Of a stretch of 64,000 nt of DNA, positions 1-64,000 are shown piece by piece. The position numbers and the translations under genes were made by a program. The stretch is from Sphagnum magellanicum. Taxonomy: Eukaryota > Streptophyta > Sphagnopsida > Sphagnales > Sphagnaceae. A model generated the notes under the pieces. It was not told the DNA's origin, searched no databases, and was given only the letters and a program-made list of their open reading frames with translations. Numbering within the stretch: the first letter of the stretch is position 1; each line of letters opens with the position of its first letter. Location: positions 13,810,041 through 13,874,040 of the forward strand of contig CM038917.1 in the NCBI GenBank assembly GCA_021904315.1. The letters are read 5' to 3'.

Positions 1-64
1 GATCTAACATGATGTTAGGTTGTGTGGTGTGGGTGGTGGTGGTGGTGTTGTTGTTGCTGTACAG

Positions 65-2318
65 AGGATTACACTGAGCCTTTAGCAATGGCTCATGTAA
101 GAAGGCTTCTGGACATTGTTGCCTGTACAACTTTCTTTGGTCCCTCTGGCAAACAACTTGAACAACCCAAACAACCTGTCTCAAGCAGCAGCAGTGAGCT
201 AACGAGGAGTCCATCAAGCCAGGCAATTAGCAGTGGTGAGGACAGGCCACAATCATCATCAGCAGCAGCAGTTCAGGAGGAAGAAATTATGATTAGGGAT
301 AGTGATGATGCAGCAGGAGCAGTGATAAGAAGAAGAAGAAGAAGAAGAAGCAGCTCTGAAGGCGGGGAGACGAAGAAGACCACCACCATCACTCCAGAGG
401 TTGCAAAATCTGGGGTGGTGACAAAAGCTGCTACTACTGAGAGGGGAGTTTTCAAAGGAAAACCAGAAGCTGCAGCTGCAATGGCAGCTGCAAAAGAAGC
501 TACAGAGAAGGGAGACATGACAGGGATGTGCCCTCCCTCCAAACTGGGCCAATTTTACGAGTTTTTGTCCTTCTCACACTTGACACCACCAATTCAATGT
601 GAGTGAACCCTAAAACCTTAAACCCTAAACCCTCCATCTGATGCAGTTTCTCTCAATTCTGATTCATGTAAAACTTGGTTTGAGGCTAATCTTACATCAG
701 TGTCCTTACCGGGGTTGGTACTGGTTACAAGGTTGGCATTACCTCGGGTCCATAACAGTTTGAAACTTGGTACCATTACCTCCAAACCCTAAACAAGGGT
801 TGGTATTGCCTCAAGTCATACCAGCCTAGTAGGGTCTTTTTGCTGCCAGTATTGAAACCCAAAAAAAAAAAGACAAGGGACCTTATGTGTACTCACCTCC
901 TTCAGAGTCAAGTCAGAGGGATATTATGCCTACTTATAGGTGTAAGACCCCTCCATGCTCATTCCCAACACCTTGAAAAAAAAAGAAAAAACTTAGGTCA
1001 AGTTTTTATAGGTTGAATGAATGATCAAAAGACATATGTCGGGTGGGTACAAAAAGAAGTAAAGCTTTTGTTGTTGTTGTGGGTGATTTTTGTCACCTAC
1101 AAGGGTTTAGGGTTTGGAGGTTTAGGGTTTGGGTTTCTGGGGTAGGTAGGTTGCCATATTGGTTTGGTTGATTGTTTTTGCTGCAATTTGGGGTGTTGTG
1201 ATATAAAGACCAGGAACCCCCAGGGCTCAAAAACCTAATGATGTGAAAATTGCAGTTTTGAGGTGCTCACAGAAGCAGTCACCCAAACAAGAGGGTGACC
1301 TTTTCACATTTGTTGTAAGTGTTTTTTCTTCCTCCAAATTCTCTCAATTTATTTCATACATACATACATATATATATATATGTTGATACATCCGTCCACC
1401 CATACATAGTTACATCCTTTGGTAGCAATTTTTTTGTGAAGAAGTTGTCGATGGGTCCATTCTTATTGTCGGTGTATAAAGTATGTATGTATGTATGTTA
1501 GCTTCATGCTTCAATGTTGAAATCTTGAGATTGCACATAATTTTTGTTGAACAGAAATTTTATCATTGAAATTTCATTTGAAAATATTTCGTTCTATTTA
1601 TATGTGTAGTGAAACTTTGAAATTATACATAATTTTTATTCGAATAGAAATTTCATCATCAAAATTTCATTTGAAAATATTTCATCTTATATTATATACG
1701 TGCAATCAATGAAACCTTGAAATTGCACATAATTTTTGTTGAATAAAAAAATTTTATCATCGAAATTTCACTAGAAAATATATTTGAATCTACAGTTAAA
1801 ACATCAACTCCTCCTCTCTCTCTCTCATGGATCAAAATTTGTGTGTGTGTTTTCACTTTTGGTCACAGGTGAAACTTTGTAATGGAAAGCTTGTCACGAT
1901 CACAGCATGTGAGAAAGGATTCTACAGCTCCAGCAGACCATCCATTCATAGCCATTCACTCGTCACCTTGCTTTCTCGTCTCAGCAAAGCCTTTGCAGAT
2001 GTGTGTGTCCCTCCCTCTCTATCCTTCCAAACCTGAATTTCTGTTCAGCGAGGTTGTTCTTTGCATATATTAGTGTTGTACTCCTTTGCATTTGAAGAGT
2101 ATTCTTTTCTTTATGTAATTATAAGAAGGGATGAATGCAAAGTTTTTTCTAATGTTGAATTGCTCTTCAAAATAGTGAAAAAACATGAAGAACTGATGTT
2201 TTTGAAGAATCGATAGGTTTATAAAATTTAACATATTGAAATTTGATTTTCATTCTCGTGGCACTGAGTGTGGCAGGCTTATGATGATTTGATGAAAGGA
2301 TTTTCCGAGCGCAACAAG
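65..2318 (+). CDS. REC: REC-like gene, exons 1-4 (N-terminal part)
   Basis: Exon 65-598 follows a TGTACAG acceptor and opens in mid-codon with residues EDYTEP, then [18 protein letters not shown], the conserved end of the family's N-terminal ubiquitin-like region. A low-complexity insert follows (Ser-rich, a run of about eight Arg from an AGA microsatellite at 329-350, Ala-rich), then [12 protein letters not shown] and FSHLTPPIQ. Donor GTGAGT is at 599. Exon 1256-1314 (GDLFTFV) is only 59 nt. Exon 1869-2000 gives [20 protein letters not shown]. Exon 2277-2318 gives [14 protein letters not shown]. Phases are 1, 0, 0 and 0. The poly-Arg and poly-Ser insert is unusual for the family and probably variable in length. 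Confidence 0.9.
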
Positions 2319-5300
2319 GTACACACTATTTACTATGGAAAACTTTTGACATTTTGGAGCTTTTGATTCTTATATATTTTCCACACTCTCTTATTACAAG
2401 GGAGGTTTGAAAGTTGAGAACCTCAAGGGGTTTAGGGTTTAGAGAAAGAGAACTAACTCTCAAACTAACCTTAAACCCTAAACCTCCAAACCTCCTTCCC
2501 AAACAATTTATTCATGTTACATTTTTCACCATTAAAGCTAAAACCCTCAACCCTAAACTTCCATTTTTAAAAACCAAGATAATTTTTTATTTTATTTAAA
2601 TTTTTCCCATTCTATTTTGGTTCACATTCTTTTTTCACATTAAAATCCTTAGACCTCTAAAACAGTTTTTGGCAATATACAGTATTGTGTGTTTTTTATA
2701 CAGTGTATGCGTATCCTGGTGTGCATTATACGGTTTGAAAATATACCGTATTGTGTGCTTTTTATACAGTGTATGCGTATCCTGGTGTGCATTATGAGGT
2801 TTGACAATGTACTGTATTGTGTGATTTTTATACATTATACGTATCTTGGTGTGCATTATGAGGTTTGACGATGTACTGTATTGTGTGATTTTTATACAGT
2901 ATGCGTATCCTGGTGTGCATTATGCGGTTTGACAATCACCGTATCGTATTGGGTTTTATACAGTTTGGAAATCTACCGTATGGGCTTCGGGCAAATACAT
3001 GGGTTGTGCCGCCAGCAGCAGCGGAGAGGCCGTCTGTGTTTCCTTCTCTTCCAGTCGAGGACGCGACTTGGGGTGGCGATGGCGGAGGTCAGGCCGGGAG
3101 TAGAGACGCTCAAGCTGGTCTCATCAGGCGGCCCTGGGCTCATGAATTCTCCCTCCTTGCTGCAATGCCTTGTGCCACTTCCGAGGAGCGCCAAATCCGT
3201 GATCACAAAGCTTTCCTCTTGCACAATATGTTCGTGGACATTGCCGTTACGCAGGTTAGCTTGCTCGCAGAAATGCCATGCCCCAAACTCACTCACATTT
3301 GCGTCATGATGATGATGATGATGATGATCAGGAAGTTCATAGACATCACTTTCTCCATTTGCTGATTTCTCCATCTCTGTCTCGATCGTTGATTTCTCCA
3401 TTGCTGATTTCTCCATCTCGGTCTCCATCACTGAATTGTCCACTGATTTCTATCACTTTCTTCATCACTTTCTGCATCAAAATTTCCATCAATTTCTCTA
3501 TTACTTTCTCCATCGATTTCTCAACCATTTTCTCTATCATCATCATCAAGTTTATAGACATCACGTTCTCTATCTGTTTTTCCATTACTGATTTTTCCAT
3601 CTCTTTATACATCACTAATTTCTCTGAATCTGTCTCCACGACTGATTTCTCCACTGATTTCTATCACTTTTCTCTATCCCTTTCTCCATCACTTTCTGCA
3701 TCAAAATTTCCATCAATTTCTCCATCATTTTCTCTATCACTTTCTCCATGATTGGAGAGCTCATTGGTCACTTGAGACTTTGGTGTGACTTAGTCTGTGG
3801 GAATGACACAGTTCTGCTTCTTTTTTTTGTGGTTGCATTTATCGACAGGCAAGTGAAGTCATCCAACATGTTGATATTAGAGTTTCCCAAAAGGAACCAT
3901 CTGCGGGCGGCGGCAATAGTGCTGCTACAGATGTTCATGTGGAGAAAAGAGGTAACCTCAAGTTCACAGTGCATCGTGACATTGGTGATGCTAGCAAGAA
4001 GCTGGAAGTCAAAATTGATGCCAGCCAGGCTCTTGGGCTAAGTCCGCATCAACTAGCAGTGAAGAATCTGCTCAAGGGAGTCACTGCTGATGAGAGCACT
4101 ACTGTACATGTAAAACTTCTTATCCTCGCTCCAACTTCCTTGTTTATTCTAAGGCTCTTTGCTAGTAGTCTCCTATGCAATCAACAACAATCCTCCCACC
4201 ATGAGTTCCAGATGTCCATGTCATGTATTTTTTGAAGTGCATACTCTTGCTGCACATAATGGAGTGATGATTTAGGGTTTTGTGCAATGTTAGGATTCAG
4301 CAACTTTAGGTGTGGTGATTGTGCGCCACAAGGGGTACACTGTCCTTGTTGAAGCAGTCAGCTCTGATGTTGAGGTGGGAGAGTTACCCAGTGAGGTAGT
4401 TGTTGAAGATCAGATTGAAGGAGGTGCCAATGCTCTCAATGTTAACAGGTACTGTAGCTTATCATCTCCAATCTGCTCTTTTTCATTGTGAAATTTGGTG
4501 AAGGTTGTATAGGAATTATTGTCGTTGTTGTTTCTACCTCCAATTGATGCAGGTGTTTTTTCTACTGGATGCATTGAAACTGAACATGTCATAAAGTTTG
4601 TACAGTTTTCTCTGGATGCATCATCATGCATTGGTGCAAAGTGTGATGAGGTTGACACAGAAAGACACCACTCTTGTTGACATGTCTGCAGTCTTCGCAC
4701 ACTTCTGCACAGAAGTAGTACAAATGGGCAAGCACACTCATCCTCAGCAGCTGAAGAGTTGGAGATTGCTGAAGCTCAGATTCATGCAGTTCTGGAAGAG
4801 AGCCTGGCTAGACTAGATGAGGAGCATGACACACCAGAAGCCTTGTACATCCGATGGGAACTCGGAGCATGCTGGGTGCAGCATTTGCAAACCCAGGCAG
4901 GAGGAACTGAGAATGAAAAGGATGGATTGAAAAAAACTGAGAAAGTCCTGGAGCATGGCTCCTCAACAGTGAGTGAGAAAAAATTAAGTGCAAGAACTGG
5001 ACTTCCAACACTCAAACCGCTCAAGAAGAAGGAGTTTGATAGTTCGTTGAAAACCTCAGGTGCCATTATTATGCTTTAAGAGCATTGCATTGTGTTATGT
5101 CACCTTTGCAATGTTTTGGTTTTCAGATTGGTTGTTTGTCTTTCAGTCACATGAGGCATGTTGTGAAGACATGTTGACACATCCTCCTGCAGGGGGTCAG
5201 TCAGGTAAAGAAGATTCAGAGAATCCAGAGAATCAATCAAAGGAAGATGAGCACACAGCACCAGTGGCACAACCATCCCTCATGGCACATCTTTCAGAAA

Positions 5301-8300
5301 GCACTTTCATGCGACTGAAGGATTCTGGGACTGGCCTACATTCCAAGGTTCTCTTGTTTCCATGACCTTGATAGATGTTGCATGTGCAAAGACCACCTAG
5401 ATCAAGACTATCCTGTAGGTGATTGACAACACCAGCTATACATCATCAATAGGAATACATTGTGTGAAGGAATCCTGGATTTGAAAGTGTGATTTGCAGT
5501 GTTATTGTTTGTGATACTGCTGTCTACTCTTGCTTCATTGCAGAAGTCTACATTGGGGGTCCTTGCAAGTTGTATTGCTAACCATGGAGGAATGTAATGC
5601 AATGATGGGGGATGACTATCCTGCAGACAATTAAAGAGCTAATGGATGGAGTGCAGCAGTACTACACTGATAATGCACTGCCTAAACTGGTTCGTCTCTC
5701 AGTGATCCACTCTTTGTTTACAGTGGAATTTCTGCAATCTGCTTGCCAATTCTGTCTCCATGACAAAATGCGTTACTCACAGCAACAGGAACAATAAGTG
5801 ATGCTTTATGTTTGTTGAGCCAAATGCCAAGGCCACTGACTTCACACTGTGTGTTCCTCATCATGTGAATATGCAATGACAAAAGTGGAATCTGGTTTTG
5901 AGTACAGGTAGCAGATTTTGCATCACTGGAGCTCTCACCTGTAGATGGTCGTACACTAACAGACTTCATGCACACACGCGGTCTTCGGATGCGCTCCTTG
6001 GGCCAAGTGGTAGGTGTATTGTTATTTTGTTCAGCACACCTGATGATAATCCACCTCTCCCAAATTCTTACTCTTCCAGATTTCTTTGTTCACCTCCTCC
6101 ACAAAACACAGTTGCCTACCCGCAAATGCTTAGCTTTAGAATGATTTTAGAGCCCAGGATTTAGATTGAGAGAAGAAGATTTCTGGTGCAGGTGGTCAAG
6201 GTTGTGAGCCTCTTCTCAAGCAAGATGCTCTGTCATCTTGCACTGATGCAACATTGACACAACTGGATCTGGACATTCCTGCTCTGTCCAATGTATGATT
6301 ACTTTCCAAGATTGTTTACTATGGAGTTTTTTCCTTTTGAAATGGCAGGCAAAGCTGGCTGCGAAGTTACCTCATGTGCAGTCCCTATGTGTACATGAGA
6401 TGGTAGTTCGGGCCTTTAAGCATGTTTTGCAAGCAGTTGTTGCATCTTGCAAGAATGCAGCAGATTTGCCTTTGAACATAGCCGCAGCTCTCAATGTGAT
6501 GTTGGGTGCATCTCTCCTTGAGGAAGATTTGGAGAAGAGGCCGAGCTCTTCAAAGTACCTTATATGGACATGGGTGGAGACTTTTGTGAACAAGCGTTTT
6601 GGGTGGAAACTTGCGGGTGAGGTGATACGTTCAGAACTCCGCAAGTATGCAATACTTCGGGGTCTGTGCCACAAGGTAAAAAGGAAATTGGATTTTTGAA
6701 TCTCAAAACTCAATACAGATTGTAGAATTCTTGCAGCTAATCTGATTTATCAACTTGCTTTTCTTGTCAACAGGTGGGAATTGAGATTGCTCCTCATGAT
6801 TATGATCTGGACACACCCACCCCATTCAGAACAGGTGACATCATCAGCATGATTCCTGTATACAAGGTAGAGAAAGTCTACGCTTTCTCAATATCACTAG
6901 AATAATACTGGCAGGAGTGTCTAGGGTTGCTTCATTGTGAGTGTAGATTCTACACATTAGAAAAATTCTGGAAAAGTCTTGCATTCAGCATTTGATGATG
7001 ATGGTGGCACCAGTTAATTCATCTTGGTGTGGTTGATCATCATTATACCATTTGTGAATTTTCCTTCTCTCTCATCTTGCCTGCAGCAAGTTGCATGCTC
7101 ATCAGCAGATGGAAGGACATTGCTTGAGTCCTCCAAAACAGCACTGGATAAGGGGAAGCTTGAAGATGCTGTCACTTATGGGACTAAGGTATGATGAATG
7201 TCTTGAGCTAGCATGAAACAAATGTTTCCTAAAATACTGAAGTTTAAACCTCATTTTGAGTTTGTGTGTAGATATTGACAAAGGAACAGATTCGTTCTTT
7301 TGTTTTTGAGGTATTTTTCAGTTGTGTAACTAGACATTTGAAACAAATGCATATTCCCCTTTAAACTCCTACTAAGATTGCACTCAGAGGTATTGTGTGC
7401 ACTGGACTATGCAATCTCCACATGAAGTGCACACAAATGATGTATTGCCTACACATTCTCTAATAGTTTTAACATGTTTGCAGGCCTTGGCAAAGCTGGT
7501 TGCAGTTTGTGGGCCTTATCACCGCATGACTGCAGGTGCATACAGTCTGTTGGCAGTTGTGTTATACCACACTGGGGACTTTAATCAGGTGAGGTGTCAT
7601 TTCCCACTGTTCCAGAACCTGATCATGAAGTCTGACAGATGAAATGTCTGAATTTTCACTTTGTTTGAAGAATGTATGTGGGAGAGGTCTCCTTGTAGTT
7701 CAACAAATTGTGCATAAGAACTGAAGGATATCCTGATTGCAGGCAACAATCTATCAACAAAAGGCACTGGATATCAATGAGCGGGAACTTGGGCTTGATC
7801 ATCCTGATACTATGAAGAGCTATGGTGACTTAGCTGTGTTTTACTACCGACTTCAGCACACAGAGCTGGCATTAAAGTACAGACCTGTGACTCACTAATG
7901 TGCTTATAAATGTCCAGTGAACCTTAATGCCTGTAGAATTTTTTCCCTATAGGAATAATAATGCATCTGTAGTGGACATGGGTTCATAAGATGTTTACTA
8001 CCATTCTGAGTTGTTGACAACTGGGAACTGGAGGGGGTTGTCAGATATGTGAACCGAGCATTGTACTTGCTTCATTTAATCTGTGGACCATCACATCCAA
8101 ACACAGCAGCCACTTACATCAATATTGCAATGATGGAGGAGGGCTTGGGCAATGTTCATATTGCCTTACGGTATCTTCATGAGGCTCTCAAATGCAATGA
8201 ACGTCTCCTTGGTGCTGATCACATTCAGGTCTTTCTTCCCACTCTGTTTCAATTTCTTGTTCTAAAAAATGTTACTTATTTATCTGTGGTGTTATAATCA

Positions 8301-11300
8301 GTTTATTGATCTACAATGTGTTATATATTGCTGACACAAGTCTGGTTTGGTATATTCTTGGAGGACATTGAGTAGCCAAAGCTTGTGGGTGTGGGTGCAG
8401 ACAGCAGCAAGTTATCATGCTATTGCAATTGCACTTTCACTCATGGAGGCATATTCATTGAGTGTTCAGCATGAGCAAACCACACTGCAAATCTTGCAAG
8501 CTAAACTTGGCCCTGATGATCTCCGCACACAGGTGAGTAATCTGTTGTGAATTGCAACGTATTGGTGAAATAGTACTGAACCTAGTTGTGTGAAGGATAC
8601 AACGTTTTTGGTAAAGAGCATCATGTGCTGTTTGGAGCCCAATTCTATGAATATGTGTGATTATGAGTAATACATTTTTCCCATGTCATATAGAGCTGAA
8701 TTCGTGAAAATATTTCAGGATGCAGCAGCATGGTTAGAGTACTTTGACTCCAAGGCAATTGAGCAGCAGGAGGCTGCAAGAACTGGAGCTCCCAAGCCTG
8801 ACCCGTCAATTGCTAGCAAGGGTCATCTCAGGTACTATCCTGTTTCATTATTGGTGTGAACTGTTCTGTCAATGTTGATGTTGGACAAAGAGTTGAAAAC
8901 TATTTTGGGCTTGAGGTGTGAAATGATAACTGTGTAGTTGCAGGTCTTAAACTGTTTGAGTGCACTGTCAATCTCCAGTGTGTCAGATCTGCTGGAGTAC
9001 ATCAATACAGAGGCAGGAGAAAAGGGCAAGGAGTTGGAGAACAAGCGAAAGCCTCGACATCTGAAGGTAAGTTCCATATGGGTGAAAGTGAAGCAGGGCA
9101 GCATGAGGTACATATTGTATGCTTCCTTTTGCCTTTGCGCCTTTGGCGAATTTACAGGCCTTTACATGTTGTTTTCTACAGATAATACTCACACATACAA
9201 GCACATAGATAACTCTGGTCTCCATTCCAAATCCGAATTCCTAGGGTAGTATCTTTGTGTGAGAGCTGGTTCTGGGCTGTCTCTGTGATCAATTGAAGAA
9301 ATCTGTTGTTTCTGCTGTTGGTCCTGCTTGAAAGTGGAAATACTTCTTGTGTTTTGCACACAGAATTACTAGTTGATATGTGGTGGCAGTTTTGTGAGCA
9401 CACATTATGACACAAAGTTATGATCTGGATGTGGGGGGTTATAGTCTAAAGGCAAAGGACAAAGTCAGGCCTCCTCCACATCATCATCACGACACAGCAC
9501 AACTGATGATCTTGCTGAGGGATTGACTGTAGTTGTTTCGGACGAGGAGAGGAGTGCATCTGATTCATCTGATCCATTACCAAGAAGGGACATCTGGCCC
9601 ACTGTGCTGCCAGAACCCATTGTTCCTCCTAGTCCACAGGAGTCCATTTCACCCATTGTCACCAGTGTTGAGGCCAAACTGGGGCGTGGCAAACAGAGTG
9701 TTGTTGAAATTACAGAAGAGGAAGAGGAAGAAGGGTGGCAGGAAGCAGTTTCAAGGTCACGATCCTTTGGTGGAGGCAACAGGCGACTGGCACACAAGGG
9801 AGCTACAGTGGTTCCATATAATACTGAAGGGCAAGCAGCACACAGTGGTGGCCACCATAGGCAAAGTGGTGTAGTACTACGAGAGAGGGGTAGTGCACCA
9901 GGCACTGGGGGAAGTGCAAACCAGTTGTTGAGAAGGAGAACCTCATCAGCATATGGTCCAATTGTAGGTACATTGTCTCCACAAAGCACTGCATCTTCAA
10001 GCCTTGCCGAAAACCCAATGGGAGGTGGGAAACATTATGTAAGGCAGTTTTCTGGAAGGCCACAAACTCCCAGTTTTGCAGGGGAAGCTTCAACTCCTGC
10101 AACATTGGAGTCACCTGCAAATGTAAACAAGACAGTTTCAAGCCTGGCATTATCTCAAGCTGCACCAGATATGAGCACTGACAAGATTGAGGGAGGAGAG
10201 GCTGTCATTGCAGGAGTTGCTGTTTCACAGGCAGTCACCCACTCCACACACGGCCGAATGGCATCAGGAAGTTCTTCTACAGTTTTTGGAAAAACTGCTG
10301 GTACCTTCACCTCAGGTGGGTCAGCCCCTTCTTACAAGGAGGTGGCTCTCGCTCCTTGGGGGTCTTTCTCTCGTGTGGCTGTGACTACTGACAGAATACA
10401 GCAGGATTCATTTTCCACTACTGAGCAAGAAGGTTCCTTTTCTGAAAAACTGAAGCAGGACATGACTGCTAGTATTGAGAAAGAGACTACCATCCCTGTT
10501 GAGCAATTGCAGCAAGAAGAGCTGATCCCAGTTGACAAAGAGTCTTCTGAGCTTGTTGAAGGACAAAAGAACAAAATGTTGGCTGCCAAGGAAGATTCAC
10601 CCCAACTATCTAGAGTTTCATCTGATCTAGTCATCTCCAATGTGCTATCATCATCTTCATCCTCTGCTTCTCTCTCTGCAGAAGGCAGAGATTCCTCTTG
10701 GGATGGAAGTCTGCAACCTCCCACCTCACCCAAGGTGACAGACATTGTTGAAGTAGATGACTCAATTGATGATGCTCAAACACCAAAGATAGTCCTGGAC
10801 TCTGAAGAAATGCAACCAGACATTCAAACTCCAAAGATACCTCTGGTATCTGAAGAAGCCCAACCGGATGCTCAAATACCAAAGGTACTTCTGGAATATG
10901 AAGGAACCCTATCAGAGGGAACACATCCAGTTTCTGTAGAAGCTGGAGGAGAAGAGATGTCTGGCTCTCACATGGCTGATGTAGCAGCTGTTGAGGAACT
11001 GGACGAAACTGTTTCCAGTAGTGCTGACACTGTGGAATCTCCAAGTGATGAGGAGATACCTTTACCAGAGACAGAGATACCTCCCTCAGAAAAGCCTAGT
11101 GAAGTTTTTGTTGATGTGGAAGCTAGGACAGAAATGGAGGAGGTTGTTGAAACTGAGATTTCAGTGCAGATTCCATCTTACGGCCATGAAAGGACTGGAG
11201 CCGGGGTTGACAGTGAGAAGAGGGAAGAAGACTCTTCATCAGCACAGCCTGTTGTGATTCATGAGGCACCAGTCTCACCAAGTACACCTGACAGTTCCTC

Positions 11301-12492
11301 TAAGCTCCTTTCAGCCACTGCACCACCTTTCAGCCCAACTTCATTGGGCAGTATCAACCAGCCATCCGCAGTAACAAGTACAGTGACAGTCACAGCTCTT
11401 AGAGACAGAAAAGTGCTCCGACAAAGTGGACCTCCCCCTCACCTTCCTCCTGCTTCTCCTCCTCCTCCTCTTCCTCAAGTTCACAGGACAATTGCTGCAA
11501 CACCATTCCATAGACCTGTTCCTCACTTGGCCCTCTTCCCGCAACCAAGCTTCTTAGCACCATATTTGCCAGGTTCACATTTTATGACTCCCCATCCAGG
11601 GCTCCCCTTACATCCTCTGATGTCTCCACCTCCTCCAAACTACTTCAGACCTCCACTTATGATGGAAGGCCCACAAATGCCATTACTGGGTAACAATCCT
11701 TACATTGGGGGACCTCCCCCTGTGTTTATCCCCTTATCTCCTTCATCAATGTCCCCTGTGCAAATGAATCCAAATGCTGCAGAGTTCATACCTCAGTTTC
11801 TGAATCCACAACCCATGCTTGGGATTGGTTCCCCTGGTTTGCCAGTTCTCATCCCGTATGCACCACCAGCCCCACTGATACCCGAGACTTTTGCAGCTCC
11901 ACACACAACTCTAACAGAAGCCAGCGGTAGTGTAACAGAAGAGCAAGCACACTCTGCAATTGAAGTGTTACCTAGGGAGTATGAACAGGGTATGCACTTG
12001 GGGACAGGAGGTGCAGAGCTTCAATTGCAAGTTGATTATCTTCATGATGGTACTGAAAAAGGAGAGGGAGAATATGCTTTCAGTCAGCATGGTGAAGAGT
12101 TGAGGGGGCCAATGGAGGCTGTTGTTGGTCCTACTGAGGAGCAGGAATTAGAAGATGAGAATGACAGTGGAAGTGATGCAAGTGAAGAGGATGATGAAGT
12201 TGACCAACTGTCCACAGCTTCTGTTCAGGATGAGGAATTGGTGCCTGATTCAAGCAGGTATGGATCTTCTAATTTTTTTTCATGCACTTAGCCTTCTTGC
12301 TTTCCATGTCACAGGCCTATCTTTCTGCCCAGAAATCCTAAGCTGCAAATTGACCATGACAACATCATATCTTTGCTTCTCTTTACTGTTCAAAGCCTAA
12401 GGTATTTTTCAAGATATGGAAGGTGCTGCATGGAGGGCTCAACTCCATTAGTCAAGTTCTCAAATTCTTCTATGACGCTGAACTCTGACTAA
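65..12492 (+). CDS. REC: REC/TSS-type CLU-family TPR protein, 5' end outside window, 22-23 exons
   Basis: Large cytosolic TPR protein of the plant CLU family (Arabidopsis REC1-3, TSS and the relative FRIENDLY). Family knowledge: CLU proteins bind mRNA and set mitochondrial distribution; REC members set the share of cell volume taken by chloroplasts. Exons I derive: 65-598, 1256-1314, 1869-2000, 2277-2318, 2964-3254, 3849-4109, 4294-4448, (optional 4606-4650), 4713-5059, 5193-5347, 5627-5689, 5908-6009, 6349-6675, 6774-6866, 7087-7188, 7484-7588, 7743-7876, 8045-8228, 8401-8532, 8719-8831, 8979-9066, 9445-12257, 12315-12492. All junctions are GT-AG and phases agree throughout, giving about 2,150 codons ending in TAA. 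Blocks such as [58 protein letters not shown] and [14 protein letters not shown] match the family. The start codon and promoter are upstream. No break is seen, so it is probably functional. Confidence 0.96.
599..1255 (+). other. REC intron 1 with TTTAGGG/CCCTAAA-like tracts
   Basis: Intron holding degenerate telomere-like pieces in both orientations: AAACCCTAAACCC near 620-635 and GGGTTTAGGGTTTGG near 1105-1135. It also has diverged repeats of GGTTGGTA/CAAGGTTGG (about 700-830). No ORF. Confidence 0.6.
2680..2963 (+). repeat. 64-66-bp minisatellite in REC intron 4, made from the exon-5 splice junction
   Basis: Four copies of TATGCGTATCCTGGTGTGCA, at 2709, 2775, 2839 and 2903 (spacing 66, 64, 64), run directly into the acceptor of exon 5. 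Each unit contains a TTATAC(G/A)GGTTTG-(A/G)AATxTAC-CGTAT stretch, which resembles the real junction TTATACAG|TTTGGAAATC and the following TACCGTATGG at 2956-2985. Confidence 0.85.
2964..5689 (+). CDS. REC: REC-like gene, exons 5-10 (CLU domain, first part)
   Basis: Exon 2964-3254 encodes [31 protein letters not shown] and [29 protein letters not shown], the most conserved CLU-domain stretch. Exon 3849-4109 ends [15 protein letters not shown]. Exon 4294-4448 runs [15 protein letters not shown] to [10 protein letters not shown]. Exon 4713-5059 has [16 protein letters not shown]. Exon 5193-5347 ends [12 protein letters not shown]. Exon 5627-5689 has [10 protein letters not shown]. Between the third and fourth of these, the family normally has a short SLRxLLHK-type stretch. 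A 45-nt candidate exon at 4606-4650 (TACAG acceptor, GTTGAC donor, phase-neutral, residues SFLWMHHH...) could supply it. Without it the frame is still kept, so I cannot tell whether it is constitutive, alternative or spurious. Confidence 0.9.
3300..3750 (+). repeat. Degenerate ATGATG and TTTCTCCATCA repeats in REC intron 5
   Basis: The intron (3255-3848) begins with (ATG)n at about 3306-3330, then about 400 bp of imperfect TTTCTCCATC/GATTTC units. The long reading frames here on both strands are repeat artefacts. Confidence 0.85.
5908..6866 (+). CDS. REC: REC-like gene, exons 11-13 (CLU domain, second part)
   Basis: Exon 5908-6009 encodes [16 protein letters not shown], then [18 protein letters not shown], the signature of CLU-family proteins from yeast to plants. 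Exon 6349-6675 continues [40 protein letters not shown], and [16 protein letters not shown], ending ILRGLCHK. Exon 6774-6866 gives [18 protein letters not shown] and [10 protein letters not shown]. All are phase 0 with standard junctions. An internal CAGGTGG at 6188-6194 looks like an acceptor, but the family alignment runs straight from GQV to [11 protein letters not shown], so I treat it as intronic. Confidence 0.93.
7087..8831 (+). CDS. REC: REC-like gene, exons 14-19 (TPR block)
   Basis: Six exons carry the kinesin-light-chain-like tetratricopeptide repeats. 7087-7188: [20 protein letters not shown]. 7484-7588: [20 protein letters not shown] and [14 protein letters not shown]. 7743-7876: [20 protein letters not shown], then [14 protein letters not shown]. 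8045-8228: [20 protein letters not shown], then [20 protein letters not shown]. 8401-8532: [20 protein letters not shown], then [18 protein letters not shown]. 8719-8831: [20 protein letters not shown], ending KGHLS. This is the most conserved region and fixes the family assignment. TPR helices usually act in protein contacts; in CLU relatives this half is linked to RNA and ribosome association. Confidence 0.95.
8979..12257 (+). CDS. REC: REC-like gene, exons 20-21 (disordered C-terminal tail with PAM2-like motif)
   Basis: Exon 8979-9066 gives [11 protein letters not shown] then basic residues. Exon 9445-12257 (acceptor TATAG; first residues [11 protein letters not shown]) is 2.8 kb and open throughout. 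It contains a Glu run followed by [18 protein letters not shown] (a family signature with an Arg/Gly-rich end), long Ser/Thr/Glu-rich stretches, an imperfect repeat at about 10770-10910 (Q-x-P-K-I-x-L-x-S/Y-E-x), and a Pro-rich block [15 protein letters not shown]. The peptide [12 protein letters not shown] at 11761-11796 fits the PAM2 pattern (LNxxAxxFxP, here with Met for Leu). An acidic [18 protein letters not shown] end follows. Mostly disordered by composition. Confidence 0.9.
12315..12492 (+). CDS. REC: REC-like gene, predicted terminal exon
   Basis: Donor GTATGG at 12258 and acceptor GTCACAG ending at 12314 define a 57-nt intron. Splicing joins ...DSS-R to [20 protein letters not shown] and runs to TAA at 12490-12492, 59 codons. 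The unspliced reading instead ends at TAG 12289-12291 after [10 protein letters not shown]. Both ends are possible and neither has a family match that I recall. The spliced form fits the phase-2 donor and a short plant intron. Confidence 0.5.
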
Positions 12493-15000
12493 CAACCAAG
12501 GTCTTCTTTTAGTACATGGAGGACTGCTCCAGTGGGTTCGATGCTATAGCTCCTCTGGTGTACGATCCAAGACACACGTTCATATCTAAGTGGACACATG
12601 AATTTGGTCTCAGAAAAGAGAACAATACCCGAGATCCCCAAGAAAGAAAGATGTTTCTCTGGTGTCTTCTTTTCTCTGTTGACATCTTGTAGTGATGATG
12701 TCCAGAACAAAAAGATGTGTTTGATGCAAAAGGCTCAGTAACAAAGGTACCATGGTGCTGTCACTCTGATGCTGGAGCACCTGTCCCACAACTTCTTCGT
12801 TCCTTTGTAATTTGGTAATCGCCAATTGTAACTAGAAAGTGTCTTTGAACACAAAGGGTGGTACTGAGGAAGAAAGGTTGAACTGCAAAGGTACTCACAG
12901 GCAGGTGGTGGTTCAATGACTGGGCAGGAGGTTAAAAGCCGGCATAGAGCTGCAGAAAGCATGGCATCATGGCCTTCACAACCTGAGAACCCACAACTTG
13001 TGGAGACATACAGCTAGTAGGCTCCTGACATTGTCAAACCCACAGTAAGTGAAAGAACCAAACAGCCTCAATGGGGTCCTTATATAAAGGTATCTCTATC
13101 TCAAGAATTCTTAAGCTATGAGCTCTCTCTCTCTCTGAGGTGCAAAGAAAGGTAAATAATCATGACATTATATTCAGGAACTGGCATCAGTTAACACTGA
13201 AGGTTCTTGATTGGGTATAGTGTTGATGCTATTTATAGGAGGAGGGATCCTTTTTCTAACAAGTCCTTTGAAATGGTGGCTGTATTTTTCAGAGATGGTG
13301 TATAATAGTGAAAATCCAGGCAAAACTCTGTCTGATTGATTACTCAAGGGAATTCATTGAGCCCAGAGTGATTAGCTGAGATGCGGCAAGCACAAACTGC
13401 CACCCAACAGACCTCTAAAACTGGAGTTCTTGAAATTGGTACAAACATAAAGAAAGAGGCAATTGTAGCAGCGAGCAGTGCCTGGTTGTTATGCATGGGC
13501 TTGTGGGAGATCCACAATGACAATGTGTGCAGGATGTCACATTGCTCAATTTCCATTCTTCAGGTTCCTATTGAAGACTGGCTGTGTACCCTGTATGTTA
13601 TTCAGTGCGAATGCTGGAGGAGTAAACACCCATCTGGTTCAGGAGTCCTGCCAATGGTTAGAAAATTCTTTTACCAGCTCCAGAAGTTTCACAAAACATA
13701 AAAAAGACCATCTTGCAATGAAGTTGTGGCAATCCTTGGAGTTGGTTGAAACCAAGCAATTTCTTGAGTAGAAGTTCTCTTTACATAGAGTGCCTCGAAG
13801 CCCAGAAGTTGGGCATAAAGAAATTCAATAGGGAAAATGTAGTTGAACTGTAAAATTTCTGCACGGGAGCTGATCAATCTAGGTGATGTTTCATGTTACA
13901 ATCTCATGTCACAAATCTCATTTGGGAAAAAAGAGTGTACAGGAAAGTGGATTGCTGCTTCAAACAGACACTGTCCATAGCCTTCATCTCAAGACCATCT
14001 TATGTGGCATGTAAATTGTCACTGGAGCTTCCTCTTGGGTAAGAGTTTAACTCACTCCATTGTATGATGGCTTTGCTGCACATTTTTCACAGCCCTAGAC
14101 CTAGTCCACGAGGCATGTGCAAAATGATGCTGATGAGGTTTTGTGACCTGGGGCAATACCCGTTTTCCATACCTCTCCAGAGAACCACCATCCATTTTTG
14201 CTTGCCAGGAATTGCTTCATCAAGAATTGCACATTTGAGAGCAATTGAACATCTGGCCTCTTAGTGGTGAACATGAATGGCCTGTGTGAGGGTTTAGGGT
14301 ACGTTTGCCAAAGCAATCAGTTGCCACCATCTCTAGTTCATCGCTTGGCTGAACCTTGCTCTGCCCAGATTTTCATGTTCCTTTTGTTATTACTGATTTG
14401 CAAACCAATACATCAAATTGCACACACTGACCCCCACCAAACCTTTCACGATTGAACTCCATTTGCTTGGTCTTTCACAATGCAACTACTATAGAAGTTG
14501 TAGGGTTTAGGGATCAATTGCTCCAAACATTGATTCTATTAAAAAAGACCCCGTTTGATTGTACCCTTCTTTCCATCTGTTGTGACTACTTGATTGCTGT
14601 GAGCATTGCTTCCAATTCTCACCATGAGCAAACACCCCATTTGCCTGATCATTATTTACTTTGGATTGCAATTTCTTAAAATGCTCTGAATATCTCTTTC
14701 ATTTCTCACCTAAGAAGGACTCCAGTCTACTTTATCTTTCACAATGCAAGTACTAATCTCCAAACATTGCTTCCATTTCTCACTGAGATCGCCCCATATG
14801 CATGAATCTTTCCCCAAGAATTTTTCCCTTCTGAACCCCAAAACCTTTCACAACCTCTCTAACCAAGACATTTTTCCTAACACAAGATACCTTTTTTTCT
14901 TTTTTTTTTGGGTTCTGCTTCAAAACTACTTTTGAGCTTTACTAAAACATTTTCCCCACCCAAGAAAAAACACTACATGTACATCAGCACCCAACCTAAA
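12493..15000. other. 3' flank of REC gene; no gene recognised
   Basis: Moderate base composition close to the gene, so it probably includes the 3' UTR (no clear AATAAA signal seen). A CT tract lies near 13121-13136. Short ORFs at 13381-13771 match nothing I know. Composition falls to the AT-rich background by about 14.7 kb. Confidence 0.5.
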
Positions 15001-16841
15001 AAGTCTCATTTGAACTTAGTACTCCTTTCAAAGTGATACCCAACCTGAGATGCATAATTTTGTTGTTGATGAATAACATTTTGGCAAACATTCATGTGAA
15101 TTTATATTCCCCCACCTCAAAAGTTGAACAAAATTAGCACCTGGATATCTTTCTTTGCATTGAAAAGAAATGCAAAAACAATTTGAATGTGCCTTTGGAT
15201 TCCCTTTCTTCAATGTAGTAGCTGATAAAAACAAGAGAAATCTTGACTAAATTCATGATTCTAATTTGAAAGGGGGAAAATTTGCCTTAGAAGACTATTT
15301 GTAGTTTCAACAAATCAAAAACTTATGTGGGAACCAAGTTATGTGGTTTTTGAGTGTGTGAGCAACAAAACCTTGATTTGAGAAGGATTTACCTTCAACC
15401 GAAAATCTACTAAATGGATGTAATAATTGTTTTCATGGAGAGTTTGTACCTCCAACAATCAATTTCGATAGCTATCTTGTGATTATTTTTCATATGGAGA
15501 CTCCATGTCAGGTGCTACCATTTCCTTGCAACTTTTGCAACACACCTTGAAGTGCACAACACATATAAGTCACAAGGAGTTTACACTCCTTGACACTCCC
15601 TATTAGATCTCTCTTCAACTAGTCAGATCCACTTAGAAATTCTAAACAATTCAAAAAGAGCTCAAGGATATCTTTCAATCATGGAGGAAAAGACAAGATA
15701 CCTACATAGTTCTGTTGCATGAGCAAAGTCAAATGAGACTATGAAATTTTAAGTTGCACAAAAGCACACATGAGAAACTCCCAAATTTTCTATATTCTTA
15801 ATTCCAGTGACTAGTAATTGGAACTAGTATATGGGGGATTTTTTTGGAATCCTTTGTATGGTCGACCATGGACCATTCCAAAGACAATTTCAAAAATAAC
15901 TACCTCATTTTCAAACTTAACTATTTCATTTCTTTCTTAATAACTACCCCTTTTCCTATTAATTGTCTTAATAACTATCTTTCACCTTTCCTAATAACTA
16001 CCTCCATTTTATAAATACCTCACTCTTTTTCACTATCCACACCAACATGGATATGAAAAAAATTTACATGTGCCTTTTCATGTCCATGAAATATATATTA
16101 ATTTAAATGAAATTTGACATTGACATAGACAATGATGAATTATTGAAAACCATATGAAAACATAAGGAAAAAAGAAAAAAAGTTGATCATCACAAGTAGT
16201 GTGTAGCAATGTAGAGTTCAAATTATACATTTCTCCTCATAAGAATAACATGAAAATTAAACTCTATATATATAGGGTTCAAGCGAGTAAGCTTTGAATA
16301 TTTACCAACTAGGAAAGAAAATTATTGGAGTAGAAAAAAAAAAAATCTCATTTGGATTTTGTTTTAATGATAATTTTTTAAACCTTACACATGTATTGAG
16401 GTACTTGACAAGTTTTGAGATGCAAACAAGTTTTCACACCCACCTAAAACATGTTCATGTTTCAATCGTATGACTTGAATAACCAATTAGATGTATGTCA
16501 CCCATCTTCCATCCACATGTTCTTATCAATTTCAACTTATTCAAACATGATGCCATGGTCTTAAAACCTTAAAAAACAAGGGATTTGTGTTGAGGAGCAT
16601 GAAATTCTCAAAACTACCATTCCTTTTAATGCAATTTAGTAGGACAAGCATGAAAGCTTAGTGCAATTAGGCGTTAATCTATTTTTGTAATTTTAAAGTT
16701 GCATATCACAAAATATACATGTTACACCAATTATGAAGTTCATTTACAATTGTGGATTGTACCAAATAATATGTTTCAAGATACAAATTTGGACTTCAAT
16801 TAAAGAGATAAATGATTTTATATGTTCATGCAATCATGGAT

Positions 16842-17400
16842 TGTTGTGACGCTAGCCTTGGGTTTGTCACCAAGTCTAAGGCAAGATAAGTCAATTCACA
16901 TTGAGAGTTATCTCAATGCATGACATGAGCTTGAAGGAAGTGAAACACATTTTTGCACATAATGAGAGGTGTGTGGGAATCAAAGTAAAAGGCATCCAAG
17001 TTTCAAAAGTTACATTCCCACTTTGGAAGTTGGGACTCCTAAAGAGTCCCAATTTTATAAAGTGAGGTTTCACAAATTAAAACATTTCTACATCAAATAA
17101 TCATTATGTCATTAGAAAGTTCTTTATGTGAGTTATAAGATAGTTTGTGCATATTTTCAAAATAAAAGTGTTTATCAAAAGTTTTGAAGGTTTGAAGGAT
17201 GAAAAAAAATATGGTCAAAATGACTCCTAACCATTCAAAAGGGAATTTGGAGGATCAATTTATGTTCGATTCAAGAGCTTGATATGACATTAAAAAACTT
17301 GTGACAAGGTAAGATAGTGTACAAATGCATGTTTAAAAAACAATAATTTAAGGAGGTATGAGCGTCTAAAAGTTCATGATAAAAAATTTCAAAGTGTCCC
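16842..17400 (+). mobile_element. Possible diverged LTR related to the solo LTR at 50252
   Basis: The start TGTTGTGACGCTAGCCTTGG parallels TGTTGCAACCCTAGCTTTGG at 50252. About 180 bp in, TTCCCACTTTGGAAGTTGGG and ACTCC..GAGTCCC parallels CTCCCACTTGGGGAGATGG and GTCC..GACTCCC at the matching offset. The 3' end and target duplication are not identifiable. This copy is more AT-rich. Confidence 0.4.
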
Positions 17401-18299
17401 AATTTCAAGAGATAGATTTTGAGGACTTTGAGAAAATTCGATTAGGATATGGCAAGCTATATAACATAATATGTGAGAATAGTGCCTTTCATGACAATTC
17501 ATGCTATGATGAATTTTTGTGAATTCATGGCAAATGTGTGATTTGGTTTTGGTTCAATTGCACTAATCATGTTCTTTGTCTATTTGTGTAATTGAAGTGA
17601 TTGAAAGTTGCACATGAAGTGTATTGCTTTGTCCTAATGATCATGTAGCTCTCATAAACCACTTTCAATCATGATAAACTTGACATTGCACCCATGTTTT
17701 CAAATTATTTTTGTTGATATTAAGACCAGTCATGAAGATTATCACCAAACCATTTGACAAATGTGAGGGGACGGGGGAGGGGGGAGTGCATCATGCTTAA
17801 ACTAAAGAAAAAGCCCCATTTTTTAACCAACCAATTTACAACTACATGTCAATGTCCACTACAGTCTAATTACAAAAAAAATCAATGTTTGTTCTAATAG
17901 GAGTTTTAATCCAAGAAAATATGCATGTTTTCATATGATGGCCAAAAAAGGTAAGTGAAAATAATGTGAACTTAATGAAATGTTGTTTGAGCTTCTAACA
18001 AAAAGGTTTAGTGACAACTGCAAAACCCTATATGAGGTTATTCAAAAGGAATCCAAGTATGGCTTGGAGAACCAAGATGAGTGTTCCCACCATGGTCATG
18101 AGGTAGTGTTAATTCAAGTCTTATTCAATGTTGAACATTCAACCCTCTTAATGTGGGTGAAGTTAGATTGGAAAATTGTCAACCTTAACATTTCTTGGGA
18201 TGTCTTGGGATGGGATGTGGACCCTTAAGGACATCCCAATATGGGCATTTTGTGTAAAACATAAGTTCAATTTGGGAACAATTCATTTGTGATTATGGA

Positions 18300-18700
18300 A
18301 CATCTTGGTTTGGCTTAATTTATGCCATGAAAACATTGTGATGGTGATGAGGACAATAAAAGATGACAAAAGGAGGATGTGAATGATGAGATTAGTAATA
18401 TGACAATGTGGACATTGATGGACAACAATTGAACAACAAGGACAATTTTGAAGGATGAAAGGCATGGTGATGTTGGTGATGGAGGATGAAGGGGATGACA
18501 AAGATAGAGATGACAATGGGCGTGACATGTGGGGACAACATGGGTCAATAGGGGAGGTTGGGGGTTGAGATGGGACAAAAGGTATGACGAAGGATGTCAA
18601 AGGCTATGACAAAAAATATGAATGATCAAAAAAATGGGGGATGTTAGGGATGGTGATGGGAAGAAACAAGGATGACAAAGAAATATAGGGAATGATGGGG
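18300..18700 (+). repeat. Purine-rich GATGA/GACAA degenerate simple repeat
   Basis: About 400 bp of G/A-biased short units (GATGATGAGGACAA, GGGATGGTGATGGG and similar). The opposite-strand ORFs here are low-complexity. Confidence 0.7.
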
Positions 18701-19459
18701 ACATATATTATGGATGATACGATCATCATCCTTGTATCCACAAAATCTTGCCAATATATTCCTATTGCCACCTCATTTCAATGTTCTTCTCATCACCGTT
18801 AAATTTTTATGACACTATTTTGACATTGTCAAGCCTAATTGTTGCTTCCTATCATTCCTCAAACCAAAGCCATTGTTTTAAGGATGTTTGGCAACATTTG
18901 ATTAAAGGTGATGCAAAATGAAAACATCCAAACTTGGAGGTTTGGTGGATGTTGGGCCCTTTTAGCCCTCCACCAACTTTTTGTTTTGTTAATTCCCCTT
19001 GGAACTTTGTGTGCATGGATCAAATCAATCACCTTATTTGATGGGCTTTTTTTCCAAGTTTTTAAATTGTAATGTGTGCACATTTGGTGGGTTAACGTTT
19101 GATTTTTATGATGTATTCATTTTAATTTTTTTCTTTGTGATTTTGGGGTATAAAATGCTCAAGGGGAAGAGGAACAAACACAATGTTTTGTTAAACTCAA
19201 ACATCAAATGGTTAGGCATCAACATCCTTTCAAGCTTGTAGCATGAGTTGGTGAACTTTTTTGGTTCCAAGGGATATTTTTGCTTAAATTCCAATTAATG
19301 CATGGATGGAAGGTCTAGCTTAATGAATGGAGGAGGTGAAGGCCCATGTCAATGATTTCATAACCACATATCATGGTAACGAACAACATTTGAAGCCCTA
19401 TGATTGATGGCTAATGGAAAATGTGAAAAAAATACATTAATGTAGATGTGCCACAATAG

Positions 19460-19670
19460 GCACATCTAGTGCATGGGAACCCCCTTCCTACAATAGGTGA
19501 AATTGAAGAGGGTAAGGTGTAGCTTGTTGATTATATACAATTATGTGAAGATGCACAATGATGGATGGATGAGCCCCCCTCCTACTATAGGTGAAATTGA
19601 ATAGGGTAAGGTGCAGCTTGATGATTATGTACAACTATGTGAAGATGCACAACAACGAATGGATGAAACA
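19460..19670 (+). repeat. Two-copy tandem duplication of about 95 bp
   Basis: The block CCTACAATAGGTGAAATTGA to ATGCACAATGATGGATGGAT (from about 19490) recurs as CCTACTATAGGTGAAATTGA to ATGCACAACAACGAATGGAT (from about 19582) with about 10% differences. Confidence 0.75.
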
Positions 19671-20499
19671 AGATGCATCATGGAATATAAAAAAAAATCT
19701 AGATCAAATGAAGAGGTCCATGGCCAACTCCAATTCTATACATTATTGGGAATGGCACATTTGTTGTCATTTGTCATCACAATGCCATAATTGTCCAAAA
19801 AAAAAAAGCCTAGCATAACTTGGTGAAAGAACCTTTGCAAAGGTGTACAAGTGTGCTAGATTCCAAAGGTGCCACTAACACGATGGTGAATGTCCTTTAT
19901 GTGTGAAAAAAACCAAAAGGTGATTATGAAGTTAACATGACAACAAGAAACAATGAGATCATGGCTTAAGCATTGCCCACTTAAAAGTCATTAAGATTTG
20001 AGGATTGTACTCCAATTCAAGGCTCATCTTGTAGTTCAATCTAGTTGTTAAAAAAAGGTTGGAAATCTAATAACATTTAATTCAATTGACCCAAAAGGAT
20101 GACATTGTTTGGTAGTTCTAGGGATCTTTGACCATTAATTTATCTAGTTGGGGCACCCAACTTGGGTGTCATTTGTCCCTACATGAACTAGATAGAAAGG
20201 ACACTTTTGGACAACATTAATGGAAGAAGGATTGGACTTCACATTTGGTGATTAAAAAACTAGCTTTAAACAAAATATTAGATTTTAAATCAAATCACTA
20301 ACAAAAAACTTGGTTTTTTTTATTAGAGATTTTGGTCAAAAAGTACCAAATTGGACAAGGGTCTAAAAGACCACTTAGTCATCTTGGACAAGTCAATTTC
20401 GACATGTCTACTGTAATTGGGGTGGCTTTTTGGACTAGCACCATTTGATTGGTCATTTTGACTTGTTAAATTTTTACCCATATCCAAAAAAAAATTTGC

Positions 20500-21000
20500 G
20501 ATAGGCAAGTAGGTAGGTAGGTCATAAAAAGGAAGTTAAGTGGTAGCCTAGCCTAACCGATCCTACTTGACTTACCTTAATTTAACCTAATAATCTTATT
20601 TAACCTACCCTACCTTCCTTAACCCCTTAAGCATGTTCATATGTTATAATTTTAGGAATTGAACCCTTGACCTCCCCAATGATAATCCAAGTCTTTAACT
20701 AATGGACCACACCATGAAATGTATTCAAGTTTTTTCAATTTTTTAAATTTCACATGTTTATTTCAACACATCATTACAAGATTATGAGGTATGAAGATAG
20801 GTAGGTTGTACAAGATAGGTGGGTGGGCACATGTGGGTAGGTAGGTAGTTGGTGGGTGAATAGGTATTTAAGTAGGCAGGTGGGTGGGTAAGTAGATAAG
20901 CAAATGGGTGGGTAGGTAGTGTGTATATATGTAGGTAGGTGGGTGGATTGGTAGGTAGGTAGTAAGATTGTAAATGAAAAGTAGGAGGTAGGTATGTAAT
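20500..21000 (+). repeat. GGTA/GGTG microsatellite tract
   Basis: Imperfect (GTAG)n/(GGTG)n runs, densest at 20785-20990. A related CCTA-rich stretch lies at 20510-20620. Confidence 0.85.
20655..20709 (-). mobile_element. tRNA-like head of a SINE (A and B boxes), tentative
   Basis: On the minus strand, an A-box-like TGGTCCATTAGTTAAAG (20693-20709) lies 44 nt before a B-box GGTTCAATTCC (20655-20665). No cloverleaf forms, so this is not a tRNA gene. The 3' tail and target duplication were not found. Confidence 0.35.
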
Positions 21001-24000
21001 AAACATAAGATGTCCCATTTGATTAGAGAACATTGGTCATTTTGACTGATGTCAATTTCTTATGTTCAATTTGATTAGATGTCCCATCTGACTATGACTC
21101 ATTGGCCATTTTGACTAAGGTTGTTTAATTTGACTAGATGTATTGATCAAATAAGTCAGTGTAGTCAAATTGATTGATAAAAAAAATATGCTTTAGGCCT
21201 CTAGTCAAAATGGACATATCCATTAGTAAAAAAAAAAAAGTTAGTTTACTTGAATTGTTTGAAAAACCAAGAATTCCAGTAGTGAGTGGTGAATTTAGAT
21301 TTAAGGTTTGAATGTTCACATTTTTTTGATTTGCATAACATCAAGATGTAGCAATTGGATTTGTGAATATATCCCTTTTTTGCAATTAATGTGACATGAA
21401 AAGGTTGATGGTGGTTGGAATTGTTTCATATGAAGAGTTTGACAAAATATGATAATGTTTAAAAATGAATGAAAATAAATTCTTTTTGCACATTCAATGC
21501 ATTATCAAAAGTGGAATACATATCCATGATGTGAGAGACATTCTAATTTCATGTATTAAAGAACATCCAAGAAAATAACTCAAAATTACATGAAATTTCA
21601 GATGATGATATAATTTTGTTTTGAAGCATTTTTATTTATAGAAATTTTTTAAAGAAAATATTATTTACACGTAACATTTGCATTATTACACCTTAATCCT
21701 TTTGACATCTTCAACATTGAATGTGTTTTTTCAAGGTTCAATGATTGTTTGAATCTTATGTTTTTTGGGTGATTATATTTTTAATATGCTAGATTAAATG
21801 GGTTTAACTAATTTTCACTACATGCAATTTTAAGCCATTAGTACCTAATACTCGAATAATTGGAAGTTTAATTTGTCCATATGGAGTTATAAATAGACAT
21901 GCATTTGAATTTTATGAGGCTTGACATATTATATATATTAGTTATGATGCTTGTGATTTTCATGTAGTTAGATTGTGAAAAGAAAATTTAATGAAGCTAA
22001 TTAGACCCTTTTTTTTTGGCTTCATGAGGAGAATTGAAGGATTTCAATGAGTAAATTGAAGCATTCTTCCATTTATCACAAAGAAGAAAAATGGAAAATT
22101 TGGAGAAATTTTTACCCCTTACTATCACATAATTTTTTGAAGGTAAGTTTCCTTTCTTTTTTCCATGATTTTGTACCTTCATCATTTTGTTATTTCAGAA
22201 TTTTGGTTGCTTGGAGTGTTTCATTTTGCTCCCTTTCCTCTTTCAATTCTTCAAAAGATTGAATAAAGATAAGGAGCACAAATAAGCAACAATTGAAAGC
22301 TTTAAAATTTGTATGTTGCAAATTTATAATGAATGTAACAAATTCTTCAAGATGTCTCATCATCTAATTCTTTCTCCCCTTATTTTAGTGGAATTTGGAA
22401 CAATCATTCGTTTCTTAAGTTTTTATCAAAACTCATTTTCACACATCTTTACATAGAAGGATTCAAGAATGGTCTAAGGTATGTATGCTTGTTTCTTCTT
22501 AAAAATTTGTCCTCAAGGTTTTAGAGAAGGAGGGCCAATTCCCTTGGACTGAAAAAACTATTGCAATTTTCAAGGATAAACAATTAACACATTCTTACAC
22601 ATAAACCAATTTTCTTACACCTAAACCCATTTAAACTCAACTCATTTAAGTCAACTGGCAAGCTAGGAGTATTCAAGCTTTTAACCTCCTATAGTTTTCA
22701 AAAATATAATATATAGCTAGAAGAATACATGTGGTTTGGACCCTCATGAGGCTCTTGAAAATCAATCAAATAAACTCCTTTCAATAAGTCCCTTGAAAGA
22801 AAAGCCCTTGTCAAAATGGGACCTTGCCAAGGACTAGGCCATACTTACTCGTGAGTGTGTTCATGTATAACACAATATGGTGATACCTAATCAGTTGTAA
22901 GTGAATCTAAGTTTCAAGACCTCCTTCTCTTGTGATGGGCCTTGTTCATTGGCCATCATCACAAAAAAGATGTTTCCAAAATTAAAAAACATTGCAATTT
23001 GCATCAAACCTTTTTGATTTTGCTTAGATCTGTAGGCAAAAGGAGTAAAACTTTGGGCAAGGAATGAGGCATAAAATCAGGTGAGGGGAACAACAAGGTA
23101 CGGGGCACATGATGAAAATTGTGAGAACAACATAAGGAACATTTGGCAAAGCATATGGAACAAAAGTAAGGAATACACAAGAACAAAAGCCCATAAGTCC
23201 CCAAAAACAAAAGAAACAAGGGGTGTGTCACACTATAGCCTTGCCATTTACATTAAAAAGTACATTAAGGCAAAAGAAGAATTATGGAAATTCAAATATA
23301 TTTCACCATGCAAAATCTTTAAAAAAAACCCTCTACAAAGAAACCAAAATCTTCAAGATGTCATAACTCTATAACTAATCTCAAGTTTCAACACAAGCCA
23401 AAATATTATCTTTTAAAAATCATTATATAAAAATAGACCTATTATAATTACCTAGGGGCCAAAATCCCTTAAGCTACTATACTGAGTCTATAATGAATCT
23501 AAACACAATATCCTTGCCTTGGTAGGCAATGCCAAAAAGCCTTCAAGTTCCCCCATGCTCCCATCCCCCAAATCCTAGAAAGGCTAAAACCCTTGTTATG
23601 TGCAACTCATAGTGGTGCCTCATCTCATCAGATGCCTAAAAATTGTTTTCTAACTAGTATTTAATACCACTTTTCTGCTTAGGTTATTGCCATGGGCATC
23701 AAAGTGGGATAAATAGTGTTGTTATCACCATATAGATAACAAGAAAAAAAGGGAAGCTCCTTCACTCCATGACCAAACTTCTTCTCATTGGTTGCATGGA
23801 AATTCTATTCCTAAGAACACCTTACCTATAAGGTAAGCAAGTATCACCACCTATCTCTACAAATGGGCCACTAATTTACCAAAAGACAAAACAATTCTAT
23901 TTATTTATTTATTTTCCAACACTTGTACAAAAACATGTACCATGCCCTTTTTGTGCATGTCCCCACCCAACACTTACTTTGATCCACAAAAATGGCCCAA

Positions 24001-25429
24001 ATACAAATGGACAACTCCACCACATTTTGTCTAGTGTATTTGAAGGATGATTGTATCACGTAATTTTGCATAGTACCTTTTGATCTTCTCCTCCTCCTAG
24101 GGGATTCATTGGATCAAGTTGTTGAAGACAAGGCTTACAGCTTTGTAACATTATGTGCTAGGCTATAGATCACGAAACAAATCTCGGCAAAAGATAATTT
24201 ATGTGGGAGAAAAGGTCGAAAAATCCCTCTCCAATTACAGGATGATTTTGGGTTTTATTTTAGTTCTTTGATAAGTTTTTTTCTATGTGTTGGGTGGTTC
24301 TTTAATTTCGTTATAACCTTCAGTTTTTCGGTTTAGGAAAAATTTCAAAGAATCCGCTGGTTTTTATAAAAAATTGGTAAAGAGTTCGGGTTTAGAGTTT
24401 AAGGTTTAGGGTTAGTTCTTTAACTAGTTCTTCAGTATTTTTCAACAACAATTACAAGTCAAAACTGGTGCTTCAATTTTAAGCCAGTTATTCAGCTGGT
24501 TAAGTTATTAATAACCTACCAATTGGTTACTGATTTTTTTTAATAATAAGTCAAATTGATAATAATATGCTATTAAAATTTTAAAAATATAATAACCTAT
24601 CTAGAAGACCCAATTATCATTCAGGTAGGTTATCAATCATTAAAAAATATCAAAAGAAAAAAAGAAAATAATAATAATTCTAATATTAATTTTTAGAAAA
24701 CCTTCCAACCAGCTAATAACCTGCAAGAAAGATAAAATGTGATTGTGAACTGATTATTTGATAATCTACCCTTCTTATGCATAAATCAATGTTAATTGAA
24801 AATCTAGGTGGCATCTTAGGTGGCACCCAATGTCAAATGGATGATAGCTTAATATTAAGTGAACGCGAGTTTAACATAAAATCTTCATCATAGGTAAGTT
24901 TAAGTTTTAAATGACTAGTGTAGTGTTAAGGAACTCAACACTAGAGTCACTAACATCAACTGTGAACGCACTTTTAACATAATTTGAGCATTTTGGGCTT
25001 GTTGTCTAACCAGAAGTTACTAATAAAAGTTGCTAATAAATGCTAGAACATTGATGTCCGGATATTAACAAATCAAACTGCCTCTTTATCAAACTTTAAA
25101 TCTTTAATTTGCTGCTTTCTCCCTAAACCCTAATTTTATGGCTTTCTCCTTAAACCCTAATTTCCTTTTTTTTTAAAATAAATCCTAAACTAAATTAATT
25201 TTTATGTGGCTCTTGTGTGAACACAGAACACATTTCAAAAAACCTCTTTTTGTGTGAACCTCTTTGATTAGAAAACTGGTTCCACTGCTCCCACCAGTTT
25301 GAAACCAGTCATTCTTGTGCATGATTCCAACAACCAAAAAAAACAATGTGAGGGACCCTGTCTATGGAGGCAAGGCCCAATAAATGCTGGAACATAGTCC
25401 CTAGTTAAGCTCTAGGTAAGCCCTTTAAC

Positions 25430-25664
25430 TAACTCTTAAATATCCCATAACCTAGGTAGATCTTTAAATGTTTCCCTTGTCGTGACGTGTAGTGTCGTGA
25501 CGTATGGTGTCGTAAGGATGTAAATATGTAGTAAATTCTACTAAACAAAAAGACTAAAGCCAGTCAAAGGTATAAACTAATCAACTAAAAATAGATGCAT
25601 GCACACATATATATACAATGCACAAGGGAGGCTAAGATGAAATTCTCATGTATCCCCCCCCAGA
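25430..25664 (-). mobile_element. Polypurine tract and probable start of 3' LTR of the Ty3/gypsy element
   Basis: Just past the pol stop on the minus strand is the purine run GGGGGGGGATA (complement of 25652-25662) followed by ACA and then TGAGAATTTC, a plausible LTR start at 25648. Inside lie three 15-bp direct repeats (from 25478, 25493 and 25508), two with TGACGT cores. The far LTR end was not located. Confidence 0.5.
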
Positions 25665-25702
25665 CCTGAGCCAAGAAAAGCATGGCATGGTCTGAGTAGG
25701 AA

Positions 25703-27847
25703 TCAAGGTGCTGTAGGAGAACATGATGAACAATACCAATTGTCGGCGAGAACTTGAGTGAGCTCCGACTTAAGGCAGAAGAGATGGTATCCACCATTAT
25801 AGTTGTCACAAAGCAGCATCTGATCAACATCGTCCGTCCTCTGACATATCTGACATGGATAATCAAGTGGAGGAATCCAAGTCGATGTGATGATGGTAGG
25901 GTCCAAGTTCGGCAGGTGGCAGGGCGCACAATTTTTGGAATGATTTCGAATTGTGCGTTCATCAGCTCTTTGTAGTTCTAACACACCTGAAGGCCTGATT
26001 GCCTTAATCCTCAAGATAGTGCGACCGGAAGAAGTGTCTAGAGTATCATTTGGTTGCCGCTAGAGATATACAAAATCACCAACATCAAATCATCTCACCT
26101 TAGGTTTGTAATTGCCACCTCGTGTGTGTGCATACCATAAGGTGTCTTGATGTTGTGCAATGGACAGGTTTTCCATGGCCATGGGCATAACCCTCCTAAA
26201 TAGAGCAGCCCTTTCTACAATGACCCTAGCCCAAGTGGCTGGGGAATCCAAGTCCACAACCTGGTCCATTTGAGCAGCAATGGAAGAGGGTGGAATGGGA
26301 TGTCTCCCAAAAAGTAAAAAGTAAGGGGAGAAATGAGATAAAGAGGCATGTTTGGACATCCTGTAACCCATGGCGATGTATGGGAGGGCCATGTCTTAAT
26401 CCTTTTTATTTTTTGTGAGGCAAATCTTCTGAAGTCCCTTCTTACACGTTTGAACCATCCTTTCTGCAAGGCCATCAGCTTGAGGATGATCTCTTGAAGT
26501 TCGACGATGGTCAATGAAAACATGGTCAAGTAGGTCTTGGAATTCTCCCCTGAATTTTGATCCTTGATCAGTAAGGCATTCAGCACAAGCCCCAAACCTA
26601 CTTAGAACCTGTTGTAAGAAAGCCTAGTTGGTGTTGTGTGATGATTTGTCTGGTAGCGCAACAAGTTCAACCCACTTTGAAAAATGCTCAATCATAATCA
26701 TGATGTAAACATTACCCCTAGAAGTTTGTGGTAACTCTCTAGCTAAATCACATGACCAACGATAGAACATGCCCTGAATAGGGAGTGGAGAAAGCGTGAG
26801 CTGTCGAGAGGAGAAAGAAGTTCTCACTCTATCACATTGTTCACACCTAGCAATGATGTCTCGGACTTGAGCATACATACCTCTCCAATGGTAATGAGGA
26901 GCGAGAAGGCTATAAGTACGCTTAACTCCAAAGTGTCCAAGCTCCGAGTGTACCTTTTGAATAAGACCAGGCTGTTCATGTGGTGGTGGAACCACTCTGT
27001 TGCCTTGTGGTAAGCATCGGACGAGGTGATTCTCCCTCCATGAATAGCGTTTGGACCGCTGTTATATGCGATCTCATTGACTTGACGTAACTTGGGGAGG
27101 GTATTCCCCATGTTGAAGAAACTTCAGAGTGTCCAAGTCCTCCCATATATCGAAAATGGGATGTTCAACCAGGTTACATTGTAATAATGCAAAATAACTA
27201 GATGCCTCAGATACATGTACTGCTGGAATCTGGTCAAAATCTTGCCTAGCTTCTGAAAAATCTTCAGAGGTAGTGAGGGGTCTTCGTGACATGGTATTCG
27301 CATTCTGATGTGTAATACCAGGTTGGTGAATAACCTTGAATTCATACTCTTGAAGTATAAACGCTCAACGAGCTAACTTACCAGTAAGCTTATCATTGGT
27401 CATCAACCACTTGATAGGCTGGTGGTCGGTATACAAAGTGAAATTGGTGCCATAAAGATAGTGCTTGAAATGTATGACGACCCATACAACAGCAAGGCAC
27501 TCCCCCTCGTATGAAGAGTAGTTACTCTCAGCCTTGTTGTTGTTTCGAAATGCATAGGTGATAACATATTCCTTGCCTTCCTCATCAAGTTGGCCAAGAA
27601 TAGCTCCAATACCAAGAGCACTCTAGTCAGTGTGTAGAATGAAAACCTTGTTGAAATCAGGTCTTCTCAGAATGGGGAACTCTGAAAGCTTTTCCTTGAA
27701 TGTGTTGAAAGCTTCTTGAGCTTCATCACTCCATGTCCAAGCAACATCCTTCTTTAACAATGCATAGAGAGGATGAGCAATAGTACTAAAATCTTGGACA
27801 TAAATTCTGTAGTAATTTATCCTGGTGCCTAGCAAGTGATAATACAT
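25703..27847 (-). pseudogene. Ty3/gypsy pol fragment (RT end, RNase H, integrase) with C-terminal PHD finger
   Basis: Read on the minus strand. 27847-27626 is the RT/RNase H linker (YVQDFSTIAHPLYALLKKDV, ILRRPDFNKVFILHTD). 27622-27300 is RNase H (GECLAVVW, LYTDHQPIKWL). 26995-26627 is the integrase zinc finger (H16, H21, C51, C54 of that segment) and first catalytic Asp (CDLARE). 26560-26470 holds the second Asp and the Glu (CLTDQGSKF, ADGLAERM). 26080-25703 is the C-terminal domain and PHD finger. All lie in one frame over about 715 codons, interrupted only by stops at 27623, 27365, 27074, 27062, 26624, 26396, 26090 and 26060 (lower coordinate given). Gag, protease and most of RT are missing; an in-frame stop lies just upstream of 27847. 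Dead copy. Confidence 0.93.
25721..25855 (-). other. PHD-finger domain fused to the gypsy pol C-terminus
   Basis: Pattern C-x2-C-x11-C-x2-Y-x4-H-x2-C-x14-C-x2-C with a Trp two residues before the third-last Cys-type ligand (NWYCSSC). This is the C4HC3 spacing of a PHD zinc finger, with the fourth ligand replaced by Tyr (CDNYN). PHD fingers usually read histone H3 tails, so here it could have steered integration as chromodomains do in chromoviruses (inference). Confidence 0.8.
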
Positions 27848-27849
27848 AA

Positions 27850-28370
27850 TAAATTATCAAATAAGAAAGTCACAAGTAAATGTTCCCAATAAATAGAAAT
27901 AAAAATTCAATTTTTTGAAATACAAACAAGTCCAACATACCAATAAGAACGATGCTTATGCATGTAACTTTATTATTCTTGTTCTAACAAATCCATTATT
28001 TTTGGGGCTTTACATACCATTTAGGAAAGTTGACACCTAGTGACCACTAGAGATTAAGGATTAGGTGGAACAAAATAGATTATTAATTATTACTTTTCAA
28101 GAATCATGTACATGGATAAATTTCAGCAAAAGAATATTCTTATTAAACCATATAATACAAAAATTGCACAAATATTTAAAATGGCAATCCAATCAATATA
28201 ATGACACAAAAAACATTGAAAATTTGTAAATATAATATAATCAATGTCACCAACATCCTTCACAAATTGATTGAAGCATTAGCAACATCGAAATTAATTT
28301 TAGCTTTGCCAACATAAACAGCAAGAATACTAATTTGACTTTTGTTTATTGTATTTTTCTAAATAGGAAA
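27850..28370. other. AT-rich spacer between two transposon relics
   Basis: No ORF or repeat recognised; it marks the break where the gypsy RT is lost. Confidence 0.5.
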
Positions 28371-28373
28371 AGA

Positions 28374-31300
28374 TTAAAAAATAGTTGAAATGTCAAGGCA
28401 TTGTTGTGAATCTACTAAATTACATTTCCACTTCCCACTCCAACAATCTTCATACAAATGTTGTTCATCCAAATTTGATCCTTTCTTCACTAGAACCCAC
28501 CATTGAATTCTCACCATTTTAAAATATTTATTTTCTTCATTTTTGATAACATCACCCTCCACTCTTCCCATTAAAAAAGGAACAAGATTTAGATCATGTG
28601 GTTTCAAAAGCACAAAATCTCCAACATTAAGATATTTAATTGGCATGTATATAGTTAAAGGTTTCATGTTCTTTGGCCCACAATAAAAAACTCAAATTGG
28701 ATCTTTTGGATCAACCACATCCATCATGGTTGACAATGAAGCCTTAGCATAGTTACACCTCCAATTGCTTGAAGGCCAAAAGCCCTCCAAAAGAGTTGTA
28801 CTTTGAAGTGGTAATGGTTTTGAAAAATGCAACAAAATATCTTCCCAATACTCCACATATAGCTTCATTTTCATTTCACATGTGGAACTTTGCGCAATGC
28901 CCACCTTTTAGAAATCCATGTATTTCGATAATCCAGAACTTATAAACTTTTCTCTTTCCACTGACCTTGATGCATCATTGCCCCAAATTGGGCGGTATAA
29001 AATAGGGCTTGGAACTCCAATAGGCAACTTTGGTGAATCGTTTAGATTAACTTTCCATAATCTAATCGAAAGCCCATCTATCGAACTTCAAACACGATCT
29101 ATGGGGGAAACTTTATATTACATCACTAGCCAACCTAATGAATCAACAAAAAAATTAAACAAATGCATATCAATATGCCCTACCAGCATTTCAGGGCCAT
29201 CCTTCAAACAACCTAGGACCCAAGATTTAAAATTTGGAATCTCCTAAATCAATTAAAGAATGAATGATTTCTCTTGTGAAATTATGAAAGTTCTCATCAA
29301 ATCTACTAAAATGTAATTATTTTCTTCTTTCAATTTTTTTGACAATGAACCAAAGTAGCCATCTATATCTTCATGTGTATGGCCAATTATAAAAAATCCC
29401 AATTTGACCTCCTCAAACACATCCTTCGCTGTCAACAATGATAGAAACACTAACATATGTTGATTCTTATTATTTTTAACACAATTATCCATTTGAAGCA
29501 ACAAATTTCTTGGCAAAGGCTTTAGACTAACAATTTGATCCAAGGTGTATAATTCACATATGCAATGCGATTTCCCTTACAACATATGTGCCAAGAATGA
29601 GTTCCGCAAGGAATGTTCGAACAATAATTTCAACTCTAAAACTAAGGCCACCTCTAATTAAAGTTCGCAAGAGTCACAACAAGGACCCAATTGTGAATTG
29701 GGATTGTTTGGGATCATTGGCCACAACTCATTCGAATATTGTGCATATTTTTCATCCTTGTGACCATGTGCTATCATACTCGTAAAGGTAATGAGCAATT
29801 GTCCAAGCCCATATATCATTTTTGTTGCACACTCGTAACCTTGAAAGCGCAATTGTTGCATGGTCCATCTTGTCATGAATAATGCATAGGAATTCATCAT
29901 TTGATCGCATTAATTGTGTCTTCCAAATGTGGTATAAGTTTCTACATGATTATTGGTGCAAGATATGTTTTCTTAGCTTTGCTTCATACTCTAGAACCTC
30001 ATTGCTATTTTTTTCCAATTTGGATATCAAATCCTTCAGGGATTCACAAACAATGCATTTCATAGACACATATCCTCACTTTCGCACATTGACATTTAGA
30101 TGGTGTTTTTTCCTCAACCTACTCATAGCATATTGAAAAATACCTCCAATGCTTAATTCCTTACTTATCTGCTAACCCACAAATATTTTTTTAAAAAAAA
30201 TTAGGCTCTCCATAATAGATGTATGTCACCAAATATACATTCAAAAATCCAATTCAATTTCTCAAAAACTAATTTTTCATGAGGAATATTTCACCCTCGC
30301 CAAGCATTTGTTGCCAAATCGAAACAAAAAATGTTGGTCATTTCATACAATTCACTTGATCACTACATTCCTACAAACTCTTCCATGTTTTAGGCAAAAC
30401 ATGTCACATACATCTTGTCTACCATTTCCAATCCCTTTCATTTGATACGACATGGTATTTGTAAACAAATCAATCAATGATTGAACATTAACTCCACTTG
30501 TCAGGTTTGACATACATAATTTATGTGTAACTTTGTTTCCATGTGGTAAAAACCAACAACTTTGCTTGCTATCTAATTTGTACAACATATATGTCAACCC
30601 GAAGAGATCAATGATCTAGTACTAAGTAATTTTGTAGATGTCCAAACCTTGAATAATGACAAATTTTTTAGCAGCTTCCATCTCCCCTCATATGTAACCT
30701 TCTTGGAATATTTAAACCATATGTTTTGCGATTTTCAAAGGACAAATTCCAAAACTCTTGTTTCAACAACAAGGTTTTTCCACAAGGAAAATGTTGACAA
30801 CATTTCATTGTGCAACATTTTGCCAGACCCACATTATGCATCGACTCTTTTGACAACACTTTCTCAATTCTAGAAATGGAACCCTTAGAATCAACTACAT
30901 TTTGCTTCTTCATATGAAAGGAATATTTCTTTTTTTTTACGCCAATTATTCCCACATCATCAACATCTAGTATGTGGGTTTCATTAAATGTTATGAGATT
31001 TTTTTAAAAGGGTACCCATCAAAAATTGTCTGAATTAGTGGCGACTTCCAAATGGTCATCATTGTTGACATAGTCACAATACAATACAAGATGCAAAACC
31101 AAACATGGTCCTCCCCAAGCCAATCATCAAGAATTGCTTCCTGTGGGTCACATGCAACCACCCAACCTTTTGTAATGAAAACCCCACCATGGTCTACAAG
31201 ATCACATTCAACTCCTCACCACTCAAATTGATGTATTCCCATTATATTTGAATTTGTCCTTCTCACACCATGGCCATCCATTGCGTCATCATTCCCATGT

Positions 31301-31881
31301 GCATTCCCTTGGTTATAATCCTCATTATTTCAGTCAAAAGTTTCTTCACCACCAACCTCTTCATCGCCTTTCGCAATATTTTTTTCATTTATTTCTTCAT
31401 TCATAAAATTAGACCCAGACTCCCCAATGGACTCTTCCACACCATCCTTAGAAATATAACTCATTTCACCATGTAATTCCTCATTACACAAGTCTTCAAC
31501 TATATTTTCCATATTCTCCACATCATTGATATTCTTAGCCTAGAAATTTTCTGCCAAGGCATCGTCCTTACATAAAACTTGTTTCTTCAAAAGATTATTC
31601 ACCCCATCCATTATCAAGTCACATTGCTCTATTGTCATCTAGACAACTTCATCATTCAAGAATAGATACTTGTAGGGCCAAAAAACCTTTATTCCTATTG
31701 CTGATCCGTAGTATCTTGCATTTGAAATTAGACAAAATAATTTCCACTCCTCACAATCTTCATTCACATCTTGAATTAAAACTACAATGCAATTATCCAC
31801 TCCACATGGTCCATATATAAGAACAACTAACAAATCTCTACAAGTTACGAAACCAATCTCCACCTTTTCATTCTCGTCCAT
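28374..31881 (-). pseudogene. DUF7869-type transposase-like gene, decayed
   Basis: Minus-strand pieces in the right order but different frames. 31881-31639: acidic N-part (YGPCGVDNCIVVLIQDV). 31521-31330: acidic. 30955-30668: Cys-rich (CCTMKCCQHFPCGKTLLLKQ, FWNLSFENRKTYGL). 30597-30352: CWFLPHGNKVTHKLC and MKGIGNGRQDVCDMFCLKHG. 29900-29658. 29543-29253: LPRNLLLQMDNCVKNNKNQH and GHTHEDIDGYFGSLSKKL, the DUF7869 RNase-H-like core with its conserved Asp and HTHEDID. 28904-28692. 28667-28374: GDFVLLKP, GRVEGDV, VRIQWWVLVKKG, a BAH-like C-terminus. Frame changes and stops show it is dead. The family is widespread, repeated and probably mobile; no terminal repeats seen. Confidence 0.75.
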
Positions 31882-32079
31882 GTCCCAAATAGTAAGAAAG
31901 CTACCAAATATGAATCCCTCATATCATGTTAAGCCAAGAACAAATAGATTGCAACACTAGATTGAAGATCATAATTATGGCCATAACATCTATTTTCCAA
32001 CCCACCCATTTTGCAAAAAGAAATTAAAATGGAAAATACCTTACATTTTTTGGGCAACCACCTAGGGATTATAACTTTT

Positions 32080-33290
32080 AGTGGTTGCTAGGCAACGAAG
32101 ACCATTGGATTGAAACACCTTGCGGCCGTAAGTAAATTTTCCAATGAACGTCCTTCAATTAAAATGTTTGGCAACCACTAGGAGCATCTTCTTTGACCAT
32201 TCATAAAATGAAACACTTAGCCACCATACATTTCTATGCCCAATATCCCCACTTAAAAACATCAAGTGAATGTAAGAAGCTTGTCTGATAAAGATCCATG
32301 CATAGAATCTACAGGTGGCCTCTCAACGGTTTTGCTCACGATTGCCCTACGAGAAATGCCTAACAGTCACCAAATGTTTCCCCACCCAATATCCACACCT
32401 AAACAAGCTTCACAACCACAAGGCGTTTCTACATGTAATATCCTTGTGAAGAAACGCCTAGTGACCGCAAAGCATTTCTTCGTCCAACATCATTCTACAA
32501 AAATGCTTAATGGCCACTAGGTGTCTTTACGCACCATATCATTGCATCAAAATACCTAATGGCCACCAAACATCTTTGTTCCCAATGTTACTTTGTAGAA
32601 ATGCATGGTGGCCACCAAGTGTCTCCACACCTAATACCATTGTGCAAAACTGCCCCGAAGCCACCAAGCATCGCCACACCCAATACTGCTACGTAAAAAT
32701 GGCTAGTAGCCTGCACTTAATATCCTTGTCGAAAACTGCTTGGCAATCACTAGGTGTTTCCTATTCTTGCCCAAAAACTCCTAGCGGCCGTCGGGAATTT
32801 ATACACCTAATATTCATGCACAGAAGACTACCAGGCATTTCTGCACTTAATATTCATGCGCAAAAGGCATTTCTACACCTAATATCCTTGCCTAGAAGTA
32901 CCTTGCGACCACTAAGCATTTCTTTATTGAATATCTTTCCAAAGAAACGCTTGGTGGCCGCTAGGCATTTCTTTGTCCAATATCCCTTCACAAAAATGCC
33001 TAACAGCTGCCAAGCATTTTTCCATCCGAAATCCTTTCACAAAAATACCTAACGATCACCAAGCGTCTCTACACCCAATATCATTTTACAAAAATGCCTA
33101 ACGGCCACTAGGTGTCTTTACACCCACTATCACTATACAAAAATGCTTAGCATTCACTAGGCATTTTTACAACCAATATCCCTCTCCAAAAACACTTGGC
33201 GGCCACAAAGCATCTCTCCAAAACACATTCCTAGGAAGAAACACCTAGCAACCACAAGGTGTTTTTCTCGTCGTTTCTTTCTACCAAAAA
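32080..33290 (+). repeat. 49-bp satellite with palindromic GGCC core, about 24 units
   Basis: Core centres at 32464, 32513, 32562 and 32611 are exactly 49 bp apart. A typical unit is ATGCCTAACGGCCACTAGG followed by TGTCTTTACACCCAATATC and a short A-rich link. Divergence rises towards both ends. Open frames here (for example 32510-33052) are products of the repeat. Confidence 0.92.
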
Positions 33291-33299
33291 TGTCAATAG

Positions 33300-35400
33300 G
33301 TTTTTCTCACCAAAATTAATGGCATAATGTTTCTCTCACCAAACTAATCAATGGTAAAAAATGTTGGGTTTTGGTGGTATTTTAATTCTCGTTTATTTAG
33401 GGATTTGCATTCTTCTCAATTTTAGACCATAATATATATTACATTAATTTATTCTCTCATTAGCGGATAGATTATGTCCAAATTGTGCATGTTTAATACT
33501 TGTTGGATATTCCCAACAACTTGACAAAATAATTGATGCTAGAGAGGTGATTACATATATTAAGATGTATTAATTAAATGAAAATAGTACAAAACATGGA
33601 AGGAAAGGAATCAAGTACATTTTGAAAAGGAATTATTGCTTGCTTAATGACAAAAAGGAAAACGTACTATGTTGAAACACAACCTCAACAAAACTAAAAA
33701 TATTTGTGTTTTTTATCTAACAAATAAGCATTGGCATCTAAGGTGCACAAATGAAAATGTATGTTTTTTATTCTAGGATTGTTTAATTTCTACAGAAAAT
33801 TACCTATTGGTTCCAAATGCTTCAAGCCCCTTGTGCCTTGTGTGGACTTGATTTTGGTCGTGTAATCAGAAGATCTATTCAATCCATTGCATGTGGTTGC
33901 TTCCACTACTTTGTAGTCAAAACCTGAGTTCACAAACTCTTAGGTATTATAACAAAATTACATTCAATATAATTTGAGCAAATCATATGTATGTTCCAAG
34001 GAATAGAACTCTAGGCCATTTCACATCCTAAATTCTAATGTTCTTTCTCCCTAATAGAGAATTGACAAATTGTGTTTAACATACTATATTGACATAATAA
34101 CTGTAATTCAAAAAGTGTGTTATTAGGGATACCCATGAAGCCCTAAATCATGAAAGTTGTATGGAGAAGGTTTAAAACCACGTGAATTTAAAAAGAATTG
34201 GAATGATGAATTTGGAAAATGACATATCGTTTAAATGTAATCTTGTCTACATTAATGCTTAACCTTTGGATGAAGACATGGAAATTGGGAGTTTGCATTG
34301 CTTCTATCCATTGTTTGTTGTTAGGCTTTGTGTGACCTAAAAGTTGAAGAGGGTCTTCAACATGAGTGAAGGAAATGAAAGGTTATTAGTACGGTTTCAT
34401 TTGCATTATAAAGAAAGACCAAGAATGAAATACACATGGAAGGAACATAGAGGGAATGAAAGAACAATTATGCACAATGAGGGGAAAAAAAAATGAAAAG
34501 TAGATTTTGAACATTGATTATTCAATTGTTGAGAACGGTAGTTAAAAAATGTCAAGTAATAAGTATTTCAACCTATTTGTTGCTTCAATGGTATGGTGCA
34601 CGCCAAAAAGCATAGACCATTAGTCATTCCTTGTTGTGATCATTTGTAATGTTTGTTGTAGAATTCCAAACACCTATCACCCTCTTCCTTTGAAAATTGT
34701 TACACAAGGTTCATCCACCTTGAAGGAAAATTCACAAATTCAACCCAATTGAGCTCCTCTTGCTTAAAAAACATCGTCATTGGATAAAGACACTCAAGAA
34801 TGCTCTATGGTTAGAACTCCCACCTCTTTCATAACTTTTAATGGGGAGAATGGGGCCTCCACTTCGAGTGTAATGATGGACATGTATGTTCGAAAGAAAG
34901 ATTTACATCGTGTATGAAGAGATTCAAAATCCTAATAGTTGGAAATAATAGTTAATATTGCATATTTAATGCATTTGATTTTTTTTATAACTAAAAATTT
35001 ATAGCATATAACTAGCAACTACAGTTGGCTTGAAGAATTTGTAACAATCCTTCATTATATTTGGGTTTAGTGAAATCCAATGAAAGAAAACATTGGGTTA
35101 TTTGTCTTCAACCATGAAAACCTACAAAATTACTTGATGTTCAACTTTTGAATTTTGAATATCACTTTTCCGGATAATTTTTCAAGAAAAAAAAGTGGTA
35201 GCCACTTGTAGGTATATTAACTACTTCAAATAACCAAAAATAAATTTATTATTGGTTAATTATTACCTACGAAATAATTGACATTATAGTTATCTATTAT
35301 TATTTATGAATAATGATCCTATAGAATTATACCAAATTAGTATGAAAAACATACCTTTAAATTCACGAATGTTCAATAAATATTTCATAATTGATTATTA
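33300..35400. other. AT-rich intergenic, nothing recognised
   Basis: No ORF over 60 codons and no repeat that I can see. Confidence 0.5.
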
Positions 35401-35402
35401 TT

Positions 35403-35727
35403 TATATAAGCTTTCAAGTTTGGATTTTAGGGTTTAGGGTTTACATTTAGGGTTAGGGTTTAAGGTTTGAGCTTTAGGGTTTAAGGTTTGAGGTTTAAGG
35501 TTTAGGGTTTAAGGTTTGAACTTTAGGGTTTGGGGTTTAAGGTTTGGGATTTACTATGTAAGGTTTAGGTTCTAGGCTTTAGGGTTTAAGGTTTAGGGTT
35601 TAGGTTTTAGGTTTTAGGGTTTGGGATTTCCAATGCGAGGTTTAGGGTTTGGGCTTTAAGGTTTAAGGTTTAAGGTTTGAGATTTACGATGTGGGGTTTA
35701 AGGTTTGGGCTTTAGGGTTTAAGGTTC
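35403..35727 (+). repeat. Interstitial telomere-like array (TTTAGGG variants)
   Basis: About 325 bp of TTTAGGG, TTTAAGG, TTTGGGG and TTTGAGC-type heptamers, G-rich strand on +. All are degenerate, so this is an old array rather than a telomere end. Confidence 0.9.
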
Positions 35728-36027
35728 ATTCATCTTTGATGGGTTTATTTTTTAGATGGTGGTTGGCATACATATGTTATTTCACATCAAAATCTCACTT
35801 GGTCTATAATGTTGACTTCTAATTGCATGTTCAAGAATTCAAATAACTCCTAGGTTCATTTGTCTTTCAACTTGCATTGATTTTGTTTCTAATTGGGTTT
35901 GGGATGTAGGTAGGACTTGAATTGCAATGGGTACCACCTTTTTCTAAGGTTGGGGTTTGAATTCCCTATAAGTTACAGGTTTTAAAACATTTTTTTTCAT
36001 TATGTGCAAATTCAACAAGACATTATA

Positions 36028-36795
36028 TGGGATTAAATTTTTAATTTAGGACTTTATACAACTTGGTGGATGGAATGAACTCCACTTGGTGGCCACCAAA
36101 CTTAACAAATTAATTACCATTTTTCACATGAAGGATCATATTATAAAATCATTTAATAAATTTATCATTTATCATATTATAAATTATTAATGATCTTTGA
36201 TGTGAAAATAATATGACAAATTTTTCGCGATTTCCATTGTTAAGTCATGAGCTATTAAGTTTGTGATGCAAATCAAGGAAGGTTGGAATTTGGTTAAACA
36301 TGAAGGATTGTAGCTAGGTGATAATGAGATGCTCACTTGGTTAAATCTTCTTATGGATGATGGTCATTTTGGCTACATTATCAAAATTGAAAAAAATAAA
36401 ATCATACTTATCCAAACATTATTGTTTTCAAATAATTGTGGGTATCCTTTGCCCATCCATGGTGTCAAAATCAATCTTGCCCATACAAATGTTTGGAATT
36501 TGTTTATATATGTAACACATTTTGTATTGAAAGCTTTGCAATATTGATAGTTTGAAATATTAATAATACATTAGACATACACCAATATGGCCATTAAATA
36601 GGTGAAGCATTCATCCAAATGAAAAGGCTTTTGCATCCACATTGGAACACATATTTAATTAATTTAAGATTAAATTTTTAATTTAAGACTTTATACAACT
36701 TGGTGGATGTAATGAACTCCACGTGGTGGCCACTAGATGTAACAAATTAATGATCATTTTTGACATGAATGTCATATTATAAAAAAATTCAATTA
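36028..36795 (+). repeat. Pair of about 130-bp direct repeats around a 500-bp core (TRIM-like or duplication)
   Basis: GATTAAATTTTTAATTTA at about 36030 recurs at about 36666. Both are followed by CTTTATACAACTTGGTGGAT, a GAACTCCACxTGGTGGCCAC core and AACAAATTAATxACCATTTT (second copy GATCATTTTTG). The 500 bp between carries a 72-codon ORF (36329-36547) with no known match. A terminal-repeat miniature retrotransposon or a simple segmental duplication are both possible. Confidence 0.7.
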
Positions 36796-37079
36796 CATTA
36801 TTTCTAAATAAAAACAACTTTGTAGCCAATAATTCCAAAAAGATCTATGTACACATTATGTTGAAAACATTCATATCAATCTGAGTCACAACAATAAATA
36901 TACATAATTTACATTTATTTCAATAAGATACATAAACTCATTTAATTCCTTTTGAAAATGTAAAATCATTTGAACAATTTTTTTTTGAATATCACTATTC
37001 AATAACACTTCAATGATTTTTTTTTGAAAAAAAAAATGTTTAATAAATGGATAAGATTTTTACTAATATAATATTATTA

Positions 37080-37990
37080 CTTATGTTAGGCTACTTTCAT
37101 CTATTTTAGGGTTATTTTTCATCGTTCTAAACTATTTCACCGTACATTATTTATGGTTATTTATGGTTATTCTTAGTTATTTTTGGTTATTTTTAACTAT
37201 TTCACCTTAGGTTACTTTCAATTATTCTAAATTATGTTTGGCTATTTTATGTTACTTTTGGCTTTTTTTTATTATTGTAAGTTATTTTTGGCTATTTTAA
37301 ATTATTTCATCTTAAGCTATTTTCGACTATGTGAAGCTATTGTTGGTTATTTTTTACTATTGAAGTTATTTCACCTTATGTTATTATTAACTATTCTAAG
37401 TTACATTACCATAGACTATTTGTGGCTATTCTATTGGTGGCTATTAATGGTTATTTTATTAATGGCTATTGGTGGAATTATTTTATTACTGGTTATTGGT
37501 GTATATTGGTGGTTATTAGTGATTATCATATTAATGGTTATTGGTGGCTATTCTATCATAAGTTTTTATTAGATATTTAGGTTTTACTATCATAGGCTAT
37601 TGATAATTATTTTAGTGTAAGTTATTCTAAATTTTTTTATAGGCTTTTATTAATTATTCTAGGTTAATTTACCATCAGTCATTATATTATATTTTATATT
37701 ATTTAAAATTTTATATTTAGGACAAAATAACTTATAATAACATGAAGTAAAATGACCTTGAATAACCTAAAATATAACTTGAAATAAATATATTAACTTA
37801 AAATAAAATAATTTAAAGTAAAAATCTTATAATACATTAACTAGATATCTTAAGGTATAATAATGTATAATAGTTTACAATATAATAATTTATAATAACT
37901 TAAGGTATAAATTAGAATAATTAAGGTAACCTAAAATAATATAAGATATATCATAAAGTAACATAAGGTATTTAAAACAACATGAAAATA
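37080..37990. repeat. Degenerate GGTTATTT tract followed by its complement (foldback-like)
   Basis: 37085-37670 is made of GGTTATTTT, GGCTATT, AAGTTATTTCACCTTA and similar on +. 37725-37990 is made of AAAATAACTTATAATAA, AAATGACCTTGAATAACC and similar, which are the complement of the same units. Imperfect; the 112-codon ORF at 37234 is repeat-derived. Confidence 0.6.
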
Positions 37991-37999
37991 AACTTATTT

Positions 38000-39410
38000 T
38001 TCACAATAAATTATAATAATGAATTATGTCATCTATTAGTGAAACATGATGTTTACATAATGATATTATAGTGAAATAACTTTAACCAGGGTGAAATCAT
38101 TAAAATGCAATGAACTTATTTCACTTTTAAGGTCTCGTAATGATTTAGGCTAATGAACCACAAACCACTTTTATACTAGTGATTTTGTTAATTTTGGTTT
38201 ATTCAAGTTTTGATCCATGTCTAGTGGATTGTGGTTCAAATTCAATGTCATCAAATATAACCTCATATGTAATTTTTTGTGATTACTTTAAACGCTTGTA
38301 TAAAGGTTTTACTTTTTTTGGGTAATCGTTTACAAATTTTGATAAAATATGATTTAAAAATTTCTTGGTTTTTTATATTATTTTCTTCTTTTGTTTAATT
38401 TGGATTTATTTGTGAAGATGAACATACTTTTTGCATATGTATTCATGCAAACCCATCTTTAGGTGGTATTAGGGTTGTCACAATATTTGACTGTTTGTCA
38501 TGACGTAACACATTTGTTTGGATGTTGATGTTGCTTTAAGTCACACTAAAAACAGGTCAACTTAAATCAAAATACTAGGATCAACTCAAATCAATGCTGA
38601 AGTCAAGCTACTTGGGGGAAAGTTAAAGGAGCCTTAAGGTTTTAATAAGGTGGCACTTAAGGTTTGTTTTATTCCTGGGCCTTTTCCTTTAAATGGACTT
38701 GTCACAATTACAATTTTTTTTTTTTTCATGTTTATCCATTACATTCAAAAGTAAAATTTTCCCTTAATATGTTTTTATTGGAATGAAAATAAATGGGAAA
38801 CAATATGAATTTGTATTCCTAATTTTCCTATTTTTTTATCCCATCATAGTTTCAAATTTTATAAAACATGGGTAATGTATTCAAAAAGAAAATGTTAAAA
38901 TAAGTTTATATCAGGTTTAAGGTCTAATGTTACTTAATATTTAATGTAAATTACTATTAACAAATCAATGTTTTTACCATAAATAAAACAATAAAACATA
39001 TATACAATTAAATCATAACCCTATGTAAAGTCTACTATCACGTAACTATTATCATTTTATTTTTATTTTTTGGGATAGTACATATTGATCAATGTGCCTG
39101 TAATGACAATGAAATCATTATTTACTTATCAATATTTTATATATTTTGAAAAAAAAATAATTCATTGAATTATATCCAAATATTATTAATGACATAAAAT
39201 ATCTGCATTCTACAAAATCCTATGACTAAAAAATGTCAATCATCATGGACACCATTGACCAAATCAACATAGTCCAATTGGACATTAACAAGAATTGAAC
39301 CAAATCCTGAGAAACGACCTTCAAGTAGCACCTAAAATATCTAAAGAAAAAAGAAATAATAAAAAGGTTTACAAAATGAACAAGAATATGGTGAGCATAC
39401 AATCCCAAGT
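38000..39410. other. AT-rich intergenic, nothing recognised
   Basis: Only short ORFs and A/T runs. Confidence 0.5.
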
Positions 39411-39411
39411 T

Positions 39412-40119
39412 TGGGGTGTAAATCTTAAAGTTTAGGGTTTAAGATTTTGGAGTTATTTTCATATAATTTAGATGTTTTAAAGTTTTGGTGTTACGATTTA
39501 AAATTGGTGTCCTTAGGTTTTTGATTTAAGGTTTCAATCATTAGGATTTGGTTTTAGGGTTTTGGTTTAAGGTTTAACGTTTAGGTTTAAGATGTTAAGG
39601 TGTTAAATTATAGGGTTTACGCATTAGGTTTAAGGTTTAAAGGTTTTCAATTTTGCTTTTAAGGGGATTTGGTTGAAGGTTTATGATTTATGTTTAAGCT
39701 TTAAGGTTTAAGACTTTGGGTTTAAGGTTAAGGTTTAAGGTATTTTAGTTTAGGGTGTTTAGGTTTAAGGTTTTAAAATCTAAGGTTTAAAGTTTAAGGT
39801 TTACGGATTAGGTTTCAACTTTAAAATATAGGTTTGGGATTTAGGCTTTGGGTTTAAGGTTCAAAGTTTAGAGTTTAAGGTTTAAATTTAAAGTTTCATT
39901 TGGGGTTTAAGGTTTAGATGTTAAAGTTTAGGGGTTCTATAGTTTAAATGTTATGATTTAAGGTTAGGCTCTAAAGGTTCAGGGTTTATGGTTTAGGGTT
40001 TAAGTTTTAGGGTTTTAAGGTTTAGGGTTATGGTGTTACATTTTAGGGTTAGAATGTTAAATTTTAGGGTTTAGGTTTAGGGTGTTAAATTTTAGGGTTT
40101 ACATATAGGTTTTTAATTT
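39412..40119 (+). repeat. Second interstitial telomere-like array
   Basis: About 700 bp of heavily diverged TTTAGGG/TTTAAGG units, same orientation as the 35.4-kb array. The best-preserved part is 39980-40100. Confidence 0.88.
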
Positions 40120-40499
40120 AGGCCACATAATATTCAATACCTTTCCTTAAGTAAATCAATTTCATCATTAAATAATCTAGAAAATAGTGAAATGATTTTT
40201 TTTGAAAATATGACATTGCCATGTTGAAAATTATCACAATCATCATAGGCTCCAAATTGAATAATTTCACAACTCATATCACAATATTATAGTAGATGAT
40301 AAAAAAATACATAATTTTAAAATGAAAAGATGAATTCATTTTTTGACAAAAAGAATTATTCATCTTGTCAATGTGGAAATAAACCCTTGGCTTCTATTAT
40401 CAAAATGATGTCAAAAAGACATCGACATCCATTATGGATGAAAATTTTTTTTGGATAAAACTAACACTTGTGTATGTTAGACAAAAGAACTAGATGAAG

Positions 40500-40822
40500 A
40501 TGTTAGGGTTTTCCTATCCCCACCTCATCCTGTTTCATTCTTTTTTCCATTTTCCTCCTTTTTCTCTCCATTTTTTTTTTGCATTTCCATTCTTCTCTCC
40601 CGCATTCTTCTCTCTAACCTTCTCTTTTCATACTTCTCTTCACTTCACAAAATCATTTTCCTTCTCCGTCACTCTTTTTTTCTCTTCTGTCATCATTCTC
40701 TTTCCTATTTTTTTTATTTTGTCCTCTGTGGGTTATCTCAATGTGCATGAACTCAATGGTCATGGTTTCAATGGGCTTGGATTCGACAAGTGCATTTGGA
40801 CATCTCCACAACAACTTTCCAG
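40500..40822 (+). other. Pyrimidine-rich tract then ATG and possible first exon
   Basis: About 200 bp of T/C-rich sequence (40530-40730) followed by ATG at 40741 and an open stretch to a GTATGT donor at 40823. The layout resembles a plant 5' UTR and first exon. The peptide (MCMNSMVMVSMGLDSTSAFG...) is unknown to me; it could be chance or the start of the decayed unit downstream. Confidence 0.25.
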
Positions 40823-41041
40823 GTATGTCAAGATTCCTTCCTCCCATCTTGTCCTTACACTTCCCTTAAGATGTTGTAAAACATTAGGTTTAAGGCAACA
40901 TTCACATTCATGAAAAACTTCGTTTTTTAAAAATGTTAAATTTGAACTCAAAGACTCTAGTTTAATCCTAGGTAGGATTAATGTTAGGAACTAATGTTTA
41001 GAAGGAACTAAAAAACACTTTGTGTTTTTTACCATGGTACT

Positions 41042-41087
41042 AATGTAAGTGTTGGTTCATATAACACTTACATTGCTATATGAACCA
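41042..41087. other. Two overlapping, mutually exclusive perfect inverted repeats
   Basis: AATGTAAGTGTT (41042-41053) pairs with AACACTTACATT (41063-41074). TGGTTCATATA (41053-41063) pairs with TATATGAACCA (41077-41087). Each is perfect and the two cannot form together. Confidence 0.8.
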
Positions 41088-42054
41088 GTGTAATATTGTT
41101 TCATATGTATGCTACTACTATATGCTACACTAGTTTGTATAGCATATAACAACTCAACTATGATATGTATGAAGCATTGCTGAAGCACTGTTTTGTGAAT
41201 TCACTTATACAATCATAGTATAGCTAATTCCATAAATTGCTAAATCCTTTAATCAACCACATATTGAACTATAGGAGTTTTTTTCTCTTCCTTGTGCACT
41301 TCTTTCCCTTGTGAAATATAATATTTTGTTTATGAAATCTTCTACTTATGCAAGCATGTAATTTCATTTTGTTATCTTCATGTTATAAGACCCCATCTAT
41401 AAGCTCTTATGTTTTTTTTAAAACCATAAGTTTTCATTTCTTTAGCTTCATAATGGAATCCTATTTATGTTGAAAGTAAACATAACAATTCCGTACCTAT
41501 CATTAATCTATGTTTGTAAGAAGCATTGCCTCAATATTCATTACAAACCACATCAATTTCAAGTTTGACAATGCCATATCCCTTTTTGCATAATTTTATT
41601 CAATAATATCTCTTATTGTCATTTTATCTCACATTCTTTTTGCAACCTATCTCAAGTTTTATCTCATTTTCTTATTACGTTACGCATTCATCTTTTAGAC
41701 TATACATTAATATCACTAACAATGTCCATGACATTCTTAATTTTTCACATAATTGTATTACATCTTTGTTTGCATTAGGTTTTTAATTAATTACATAGCT
41801 AAATCTTAATCATTTCAACCTTATTTCATTCAGAGGTTCTAATTTGTAATGGATGTTCTTATGCAACTAACTTTAAATCTATTCAATTACATCGTTTGTG
41901 TGATATTGTGAAAAAACCCAATATTAAGCGAATTCCGTGAATAGATCAGATCAACATTCAAGCCCATGGCAATCTCAATTTCACAGGCCTCAATCAACCT
42001 TCACTTACAAAACCTAACCTTGAACCCTTAAACCCTAAGTATTGTAGATAATTG

Positions 42055-42510
42055 TTCTGAATGCCTAGTGATTGCTTGGTGTTCATGTTCGCAAGTAGTC
42101 AAAACACCTAGTGCCTACCATGTGTTCACCTTTGCAAAAACTAGTCTTGAACACCTAACGACCGCCAAATGTTGAAGATTACAGAAAGTAATCTTGAGCG
42201 CCTTGTGGCCACTAGGCATTTAGGATTCCAAGAAGTAGTCTTGAGTGCCTTGTGGCCGCTAGGTGTTTAGGATAGTAAAAAAAACCCTTGAATGCTTAAC
42301 GGTCGTTAAGCATTCAGGATTGCAGAAAACAATCCTAAACAACTTGCTATTGCTAGGCATTCAAGATTACAAAAAATAGTCTTGAATGCATCATAGTCGT
42401 GAAGCGTTTAAGAATGCAAAAACCAATCTTGAATGTTTAGCGGTCGCTAAACATTCATAATTGTAAAAACTAATCTTGACCATTTGGTAGCTGTCAGGCA
42501 TTCAAAAATG
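42055..42510 (+). repeat. 47-bp satellite with 28-nt palindromes, about 9 units
   Basis: Unit starts at 42148, 42195, 42242, 42289, 42383, 42430 and 42477 are multiples of 47 bp apart. Each unit has a palindromic half (TGAATGCxTA-xCG-GT-CGx-TAxGCATTCA type) and a half reading GGATTGCAGAAAxxAATC. Units at 42289-42316 and 42430-42457 are perfect apart from the 2-nt centre. Confidence 0.93.
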
Positions 42511-42779
42511 TAGATAGGAATCCTAGGCATTTTATAGACCATGCAAGAGTTCATGAATACTATGGTTCAAAAATATGCACCGTCTTTTGTGATTGATGTT
42601 TAACTAAACTAGTTTTGGCATACAAGTATGCCCCACCATTATTGAAAAAGATCGTTGGGAAGTACGTTGGAACTAACAAACTATACACTGAAGCAAAGCT
42701 TGGCATCTTTTAGCTCACAATTTCATCCTAGGTAATCTTTGTCGTGGAAAGTTCTAATAGTAACCTGGAATTTCATTTT

Positions 42780-45600
42780 ATTGAAAATGGGAATCAGGTT
42801 TCTATCAAAAAAAGGCCTATCCACTCAATCAAGGTTTGGGCACATGAATTGGGGATGGTGGTGGTGTTTCTTGAAGACCTAAGGAGGAAAAAGTAGGTCC
42901 ATGCATTTGCCCATGCATGAAAATGAACAACAACCTCATCTTTGACCGAGGTTTCAAAATTTGTGGCCTTGCATCACAAATTGCAAAGGACATCATCGAA
43001 AAATGGACAAATTTTCATGAACTTTAGATGCTTGAGAAGATGGAGTTTGAAAAAGAAATCATTGAATGATCATTCGCATCATTGGGAGGTGGGGAGAGCT
43101 TAGCTATGCAACATCCAAGGAAGGAGGTGAGAAAAAAACCCACTGACGCACAAAAGAAGGAGAAAGTATTGGAAAAACTTGTGCATGCAAAAACTAATAA
43201 GGGGTACAATGCAAAGGAGTGTCGTTTTGTTGATAAATCAATTAAAGAGGAATACTCTATGTGCTCCCCTTTTGGTCACAATTCAATTCTAGACATGACT
43301 ACTACCGTTGAAAGATTCAAATAGTCTCCCCCAAATATTGTTTATCAGCTAGTGTTAAACATTCATGTTGATGAAATTAGAAGATTGATCACATAGTACA
43401 ACAAGTTTGACACAAAAGCCCCAATATTTGCAATTCTTGAAGACCCAACATAGCTAGATTACATACTACCAAGACGCCCATGAAACTAGGAGGACATTCA
43501 AAATCACAATTTTCTAATTGTCGGCAAGCAGCACACAATCAAGGTTGCAAATGTGTGTTTATTTTGATCCCTCCTTCTTACATTATTGTGGTTGTTATAT
43601 TGTCTTGCCTCAAATTGATTTGTCCATAAACGAGGGAATTGTCTTTGTTGCTTCTTACTCTTCATTTTATAGCAACTGATTGCGGATGACAATATGTCAT
43701 TGGAGGTGTGGCAAGTATATAACATGTTCCAGATTGTGGTAACATGGGACACTAATTTTGTGAGGATTTACAAAATCTCCAAACTTCTCAACAACAAGGA
43801 TTGTGCCATGAACACGAATCCATCCTATTGTGAAAGCCTTATACATGTGCAATGGATATGGGACTCCTACAATAGACCACTTCCAAGTCTTGACTCGTCT
43901 ATTTGGCATTCAGAAAAATAGAAGGTAAAACAAGAAACCCCATAAACATTGTCATAATTTTAGTGATGTATTTAGCTTCTTGGTTTCTCAAAATCCTCAA
44001 TTCGTTATCTACAGCAATTTGAGGTGACATTGAAACATGTTTTGAACATTAAGTCTACAAAGGAATGTATGAACATCCTTCTTTCCTTCAACATTATTAT
44101 CCACCTCTAGGAAACTATCCTAGTGGAATGGGAAAGATGCAACATTTTAGATGGTTTTGGTGATGTTCCTACAAAGTCGCCAAAACTGATTGGAAAATCG
44201 ACATTTGGTTGTCTTGCCAATTTGAAGGAAAACCAATTGGAAAAGCTAGCAAGAGGGCTTATTTCATGGATAGTAACTATCCGTGAGAGACCAAACGATG
44301 GTGGAAGACTTGATTTGAAGTCCATGTGCAAGGTATCCAAGACATTCAAAAGAAAGGCCATAATCTAGAATGAAATCATGATCCATTTTGGACTTCCAAA
44401 GCCAATAACAAATAATCAAAGGCCATACAAGGATGAAAAATGGCATGTTTTAAAAGTGAAGCATAAGATGGACAAAATATTTTTTCTCGATTCTAGATGC
44501 AGAACTTTTCAAGGATATTTACTTGAAGAAAATGAGGCTAAACCCATCCAATGAAGCTCCTCCATCTGGCTTTAAATTTGCACTATTGATAAGGGTCCAA
44601 AGTGCCACTCCATAGGCACTTGCAATGAAGGATATTTTTCTGGACACACATTGCAAGTTCAATTGTGTAAGGAGTATGGTTGGATTAAAAGAGGTTATTG
44701 ACACACCCAAGTTGTTTTCATTTTCATAGGACCAAACACCACATGCCATCGTTGTGTTCTACACAACACACACATTGAAAGAGATTCTTGTAGCATGGAA
44801 GGGACCTGATTGGGAGTCCTTCATAACTAGCTTGTTGGAGGCAAAGGTGACTTTGAAAGTCGTTGTTTGTGTTTGTGACTAAAAGTCGTTTAGGCACCTA
44901 TTCACAACTATTCTAAAATCTGTATTTGTAAAGAAGGTGCAATTTGAGTTTGGTCAATACATGGCTAGTGTTGCAAAAAGTATTAGTTCTTCAAAAGGCC
45001 CTATGGAGGAGTTGGTGTTTTTCTATGGTTATTTGTTCCCATGTAAATTTGGAAAAAATATACAAGATATATTTGGAACAAGGAAGTTACTAGCACTGAT
45101 TCCTCATTTGACTTCCTTATTCCCAAAAGATCTGCACTTATACAAGTATGGAATACTACCAGAGGCATTGTTGAAGATTATGCTACTAATATTTCATGGT
45201 GATCTTATATGTATAAGCATTTTTGGCCGGGGGGGTGGGTGGGGGGGGGGGGGGGTTGTAACATAGTATGCCTAGTAAGTTTTTACTTTTTCAATGGCAT
45301 TATTGAAGTTGAATCTTTTATTACATTTCAATTGCATCCTCATATTTTTCTAAGTTTGGATTTTGTTTTCATCCTTTGGAAAAAAAATGTAAGGTGCTTG
45401 AAATTATTCCCATCAACATGGAAGGGGAAAGGTGTAAAACAATTGCATCAATTTTTCTACGATTGCTCTTAGGGGTGATTCAAAAAGATGCAACAACGGA
45501 ATTGCCTATAAGAGCCTTGAGAATCACAAATGAAGCTCAAACTAATGTTGAGATTGGGGTATTCAATTACCCTAAACAAGGATAGGATAAGTACTCTAGT
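42780..45600 (+). pseudogene. Decayed ORF region of unknown family
   Basis: Plus-strand open pieces with coding-like composition: 43082-43321 (basic, KKEKVLEKLVHAKTNKGYNA), 43694-43918, 44123-44365 (SPKLIGKSTFGCLANLKENQ, ISWIVTIRERPNDGGRLDLK), 44937-45200 (FEFGQYMASVAKSISSSKGP, ELVFFYGYLFPCKFGKNIQD) and 45376-45582 (LRITNEAQTNVEIGVFNYP). They are broken by stops and frame changes. I do not recognise the family. Order and strand suggest one former gene, perhaps linked to the FCP1-like relics just downstream, and probably a repeated element. Confidence 0.45.
45229..45255 (+). repeat. G-run of about 27 nt with two T interruptions
   Basis: GGGGGGGTGGGTGGG... interrupts the ORF that ends near 45228. 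It could form a G-quadruplex or be a sequencing length artefact. A second pure G12 lies at 55782-55793. Confidence 0.8.
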
Positions 45601-47650
45601 AGCCAAGACAATCTACCTCCCCCAAGGGTAAACTAATTAAACATGGGCAGTGTGAGGTGTAAAAGAAAAAGGGGAATCCATTGATAATGAAAGAAAGAAA
45701 TGTTCTAAATAAACAAAAATGGAATCTTGGATTATTTTAAAGCAAAGAAAATTATGTTGGCATTGAAGAAGAGGTTCAACTAGTGCTAAATTGCCAACCT
45801 CTCTGACATCTTCAATCCTACCACATCAATAACATCATCATTAGGGCTAAATTTGTAGGTGACATATGCAAACGATAAGGAGAGGGAGGTTGGCGAAGAA
45901 TTATTAGGCATCGCACTTCTTATGTACACGTTGAACCCCTTGAAAACATTTCTTGCTTAAGTTGATACAAGGATGTATTATTGCAAATATGTCTAACGAT
46001 TGTTAAATGTAGATATGTGATAATTGTAAATTAAGAAATTAAAGAAAGATGAGATATTGTGAACTCTTTTTTTTATGCTTTAAATGTAATTTAGTTTGCA
46101 TAATCTTTTCTCGCTATGTCATATATGCGATAGGATTTGGCTTTTAGTCCAAATAATGCCTATCAGAGTGTTTTTTGTGCTATAATTTTTTAGTGAATTG
46201 TTGACATCTTCTTGTCTACTAGAATATCACCTAACAAAGGCATTGCCATATTTGAACAAGGTGTGAAAGACAATTTCTCTCACCCATGCATGATTAGCGA
46301 CCGCTAGGCTTAACTATCGAACATGAATGTCATTACAAGCTTGGTGAATGTTAGACTTATCGATAACTAGTTTGAGGAACACATAGGTGTAAACTCAGGG
46401 TGGCTACCAAGATAGATATGATGTTGTTAAACACCTAATAGCCATTAGGCATTTTCATGGAACATATTACAAAATACCTACGATGTTTTGACATGCCTAG
46501 CAGCTACCAAGCATAGCTCTCATAGTTCTTATGAATATGAAATTTCATTAAAGGTTTAGGGCCTCCAAGCTTTTCAATAGCATGGCAAACTGTTCATTTG
46601 AGATGTCAACAACCATCTATTTAATATGACATAATATTGTAGGTTACGTGTACAAATAGGTTTAAATTAATGTAGTGTCTTTTTCTAAGTATTTTTTTTG
46701 TTGTATTTTAGATTTTCATCGTTTAACCATGGTCAATAATGATTTTTTATATGATATGTAAATTGCATTGGAATTTTATTTGCTTCAACTTTTGTGTGCA
46801 AATGGCTTAGAATTAGTATCGCATAAGTGCAATGTAAATACATTTGGAACTTTAAATCCCTCTAATATGAAGCATGGAATTTTAGGCGAAAAACTTTCCT
46901 CTCACAGTAATGGTGAGCTTTCTTGAATAATTTCTAGTCAATGCATTGTGGGAAGATGTATGTTGAGTTGAATTCAATGTTAAAATTGTGTTTGATTTTT
47001 TGTGTTTTAATTCAAGGAATTCTAGAATGAATCAAAAGGCGATTTGCACCAATGTTCGTGAGGAAAAAGGTAGCTATTATGGCCACAAATTTAACAGATG
47101 GCCACACCATTCCTTGTACCCAAGATGCGGGGGCTTCTCCCACGAAAGAACCTTCATATCATTTAGGAGGTCAGGAAATGGAAAGTCATTTATGTCGTAA
47201 GGACAATTCGAAAGTGAATCCCCTACATGTTATTTTCATCTTAAGGCCAAACAAGAAAAATGCTTTAATATTTGTACTTTTCAAGACAAGAAATGGGCAA
47301 CCTTCTATACGGTAAACTTCAATAATTTTTTACTTTTCGAATCAATGTTATAAGTTTTGTGATGTGTGAAATTATTTTATTGTTATTGGAGTGTTGGCAA
47401 ATATAAATACATTACTAAAATACAACTAAAGGGAATTGATGACAATAGGAAGTTGAGAGTTTGAACTTCATGCCATTACGAATATTTGTCCAATATCTTT
47501 GAGTAATACCATTAAAAGTTCAAAGTAGTTTAGGATTTTCCAAAATATTTTTCTTTATTTTTTCAATGTGAGGGTTTTATTCTAAATGTGTGCATTTGGT
47601 GAATTCATAGGTCTAGTGTTCATCCCCATCGTTGAAGAATCAGATGATAG
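45600..47650. other. Mostly AT-rich; diverged GGCC-core copies and a short open stretch
   Basis: 46300-46520 has three or four diverged copies of the palindromic satellite core (for example TAATAGCCATTAGGCATTT at 46437). 46988-47312 is open in two overlapping frames (for example FVRKKVAIMATNLTDGHTIP), likely the upstream part of the FCP1-like relic. Confidence 0.45.
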
Positions 47651-47659
47651 GACTATATC

Positions 47660-48300
47660 ATGCAACTGTCTGCACATAATTCCTTAATGTTAAGGACACA
47701 TTTACATACGATCCACATTTTGAACATGGATCACATGAAATCGCAACATCTTGATTGTCAAAAAAAATCTCTAGTTGAATTGAAGGTGAGTGAATACCAT
47801 TTGATTTTTAACTTGAATGGAATACTACTAGCAACAAGGGAGGGTCCAACCAAATTCAGCTAGTGATTTTGTGACTTGGGTTGAAAGAGTTCCTTTCCAG
47901 TTGTGCAACAAAATTCATTGTGTACATATGGTTATCTGTAATGAGGAAAAATTTCTCTAGGCACTTGGAAACAATTAAGGAGGGAACTAATGTTCAACTT
48001 GATTATTCAAGAATCTTAGACCAAGCGTTATGCTTCAAAAATGAACATTTCCTCCCTAAAAAGCCCAAAAAGCCTATTCTCCATAAAAACCTAAACACAT
48101 TTTTCAATGTCTTTCTTGGTATGAATTATGAAAATACATTGCTCATAGGTGACATGCCCTACAAGAGTTTATTTAGTCCTCCTTTTAATGCCATTTTTCT
48201 TGAGAGGTTTTATGGGTCCCAAGCAAATGGTGATTACTTGCTTGAAATCATTTTCCCTTACTTGGAAGCCTTGCATTCCTTTCGGAATGTAGGTCTGTAA
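47660..48300 (+). pseudogene. FCP1/NLI-type HAD phosphatase-like relic, copy 1
   Basis: 47787-47860 contains YHLIFNLNGILLATREG, HAD motif I where the family has DLNG; the nucleophile Asp is Asn here. After a frame change, 47881-48297 gives LKEFLSSCATKFIVYIWLSV, FKNEHFLPKKPKKPILHKNL, then NTLLIGDMPYKSLFSPPFNA, the FCP1-homology end where DD is normal and GD is found (residues 90-91 of that segment). Ending LPYLE-type: IIFPYLEALHS. Active members dephosphorylate protein Ser/Thr such as the RNA polymerase II tail. With motif I and III acids changed and a frameshift, this copy should be inactive. Confidence 0.7.
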
Positions 48301-48619
48301 ATTTGTAGAATCTAATCCTTTCGAAAGGATTAGACACATTCTTCCTTCCAACCCTTAGTACGAAAAATTAGTTGAACATTACTCTTATAAATGTAATGAT
48401 ACTTTTTGTAATAGGATGAAATCTAAACTTGCAAATAAAAAGAGGTGAAATACTTTAATTATCTATCTATTATGTCCTATGCAGTGTTGAAATTTTTTTG
48501 TTTGCTGTCTATTTGTTTGATTGTTATTAAATGTAAATAAAGTATTATCAGTTCATGTGTAATAAATTGTGTATATTTAGTTTTGTGGCAATAAGTTAGA
48601 TGACTTCTAAATATATTGC

Positions 48620-49030
48620 ATGGTGGTCATTAGGGTCTTGTTGGAACTGGCTTAGTGGCTGCCAAGGTCTTGGTGATTAGGCTTGGTGGTCGCTAAGGTT
48701 TTGTTGGAACAGGTTTGGTGGTCACTAAGGTTTTGTTGGAACAGGCTTGGTAGCCACCAAGGTCTTCTTGGATCTAGCTTGGTGATTGTTAAGGTCTTGT
48801 TAAAATGGGCCTGGTGGTTGCTAAGGTCTTCTTGGAATGGGCTTGGCAGTCGCCAAGGTCTTGTTGGAATTGGCCCGGTGGCCACTATGGTCTTGTTGGA
48901 ATTGGCCCAGTGGTCACCAAGGTCTTGTTGGAGTTGGCTTAGTGGCTATTAGTGTCTTGTTGGAACTAGCTTGGTGGTCGCCAAGGTTTTATTGGAACTA
49001 GCTTGGTGGTTGTCAACGTCTTGTTGCATA
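48620..49030 (+). repeat. 32-bp satellite with TTGGTGGYCRCYAAGG core, about 12 units
   Basis: AAGG starts at 48695, 48727, 48759, 48791 and 48823 are exactly 32 bp apart. A unit is AAGGTCTTGTTGGAAC followed by (A/T)GGCTTGGTGGTCGCC. The open frames here (48652-48885 minus, 48683-48952 plus) are repeat products. Confidence 0.93.
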
Positions 49031-49376
49031 TGTTTAGTTCCAACTTTCTATCATTGTCTTGTTTAACATGCTATAATGTCACTTAGTGCCCACATGTGAT
49101 GCTGTCTTGAAATATAATTTTTAATTTACTGCTAGTCAACATGTTGTATAACAGGACAACAACATTCTTGATTGCACATTGTTATTTGATCATAAGTTGA
49201 ATTTTAAAGGCATGCATAATGCCATATTATATATTATGTGCGATTAAATGGGGCATGTTTTGGTTTTTTTGCAATTTAAAATTCATTTGCATCGAGCCTA
49301 AGTGAGCAAAGGTATATATTTGCATTCACGTTTACATTCGAGACCTTGAAGGCCCAAAAAAATATTAATTTTAAGT

Positions 49377-49880
49377 GTGAATGGTGTACTCTGCTATTTT
49401 CTTCAATTTGTTGTTTTGCAAGGGAATGTTCAAGTGTTTAGGAAAAATGTTGACAAGAGCAAAGTCGAAGTTAGAGTTGCAGTGAAACATTTTCTTGCTC
49501 ATGCATTTGAAAAATTTTACATTGCAATTTGGTCTTGTATGAAATTGGAGGATGTATTCGAAGTTTTTCCAATGCTGATTCTAGATATGTTTATGGATTA
49601 ATTTATTTTTATTTGGGGATGTGAACAATGTTCGAAGACTTTTGGTCAATTTTTTCCCAAATCCTATTAATATTTGAAGGATTTGACATGAGTGTATTAT
49701 GTTTGCCATGGGTACCTTATGGAAAGGAAGATCAAACATTATTGATTAGCAACAAACTTAATAAAACATTTCAAAATCAAAGTGGAGTGGTCTTTTTATG
49801 GAGTCTTTTAAGGGTGAATTGTTATCAAATAATAAGGTGCAATTGTTGGATTTGGCATCTCATTTGTGGCCAACCTTAAT
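49377..49880 (+). pseudogene. FCP1-type HAD phosphatase-like relic, copy 2
   Basis: 49428-49598 gives VRVAVKHFLAHAFEKFYIAI then WSCMKLEDVFEVFPM, the middle of an FCP1-homology domain (RPGLxxFL...F.VAIWSS pattern). After stops and a frame change, 49720-49800 gives YGKEDQTLLISNKLNKTFQN, the place of motif III (LLIDD normally, LLISN here). Same strand as copy 1, 1 kb downstream, with the 32-bp array between; sequence differs, so this is an old duplicate or the second domain of one protein. Confidence 0.6.
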
Positions 49881-50251
49881 TAAATTACCCTCAACGAGCA
49901 CAATTTGAGATCATTATGATGTTTTGGTCAAGTATTCTAAACTTTGTTTAAGATTTTTTTATGAAATTATTCTTGGTTCATGCAATATATGAATTGTGAC
50001 AATGGTAATCTTATCAATGCCTAACCATTTTTGGGTATGCATTTTGAATCATTTCATCTATTTTCATTTATGATCTTTTAGGTCATTTCTTATTTTATAT
50101 GTTGAAAAAATTGTGTTATATGTTTTCTTTTGTTGGCATTCAATTTTGTTTAAAGCTAATTGTGCTTGTTGTTTGCATATTGTGCTATGATGTTTACAAC
50201 TTTAAATGGGAAAAAAAAATGTTTTCCATTAGGATTCTTATTTTGAGATAA

Positions 50252-51197
50252 TGTTGCAACCCTAGCTTTGGGGCTCGCGACCAAAACAAAGGGGTTACAA
50301 GGTTGCGGGCCAAAAGGAAGCCCGAGAGTCAAGGCAAGAAGAAGCCCAAGAGTCACATCACATACTCCCAGAGTGTAAGAAGTGTGAGGGAGTATGAGGG
50401 AGTGAACCTTCACACTCTCAAGGCAACTCCCACTTGGGGAGATGGAGTCCTGGTGGACTCCCGAAACTTCAGAGACCAATTTTAAGGGTCAAAACTCTAT
50501 GGCTTGTGGCGTTTTTTATATCATTGAAAAGCTCTTGGAATGTAGATGTTTAAAATGGGCTCGCATTGCTCATTTGGACATCTGAAACACAAGCTATGGC
50601 CAAAAGAAAAGCCAAAAGTCAAACTACCAATTTGACTCCCGACTAAAAAAAATTGGGAATCGACCCAATTTACTTGGCTGTAGGGGCGTGCAACATATTG
50701 TTGAAAGCTCTTGACGAGAGTTATAACTTTGCTTTAGATTGCATCTTGATCTGAGGTTTGCTCGCAAAGTTATGGGGCTCCAAAGTCGCGGGAGTCCCAT
50801 CTGGCGCGATTTCGGGACTCCCATTCGAGAGTCCCGGGAGAGAAAAGCCATTTGGATGTAGGCTCCGTGGCCATCCACAAAGTATACTATAAGGGGGGAA
50901 GGTGGTGGCTTCCCCCAAGTCCGGGCTGTGGTGAATCTAGTGTGTCCGTGTTGCGTGTGGCTCATCTTAGCACCAATTGTGCTCCAACTATGCACTAACC
51001 ACTTTGTGTGGGTTGTGTGCAAGCCCGTGTGAATGAATGAAGCTTGTCAACTCTTCCTAGTCCCATCCCGGAGCTCCAACACGCCCCTCTACCCTTGAAA
51101 GTGTTATGAGCTAGGGAACGTGCCCCGACTCCTCCCTTTTTTGTTGTCTTCTACTTGGACTCACATTTGAGTCCTACAAGGAGTTGGGAGCGCGTCA
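50252..51197. mobile_element. Solo LTR, 946 bp, with GATAA target duplication
   Basis: Begins TGTTGCAACC and ends GAGCGCGTCA, flanked by identical GATAA at 50247-50251 and 51198-51202. GC content is clearly above the flanks. No internal retroelement coding adjoins it, so it arose by LTR-LTR recombination. Short ORFs within (50624-51022 minus and others) have no retroelement match. Strand cannot be fixed because both ends are TG...CA. Confidence 0.88.
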
Positions 51198-51544
51198 GAT
51201 AACATGAATATAATTGCATATTTGATCATGAACCATCACAAAAGTTCGAAAACGAAGAGGAATTAACTTTACTTTTAAAATTTGCATTATTTTAAGGTTA
51301 CTTATAATAGTTTATGATAAGATTATAGTTCGTAATTAAGTTCAATTTGTATGTCACAAATATGTTTTATTTATTCCATTAATATGTCCATTGGAATTTT
51401 TAATTTTTAAATTTCATTTGTAATAAGAATTATCAACAAGTTGAACACTAGCCTAGTTCAAACTTCAAATTATATTTTAAATTTTCAATAAACTATGTTG
51501 ATCTATGTTAATTCTATTATGTTAATCATTCCAATTTATTTTTG

Positions 51545-51830
51545 GTTGTGGTAAAAAACATGGTGGCCACAAGGTGTAATTTGATGACAAATGTAAAGAT
51601 GCATTTTGTTACTTGTTCTAGATTTTTTTGTTATGGTTAAAATTTGGTGGCCACAAGGTGTAATGATGGATGTAAAGATGCATTTCGTTACTTGTTCTAA
51701 ACTTTTTATATGGTTAAGATCTAGTGGCCACAAGACATAATTTAATGATGGATGTAAAGATGCATTTTACTACTTGTTTTAAAATTTTTGCTAAGGTTAA
51801 GGTTTGGTGGCCATTAGGTCATATTTGTAA
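51545..51830 (+). repeat. Tandem repeat, units 77-84 bp, four copies of GGTGGCCACAAGG
   Basis: GGCC cores at 51565, 51649, 51726 and 51809. Between cores each unit has GTAATxTGATGGATGTAAAG and ATGCATTTxxTTACTTGTT. Confidence 0.88.
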
Positions 51831-54027
51831 TTGAAAATCACATTGTTTGCACGATGTAAATCATGTGTTAGTATTTTTGGACTTTTGTAAAGTCCAAAAT
51901 TAATTAAAATATGTGTTTTGGCCTTTTTACACAATACCATGAATTGAAAATGATTCATGGTTGACAAGTTCTAACAATGCCATATTCAATTTTATTTGAA
52001 TTTCAGGTTTTAGGTTTTATATGTAATACTTATTGTATTGTGTTGTTTGTTTTAAGGTTTGAGGCACCACTAAAGAGGTGTTTGTGGTAGATACTATGGA
52101 AGTAACATTGGTTAATCACGAGGTATTTACATGTTGGCATGCTTAGGATGTAGAGGTTGCATTAGTGTGATACAAAAAGGCCAATGGGATCCATCCTTTT
52201 CTAGTAATGACACAATTAGCCCATAGTTTATCCCCATGTTGATTAGGGTGTTATTTTGAATTTCAGAATATTAGGGTAGCTTATTATTTTTGAGGCAACT
52301 AATATTTACTATTACAACATGTTCCCCATTTTAAGGTGGGGTTGTTTTGGACTTGGGCATTTTTGGCACATTTTTGTAACAAATGTCACCCATATTTTTT
52401 TATTTAAAGCATTTTACTTTCGTTTTACACCATCTTGTGTTAATGGTTAGAAATACATTCTCACATATTGTTATATGTATGCTTGATGAAATTATCAAAA
52501 AAATGATTTTAGTTTTGTTTTCAAACAAAAAAACCTTTCTTTACCCCCAAAAATTAAAAATTCAAACTTAGAAGGAAAATAATACCTTTATGAGGGCATT
52601 TTGTAAACACCATGGGTGGAATTTTTTTGGTACATGCTATTAGAAGGGTGCTGTTCATGCCCATAGTTAGTAGTCAATGCATGTACAATACCCCTATTAA
52701 GGTATATATAAAATCCTTTGGGCTCCATAACATATCTTTTGGAATTTGGAAGGCTATTGCATAGTCCTAGCAAAACCTAGAAGGAAAATAATACCTACAT
52801 CATTTTGTGATAATTTCGTAAACAATGAAACAAAATAATTTTAAAAAAATACTTATGTTCAATCTATCATGCCAAACATTAATGGTAGAAGGGTTTAGGG
52901 TTTAGTGTTTGATACCTAATTTATAACTTAATGTTACAATTTAGATTTTCTTTAAATCAACAAATTACAAGTTCATTTTGAACATTTTTCTAATGATGTA
53001 CATATTTATGTTTTTCCCTTCTTAAAGTTGCAAACCCATTTCAAGAAAACAAAACTTAAAGTTCATTATTTAATAAGATTTTAATCGCCATTAAAAGAAA
53101 ATTTATAGCACATGATGTCACCTTTATTTAATGGTTCACATAATAATAAAAATTGGTGCCCCTCCCATATATTAATCCTATATATGATTGAATTTTTTAT
53201 TTATAGTCTTCTTACTAACTAATTTCTCACCCAAACTCATTATATAGTAGATTGTTAATATTTTATATTTTATAAATATGTGACAAAAGTTTTTTTGTAA
53301 TTTTTTTTTATGATTTATAATATTGGCTACAATATTGGTCTTTATATTGTCATTTATATAAAGGAATTTAGTTTATAACATATCAAATAATGCCATATAT
53401 GATCAATAATTTTTTGACAGTTTAATGTGTATACATTTTTGTATTAGAATATACTCAAATTTATTTATTTTAATCTTTTATTAAAATAAAATACATGTAA
53501 TTTTTCTTTAAATAAATGAACGGTTACTTATGATTCAAAAAATATGATTGTTGCATAAGTATCAATTTTTAAGTTTAAAAAAAAATCATATTGAACTTTG
53601 AAATATAAATACCTAATATTATGTATGTTTAGTCAATGTAATTTATTATTTTTATATAAAATTTAATTTACAATATATCAAATATGATATACTTAATTAT
53701 TGCAATTGTTTTTGCATTCGTATATATCAATATCTTAATAATTACTTTAAATTTTTAAGATTTCTACTTAAACATTACATATTGTTAAAAGACATTTTCA
53801 AACTCATATGTAAAAGAGTATTTTTAAAAATATTTATTCCATGCCCAATATATCATAGCATACATATTGATTCAAGTAAATGAGGGTATTGCAATACCTT
53901 CATTTACATATATCAATGATTTTGCATAGGTCCATGAAACAATTCTTATATTTATGAATTTGAAAATTTCTTTCAATTATATTTAATGTTTACTTAAAAG
54001 TTTTAACATAAACTAATTATTAAGATG

Positions 54028-54028
<1 letters not shown>

Positions 54029-54088
<60 letters not shown>
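54029..54088. repeat. (TA)30 microsatellite
   Basis: About 60 uninterrupted bases of TA, a possible cruciform. Confidence 0.95.
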
Positions 54089-54092
<4 letters not shown>

Positions 54093-54399
54093 AAAAAATA
54101 AATCCACACATTAAGTAATTAAATATATCATTATTTGATATGTTGTAAAATAAATTTTACATAGAGTTACAAATTTACATCGATTAAATGTACATAATAT
54201 TAAGTACTTATATTTCAAATTTTAATTTTAAAAATTTTAAATTAAAAATTGCAACCTTTATATTTTTTGAATCATATGCAACCATTCATTTATTCAAAGA
54301 AATTTTATTTTATTTCCTTTTTAATATATATGTTTAAAAACTCAAATTTAATATGTTATAATAAAAAAAGGAATAGACATTAAATGTTAGAAATGTTTA

Positions 54400-54680
54400 G
54401 TAGGCCAAAGGTGGTTTAGGCTATTAACCTAGGTGACCTAGGCTAATAAAGTACCTACATAGTTAGTAGGTTTACCTTGTAAGTTAAACCACCTTGAATA
54501 CCTACCTAGACCATCTAAAGTACCAACCTAGAAAGCCTACACTAACAAGTAAACTACATAATAGGCCTACATTACCTAGGTAGCCTACTAGGTACACCTA
54601 GGTTAAACTATTAGTTAGTTAATTAAGTTATGTAACAAATAACCTACTAGCTTATTATTTATGCTAGGCTAGGTTGTTTA
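54400..54680. repeat. CCTAGGTAGG-type degenerate repeat
   Basis: Dense CCTAGG, GTAGGT and ACCTAC words in both orientations over about 280 bp. Confidence 0.6.
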
Positions 54681-57542
54681 ACTTGGTTAGTGTTGACATT
54701 TTAATCAATCTAACAACCTTGGTTATGAGCTTCTGTTTTGTAGTTGGTAGTTCGTCTTGTGTTTGCACTTACATCCACAACTTTAAAAAATGTTCATCTT
54801 AACAAATATCAAATGTGCCTCTCCAAATGTGTCTAAAGTAGGAAACAAAAACATTGTGTATAATCAACAAGTGATCATTTGATTTTCATGCTCATAAAGA
54901 TTAAATTAAGAATCACAAAAATCACAAAAAAAATATTTTTGAAAACTAAAGCATCTTTGAGCTTTCGAAGAAAACACGTTTGATTTTAAGAAAACTTGCA
55001 TTGTAAGGAAGGACTTAATTTTTTAAACTACACCACCATGCACTGTCTAGCCATATCCACTATAATATTTATTGCACTATGTGTCCTATTTACTTGCTAG
55101 TTAGAAGAAGCTTGACAGTTGTGTGTCTGTTGTGTAGCTAATTTGGGACATTTCCTAATGTGAAGGAGCAAGAGGTTACATCTAGTATAAATTTTTATTG
55201 CCAGTATTTTGTTACAAAATTTCAAAGCCATAGATGAAAAATAACAATTTACATAATTTATGTATTGGTTTCATGGTGCACTATTTTCATTTTTCACTTT
55301 GAAATTGTAATTGTACTCAACTCACAACTCATATGTTGGACAACAACCGATTGATTATGACCATTGATGAAATTACTACCTTAATTTTGTTATAAAGGTA
55401 CTTGCAAAGGATATGGTGTGATATGATTTTGAGTAAATTGACTAGACAGATGATTTAAATTTTTTTTAAGACTTGCCTATTGTTTCACTCTACATGTTTA
55501 AATTTCTAGTTTTTATGAGGTCATAGCATATCAATAGATACTCAATAGGGGTAGTATTTGTGCTTTGTTCACCTAGTTAGTTGTACCACATTTATTAGAG
55601 TTGCATTGTATAATATTGTTGAATATTGTAAGGTCCCAACATCTAGCATGTCCTAATTAGGAATTAAACCCCGTGATTACTTGCAATGTGGCCTTAAGTC
55701 CCAAATCCTCACAAATGTTGGATTGATGTTGAAAAATTAATTAAATGTTTTGTCTAATGGGTGACAAAATTTGAATCCATCGGGGGGGGGGGGATCATTC
55801 GGACAAGAGGTACATGGTTTAGCAAGTTTTTTTGGAATTTACACAAAGAAACGAAAATTTCCGATATTTTCTAGTGGCCACAATGCAAAAATGCTACTCA
55901 GCTTACAAGGCTTCCAAAGGCACAATACTCTCATATGTATTCATCTTTGAGTAAAGAATGGTTGCAAGCAAACCAAGTAGAGCATATTGATTGCCTAACC
56001 CAAAGTTGGAATATAGCATCCAATTTCTTTCAAGCCACACACACACATTCCTCCCTTCTCTCCCAGAAGCCCAAAACACAATTCCCCAATTGCAAGTCAA
56101 AGTGTGGTCAATAGATTAGTGGAACAAGGCTATCAGAGAATGTAGATTTTGTCTTTCAAACTGGGAATTGTTGAATCTTTGAGAAAAAATTAAGTCACAA
56201 AAAGGGTAAGTATGTGGGAAGTATTCAAGCATCCAAACTTGGAACAATCTTGAGAGTGGGATTGATTGTGCCATAAACATTATTAGGTGTGGATAGAAGG
56301 GACTCTCAATCATATCCACTTCTATATATATATATGTCATATACATATTACATAAACATGTAGGGTAGCTGATCCTCTGTCTTATTGCACATTTAAGAAC
56401 TTGTTTAACATACTCTCCTCATACCAAAATATTTCTTGCTAAATTTTGGTATATGGCACCTATCCTATATTGACCATGAAAGCCAATTTTCAGAACGTGC
56501 AAATATGATATGCAATATGTACCTATGTGAAACTCTTGACATCATTTGACTCTTAACAAAGCTGGAAATGACAATCATTCAGCATTTTATTTTTTGTCGA
56601 ATTCACACTATAAAAAAGAAAAATTTCAATTTTTTTCAAAACAATTTGTTGCCAAGTGATGAAAATTCACCAAAAAAATAATTCACTGCAATCAATACAT
56701 TCATCTCAGCAGACTCCACAACTGTTGACAAGATAAGTCGGCTATATAGACGACGTACTGTGTCATCACAATTCATGCACTACCATTCACCTAGGCTTTG
56801 ATAGGTGATGAACATAGTTGGGAATTGAACTCCCGCTGAGACAATGAGGAATTGCACCATGCAGCAAATGGACCCAATTTTTTCTTCCTTTTGGGAGGCT
56901 GACGGAATTGAACAATCTTTTGACAAAGGCTGAAACTCTCAGGATGACCGTAGTTCCGAACGTCAGCTCCCAGATTCCCAATCAGAAAGCTACAAGTTTC
57001 TTGAGGAGGAGAGGTGCTCTGAGATGGTAGTATGCATCAGCCAATTATTACTGTAGTACCTTGGCGGATTTGGCATAAATTAAATTACTTTTTGATCTGT
57101 CAAATTTCTCAGAAATTATCAGTCATTTATGATGAAAAATTAAAAATATATTAGAGGGGGCAGCAAAAGGCCGCTGAGTTTGATCCCCAGACCTCCAATT
57201 TAAAGAGAGTCATTTAAGTAAGCTGCTTATAAACAAAAGCAGCAATCATCACAAAAACACCAATCAACTTACAATGAATTTATTACTGACTATTAAAATT
57301 TTCAAAATAAAAAACTCAGATGCCAATTTAAAAACTACAAATTAAATTAATTATTCAGTACACAATTGCTGAATCTGCAAAGGTACTATGGTATTTGCCT
57401 CCCATCATCAGCCCCAGGAACCCCCAACATGAAAGGTCAGATTTGTGCTCACGCAATGAGGGACTTTTTTTTGGGGCGGCAGCCGTCGGCTGCTGTGGAT
57501 GCCAGCCAACTGCCGCCAATGACGGCCAGAGTGAACCCTCTT

Positions 57543-57864
57543 GTGTAGGGTAAAGCCCTAGGATGGGGCATTGTCAAAATAAGGGGCCCAGAAGGAGGCG
57601 ATAGCCAAGTACAGCCCTGCATTTTAACCCATGGGCTTTACCTTGGGTAAAGCATAGGCAAAATTTATCATAAGCCAAACCTATGTAGATCACTATGTGT
57701 AGGAGTGGGAGGGATATTATGCCTACTCCTCAGTAGTGGGAGGGTAGACATAAATTTCTGTCGCATTTTTTAGGAGGGAAATTGATGGATTGGGCCCGCA
57801 CCCGGCTTTTGTCTCATGTGCCCTTATTTTGGTAATGCCCTTGACGTAGGGCTTTACCCTACAC
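57543..57864. mobile_element. MITE-like element with about 43-bp terminal inverted repeats
   Basis: Left end GTGTAGGGTAAAGCCCTA then GGGGCATTGTCAAAATAAGG matches the reverse complement of the right end, CCTTATTTTGGTAATGCCC to TAGGGCTTTACCCTACAC (57821-57864). 322 bp, no ORF across it. Internal GGGCTTTACC..GGTAAAG (57638-57655) repeats the end motif. No clear target duplication, so the superfamily is not assigned. Confidence 0.85.
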
Positions 57865-58450
57865 TTTTAAATCTGTAAGAATCCTCCTAACAAATTGAGG
57901 TCATCTTACGTTCCTGGGAGGCCACCTTACACATTTTGTACGGGCTCGTTGTGTTGTTTTGGTGTGATGAAAGGTCTCTATAAATCTGTGACAGGACTGG
58001 TGTTGGCAGGTATTCAATAGGAATTCAGAACCAGGTCGGAGCTCAGCCTGGTTCTCTTGGAAAGGACTTGCAAGTATCGCCCAAGGTGGTACCTAGCTTG
58101 ATACCTTGCCTACTGGGTATTAGCAGGGAGAGAACCAGTTCACAAAGAACCAGGTTCTCATGAGATCTTTCTAAATATGACCTTGGTTAAGTTATATGGA
58201 TAATCTCAAGTCTCGTTCTTAACTAGGGTCAAGGACATAGCAACATAGGATAACTATGGGTTTTAGGCTACCTAGGATTAGGTTAGTTAGGGCTATTGTT
58301 TAGGGTTAGGATTTAAAGTTTAGGGTTTAGGGTGGCTAAGGAATGGAGGCACTACACTTGTCTTGTGGGGAGCAACTCTTGAGTTGATAAGAAGCTCAGT
58401 TGCTTCTACTTCATTTTTGTGTTTTTTTTTGACTTGTTTGCTTTCATTGT
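57865..58450. other. Intergenic; minor TTTAGGG-like words
   Basis: A TTTAGGG-like stretch lies at 58255-58335. Otherwise nothing. Confidence 0.5.
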
Positions 58451-59060
58451 TTCATTATGTTGATTATTTCTTTGTGTTCTTGCACTCATTGTCATTGTGA
58501 CACTTTATTCTTGTTTGTTCTACATTTTTTTTTCCATTGTGTTCCATTGTTTTGTTTGGGCACTCCCCATCATGGAGTTTGTGGTGGTTTTAGGCGCTCG
58601 CAATGCTCTTCACCATGGTGTTGTGGTGGTGCTAGCTACTCGTGGTGTCCTCATTGTGTTGTTCATGGTGTTCAACTACTTGTGACATTCCTCATTGTGA
58701 TGTTCATGATGATGTTTAACTATTCACATCACTCTTGATCATGGTGTTTTTCATTGTTTCATTGTGGTGTTCATGGTATAACAAGTGTTTGTGGGATTCT
58801 TTGTTGTGGTGTTCATGATGCTACAATTATTGCTCAAGGTTTGCTAGTAATGTTTAGGTGCACATGGTGTATTTAAATGTTTCAAATGATGTTCAAATGT
58901 GTGTGGTGGTGCTTAGATGCATTTTGTCTTATTTGGGTGTTGTAGGTGTTATTTGGCTGTTCAACTATTTGGTCATTTGTACATGGTGTTTTTTGTGACA
59001 TGATTTGACACACACCACCATTAACCTTCATGTGTTTTTTTGCTTGTGGTGTTTTCCCCT
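58450..59060 (+). repeat. GTGGTGTTCATGGTG degenerate repeat
   Basis: About 500 bp of G/T-biased units with TTGTGGTGTTCATGGTG words at 58640-58830. ORFs at 58457 and 58497 are repeat-derived. Confidence 0.7.
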
Positions 59061-62000
59061 TCCCTTGTGGTTGGTACTTTTGACATGTCTTGATGTGTAG
59101 GTTAGGGTTGCAATTAAAGGTTGGAGCATGGTGGTTCTTGGCTTGCGAGAAATCTGCATTTTAAGCTAGTATGGTTTCAATGTTTTTTGCTTCTTTTTTT
59201 TCCTTTTAATGTTTGTTTTTTGTTTTATGTTTATATGTTTTTTTTTTTAATGCTCATTTTTGTAAGTTGTCAATTTGTGGTTGGAAGTTTGAAGTGAAAA
59301 AGTTTTTTCTTCATTTTTGACTTTTTTTTAACAACATTTTGTGAAGGCACTTTTACACATGCATATTTTCATCAACAATTTTTTGCATTATGCATCATGT
59401 GAAAAGTGAGTGATTACATGCATCATAGTTGTAAATGTTTGTAAATGCTTCCATTGTTGGCATTATTTAGAAGTAAAAAGAAAGAAAACATAATTTTAAC
59501 AAAATTGGAAAGCATGTAATTGTTTAGCTTTCTTAGTTTGGTCCATCAATGTACCCAAAAAAATAGAGACAAACCTTGTAAATGAGGAATGTAATATTTT
59601 TATGAATGATGGTGAAATTTCAGTGGGGAAAGGAATGAGGATGAGAAAACTTAGAGGTTTAAAACATTGTCAAGTTCCCATAAGAAAATGATGTTATAAT
59701 GTAAATAATTTCAAAAAAATTAAATGAACAAAGAGCTCGTTGGAGACCCCATGGATGAAATTCCTTAACTTGGTTTTCTTGTGTGTCAACAATGAGTCAA
59801 AAGGTGATGTCAACATGTCTCAAATCATTCACATTATGTTGTGTGTTATAATAGACTAATGGGTCCTACAATTCTAAATTAACAAACAAGGTTAAAAAAA
59901 GGTTTGGTTCCATATTTCAAGAGTAATTTGGTATAATTGAATTGAACAAACATGTGGATGCAAACCATGAATTAATTGCCAAAAAATTGAGGAAAAAATG
60001 AACAACAACATGAAATTGTAATCATAATTAAAGTGTCCTAAAAAGAACCAATATTCTAGGACTTTAGAATCCTAACATACAAAGAAAACAATATTGTCAA
60101 TTTTGACTATGTGACACTTGCAACTAAATTATGTGTACTTGAAAATTTTGCATCTAACACTAGTTTACATCTAGATGTTTAATATGTGCTTGACAACACA
60201 TTGTTCATTTACTAGTCCTCATACTTGAAGCTTAAAAGTATTTGGAATTTCAATTTTTCAAATAGTTCATTAAAGTTTTGAAAACACATATGATATTATT
60301 TTCATGGCATTTGATATCTAATAACAATTTTTGTTTACAATCCAAATTTGATGCAATTTGGCATAAGTTTACTAGTCCTAAATTGATTCCTATATCATGT
60401 TATAAGATTGTTATAATAGTCATGACTAGGACTAAAATTTACTTTTCAAGAATCTTAAGGACATTAAAGTTTTCACCAAATTAAAAAATTGAACCATGTC
60501 CTTGCGTTTATTACAACTTATAAAACTCATTGACGATTTTGAGATGAAGAGATAATATGAAAAAGAAAATATTCCATAGTTGAGTTTTGTGAATTGAAAT
60601 CCTTTGCAATGTGACATTCTTTTTTGGGTACCTAGATTATGACTATAGCCATAAAAAGACCAATAGAAAGGCAACCTATAAAGAAAAGGTTTTTTAGTAA
60701 GTTTGAATGTTATTTCTAGCATTTTGGGGGCCATAGTCCCTTCAAAAAGAATAGTATGCAATAGAAATGTTTTTGGAGAATTTGGATTTTTTTGTTATCA
60801 AAAAACCATTTGTCCATTCGATTTATTGAGAATATTTGGCTAAAGCATGTGATAATGAAGTTGATGTGGCCTTGCGTTGTTTTCTCTTCTAGAGAAATTT
60901 TTAATCAAAAAATGTTATCAAATTTGGTTGAGAAAACAAAATAAACATGTATGTTACTAGTTTTAGCAAATTATGTTCTTTCTACTATAAGCTTTGATAC
61001 TTGGATGTCCAAAAGGGCACATGACACTTTTGCATTGGTTGTGATTCTTTAGGAATGGATTAAGTGCCAAAATTTGCTTGTTTGAAGCATTGAAAACTTG
61101 GGTAAATATTGGTGAAACAATTGCAAATACTTTTAAACCAATAGGGATCAATAAAAGATCCTTGTTTATGTGAAGGACAAAGGGTAAAATCTAAATATCA
61201 AGACAACTCCTTTAAAGTCAATAGTTAGACTTTATGAAACTTTGGGTGTGGCAAAAAGTTTTTAAAGGACATGTTTTGGCCATGTCTTCTCTAAGGCTTG
61301 TCAATATTCAACTATTGAAGAGAATATGTGTAGAGGCTTGAGATGTGTTTTCATCAAATCTACAAGCAAATTTGTAAAAACATATAACATGGCTTTAAAA
61401 AATGAGGAAAGTAAGACAAGAATGGATGAAAGCTAAAAATGTTGCATGCCTCTAGCCTTGGAAATTGAACACAACAATCAACACAAGGTGATATGCAAAT
61501 TGTTTTTCTTTGTTTTTTTTCCTACTCTTTTGAAAATTAAATCTTATTACTGTAAAATTTTGCCTTATGATTAGAGAATTGATTTATGCAAGTTTACAAG
61601 CAAAATGATCATGTTTTAGGATGATTTGGAAGTTCAAAAAGCCATTGTCTTCTATTATAAAAGGAGATTGGTGCTAGGGTCACTAACCATGTACCCCTTC
61701 CTTTCACATGACATATATCATAGATTATTGTAGACTTTTTTGTCTCCTATTGTCATTGCTTGTTTAAAACCTTAAAATGCATAATCAATTTTGGATGTGA
61801 AACCAATGGGTTTCATAAAGCCTAAACCCATTAAATTGGATAATCATTAATTTAAAAAACTTGACCTAGCCCCAAAACTAGCGGGTTTTATTTATTTATT
61901 ATTAATTAGTAGGTTTTTCATTTATAATAAAATCTTAAACCAAAGGCAACAATTCTTCTAAAAACTATGAGCCAACCAACATTAACGAAAACATTCATTT

Positions 62001-62250
62001 TTTTCAAACATAACCCACTCCAAAATTTTCTTAATGTATTTGAAGAACACCTCATATTTGTGAATAATGCTTCTTCAACAAGATGAAACACCTTACACCT
62101 AAAAGAAACCTCTTAACACCATTGGCCTTACATTTCCAAAATGTCCCACCTATGGGCTTTACCACATAATGAAATTGATGACCATGTCCGCAAGTTCAAG
62201 TTTATAAGGGAGAAAAATATTTGCAAGTTTTAGTTTGATAACCTAATGAT
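59060..62250. other. AT-rich intergenic, nothing recognised
   Basis: Short ORFs only (for example 60432-60761 minus) without known motifs. Confidence 0.5.
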
Positions 62251-62255
62251 AAAAA

Positions 62256-62386
62256 CATTAGGACTTTTGATTTTGGATAAAACACACACACACACACATA
62301 TATATAACAATTTGTGCTTTGATCATTTGTCCTATTCTTAGCCTTGAAAATTTATGGTTTTATCATTAGGACTTTTGATTTTGGAT

Positions 62387-62434
<48 letters not shown>

Positions 62435-62517
62435 ACAATTTGTGCTTTGATCATTTGTCCTATTCTTAGCCTTGAAACTTTATGGTTTTATCATTAGGAC
62501 TTTTGATTTTGGATAAA

Positions 62518-62548
<31 letters not shown>

Positions 62549-62628
62549 ACAATTTGTGCTTTGATCATTTGTCCTATTCTTAGCCCTGAGACTTTATGGT
62601 TTTATCATTAGGACTTTTGATTTTGGAT

Positions 62629-62676
<48 letters not shown>

Positions 62677-62729
62677 ACAATTTGTGCTTTGATCATTTGT
62701 CCTATTCTTAGCCTTGAGACTTTATGGTT
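62256..62729 (+). repeat. Four tandem 108-128-bp units each holding a (CA)n(TA)n tract
   Basis: CATTAGGACTTTTGATTTTG recurs at 62256, 62364, 62492 and 62606. Each is followed by GGATAAAA, a CA run of different length, ATATATATAACAATTTGTGC and CTTTGATCATTTGTCC. The non-CA parts are almost identical, so the expansion is recent. Confidence 0.95.
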
Positions 62730-63680
62730 ATGTGAAAACAATTCTTGGAAATAGAAGTGATGCTATAGCACAAAATCTTTCCTTTTTTTTTAATTAAGAT
62801 GGCAAATTGCTCATAAATTATATCTTTGTTAGAATGGACCAAATTTGATGTTTTTATTTAGCTCATCCCAATGGTGGGATAATTGATTTTCCTAACAATG
62901 GAAGATGTCCTTATAAAAACCTTGTTTAATGCTTGAAAATCTAAGCCCTTTTTGGTAATCATTTTGGTTATATTTGAAACCTTAGTTGAAATATAATTCA
63001 TTCTATTCATCTATGAATGAGATTACAAATCCAACTATTGAATCTGATGTTTACACATTCAAAAAAATTTAGTAAAAATGTCAACAAACATCAGCAAAGG
63101 ATGATGAGATAACAAAATTAAATTGATCTCAATGTACAAAAATGTGCAAGTGTTGTCTGAGGTTAGATCTAAAAATTTATCAATAAAAAAAAGATATGTG
63201 ACATGACACTAATGCATGCATTTTAATATGGCACTCACAATGACCAAGTTAAGTGTTCATAAAAAGGATTCAATCCAAAACTTGGTTCTTCAACTCATAA
63301 TGAAACCTTCCAGATTTTGGAATGTGAATGGAGTCAAAACAATTTCAAATGGGTCCCAATGTTGAAATTCATGGGCCAACTCATAATTGAGTTTTCAAAG
63401 ATAGCCCTTGTTGCTCACCTGTGATTCCCACCACCTTCATTGGTGTCGTCTTTAATGTGGGCATCATAGTTCATTTGTTAGAGGCCCAATGCATACACTT
63501 ATTTGATAAAAGCTTCACCCAAATCCATGTGAAAATTTTCATAAAACCCCTACATGCTTTCAAATGGTATTAAAACATTGGTTAGTATGGACTTTTATTC
63601 TTTTGTTAAATTGTCTCTCTTTCATAGCATTGAGCTCTGTTGACCTCAGTTCTGTGTATGGAGTGAAGCTTTGGTAGGCT
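62730..63680. other. Intergenic, nothing recognised
   Basis: AT-rich without supported ORFs. Confidence 0.5.
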
Positions 63681-63683
63681 AGG

Positions 63684-64000
63684 GCGGCAAAAGAGAAGGA
63701 ACTTGAGGATGAAGCCCTTTTGAAACTCCAGTCTGTGGTGGAGGGGATGCAGCAGCTCAAAAAGAGTCTCATTGCTGTGCTATGCTGAATAGGACCTGTC
63801 TCCCAAGCAATGACGTCAACTGACACGTTTTTCTGTCCTTGCTAAGGTGAGACAAGCATATTTCCTTTTTTGTTATCAGGAAGCACTGTAGTGGAACATG
63901 TAGACTGAATTGCCAAAGAAGCAGAGACACAGCTACAGGAGGATTGGAGCAGAAAGGAGAGCACAATTGTGGGTGGAGTCATGGAAGGTCAGCAAATTAA
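63684..64000 (+). CDS. Possible exons of an unidentified gene running out of the window
   Basis: GC content rises. After a TTTGGTAG acceptor at about 63678, an open stretch reads AKEKELEDEALLKLQSVVEG MQQLKKSLIAVLC (63688-63786), with heptad-like spacing of a coiled coil, then TGA. A second open stretch near 63915-63999 reads IAKEAETQLQEDWSRKES. Junctions and family are not established. Confidence 0.25.

Follow-up and report, generated by a model that had tools for sequence, protein, structure and literature searches.

Relationship to described systems

MULEs generate 9-bp target duplications. In accounts of the Arabidopsis VANDAL elements, the VANC21 motif (YAGTATTAY) is described as non-palindromic and as arrayed in one orientation (PMC5735166, PMC10398659). 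AT-rich 4-bp target duplications are given for Sola2 elements (PMC3627910), and Sola1 is tabulated from Physcomitrella (PMC9033089). Here we consider a 64,000-nucleotide stretch of the genome of the moss Sphagnum magellanicum (hereafter the window), in which a single palindromic core recurs, both singly and in tandem arrays, within one decayed transposon. A preliminary description of this DNA treated the core as a short palindrome that seeds independent satellites, a view that misses that all arrays in the window lie between the genes of one transposon.

Structure of the transposon family

The family is one of old DNA transposons with terminal inverted repeats (TIRs). Element ends consist of inverted AACACATATTTAATTAATTT, and the exact 18-mer TIR occurs 174 times genome-wide, compared with zero occurrences of a control. 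An exact 4-bp target duplication is present in three of five end pairs, these being the three convergent TIR pairs (CATA, TAAT and AAAT), with the caveat that the tip base was chosen with the flanks in view and in AT-rich DNA. The end pair on C14 shows a 3-bp duplication (4 bp with one tip base dropped), and the pair on C1, the left tip of which is altered, shows none. End matches were counted after setting aside 11 weaker partial matches of 51 at the left end and 1 match of 41 at the right end. The right limit of the window element corresponds to the TIR tip, since 31 of 40 genome matches (the window itself excluded) end at query positions 138-140, equivalent to window positions 51917-51919; its left tip was not seen. 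The element is about 24 kb long because of nested insertions, while copies on C1 and C14 measure about 11-12.3 kb. It is also rearranged, with its DUF7869 part lying left of both the T1 and T2 modules. Its features are as follows.

27815-51917: decayed DNA transposon, matched by BLAST to L021, L017, L030 and L034-L037; left limit approximate
28036-28051: single palindrome in the left part of the element
29109-29552, minus strand: DUF7869 (PF25273) domain in a broken gene (E 1.6e-30)
32077-33260: palindrome array with a 49-bp unit, upstream of the DUF7869 gene
36031-36165, plus strand: T1, an incomplete left-end module carrying a single palindrome (36085)
36646-36880, plus strand: T2, a left TIR (AACACATATTTAATTAATTT at 36646) with subterminal module and a palindrome at 36722; probably a second element copy nested in the first
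42064-42500: 47-bp palindrome array in the slot upstream of gene 2
43000-45250, plus strand: gene 2, a conserved, decayed coding region (tblastx frame bias; four other copies, at 78-79%)
46293-46512: palindromes at uneven intervals in the stretch from gene 2 to the NIF-like gene
47875-48291, plus strand: NIF (PF03031) phosphatase-like domain in a broken gene (E 2.8e-6; 27.6 bits, cut-off 21.8; profile positions 1-40 not matched)
48619-49017: palindrome array with a 32-bp unit, downstream of the NIF-like gene
51559-51818: 82-bp palindrome array adjoining the right end
51897-51917, minus strand: right TIR, tip AACACAT at 51917, with one extra base relative to the left TIR

DUF7869 is situated towards the left end of these elements, and gene 2 and the NIF-phosphatase-like gene towards the right end. 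Among 100 listed of the 174 TIRs, DUF7869 copies occur within 6 kb on the inward side of 18 and the outward side of none (23 versus 0 within 12 kb), and NIF copies on the inward side of 26 and the outward side of none (29 versus 4 within 12 kb). The DUF7869 protein, the predicted structure of which is unreliable (pLDDT 36.7), is a candidate transposase. Gene 2 yielded no match in a Pfam search, and no palindrome-binding protein was found. Six-frame Pfam scans of the element, covering 27.0-32.1 kb (minus strand to 31.8 kb), 33.3-37.8 kb and 42.5-51.9 kb (hence outside 32.1-33.3 and 37.8-42.5 kb), detected DUF7869, NIF and LTR RT_RNaseH domains only.

Abundance and symmetry of the palindrome

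All four arrays were recovered where they had been placed previously (about 32.08-33.26, 42.06-42.50, 48.62-49.02 and 51.56-51.82 kb, with units of 49, 47, 32 and 82 bp). Additional cores lie at 28036, 36085 and 36722, with an irregular series at 46293-46512. The core is also commoner than composition predicts. In the window, the 14-mer TRGTGGCCRCYARG has 60 strand-counted matches at up to two mismatches, where 1.81 are expected and the maximum of 100 shuffles is 6; six of the 60 lie outside 27.8-51.95 kb, at 9.84, 10.58, 26.05 and 55.87 kb. For the symmetric 16-mer CYTRGYGRYCRCYARG at the same tolerance, 40 sites were found where 100 shuffles average 0.64, all 40 within 27.8-51.95 kb and thus within the element, and joining them at 1 kb gives 7 clusters versus 0.63 in shuffles (maximum 2). 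Allowing three mismatches gives 50 sites in this interval and 4 beyond it, at which point the cluster count is not clear of chance (11 versus 6.3 in shuffles, maximum 13). Among palindromic 8-mers seen at least four times in the window, GTGGCCAC ranks third in observed/expected, below TATATATA and ATATATAT. Enrichment extends to the whole genome, where a motif search had been proposed as a check: TRGTGGCCRCYARG is matched 596/577 times and its reversed control 2/3 times; 542 exact copies of the extended form AYYTRGTGGCCACYARRT contrast with none of that form reversed; and the exact 16-mer CCTAGTGGCCACTAGG has 43 sites, spread across 18 contigs, versus 0 for a control.

The core forms an 18-bp dyad. 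At position ±9, beyond the 14-mer by which loci were retrieved, the complementary fraction among 104 units is 0.77, against 0.65 when partners are shuffled (0.73 being the highest of 500 shuffles). Column frequencies had indicated a dyad of 26 bp, which we trimmed to 18 bp because positions ±12 and ±13 were not above shuffled partners in the same test. Palindrome spacings range from 30 to over 100 bp. No cluster is longer than about 1 kb in the 20 loci fetched, or than 1.2 kb in the window.

In the window arrays, cores show no consistent advantage in conservation over linkers, the core and linker values being 0.75 versus 0.81 in the 32-bp array, 0.67 versus 0.76 in the 47-bp array, 0.76 versus 0.70 in the 49-bp array in register, and 0.89 versus 0.69 in the 82-bp array (four units). 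The linkers themselves are no more alike than shuffles in any of the six pairs of arrays (lowest p 0.056; 49-bp unit out of register), in agreement with the earlier statement that a common core is combined with unrelated linkers, and at odds with a single satellite altered by indels.

Position relative to tips and genes

In eight of nine tip/core pairs, roughly 72-114 bp separate the palindrome from the tip, which fits the association with transposon ends raised in the preliminary description. Moreover, a pattern consisting of the TIR, 45-75 bp and TGGTGGCCAC has 22 matches genome-wide and none for a control; 19 of the 22 are 83-86 bp long, where 71-101 bp was allowed, and at least two spacer types can be distinguished by eye. 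Of the listed TIRs, 19 are on C1, or on C2 at positions under 7.86 Mb; seven of these 19 have an exact 14-mer core within 400 bp on the inward side and none on the outward side, and within 5 kb the counts are 11 inward versus 1 outward. None of the 100 listed of 174 TIRs has the exact 16-mer CCTAGTGGCCACTAGG within 1 kb on its inward side; within 12 kb, three have it inward and one outward.

Palindromes are also located between the element's genes, and remoter relatives keep them in the same slots with linkers that mostly score like shuffles. In 12 comparisons of slot linkers with remoter relatives, the observed score was reached by 8 of 200 shuffles for slot U of L026 and by 16-178 of 200 for the other 11; with close copies, three times L021 and once L036, it was reached by 0 of 200 in all four comparisons. 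Of 45 motif clusters, drawn from 100 motif places listed and including some that depend on one another as neighbouring sites or through duplication within C2, 21 have a listed copy of DUF7869 or NIF no more than 10 kb away versus 0.56 expected, as do 21 of the 43 16-mers. About half of the clusters (24 of 45) have no such copy within 10 kb, given lists of 150 scored copies of 259 candidates for DUF7869 and of 387 for NIF.

Explanations for the palindrome

We consider it probable that, in this old TIR family, the palindrome serves a dimeric protein as its binding site and has been amplified in tandem, much as in the VANDAL/VANC anti-silencing system or the CACTA subterminal repeats, with a role in transposition and/or anti-silencing. 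A dimeric DNA-binding protein would dock at the palindrome and act on these elements, and may be encoded by them. Palindromes near the tips and between the genes would have been multiplied by tandem duplication, and consequently each duplication would copy the neighbouring linker, whatever its sequence. The likeliest role would be a higher local dosage of the protein, for transposition and/or for counteracting host silencing. Among the possibilities raised previously, a protein-binding site and transposon ends accord with the evidence, while a rolling-circle hairpin and a centromere do not.

The same core is carried by a second repeat family (L015, L018, L020, L027), in arrays of about 44 bp. 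No TIR was found in this family at 0-1 mismatch, nor clear homology to the genes of the window element; scans of L018 plus one L027 frame gave no Pfam match above cut-off, and an L018 open frame matched nothing in the PDB. A bolder and rather doubtful extension is that one palindromic 'address' is common to several otherwise unrelated transposon families of a moss, where a single dimeric protein for anti-silencing or transposition would recognise it in trans. This would be a VANC-like system of independent origin in a DUF7869/NIF-bearing transposon superfamily, its number of sites adjusted by tandem duplication. The occurrence of the core in this second family, given its lack of a detected TIR and of clear gene homology, would suit a host protein (a silencer, insulator or cohesin-like factor) that binds a palindrome which transposons have captured or through which they are policed. 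However, this is unlikely in view of the near-constant position of the palindrome beside TIR tips, its location between the genes of one family, and the finding of no 16-mer sites (up to two mismatches) in the window outside the element.

That the palindrome has no function, and simply tends to duplicate in tandem through cruciforms or slippage while being carried in ancestral transposon sequence, would be compatible with the unexceptional conservation of cores within arrays and with their wide range of spacings, yet we regard it as decidedly unlikely, because subterminal sites keep a near-constant distance to the tip despite different spacers, and cores are kept in slots whose linkers mostly score like shuffles. 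Although the sequences are tandem, palindromic and repeated, a single satellite altered by indels, a centromeric satellite with a protein box and the hairpin ends of a rolling-circle element (Helitron) are all highly improbable, since linkers differ among arrays and mostly score like shuffles in the slots retained by remoter relatives, short clusters in the 20 fetched loci and exact 16-mers over 18 contigs take the place of long arrays per chromosome, and the elements have TIRs, with 4-bp duplications in three of five end pairs.

Comparison with known transposons

A full-text search of open-licence literature produced no paper on DUF7869, and its combination with a NIF-type phosphatase-like gene in one transposon was not found in print there. 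Among the matches listed, a text search for GGTGGCCACC gave none relevant by title, and titles and abstract openings of the Sphagnum transposon literature contained nothing on a DUF7869/NIF transposon. The locus points to an apparently unpublished combination, and illustrates how a single palindrome can pass for four unrelated satellites.

Sola elements are similar in their 4-bp AT-rich target duplication, short TIRs and occurrence in moss; unlike here, palindrome arrays are not mentioned for Sola in the passages of those accounts on which we draw (PMC3627910, PMC9033089). The subterminal repeats of CACTA elements (En/Spm, Tgmt), with their TNPA-type proteins, are comparable in being an end-near motif of variable number, with palindromic arrangements and a proposed element-encoded binder (PMC2613891). 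However, the family described here has the tip AACACAT in place of CACTA, a duplication of 4 bp in three of five end pairs (C14 could be read as 3 bp) in place of 3 bp, and arrays that are also internal, and no Tnp2 was found in the scanned ranges, a set of characters that does not fit CACTA. As in the VANDAL/VANC system (PMC5735166, PMC10398659), tandem copies of a short motif occupy non-coding parts of a DNA transposon and turn over rapidly, whereas the core here is palindromic and the duplication 4 bp. Membership of the VANDALs (MULEs) is rejected, as no MULE transposase or VANB/VANC genes were matched in the scanned ranges, in scans that used no VANC model by name. With its 542 exact sites, this countable site code could provide a handle on coevolution between transposons and DNA-binding proteins, as in the VANDALs of Arabidopsis, in a lineage far from flowering plants.

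Distribution of the palindromic core

All four arrays of a short palindromic core reported in the preliminary description, and its single copies, were recovered at their places, and the excess of this core over composition was borne out: the symmetric form CYTRGYGRYCRCYARG, at up to 2 mismatches, has 40 sites in the window versus 0.64 in shuffles, grouped into 7 clusters versus 0.63. All of these sites fall within 27.8-51.95 kb; the looser 14-mer of that description also occurs at four places outside this interval. The window corresponds to C11:13810041-13874040. Throughout the genome searched (438,994,042 bases, 31 contigs), the 14-mer core has 596/577 matches versus 2/3, and the 18-mer core 542 sites versus 0. 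Cluster spacings in 20 loci selected for presence of the motif (9.9 kb each, around 14-mer matches listed on contig C1 and early C2) include 30, 32, 42-45, 47-54, 60, 72, 83 and ~104-112 bp.

Extent, ends and copies of the element

BLAST identifies 27.8-51.9 kb of the window as a repeated element, a decayed DNA transposon with terminal inverted repeats (TIRs). One copy (locus L021) matches 44.5-51.9 kb followed by 31.8-32.16 kb, another (L017) matches 28.0-31.9 kb, and four others, on C9, C1, C2 and C14, match 44.5-46.2 kb at 78-79% identity. Both ends carry AACACATATTTAATTAATTT. A left-end query (window 36640-36880) gave at least 51 matches (best 40 scored of 136 candidates) and a right-end query at least 41 (best 40 scored of 123); among the right-end matches listed, 31 of 40 besides the window's own stop at query positions 138-140, no more than 2 bases from the tip at 51917. 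Exact matches to the 18-mer TIR number 174 genome-wide versus 0, and the first 100 listed of these include three convergent pairs, given here with end pairs from C1 and C14, where copies with both ends span ~11-12.3 kb.

C2, convergent TIRs 28.4 kb apart: exact 4-bp duplication
C3, convergent TIRs 18.6 kb apart: exact 4-bp duplication
C8, convergent TIRs 11.0 kb apart: exact 4-bp duplication
C14, end pair: 3-bp duplication, or 4 bp with one tip base dropped
C1, end pair with altered left tip: no duplication

Two element copies lie in opposite orientation at C14:2877700-2923400 (L043-L046); because their flanks are near-identical, this region is probably an inverted segmental duplication.

Genes and nested repeats

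Coding features in and beside the element are as follows.

27344-27658, minus strand: RT_RNaseH (PF17917) of an LTR retroelement adjoining the element's left limit
29109-29552, minus strand: DUF7869, Pfam match
43.0-45.25 kb: gene 2, coding frame bias
47875-48291, plus strand: NIF (phosphatase-like), Pfam, E 2.8e-6

The LTR retroelement perhaps truncates the element's left end. Pfam scans, which covered 27.0-32.1 kb (minus strand to 31.8), 33.3-37.8 and 42.5-51.9 kb, returned no match for gene 2 (43.0-45.25 kb). DUF7869 has at least 150 matches in the genome (150 scored of 259 candidates), and 19 of the 40 best left ends have a copy on the opposite strand no more than 5 kb inward; its position and abundance make it a candidate transposase. 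The NIF-like protein of L021 likewise has at least 150 matches (150 scored of 387 candidates); host genes may be among them. Counting the window's own, 14 of the 40 best right ends have a NIF-like gene on the same strand, no more than 6 kb inward. Among the first 100 listed of the 174 TIRs, gene matches within 6 kb are inward in every case, and 4 TIRs also have a NIF match outward within 12 kb. A NIF-type phosphatase-like gene (47875-48291) has a DNA transposon as its carrier.

Other repeats lie within the element. Degenerate, telomere-like TTTAGGG/TTTAAGG arrays occupy 35426-35726 and 39553-40122, and similar sequence lies beside gene 2 in the C14 copy (L037, 1-537). An AT-rich repeat at 36913-38185, found in L013 and L018 as well, has CACTAGTATAAAAGTGG on the minus strand as its right border and, with this CACTA-like tip, may be a nested CACTA-type element. 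An interspersed repeat of ~950 bp is inserted at 50250-51210, with up to 84-87% identity in L013, L015 and L025 and weaker likeness in L016, L023, L024 and L040.

Core sites within the element

The order of core sites, pieced together from several copies, runs from the left tip through 28.0 kb, upstream of DUF7869 (49-bp period), upstream of gene 2 (47 bp), the gene 2/NIF interval and downstream of NIF (32 bp) to the right tip side (82 bp). Matching slots of other copies also carry the core, and tip-to-core distance is 72-114 bp in 8 of 9 pairs (189 bp in L012). A combined TIR and core pattern has 22 matches genome-wide versus 0. The permitted length was 71-101 bp, and 19 matches measure 83-86 bp; by eye, the spacers are of two or more types. 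For slots hand-picked by gene order, the set being incomplete in some copies, linker likeness to the window was reached by 0/200 shuffles in 4/4 comparisons with close copies; with remoter copies (L010, L012, L013, L014, L016, L026), it was reached by 8/200 in 1 of 12 comparisons and by 16-178/200 in the rest. A core kept while its linkers change is, as sequence, the look of a putatively functional site with turned-over surroundings.

Within the window's arrays, conservation of core above linker is not consistent. This is expected of dead copies and gives no direct sign of selection. The commonest base reaches 0.75 in core and 0.81 in linker of the 32-bp array, and 0.67 and 0.76 in the 47-bp array, with purine/pyrimidine agreement of 0.94 and 0.91, and 0.93 and 0.93, respectively. 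Most unit-to-unit differences in both arrays are transitions, and decay of methylated cytosines would yield such differences.

Core clusters beyond the recognised element

On C1, and on C2 below 7.86 Mb, 21 of 45 core clusters (not all independent) have a listed copy of DUF7869 or NIF no more than 10 kb away, where 0.56 are expected, and 24 have none within that distance. Among the unassigned loci, L010, L014 and L019 contain relatives of gene 2 (by tblastx), and L009 and L022 the TIR. The exact 16-mer core was absent within 1 kb inward of the first 100 listed TIRs. Four loci are copies of another repeat, ~6 kb or more in length, with ~44-bp core arrays in mid-element.

L015, 416-9498: second repeat family
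L018, 1279-8715: second repeat family
L020, 2377-7030: second repeat family
L027, 1067-7362: second repeat family

These copies show no TIR at 0-1 mismatch and no Pfam match above cut-off in L018 and the one L027 frame scanned. Against the window, L015 matches the separate 50.25-51.2 kb repeat only, the matches of L018 ride on the AT-rich insertion, and L020 and L027 have no match listed. Either the element family is wider than can be recognised, or the core site is common to several families.

A putative binding site and its known counterparts

Palindromic symmetry points to a protein that binds as a symmetric dimer. On balance we favour, with some reserve, the core as a putative binding site acting on the element and multiplied by duplication, a reading that both transposition and anti-silencing would fit. 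Neither a TNPA-like nor a VANC-like protein was found in the scanned stretches of the element. Transposition accessory proteins such as TNPA typically have their sites near the tips (PMC2613891), and VANC anti-silencing typically has its sites amplified inside the element, in non-coding regions (PMC5735166, PMC10398659). As portrayed there, TNPA-type systems share with our element the placement of sites close to the tips, and the VANC system shares their amplification in internal non-coding stretches.
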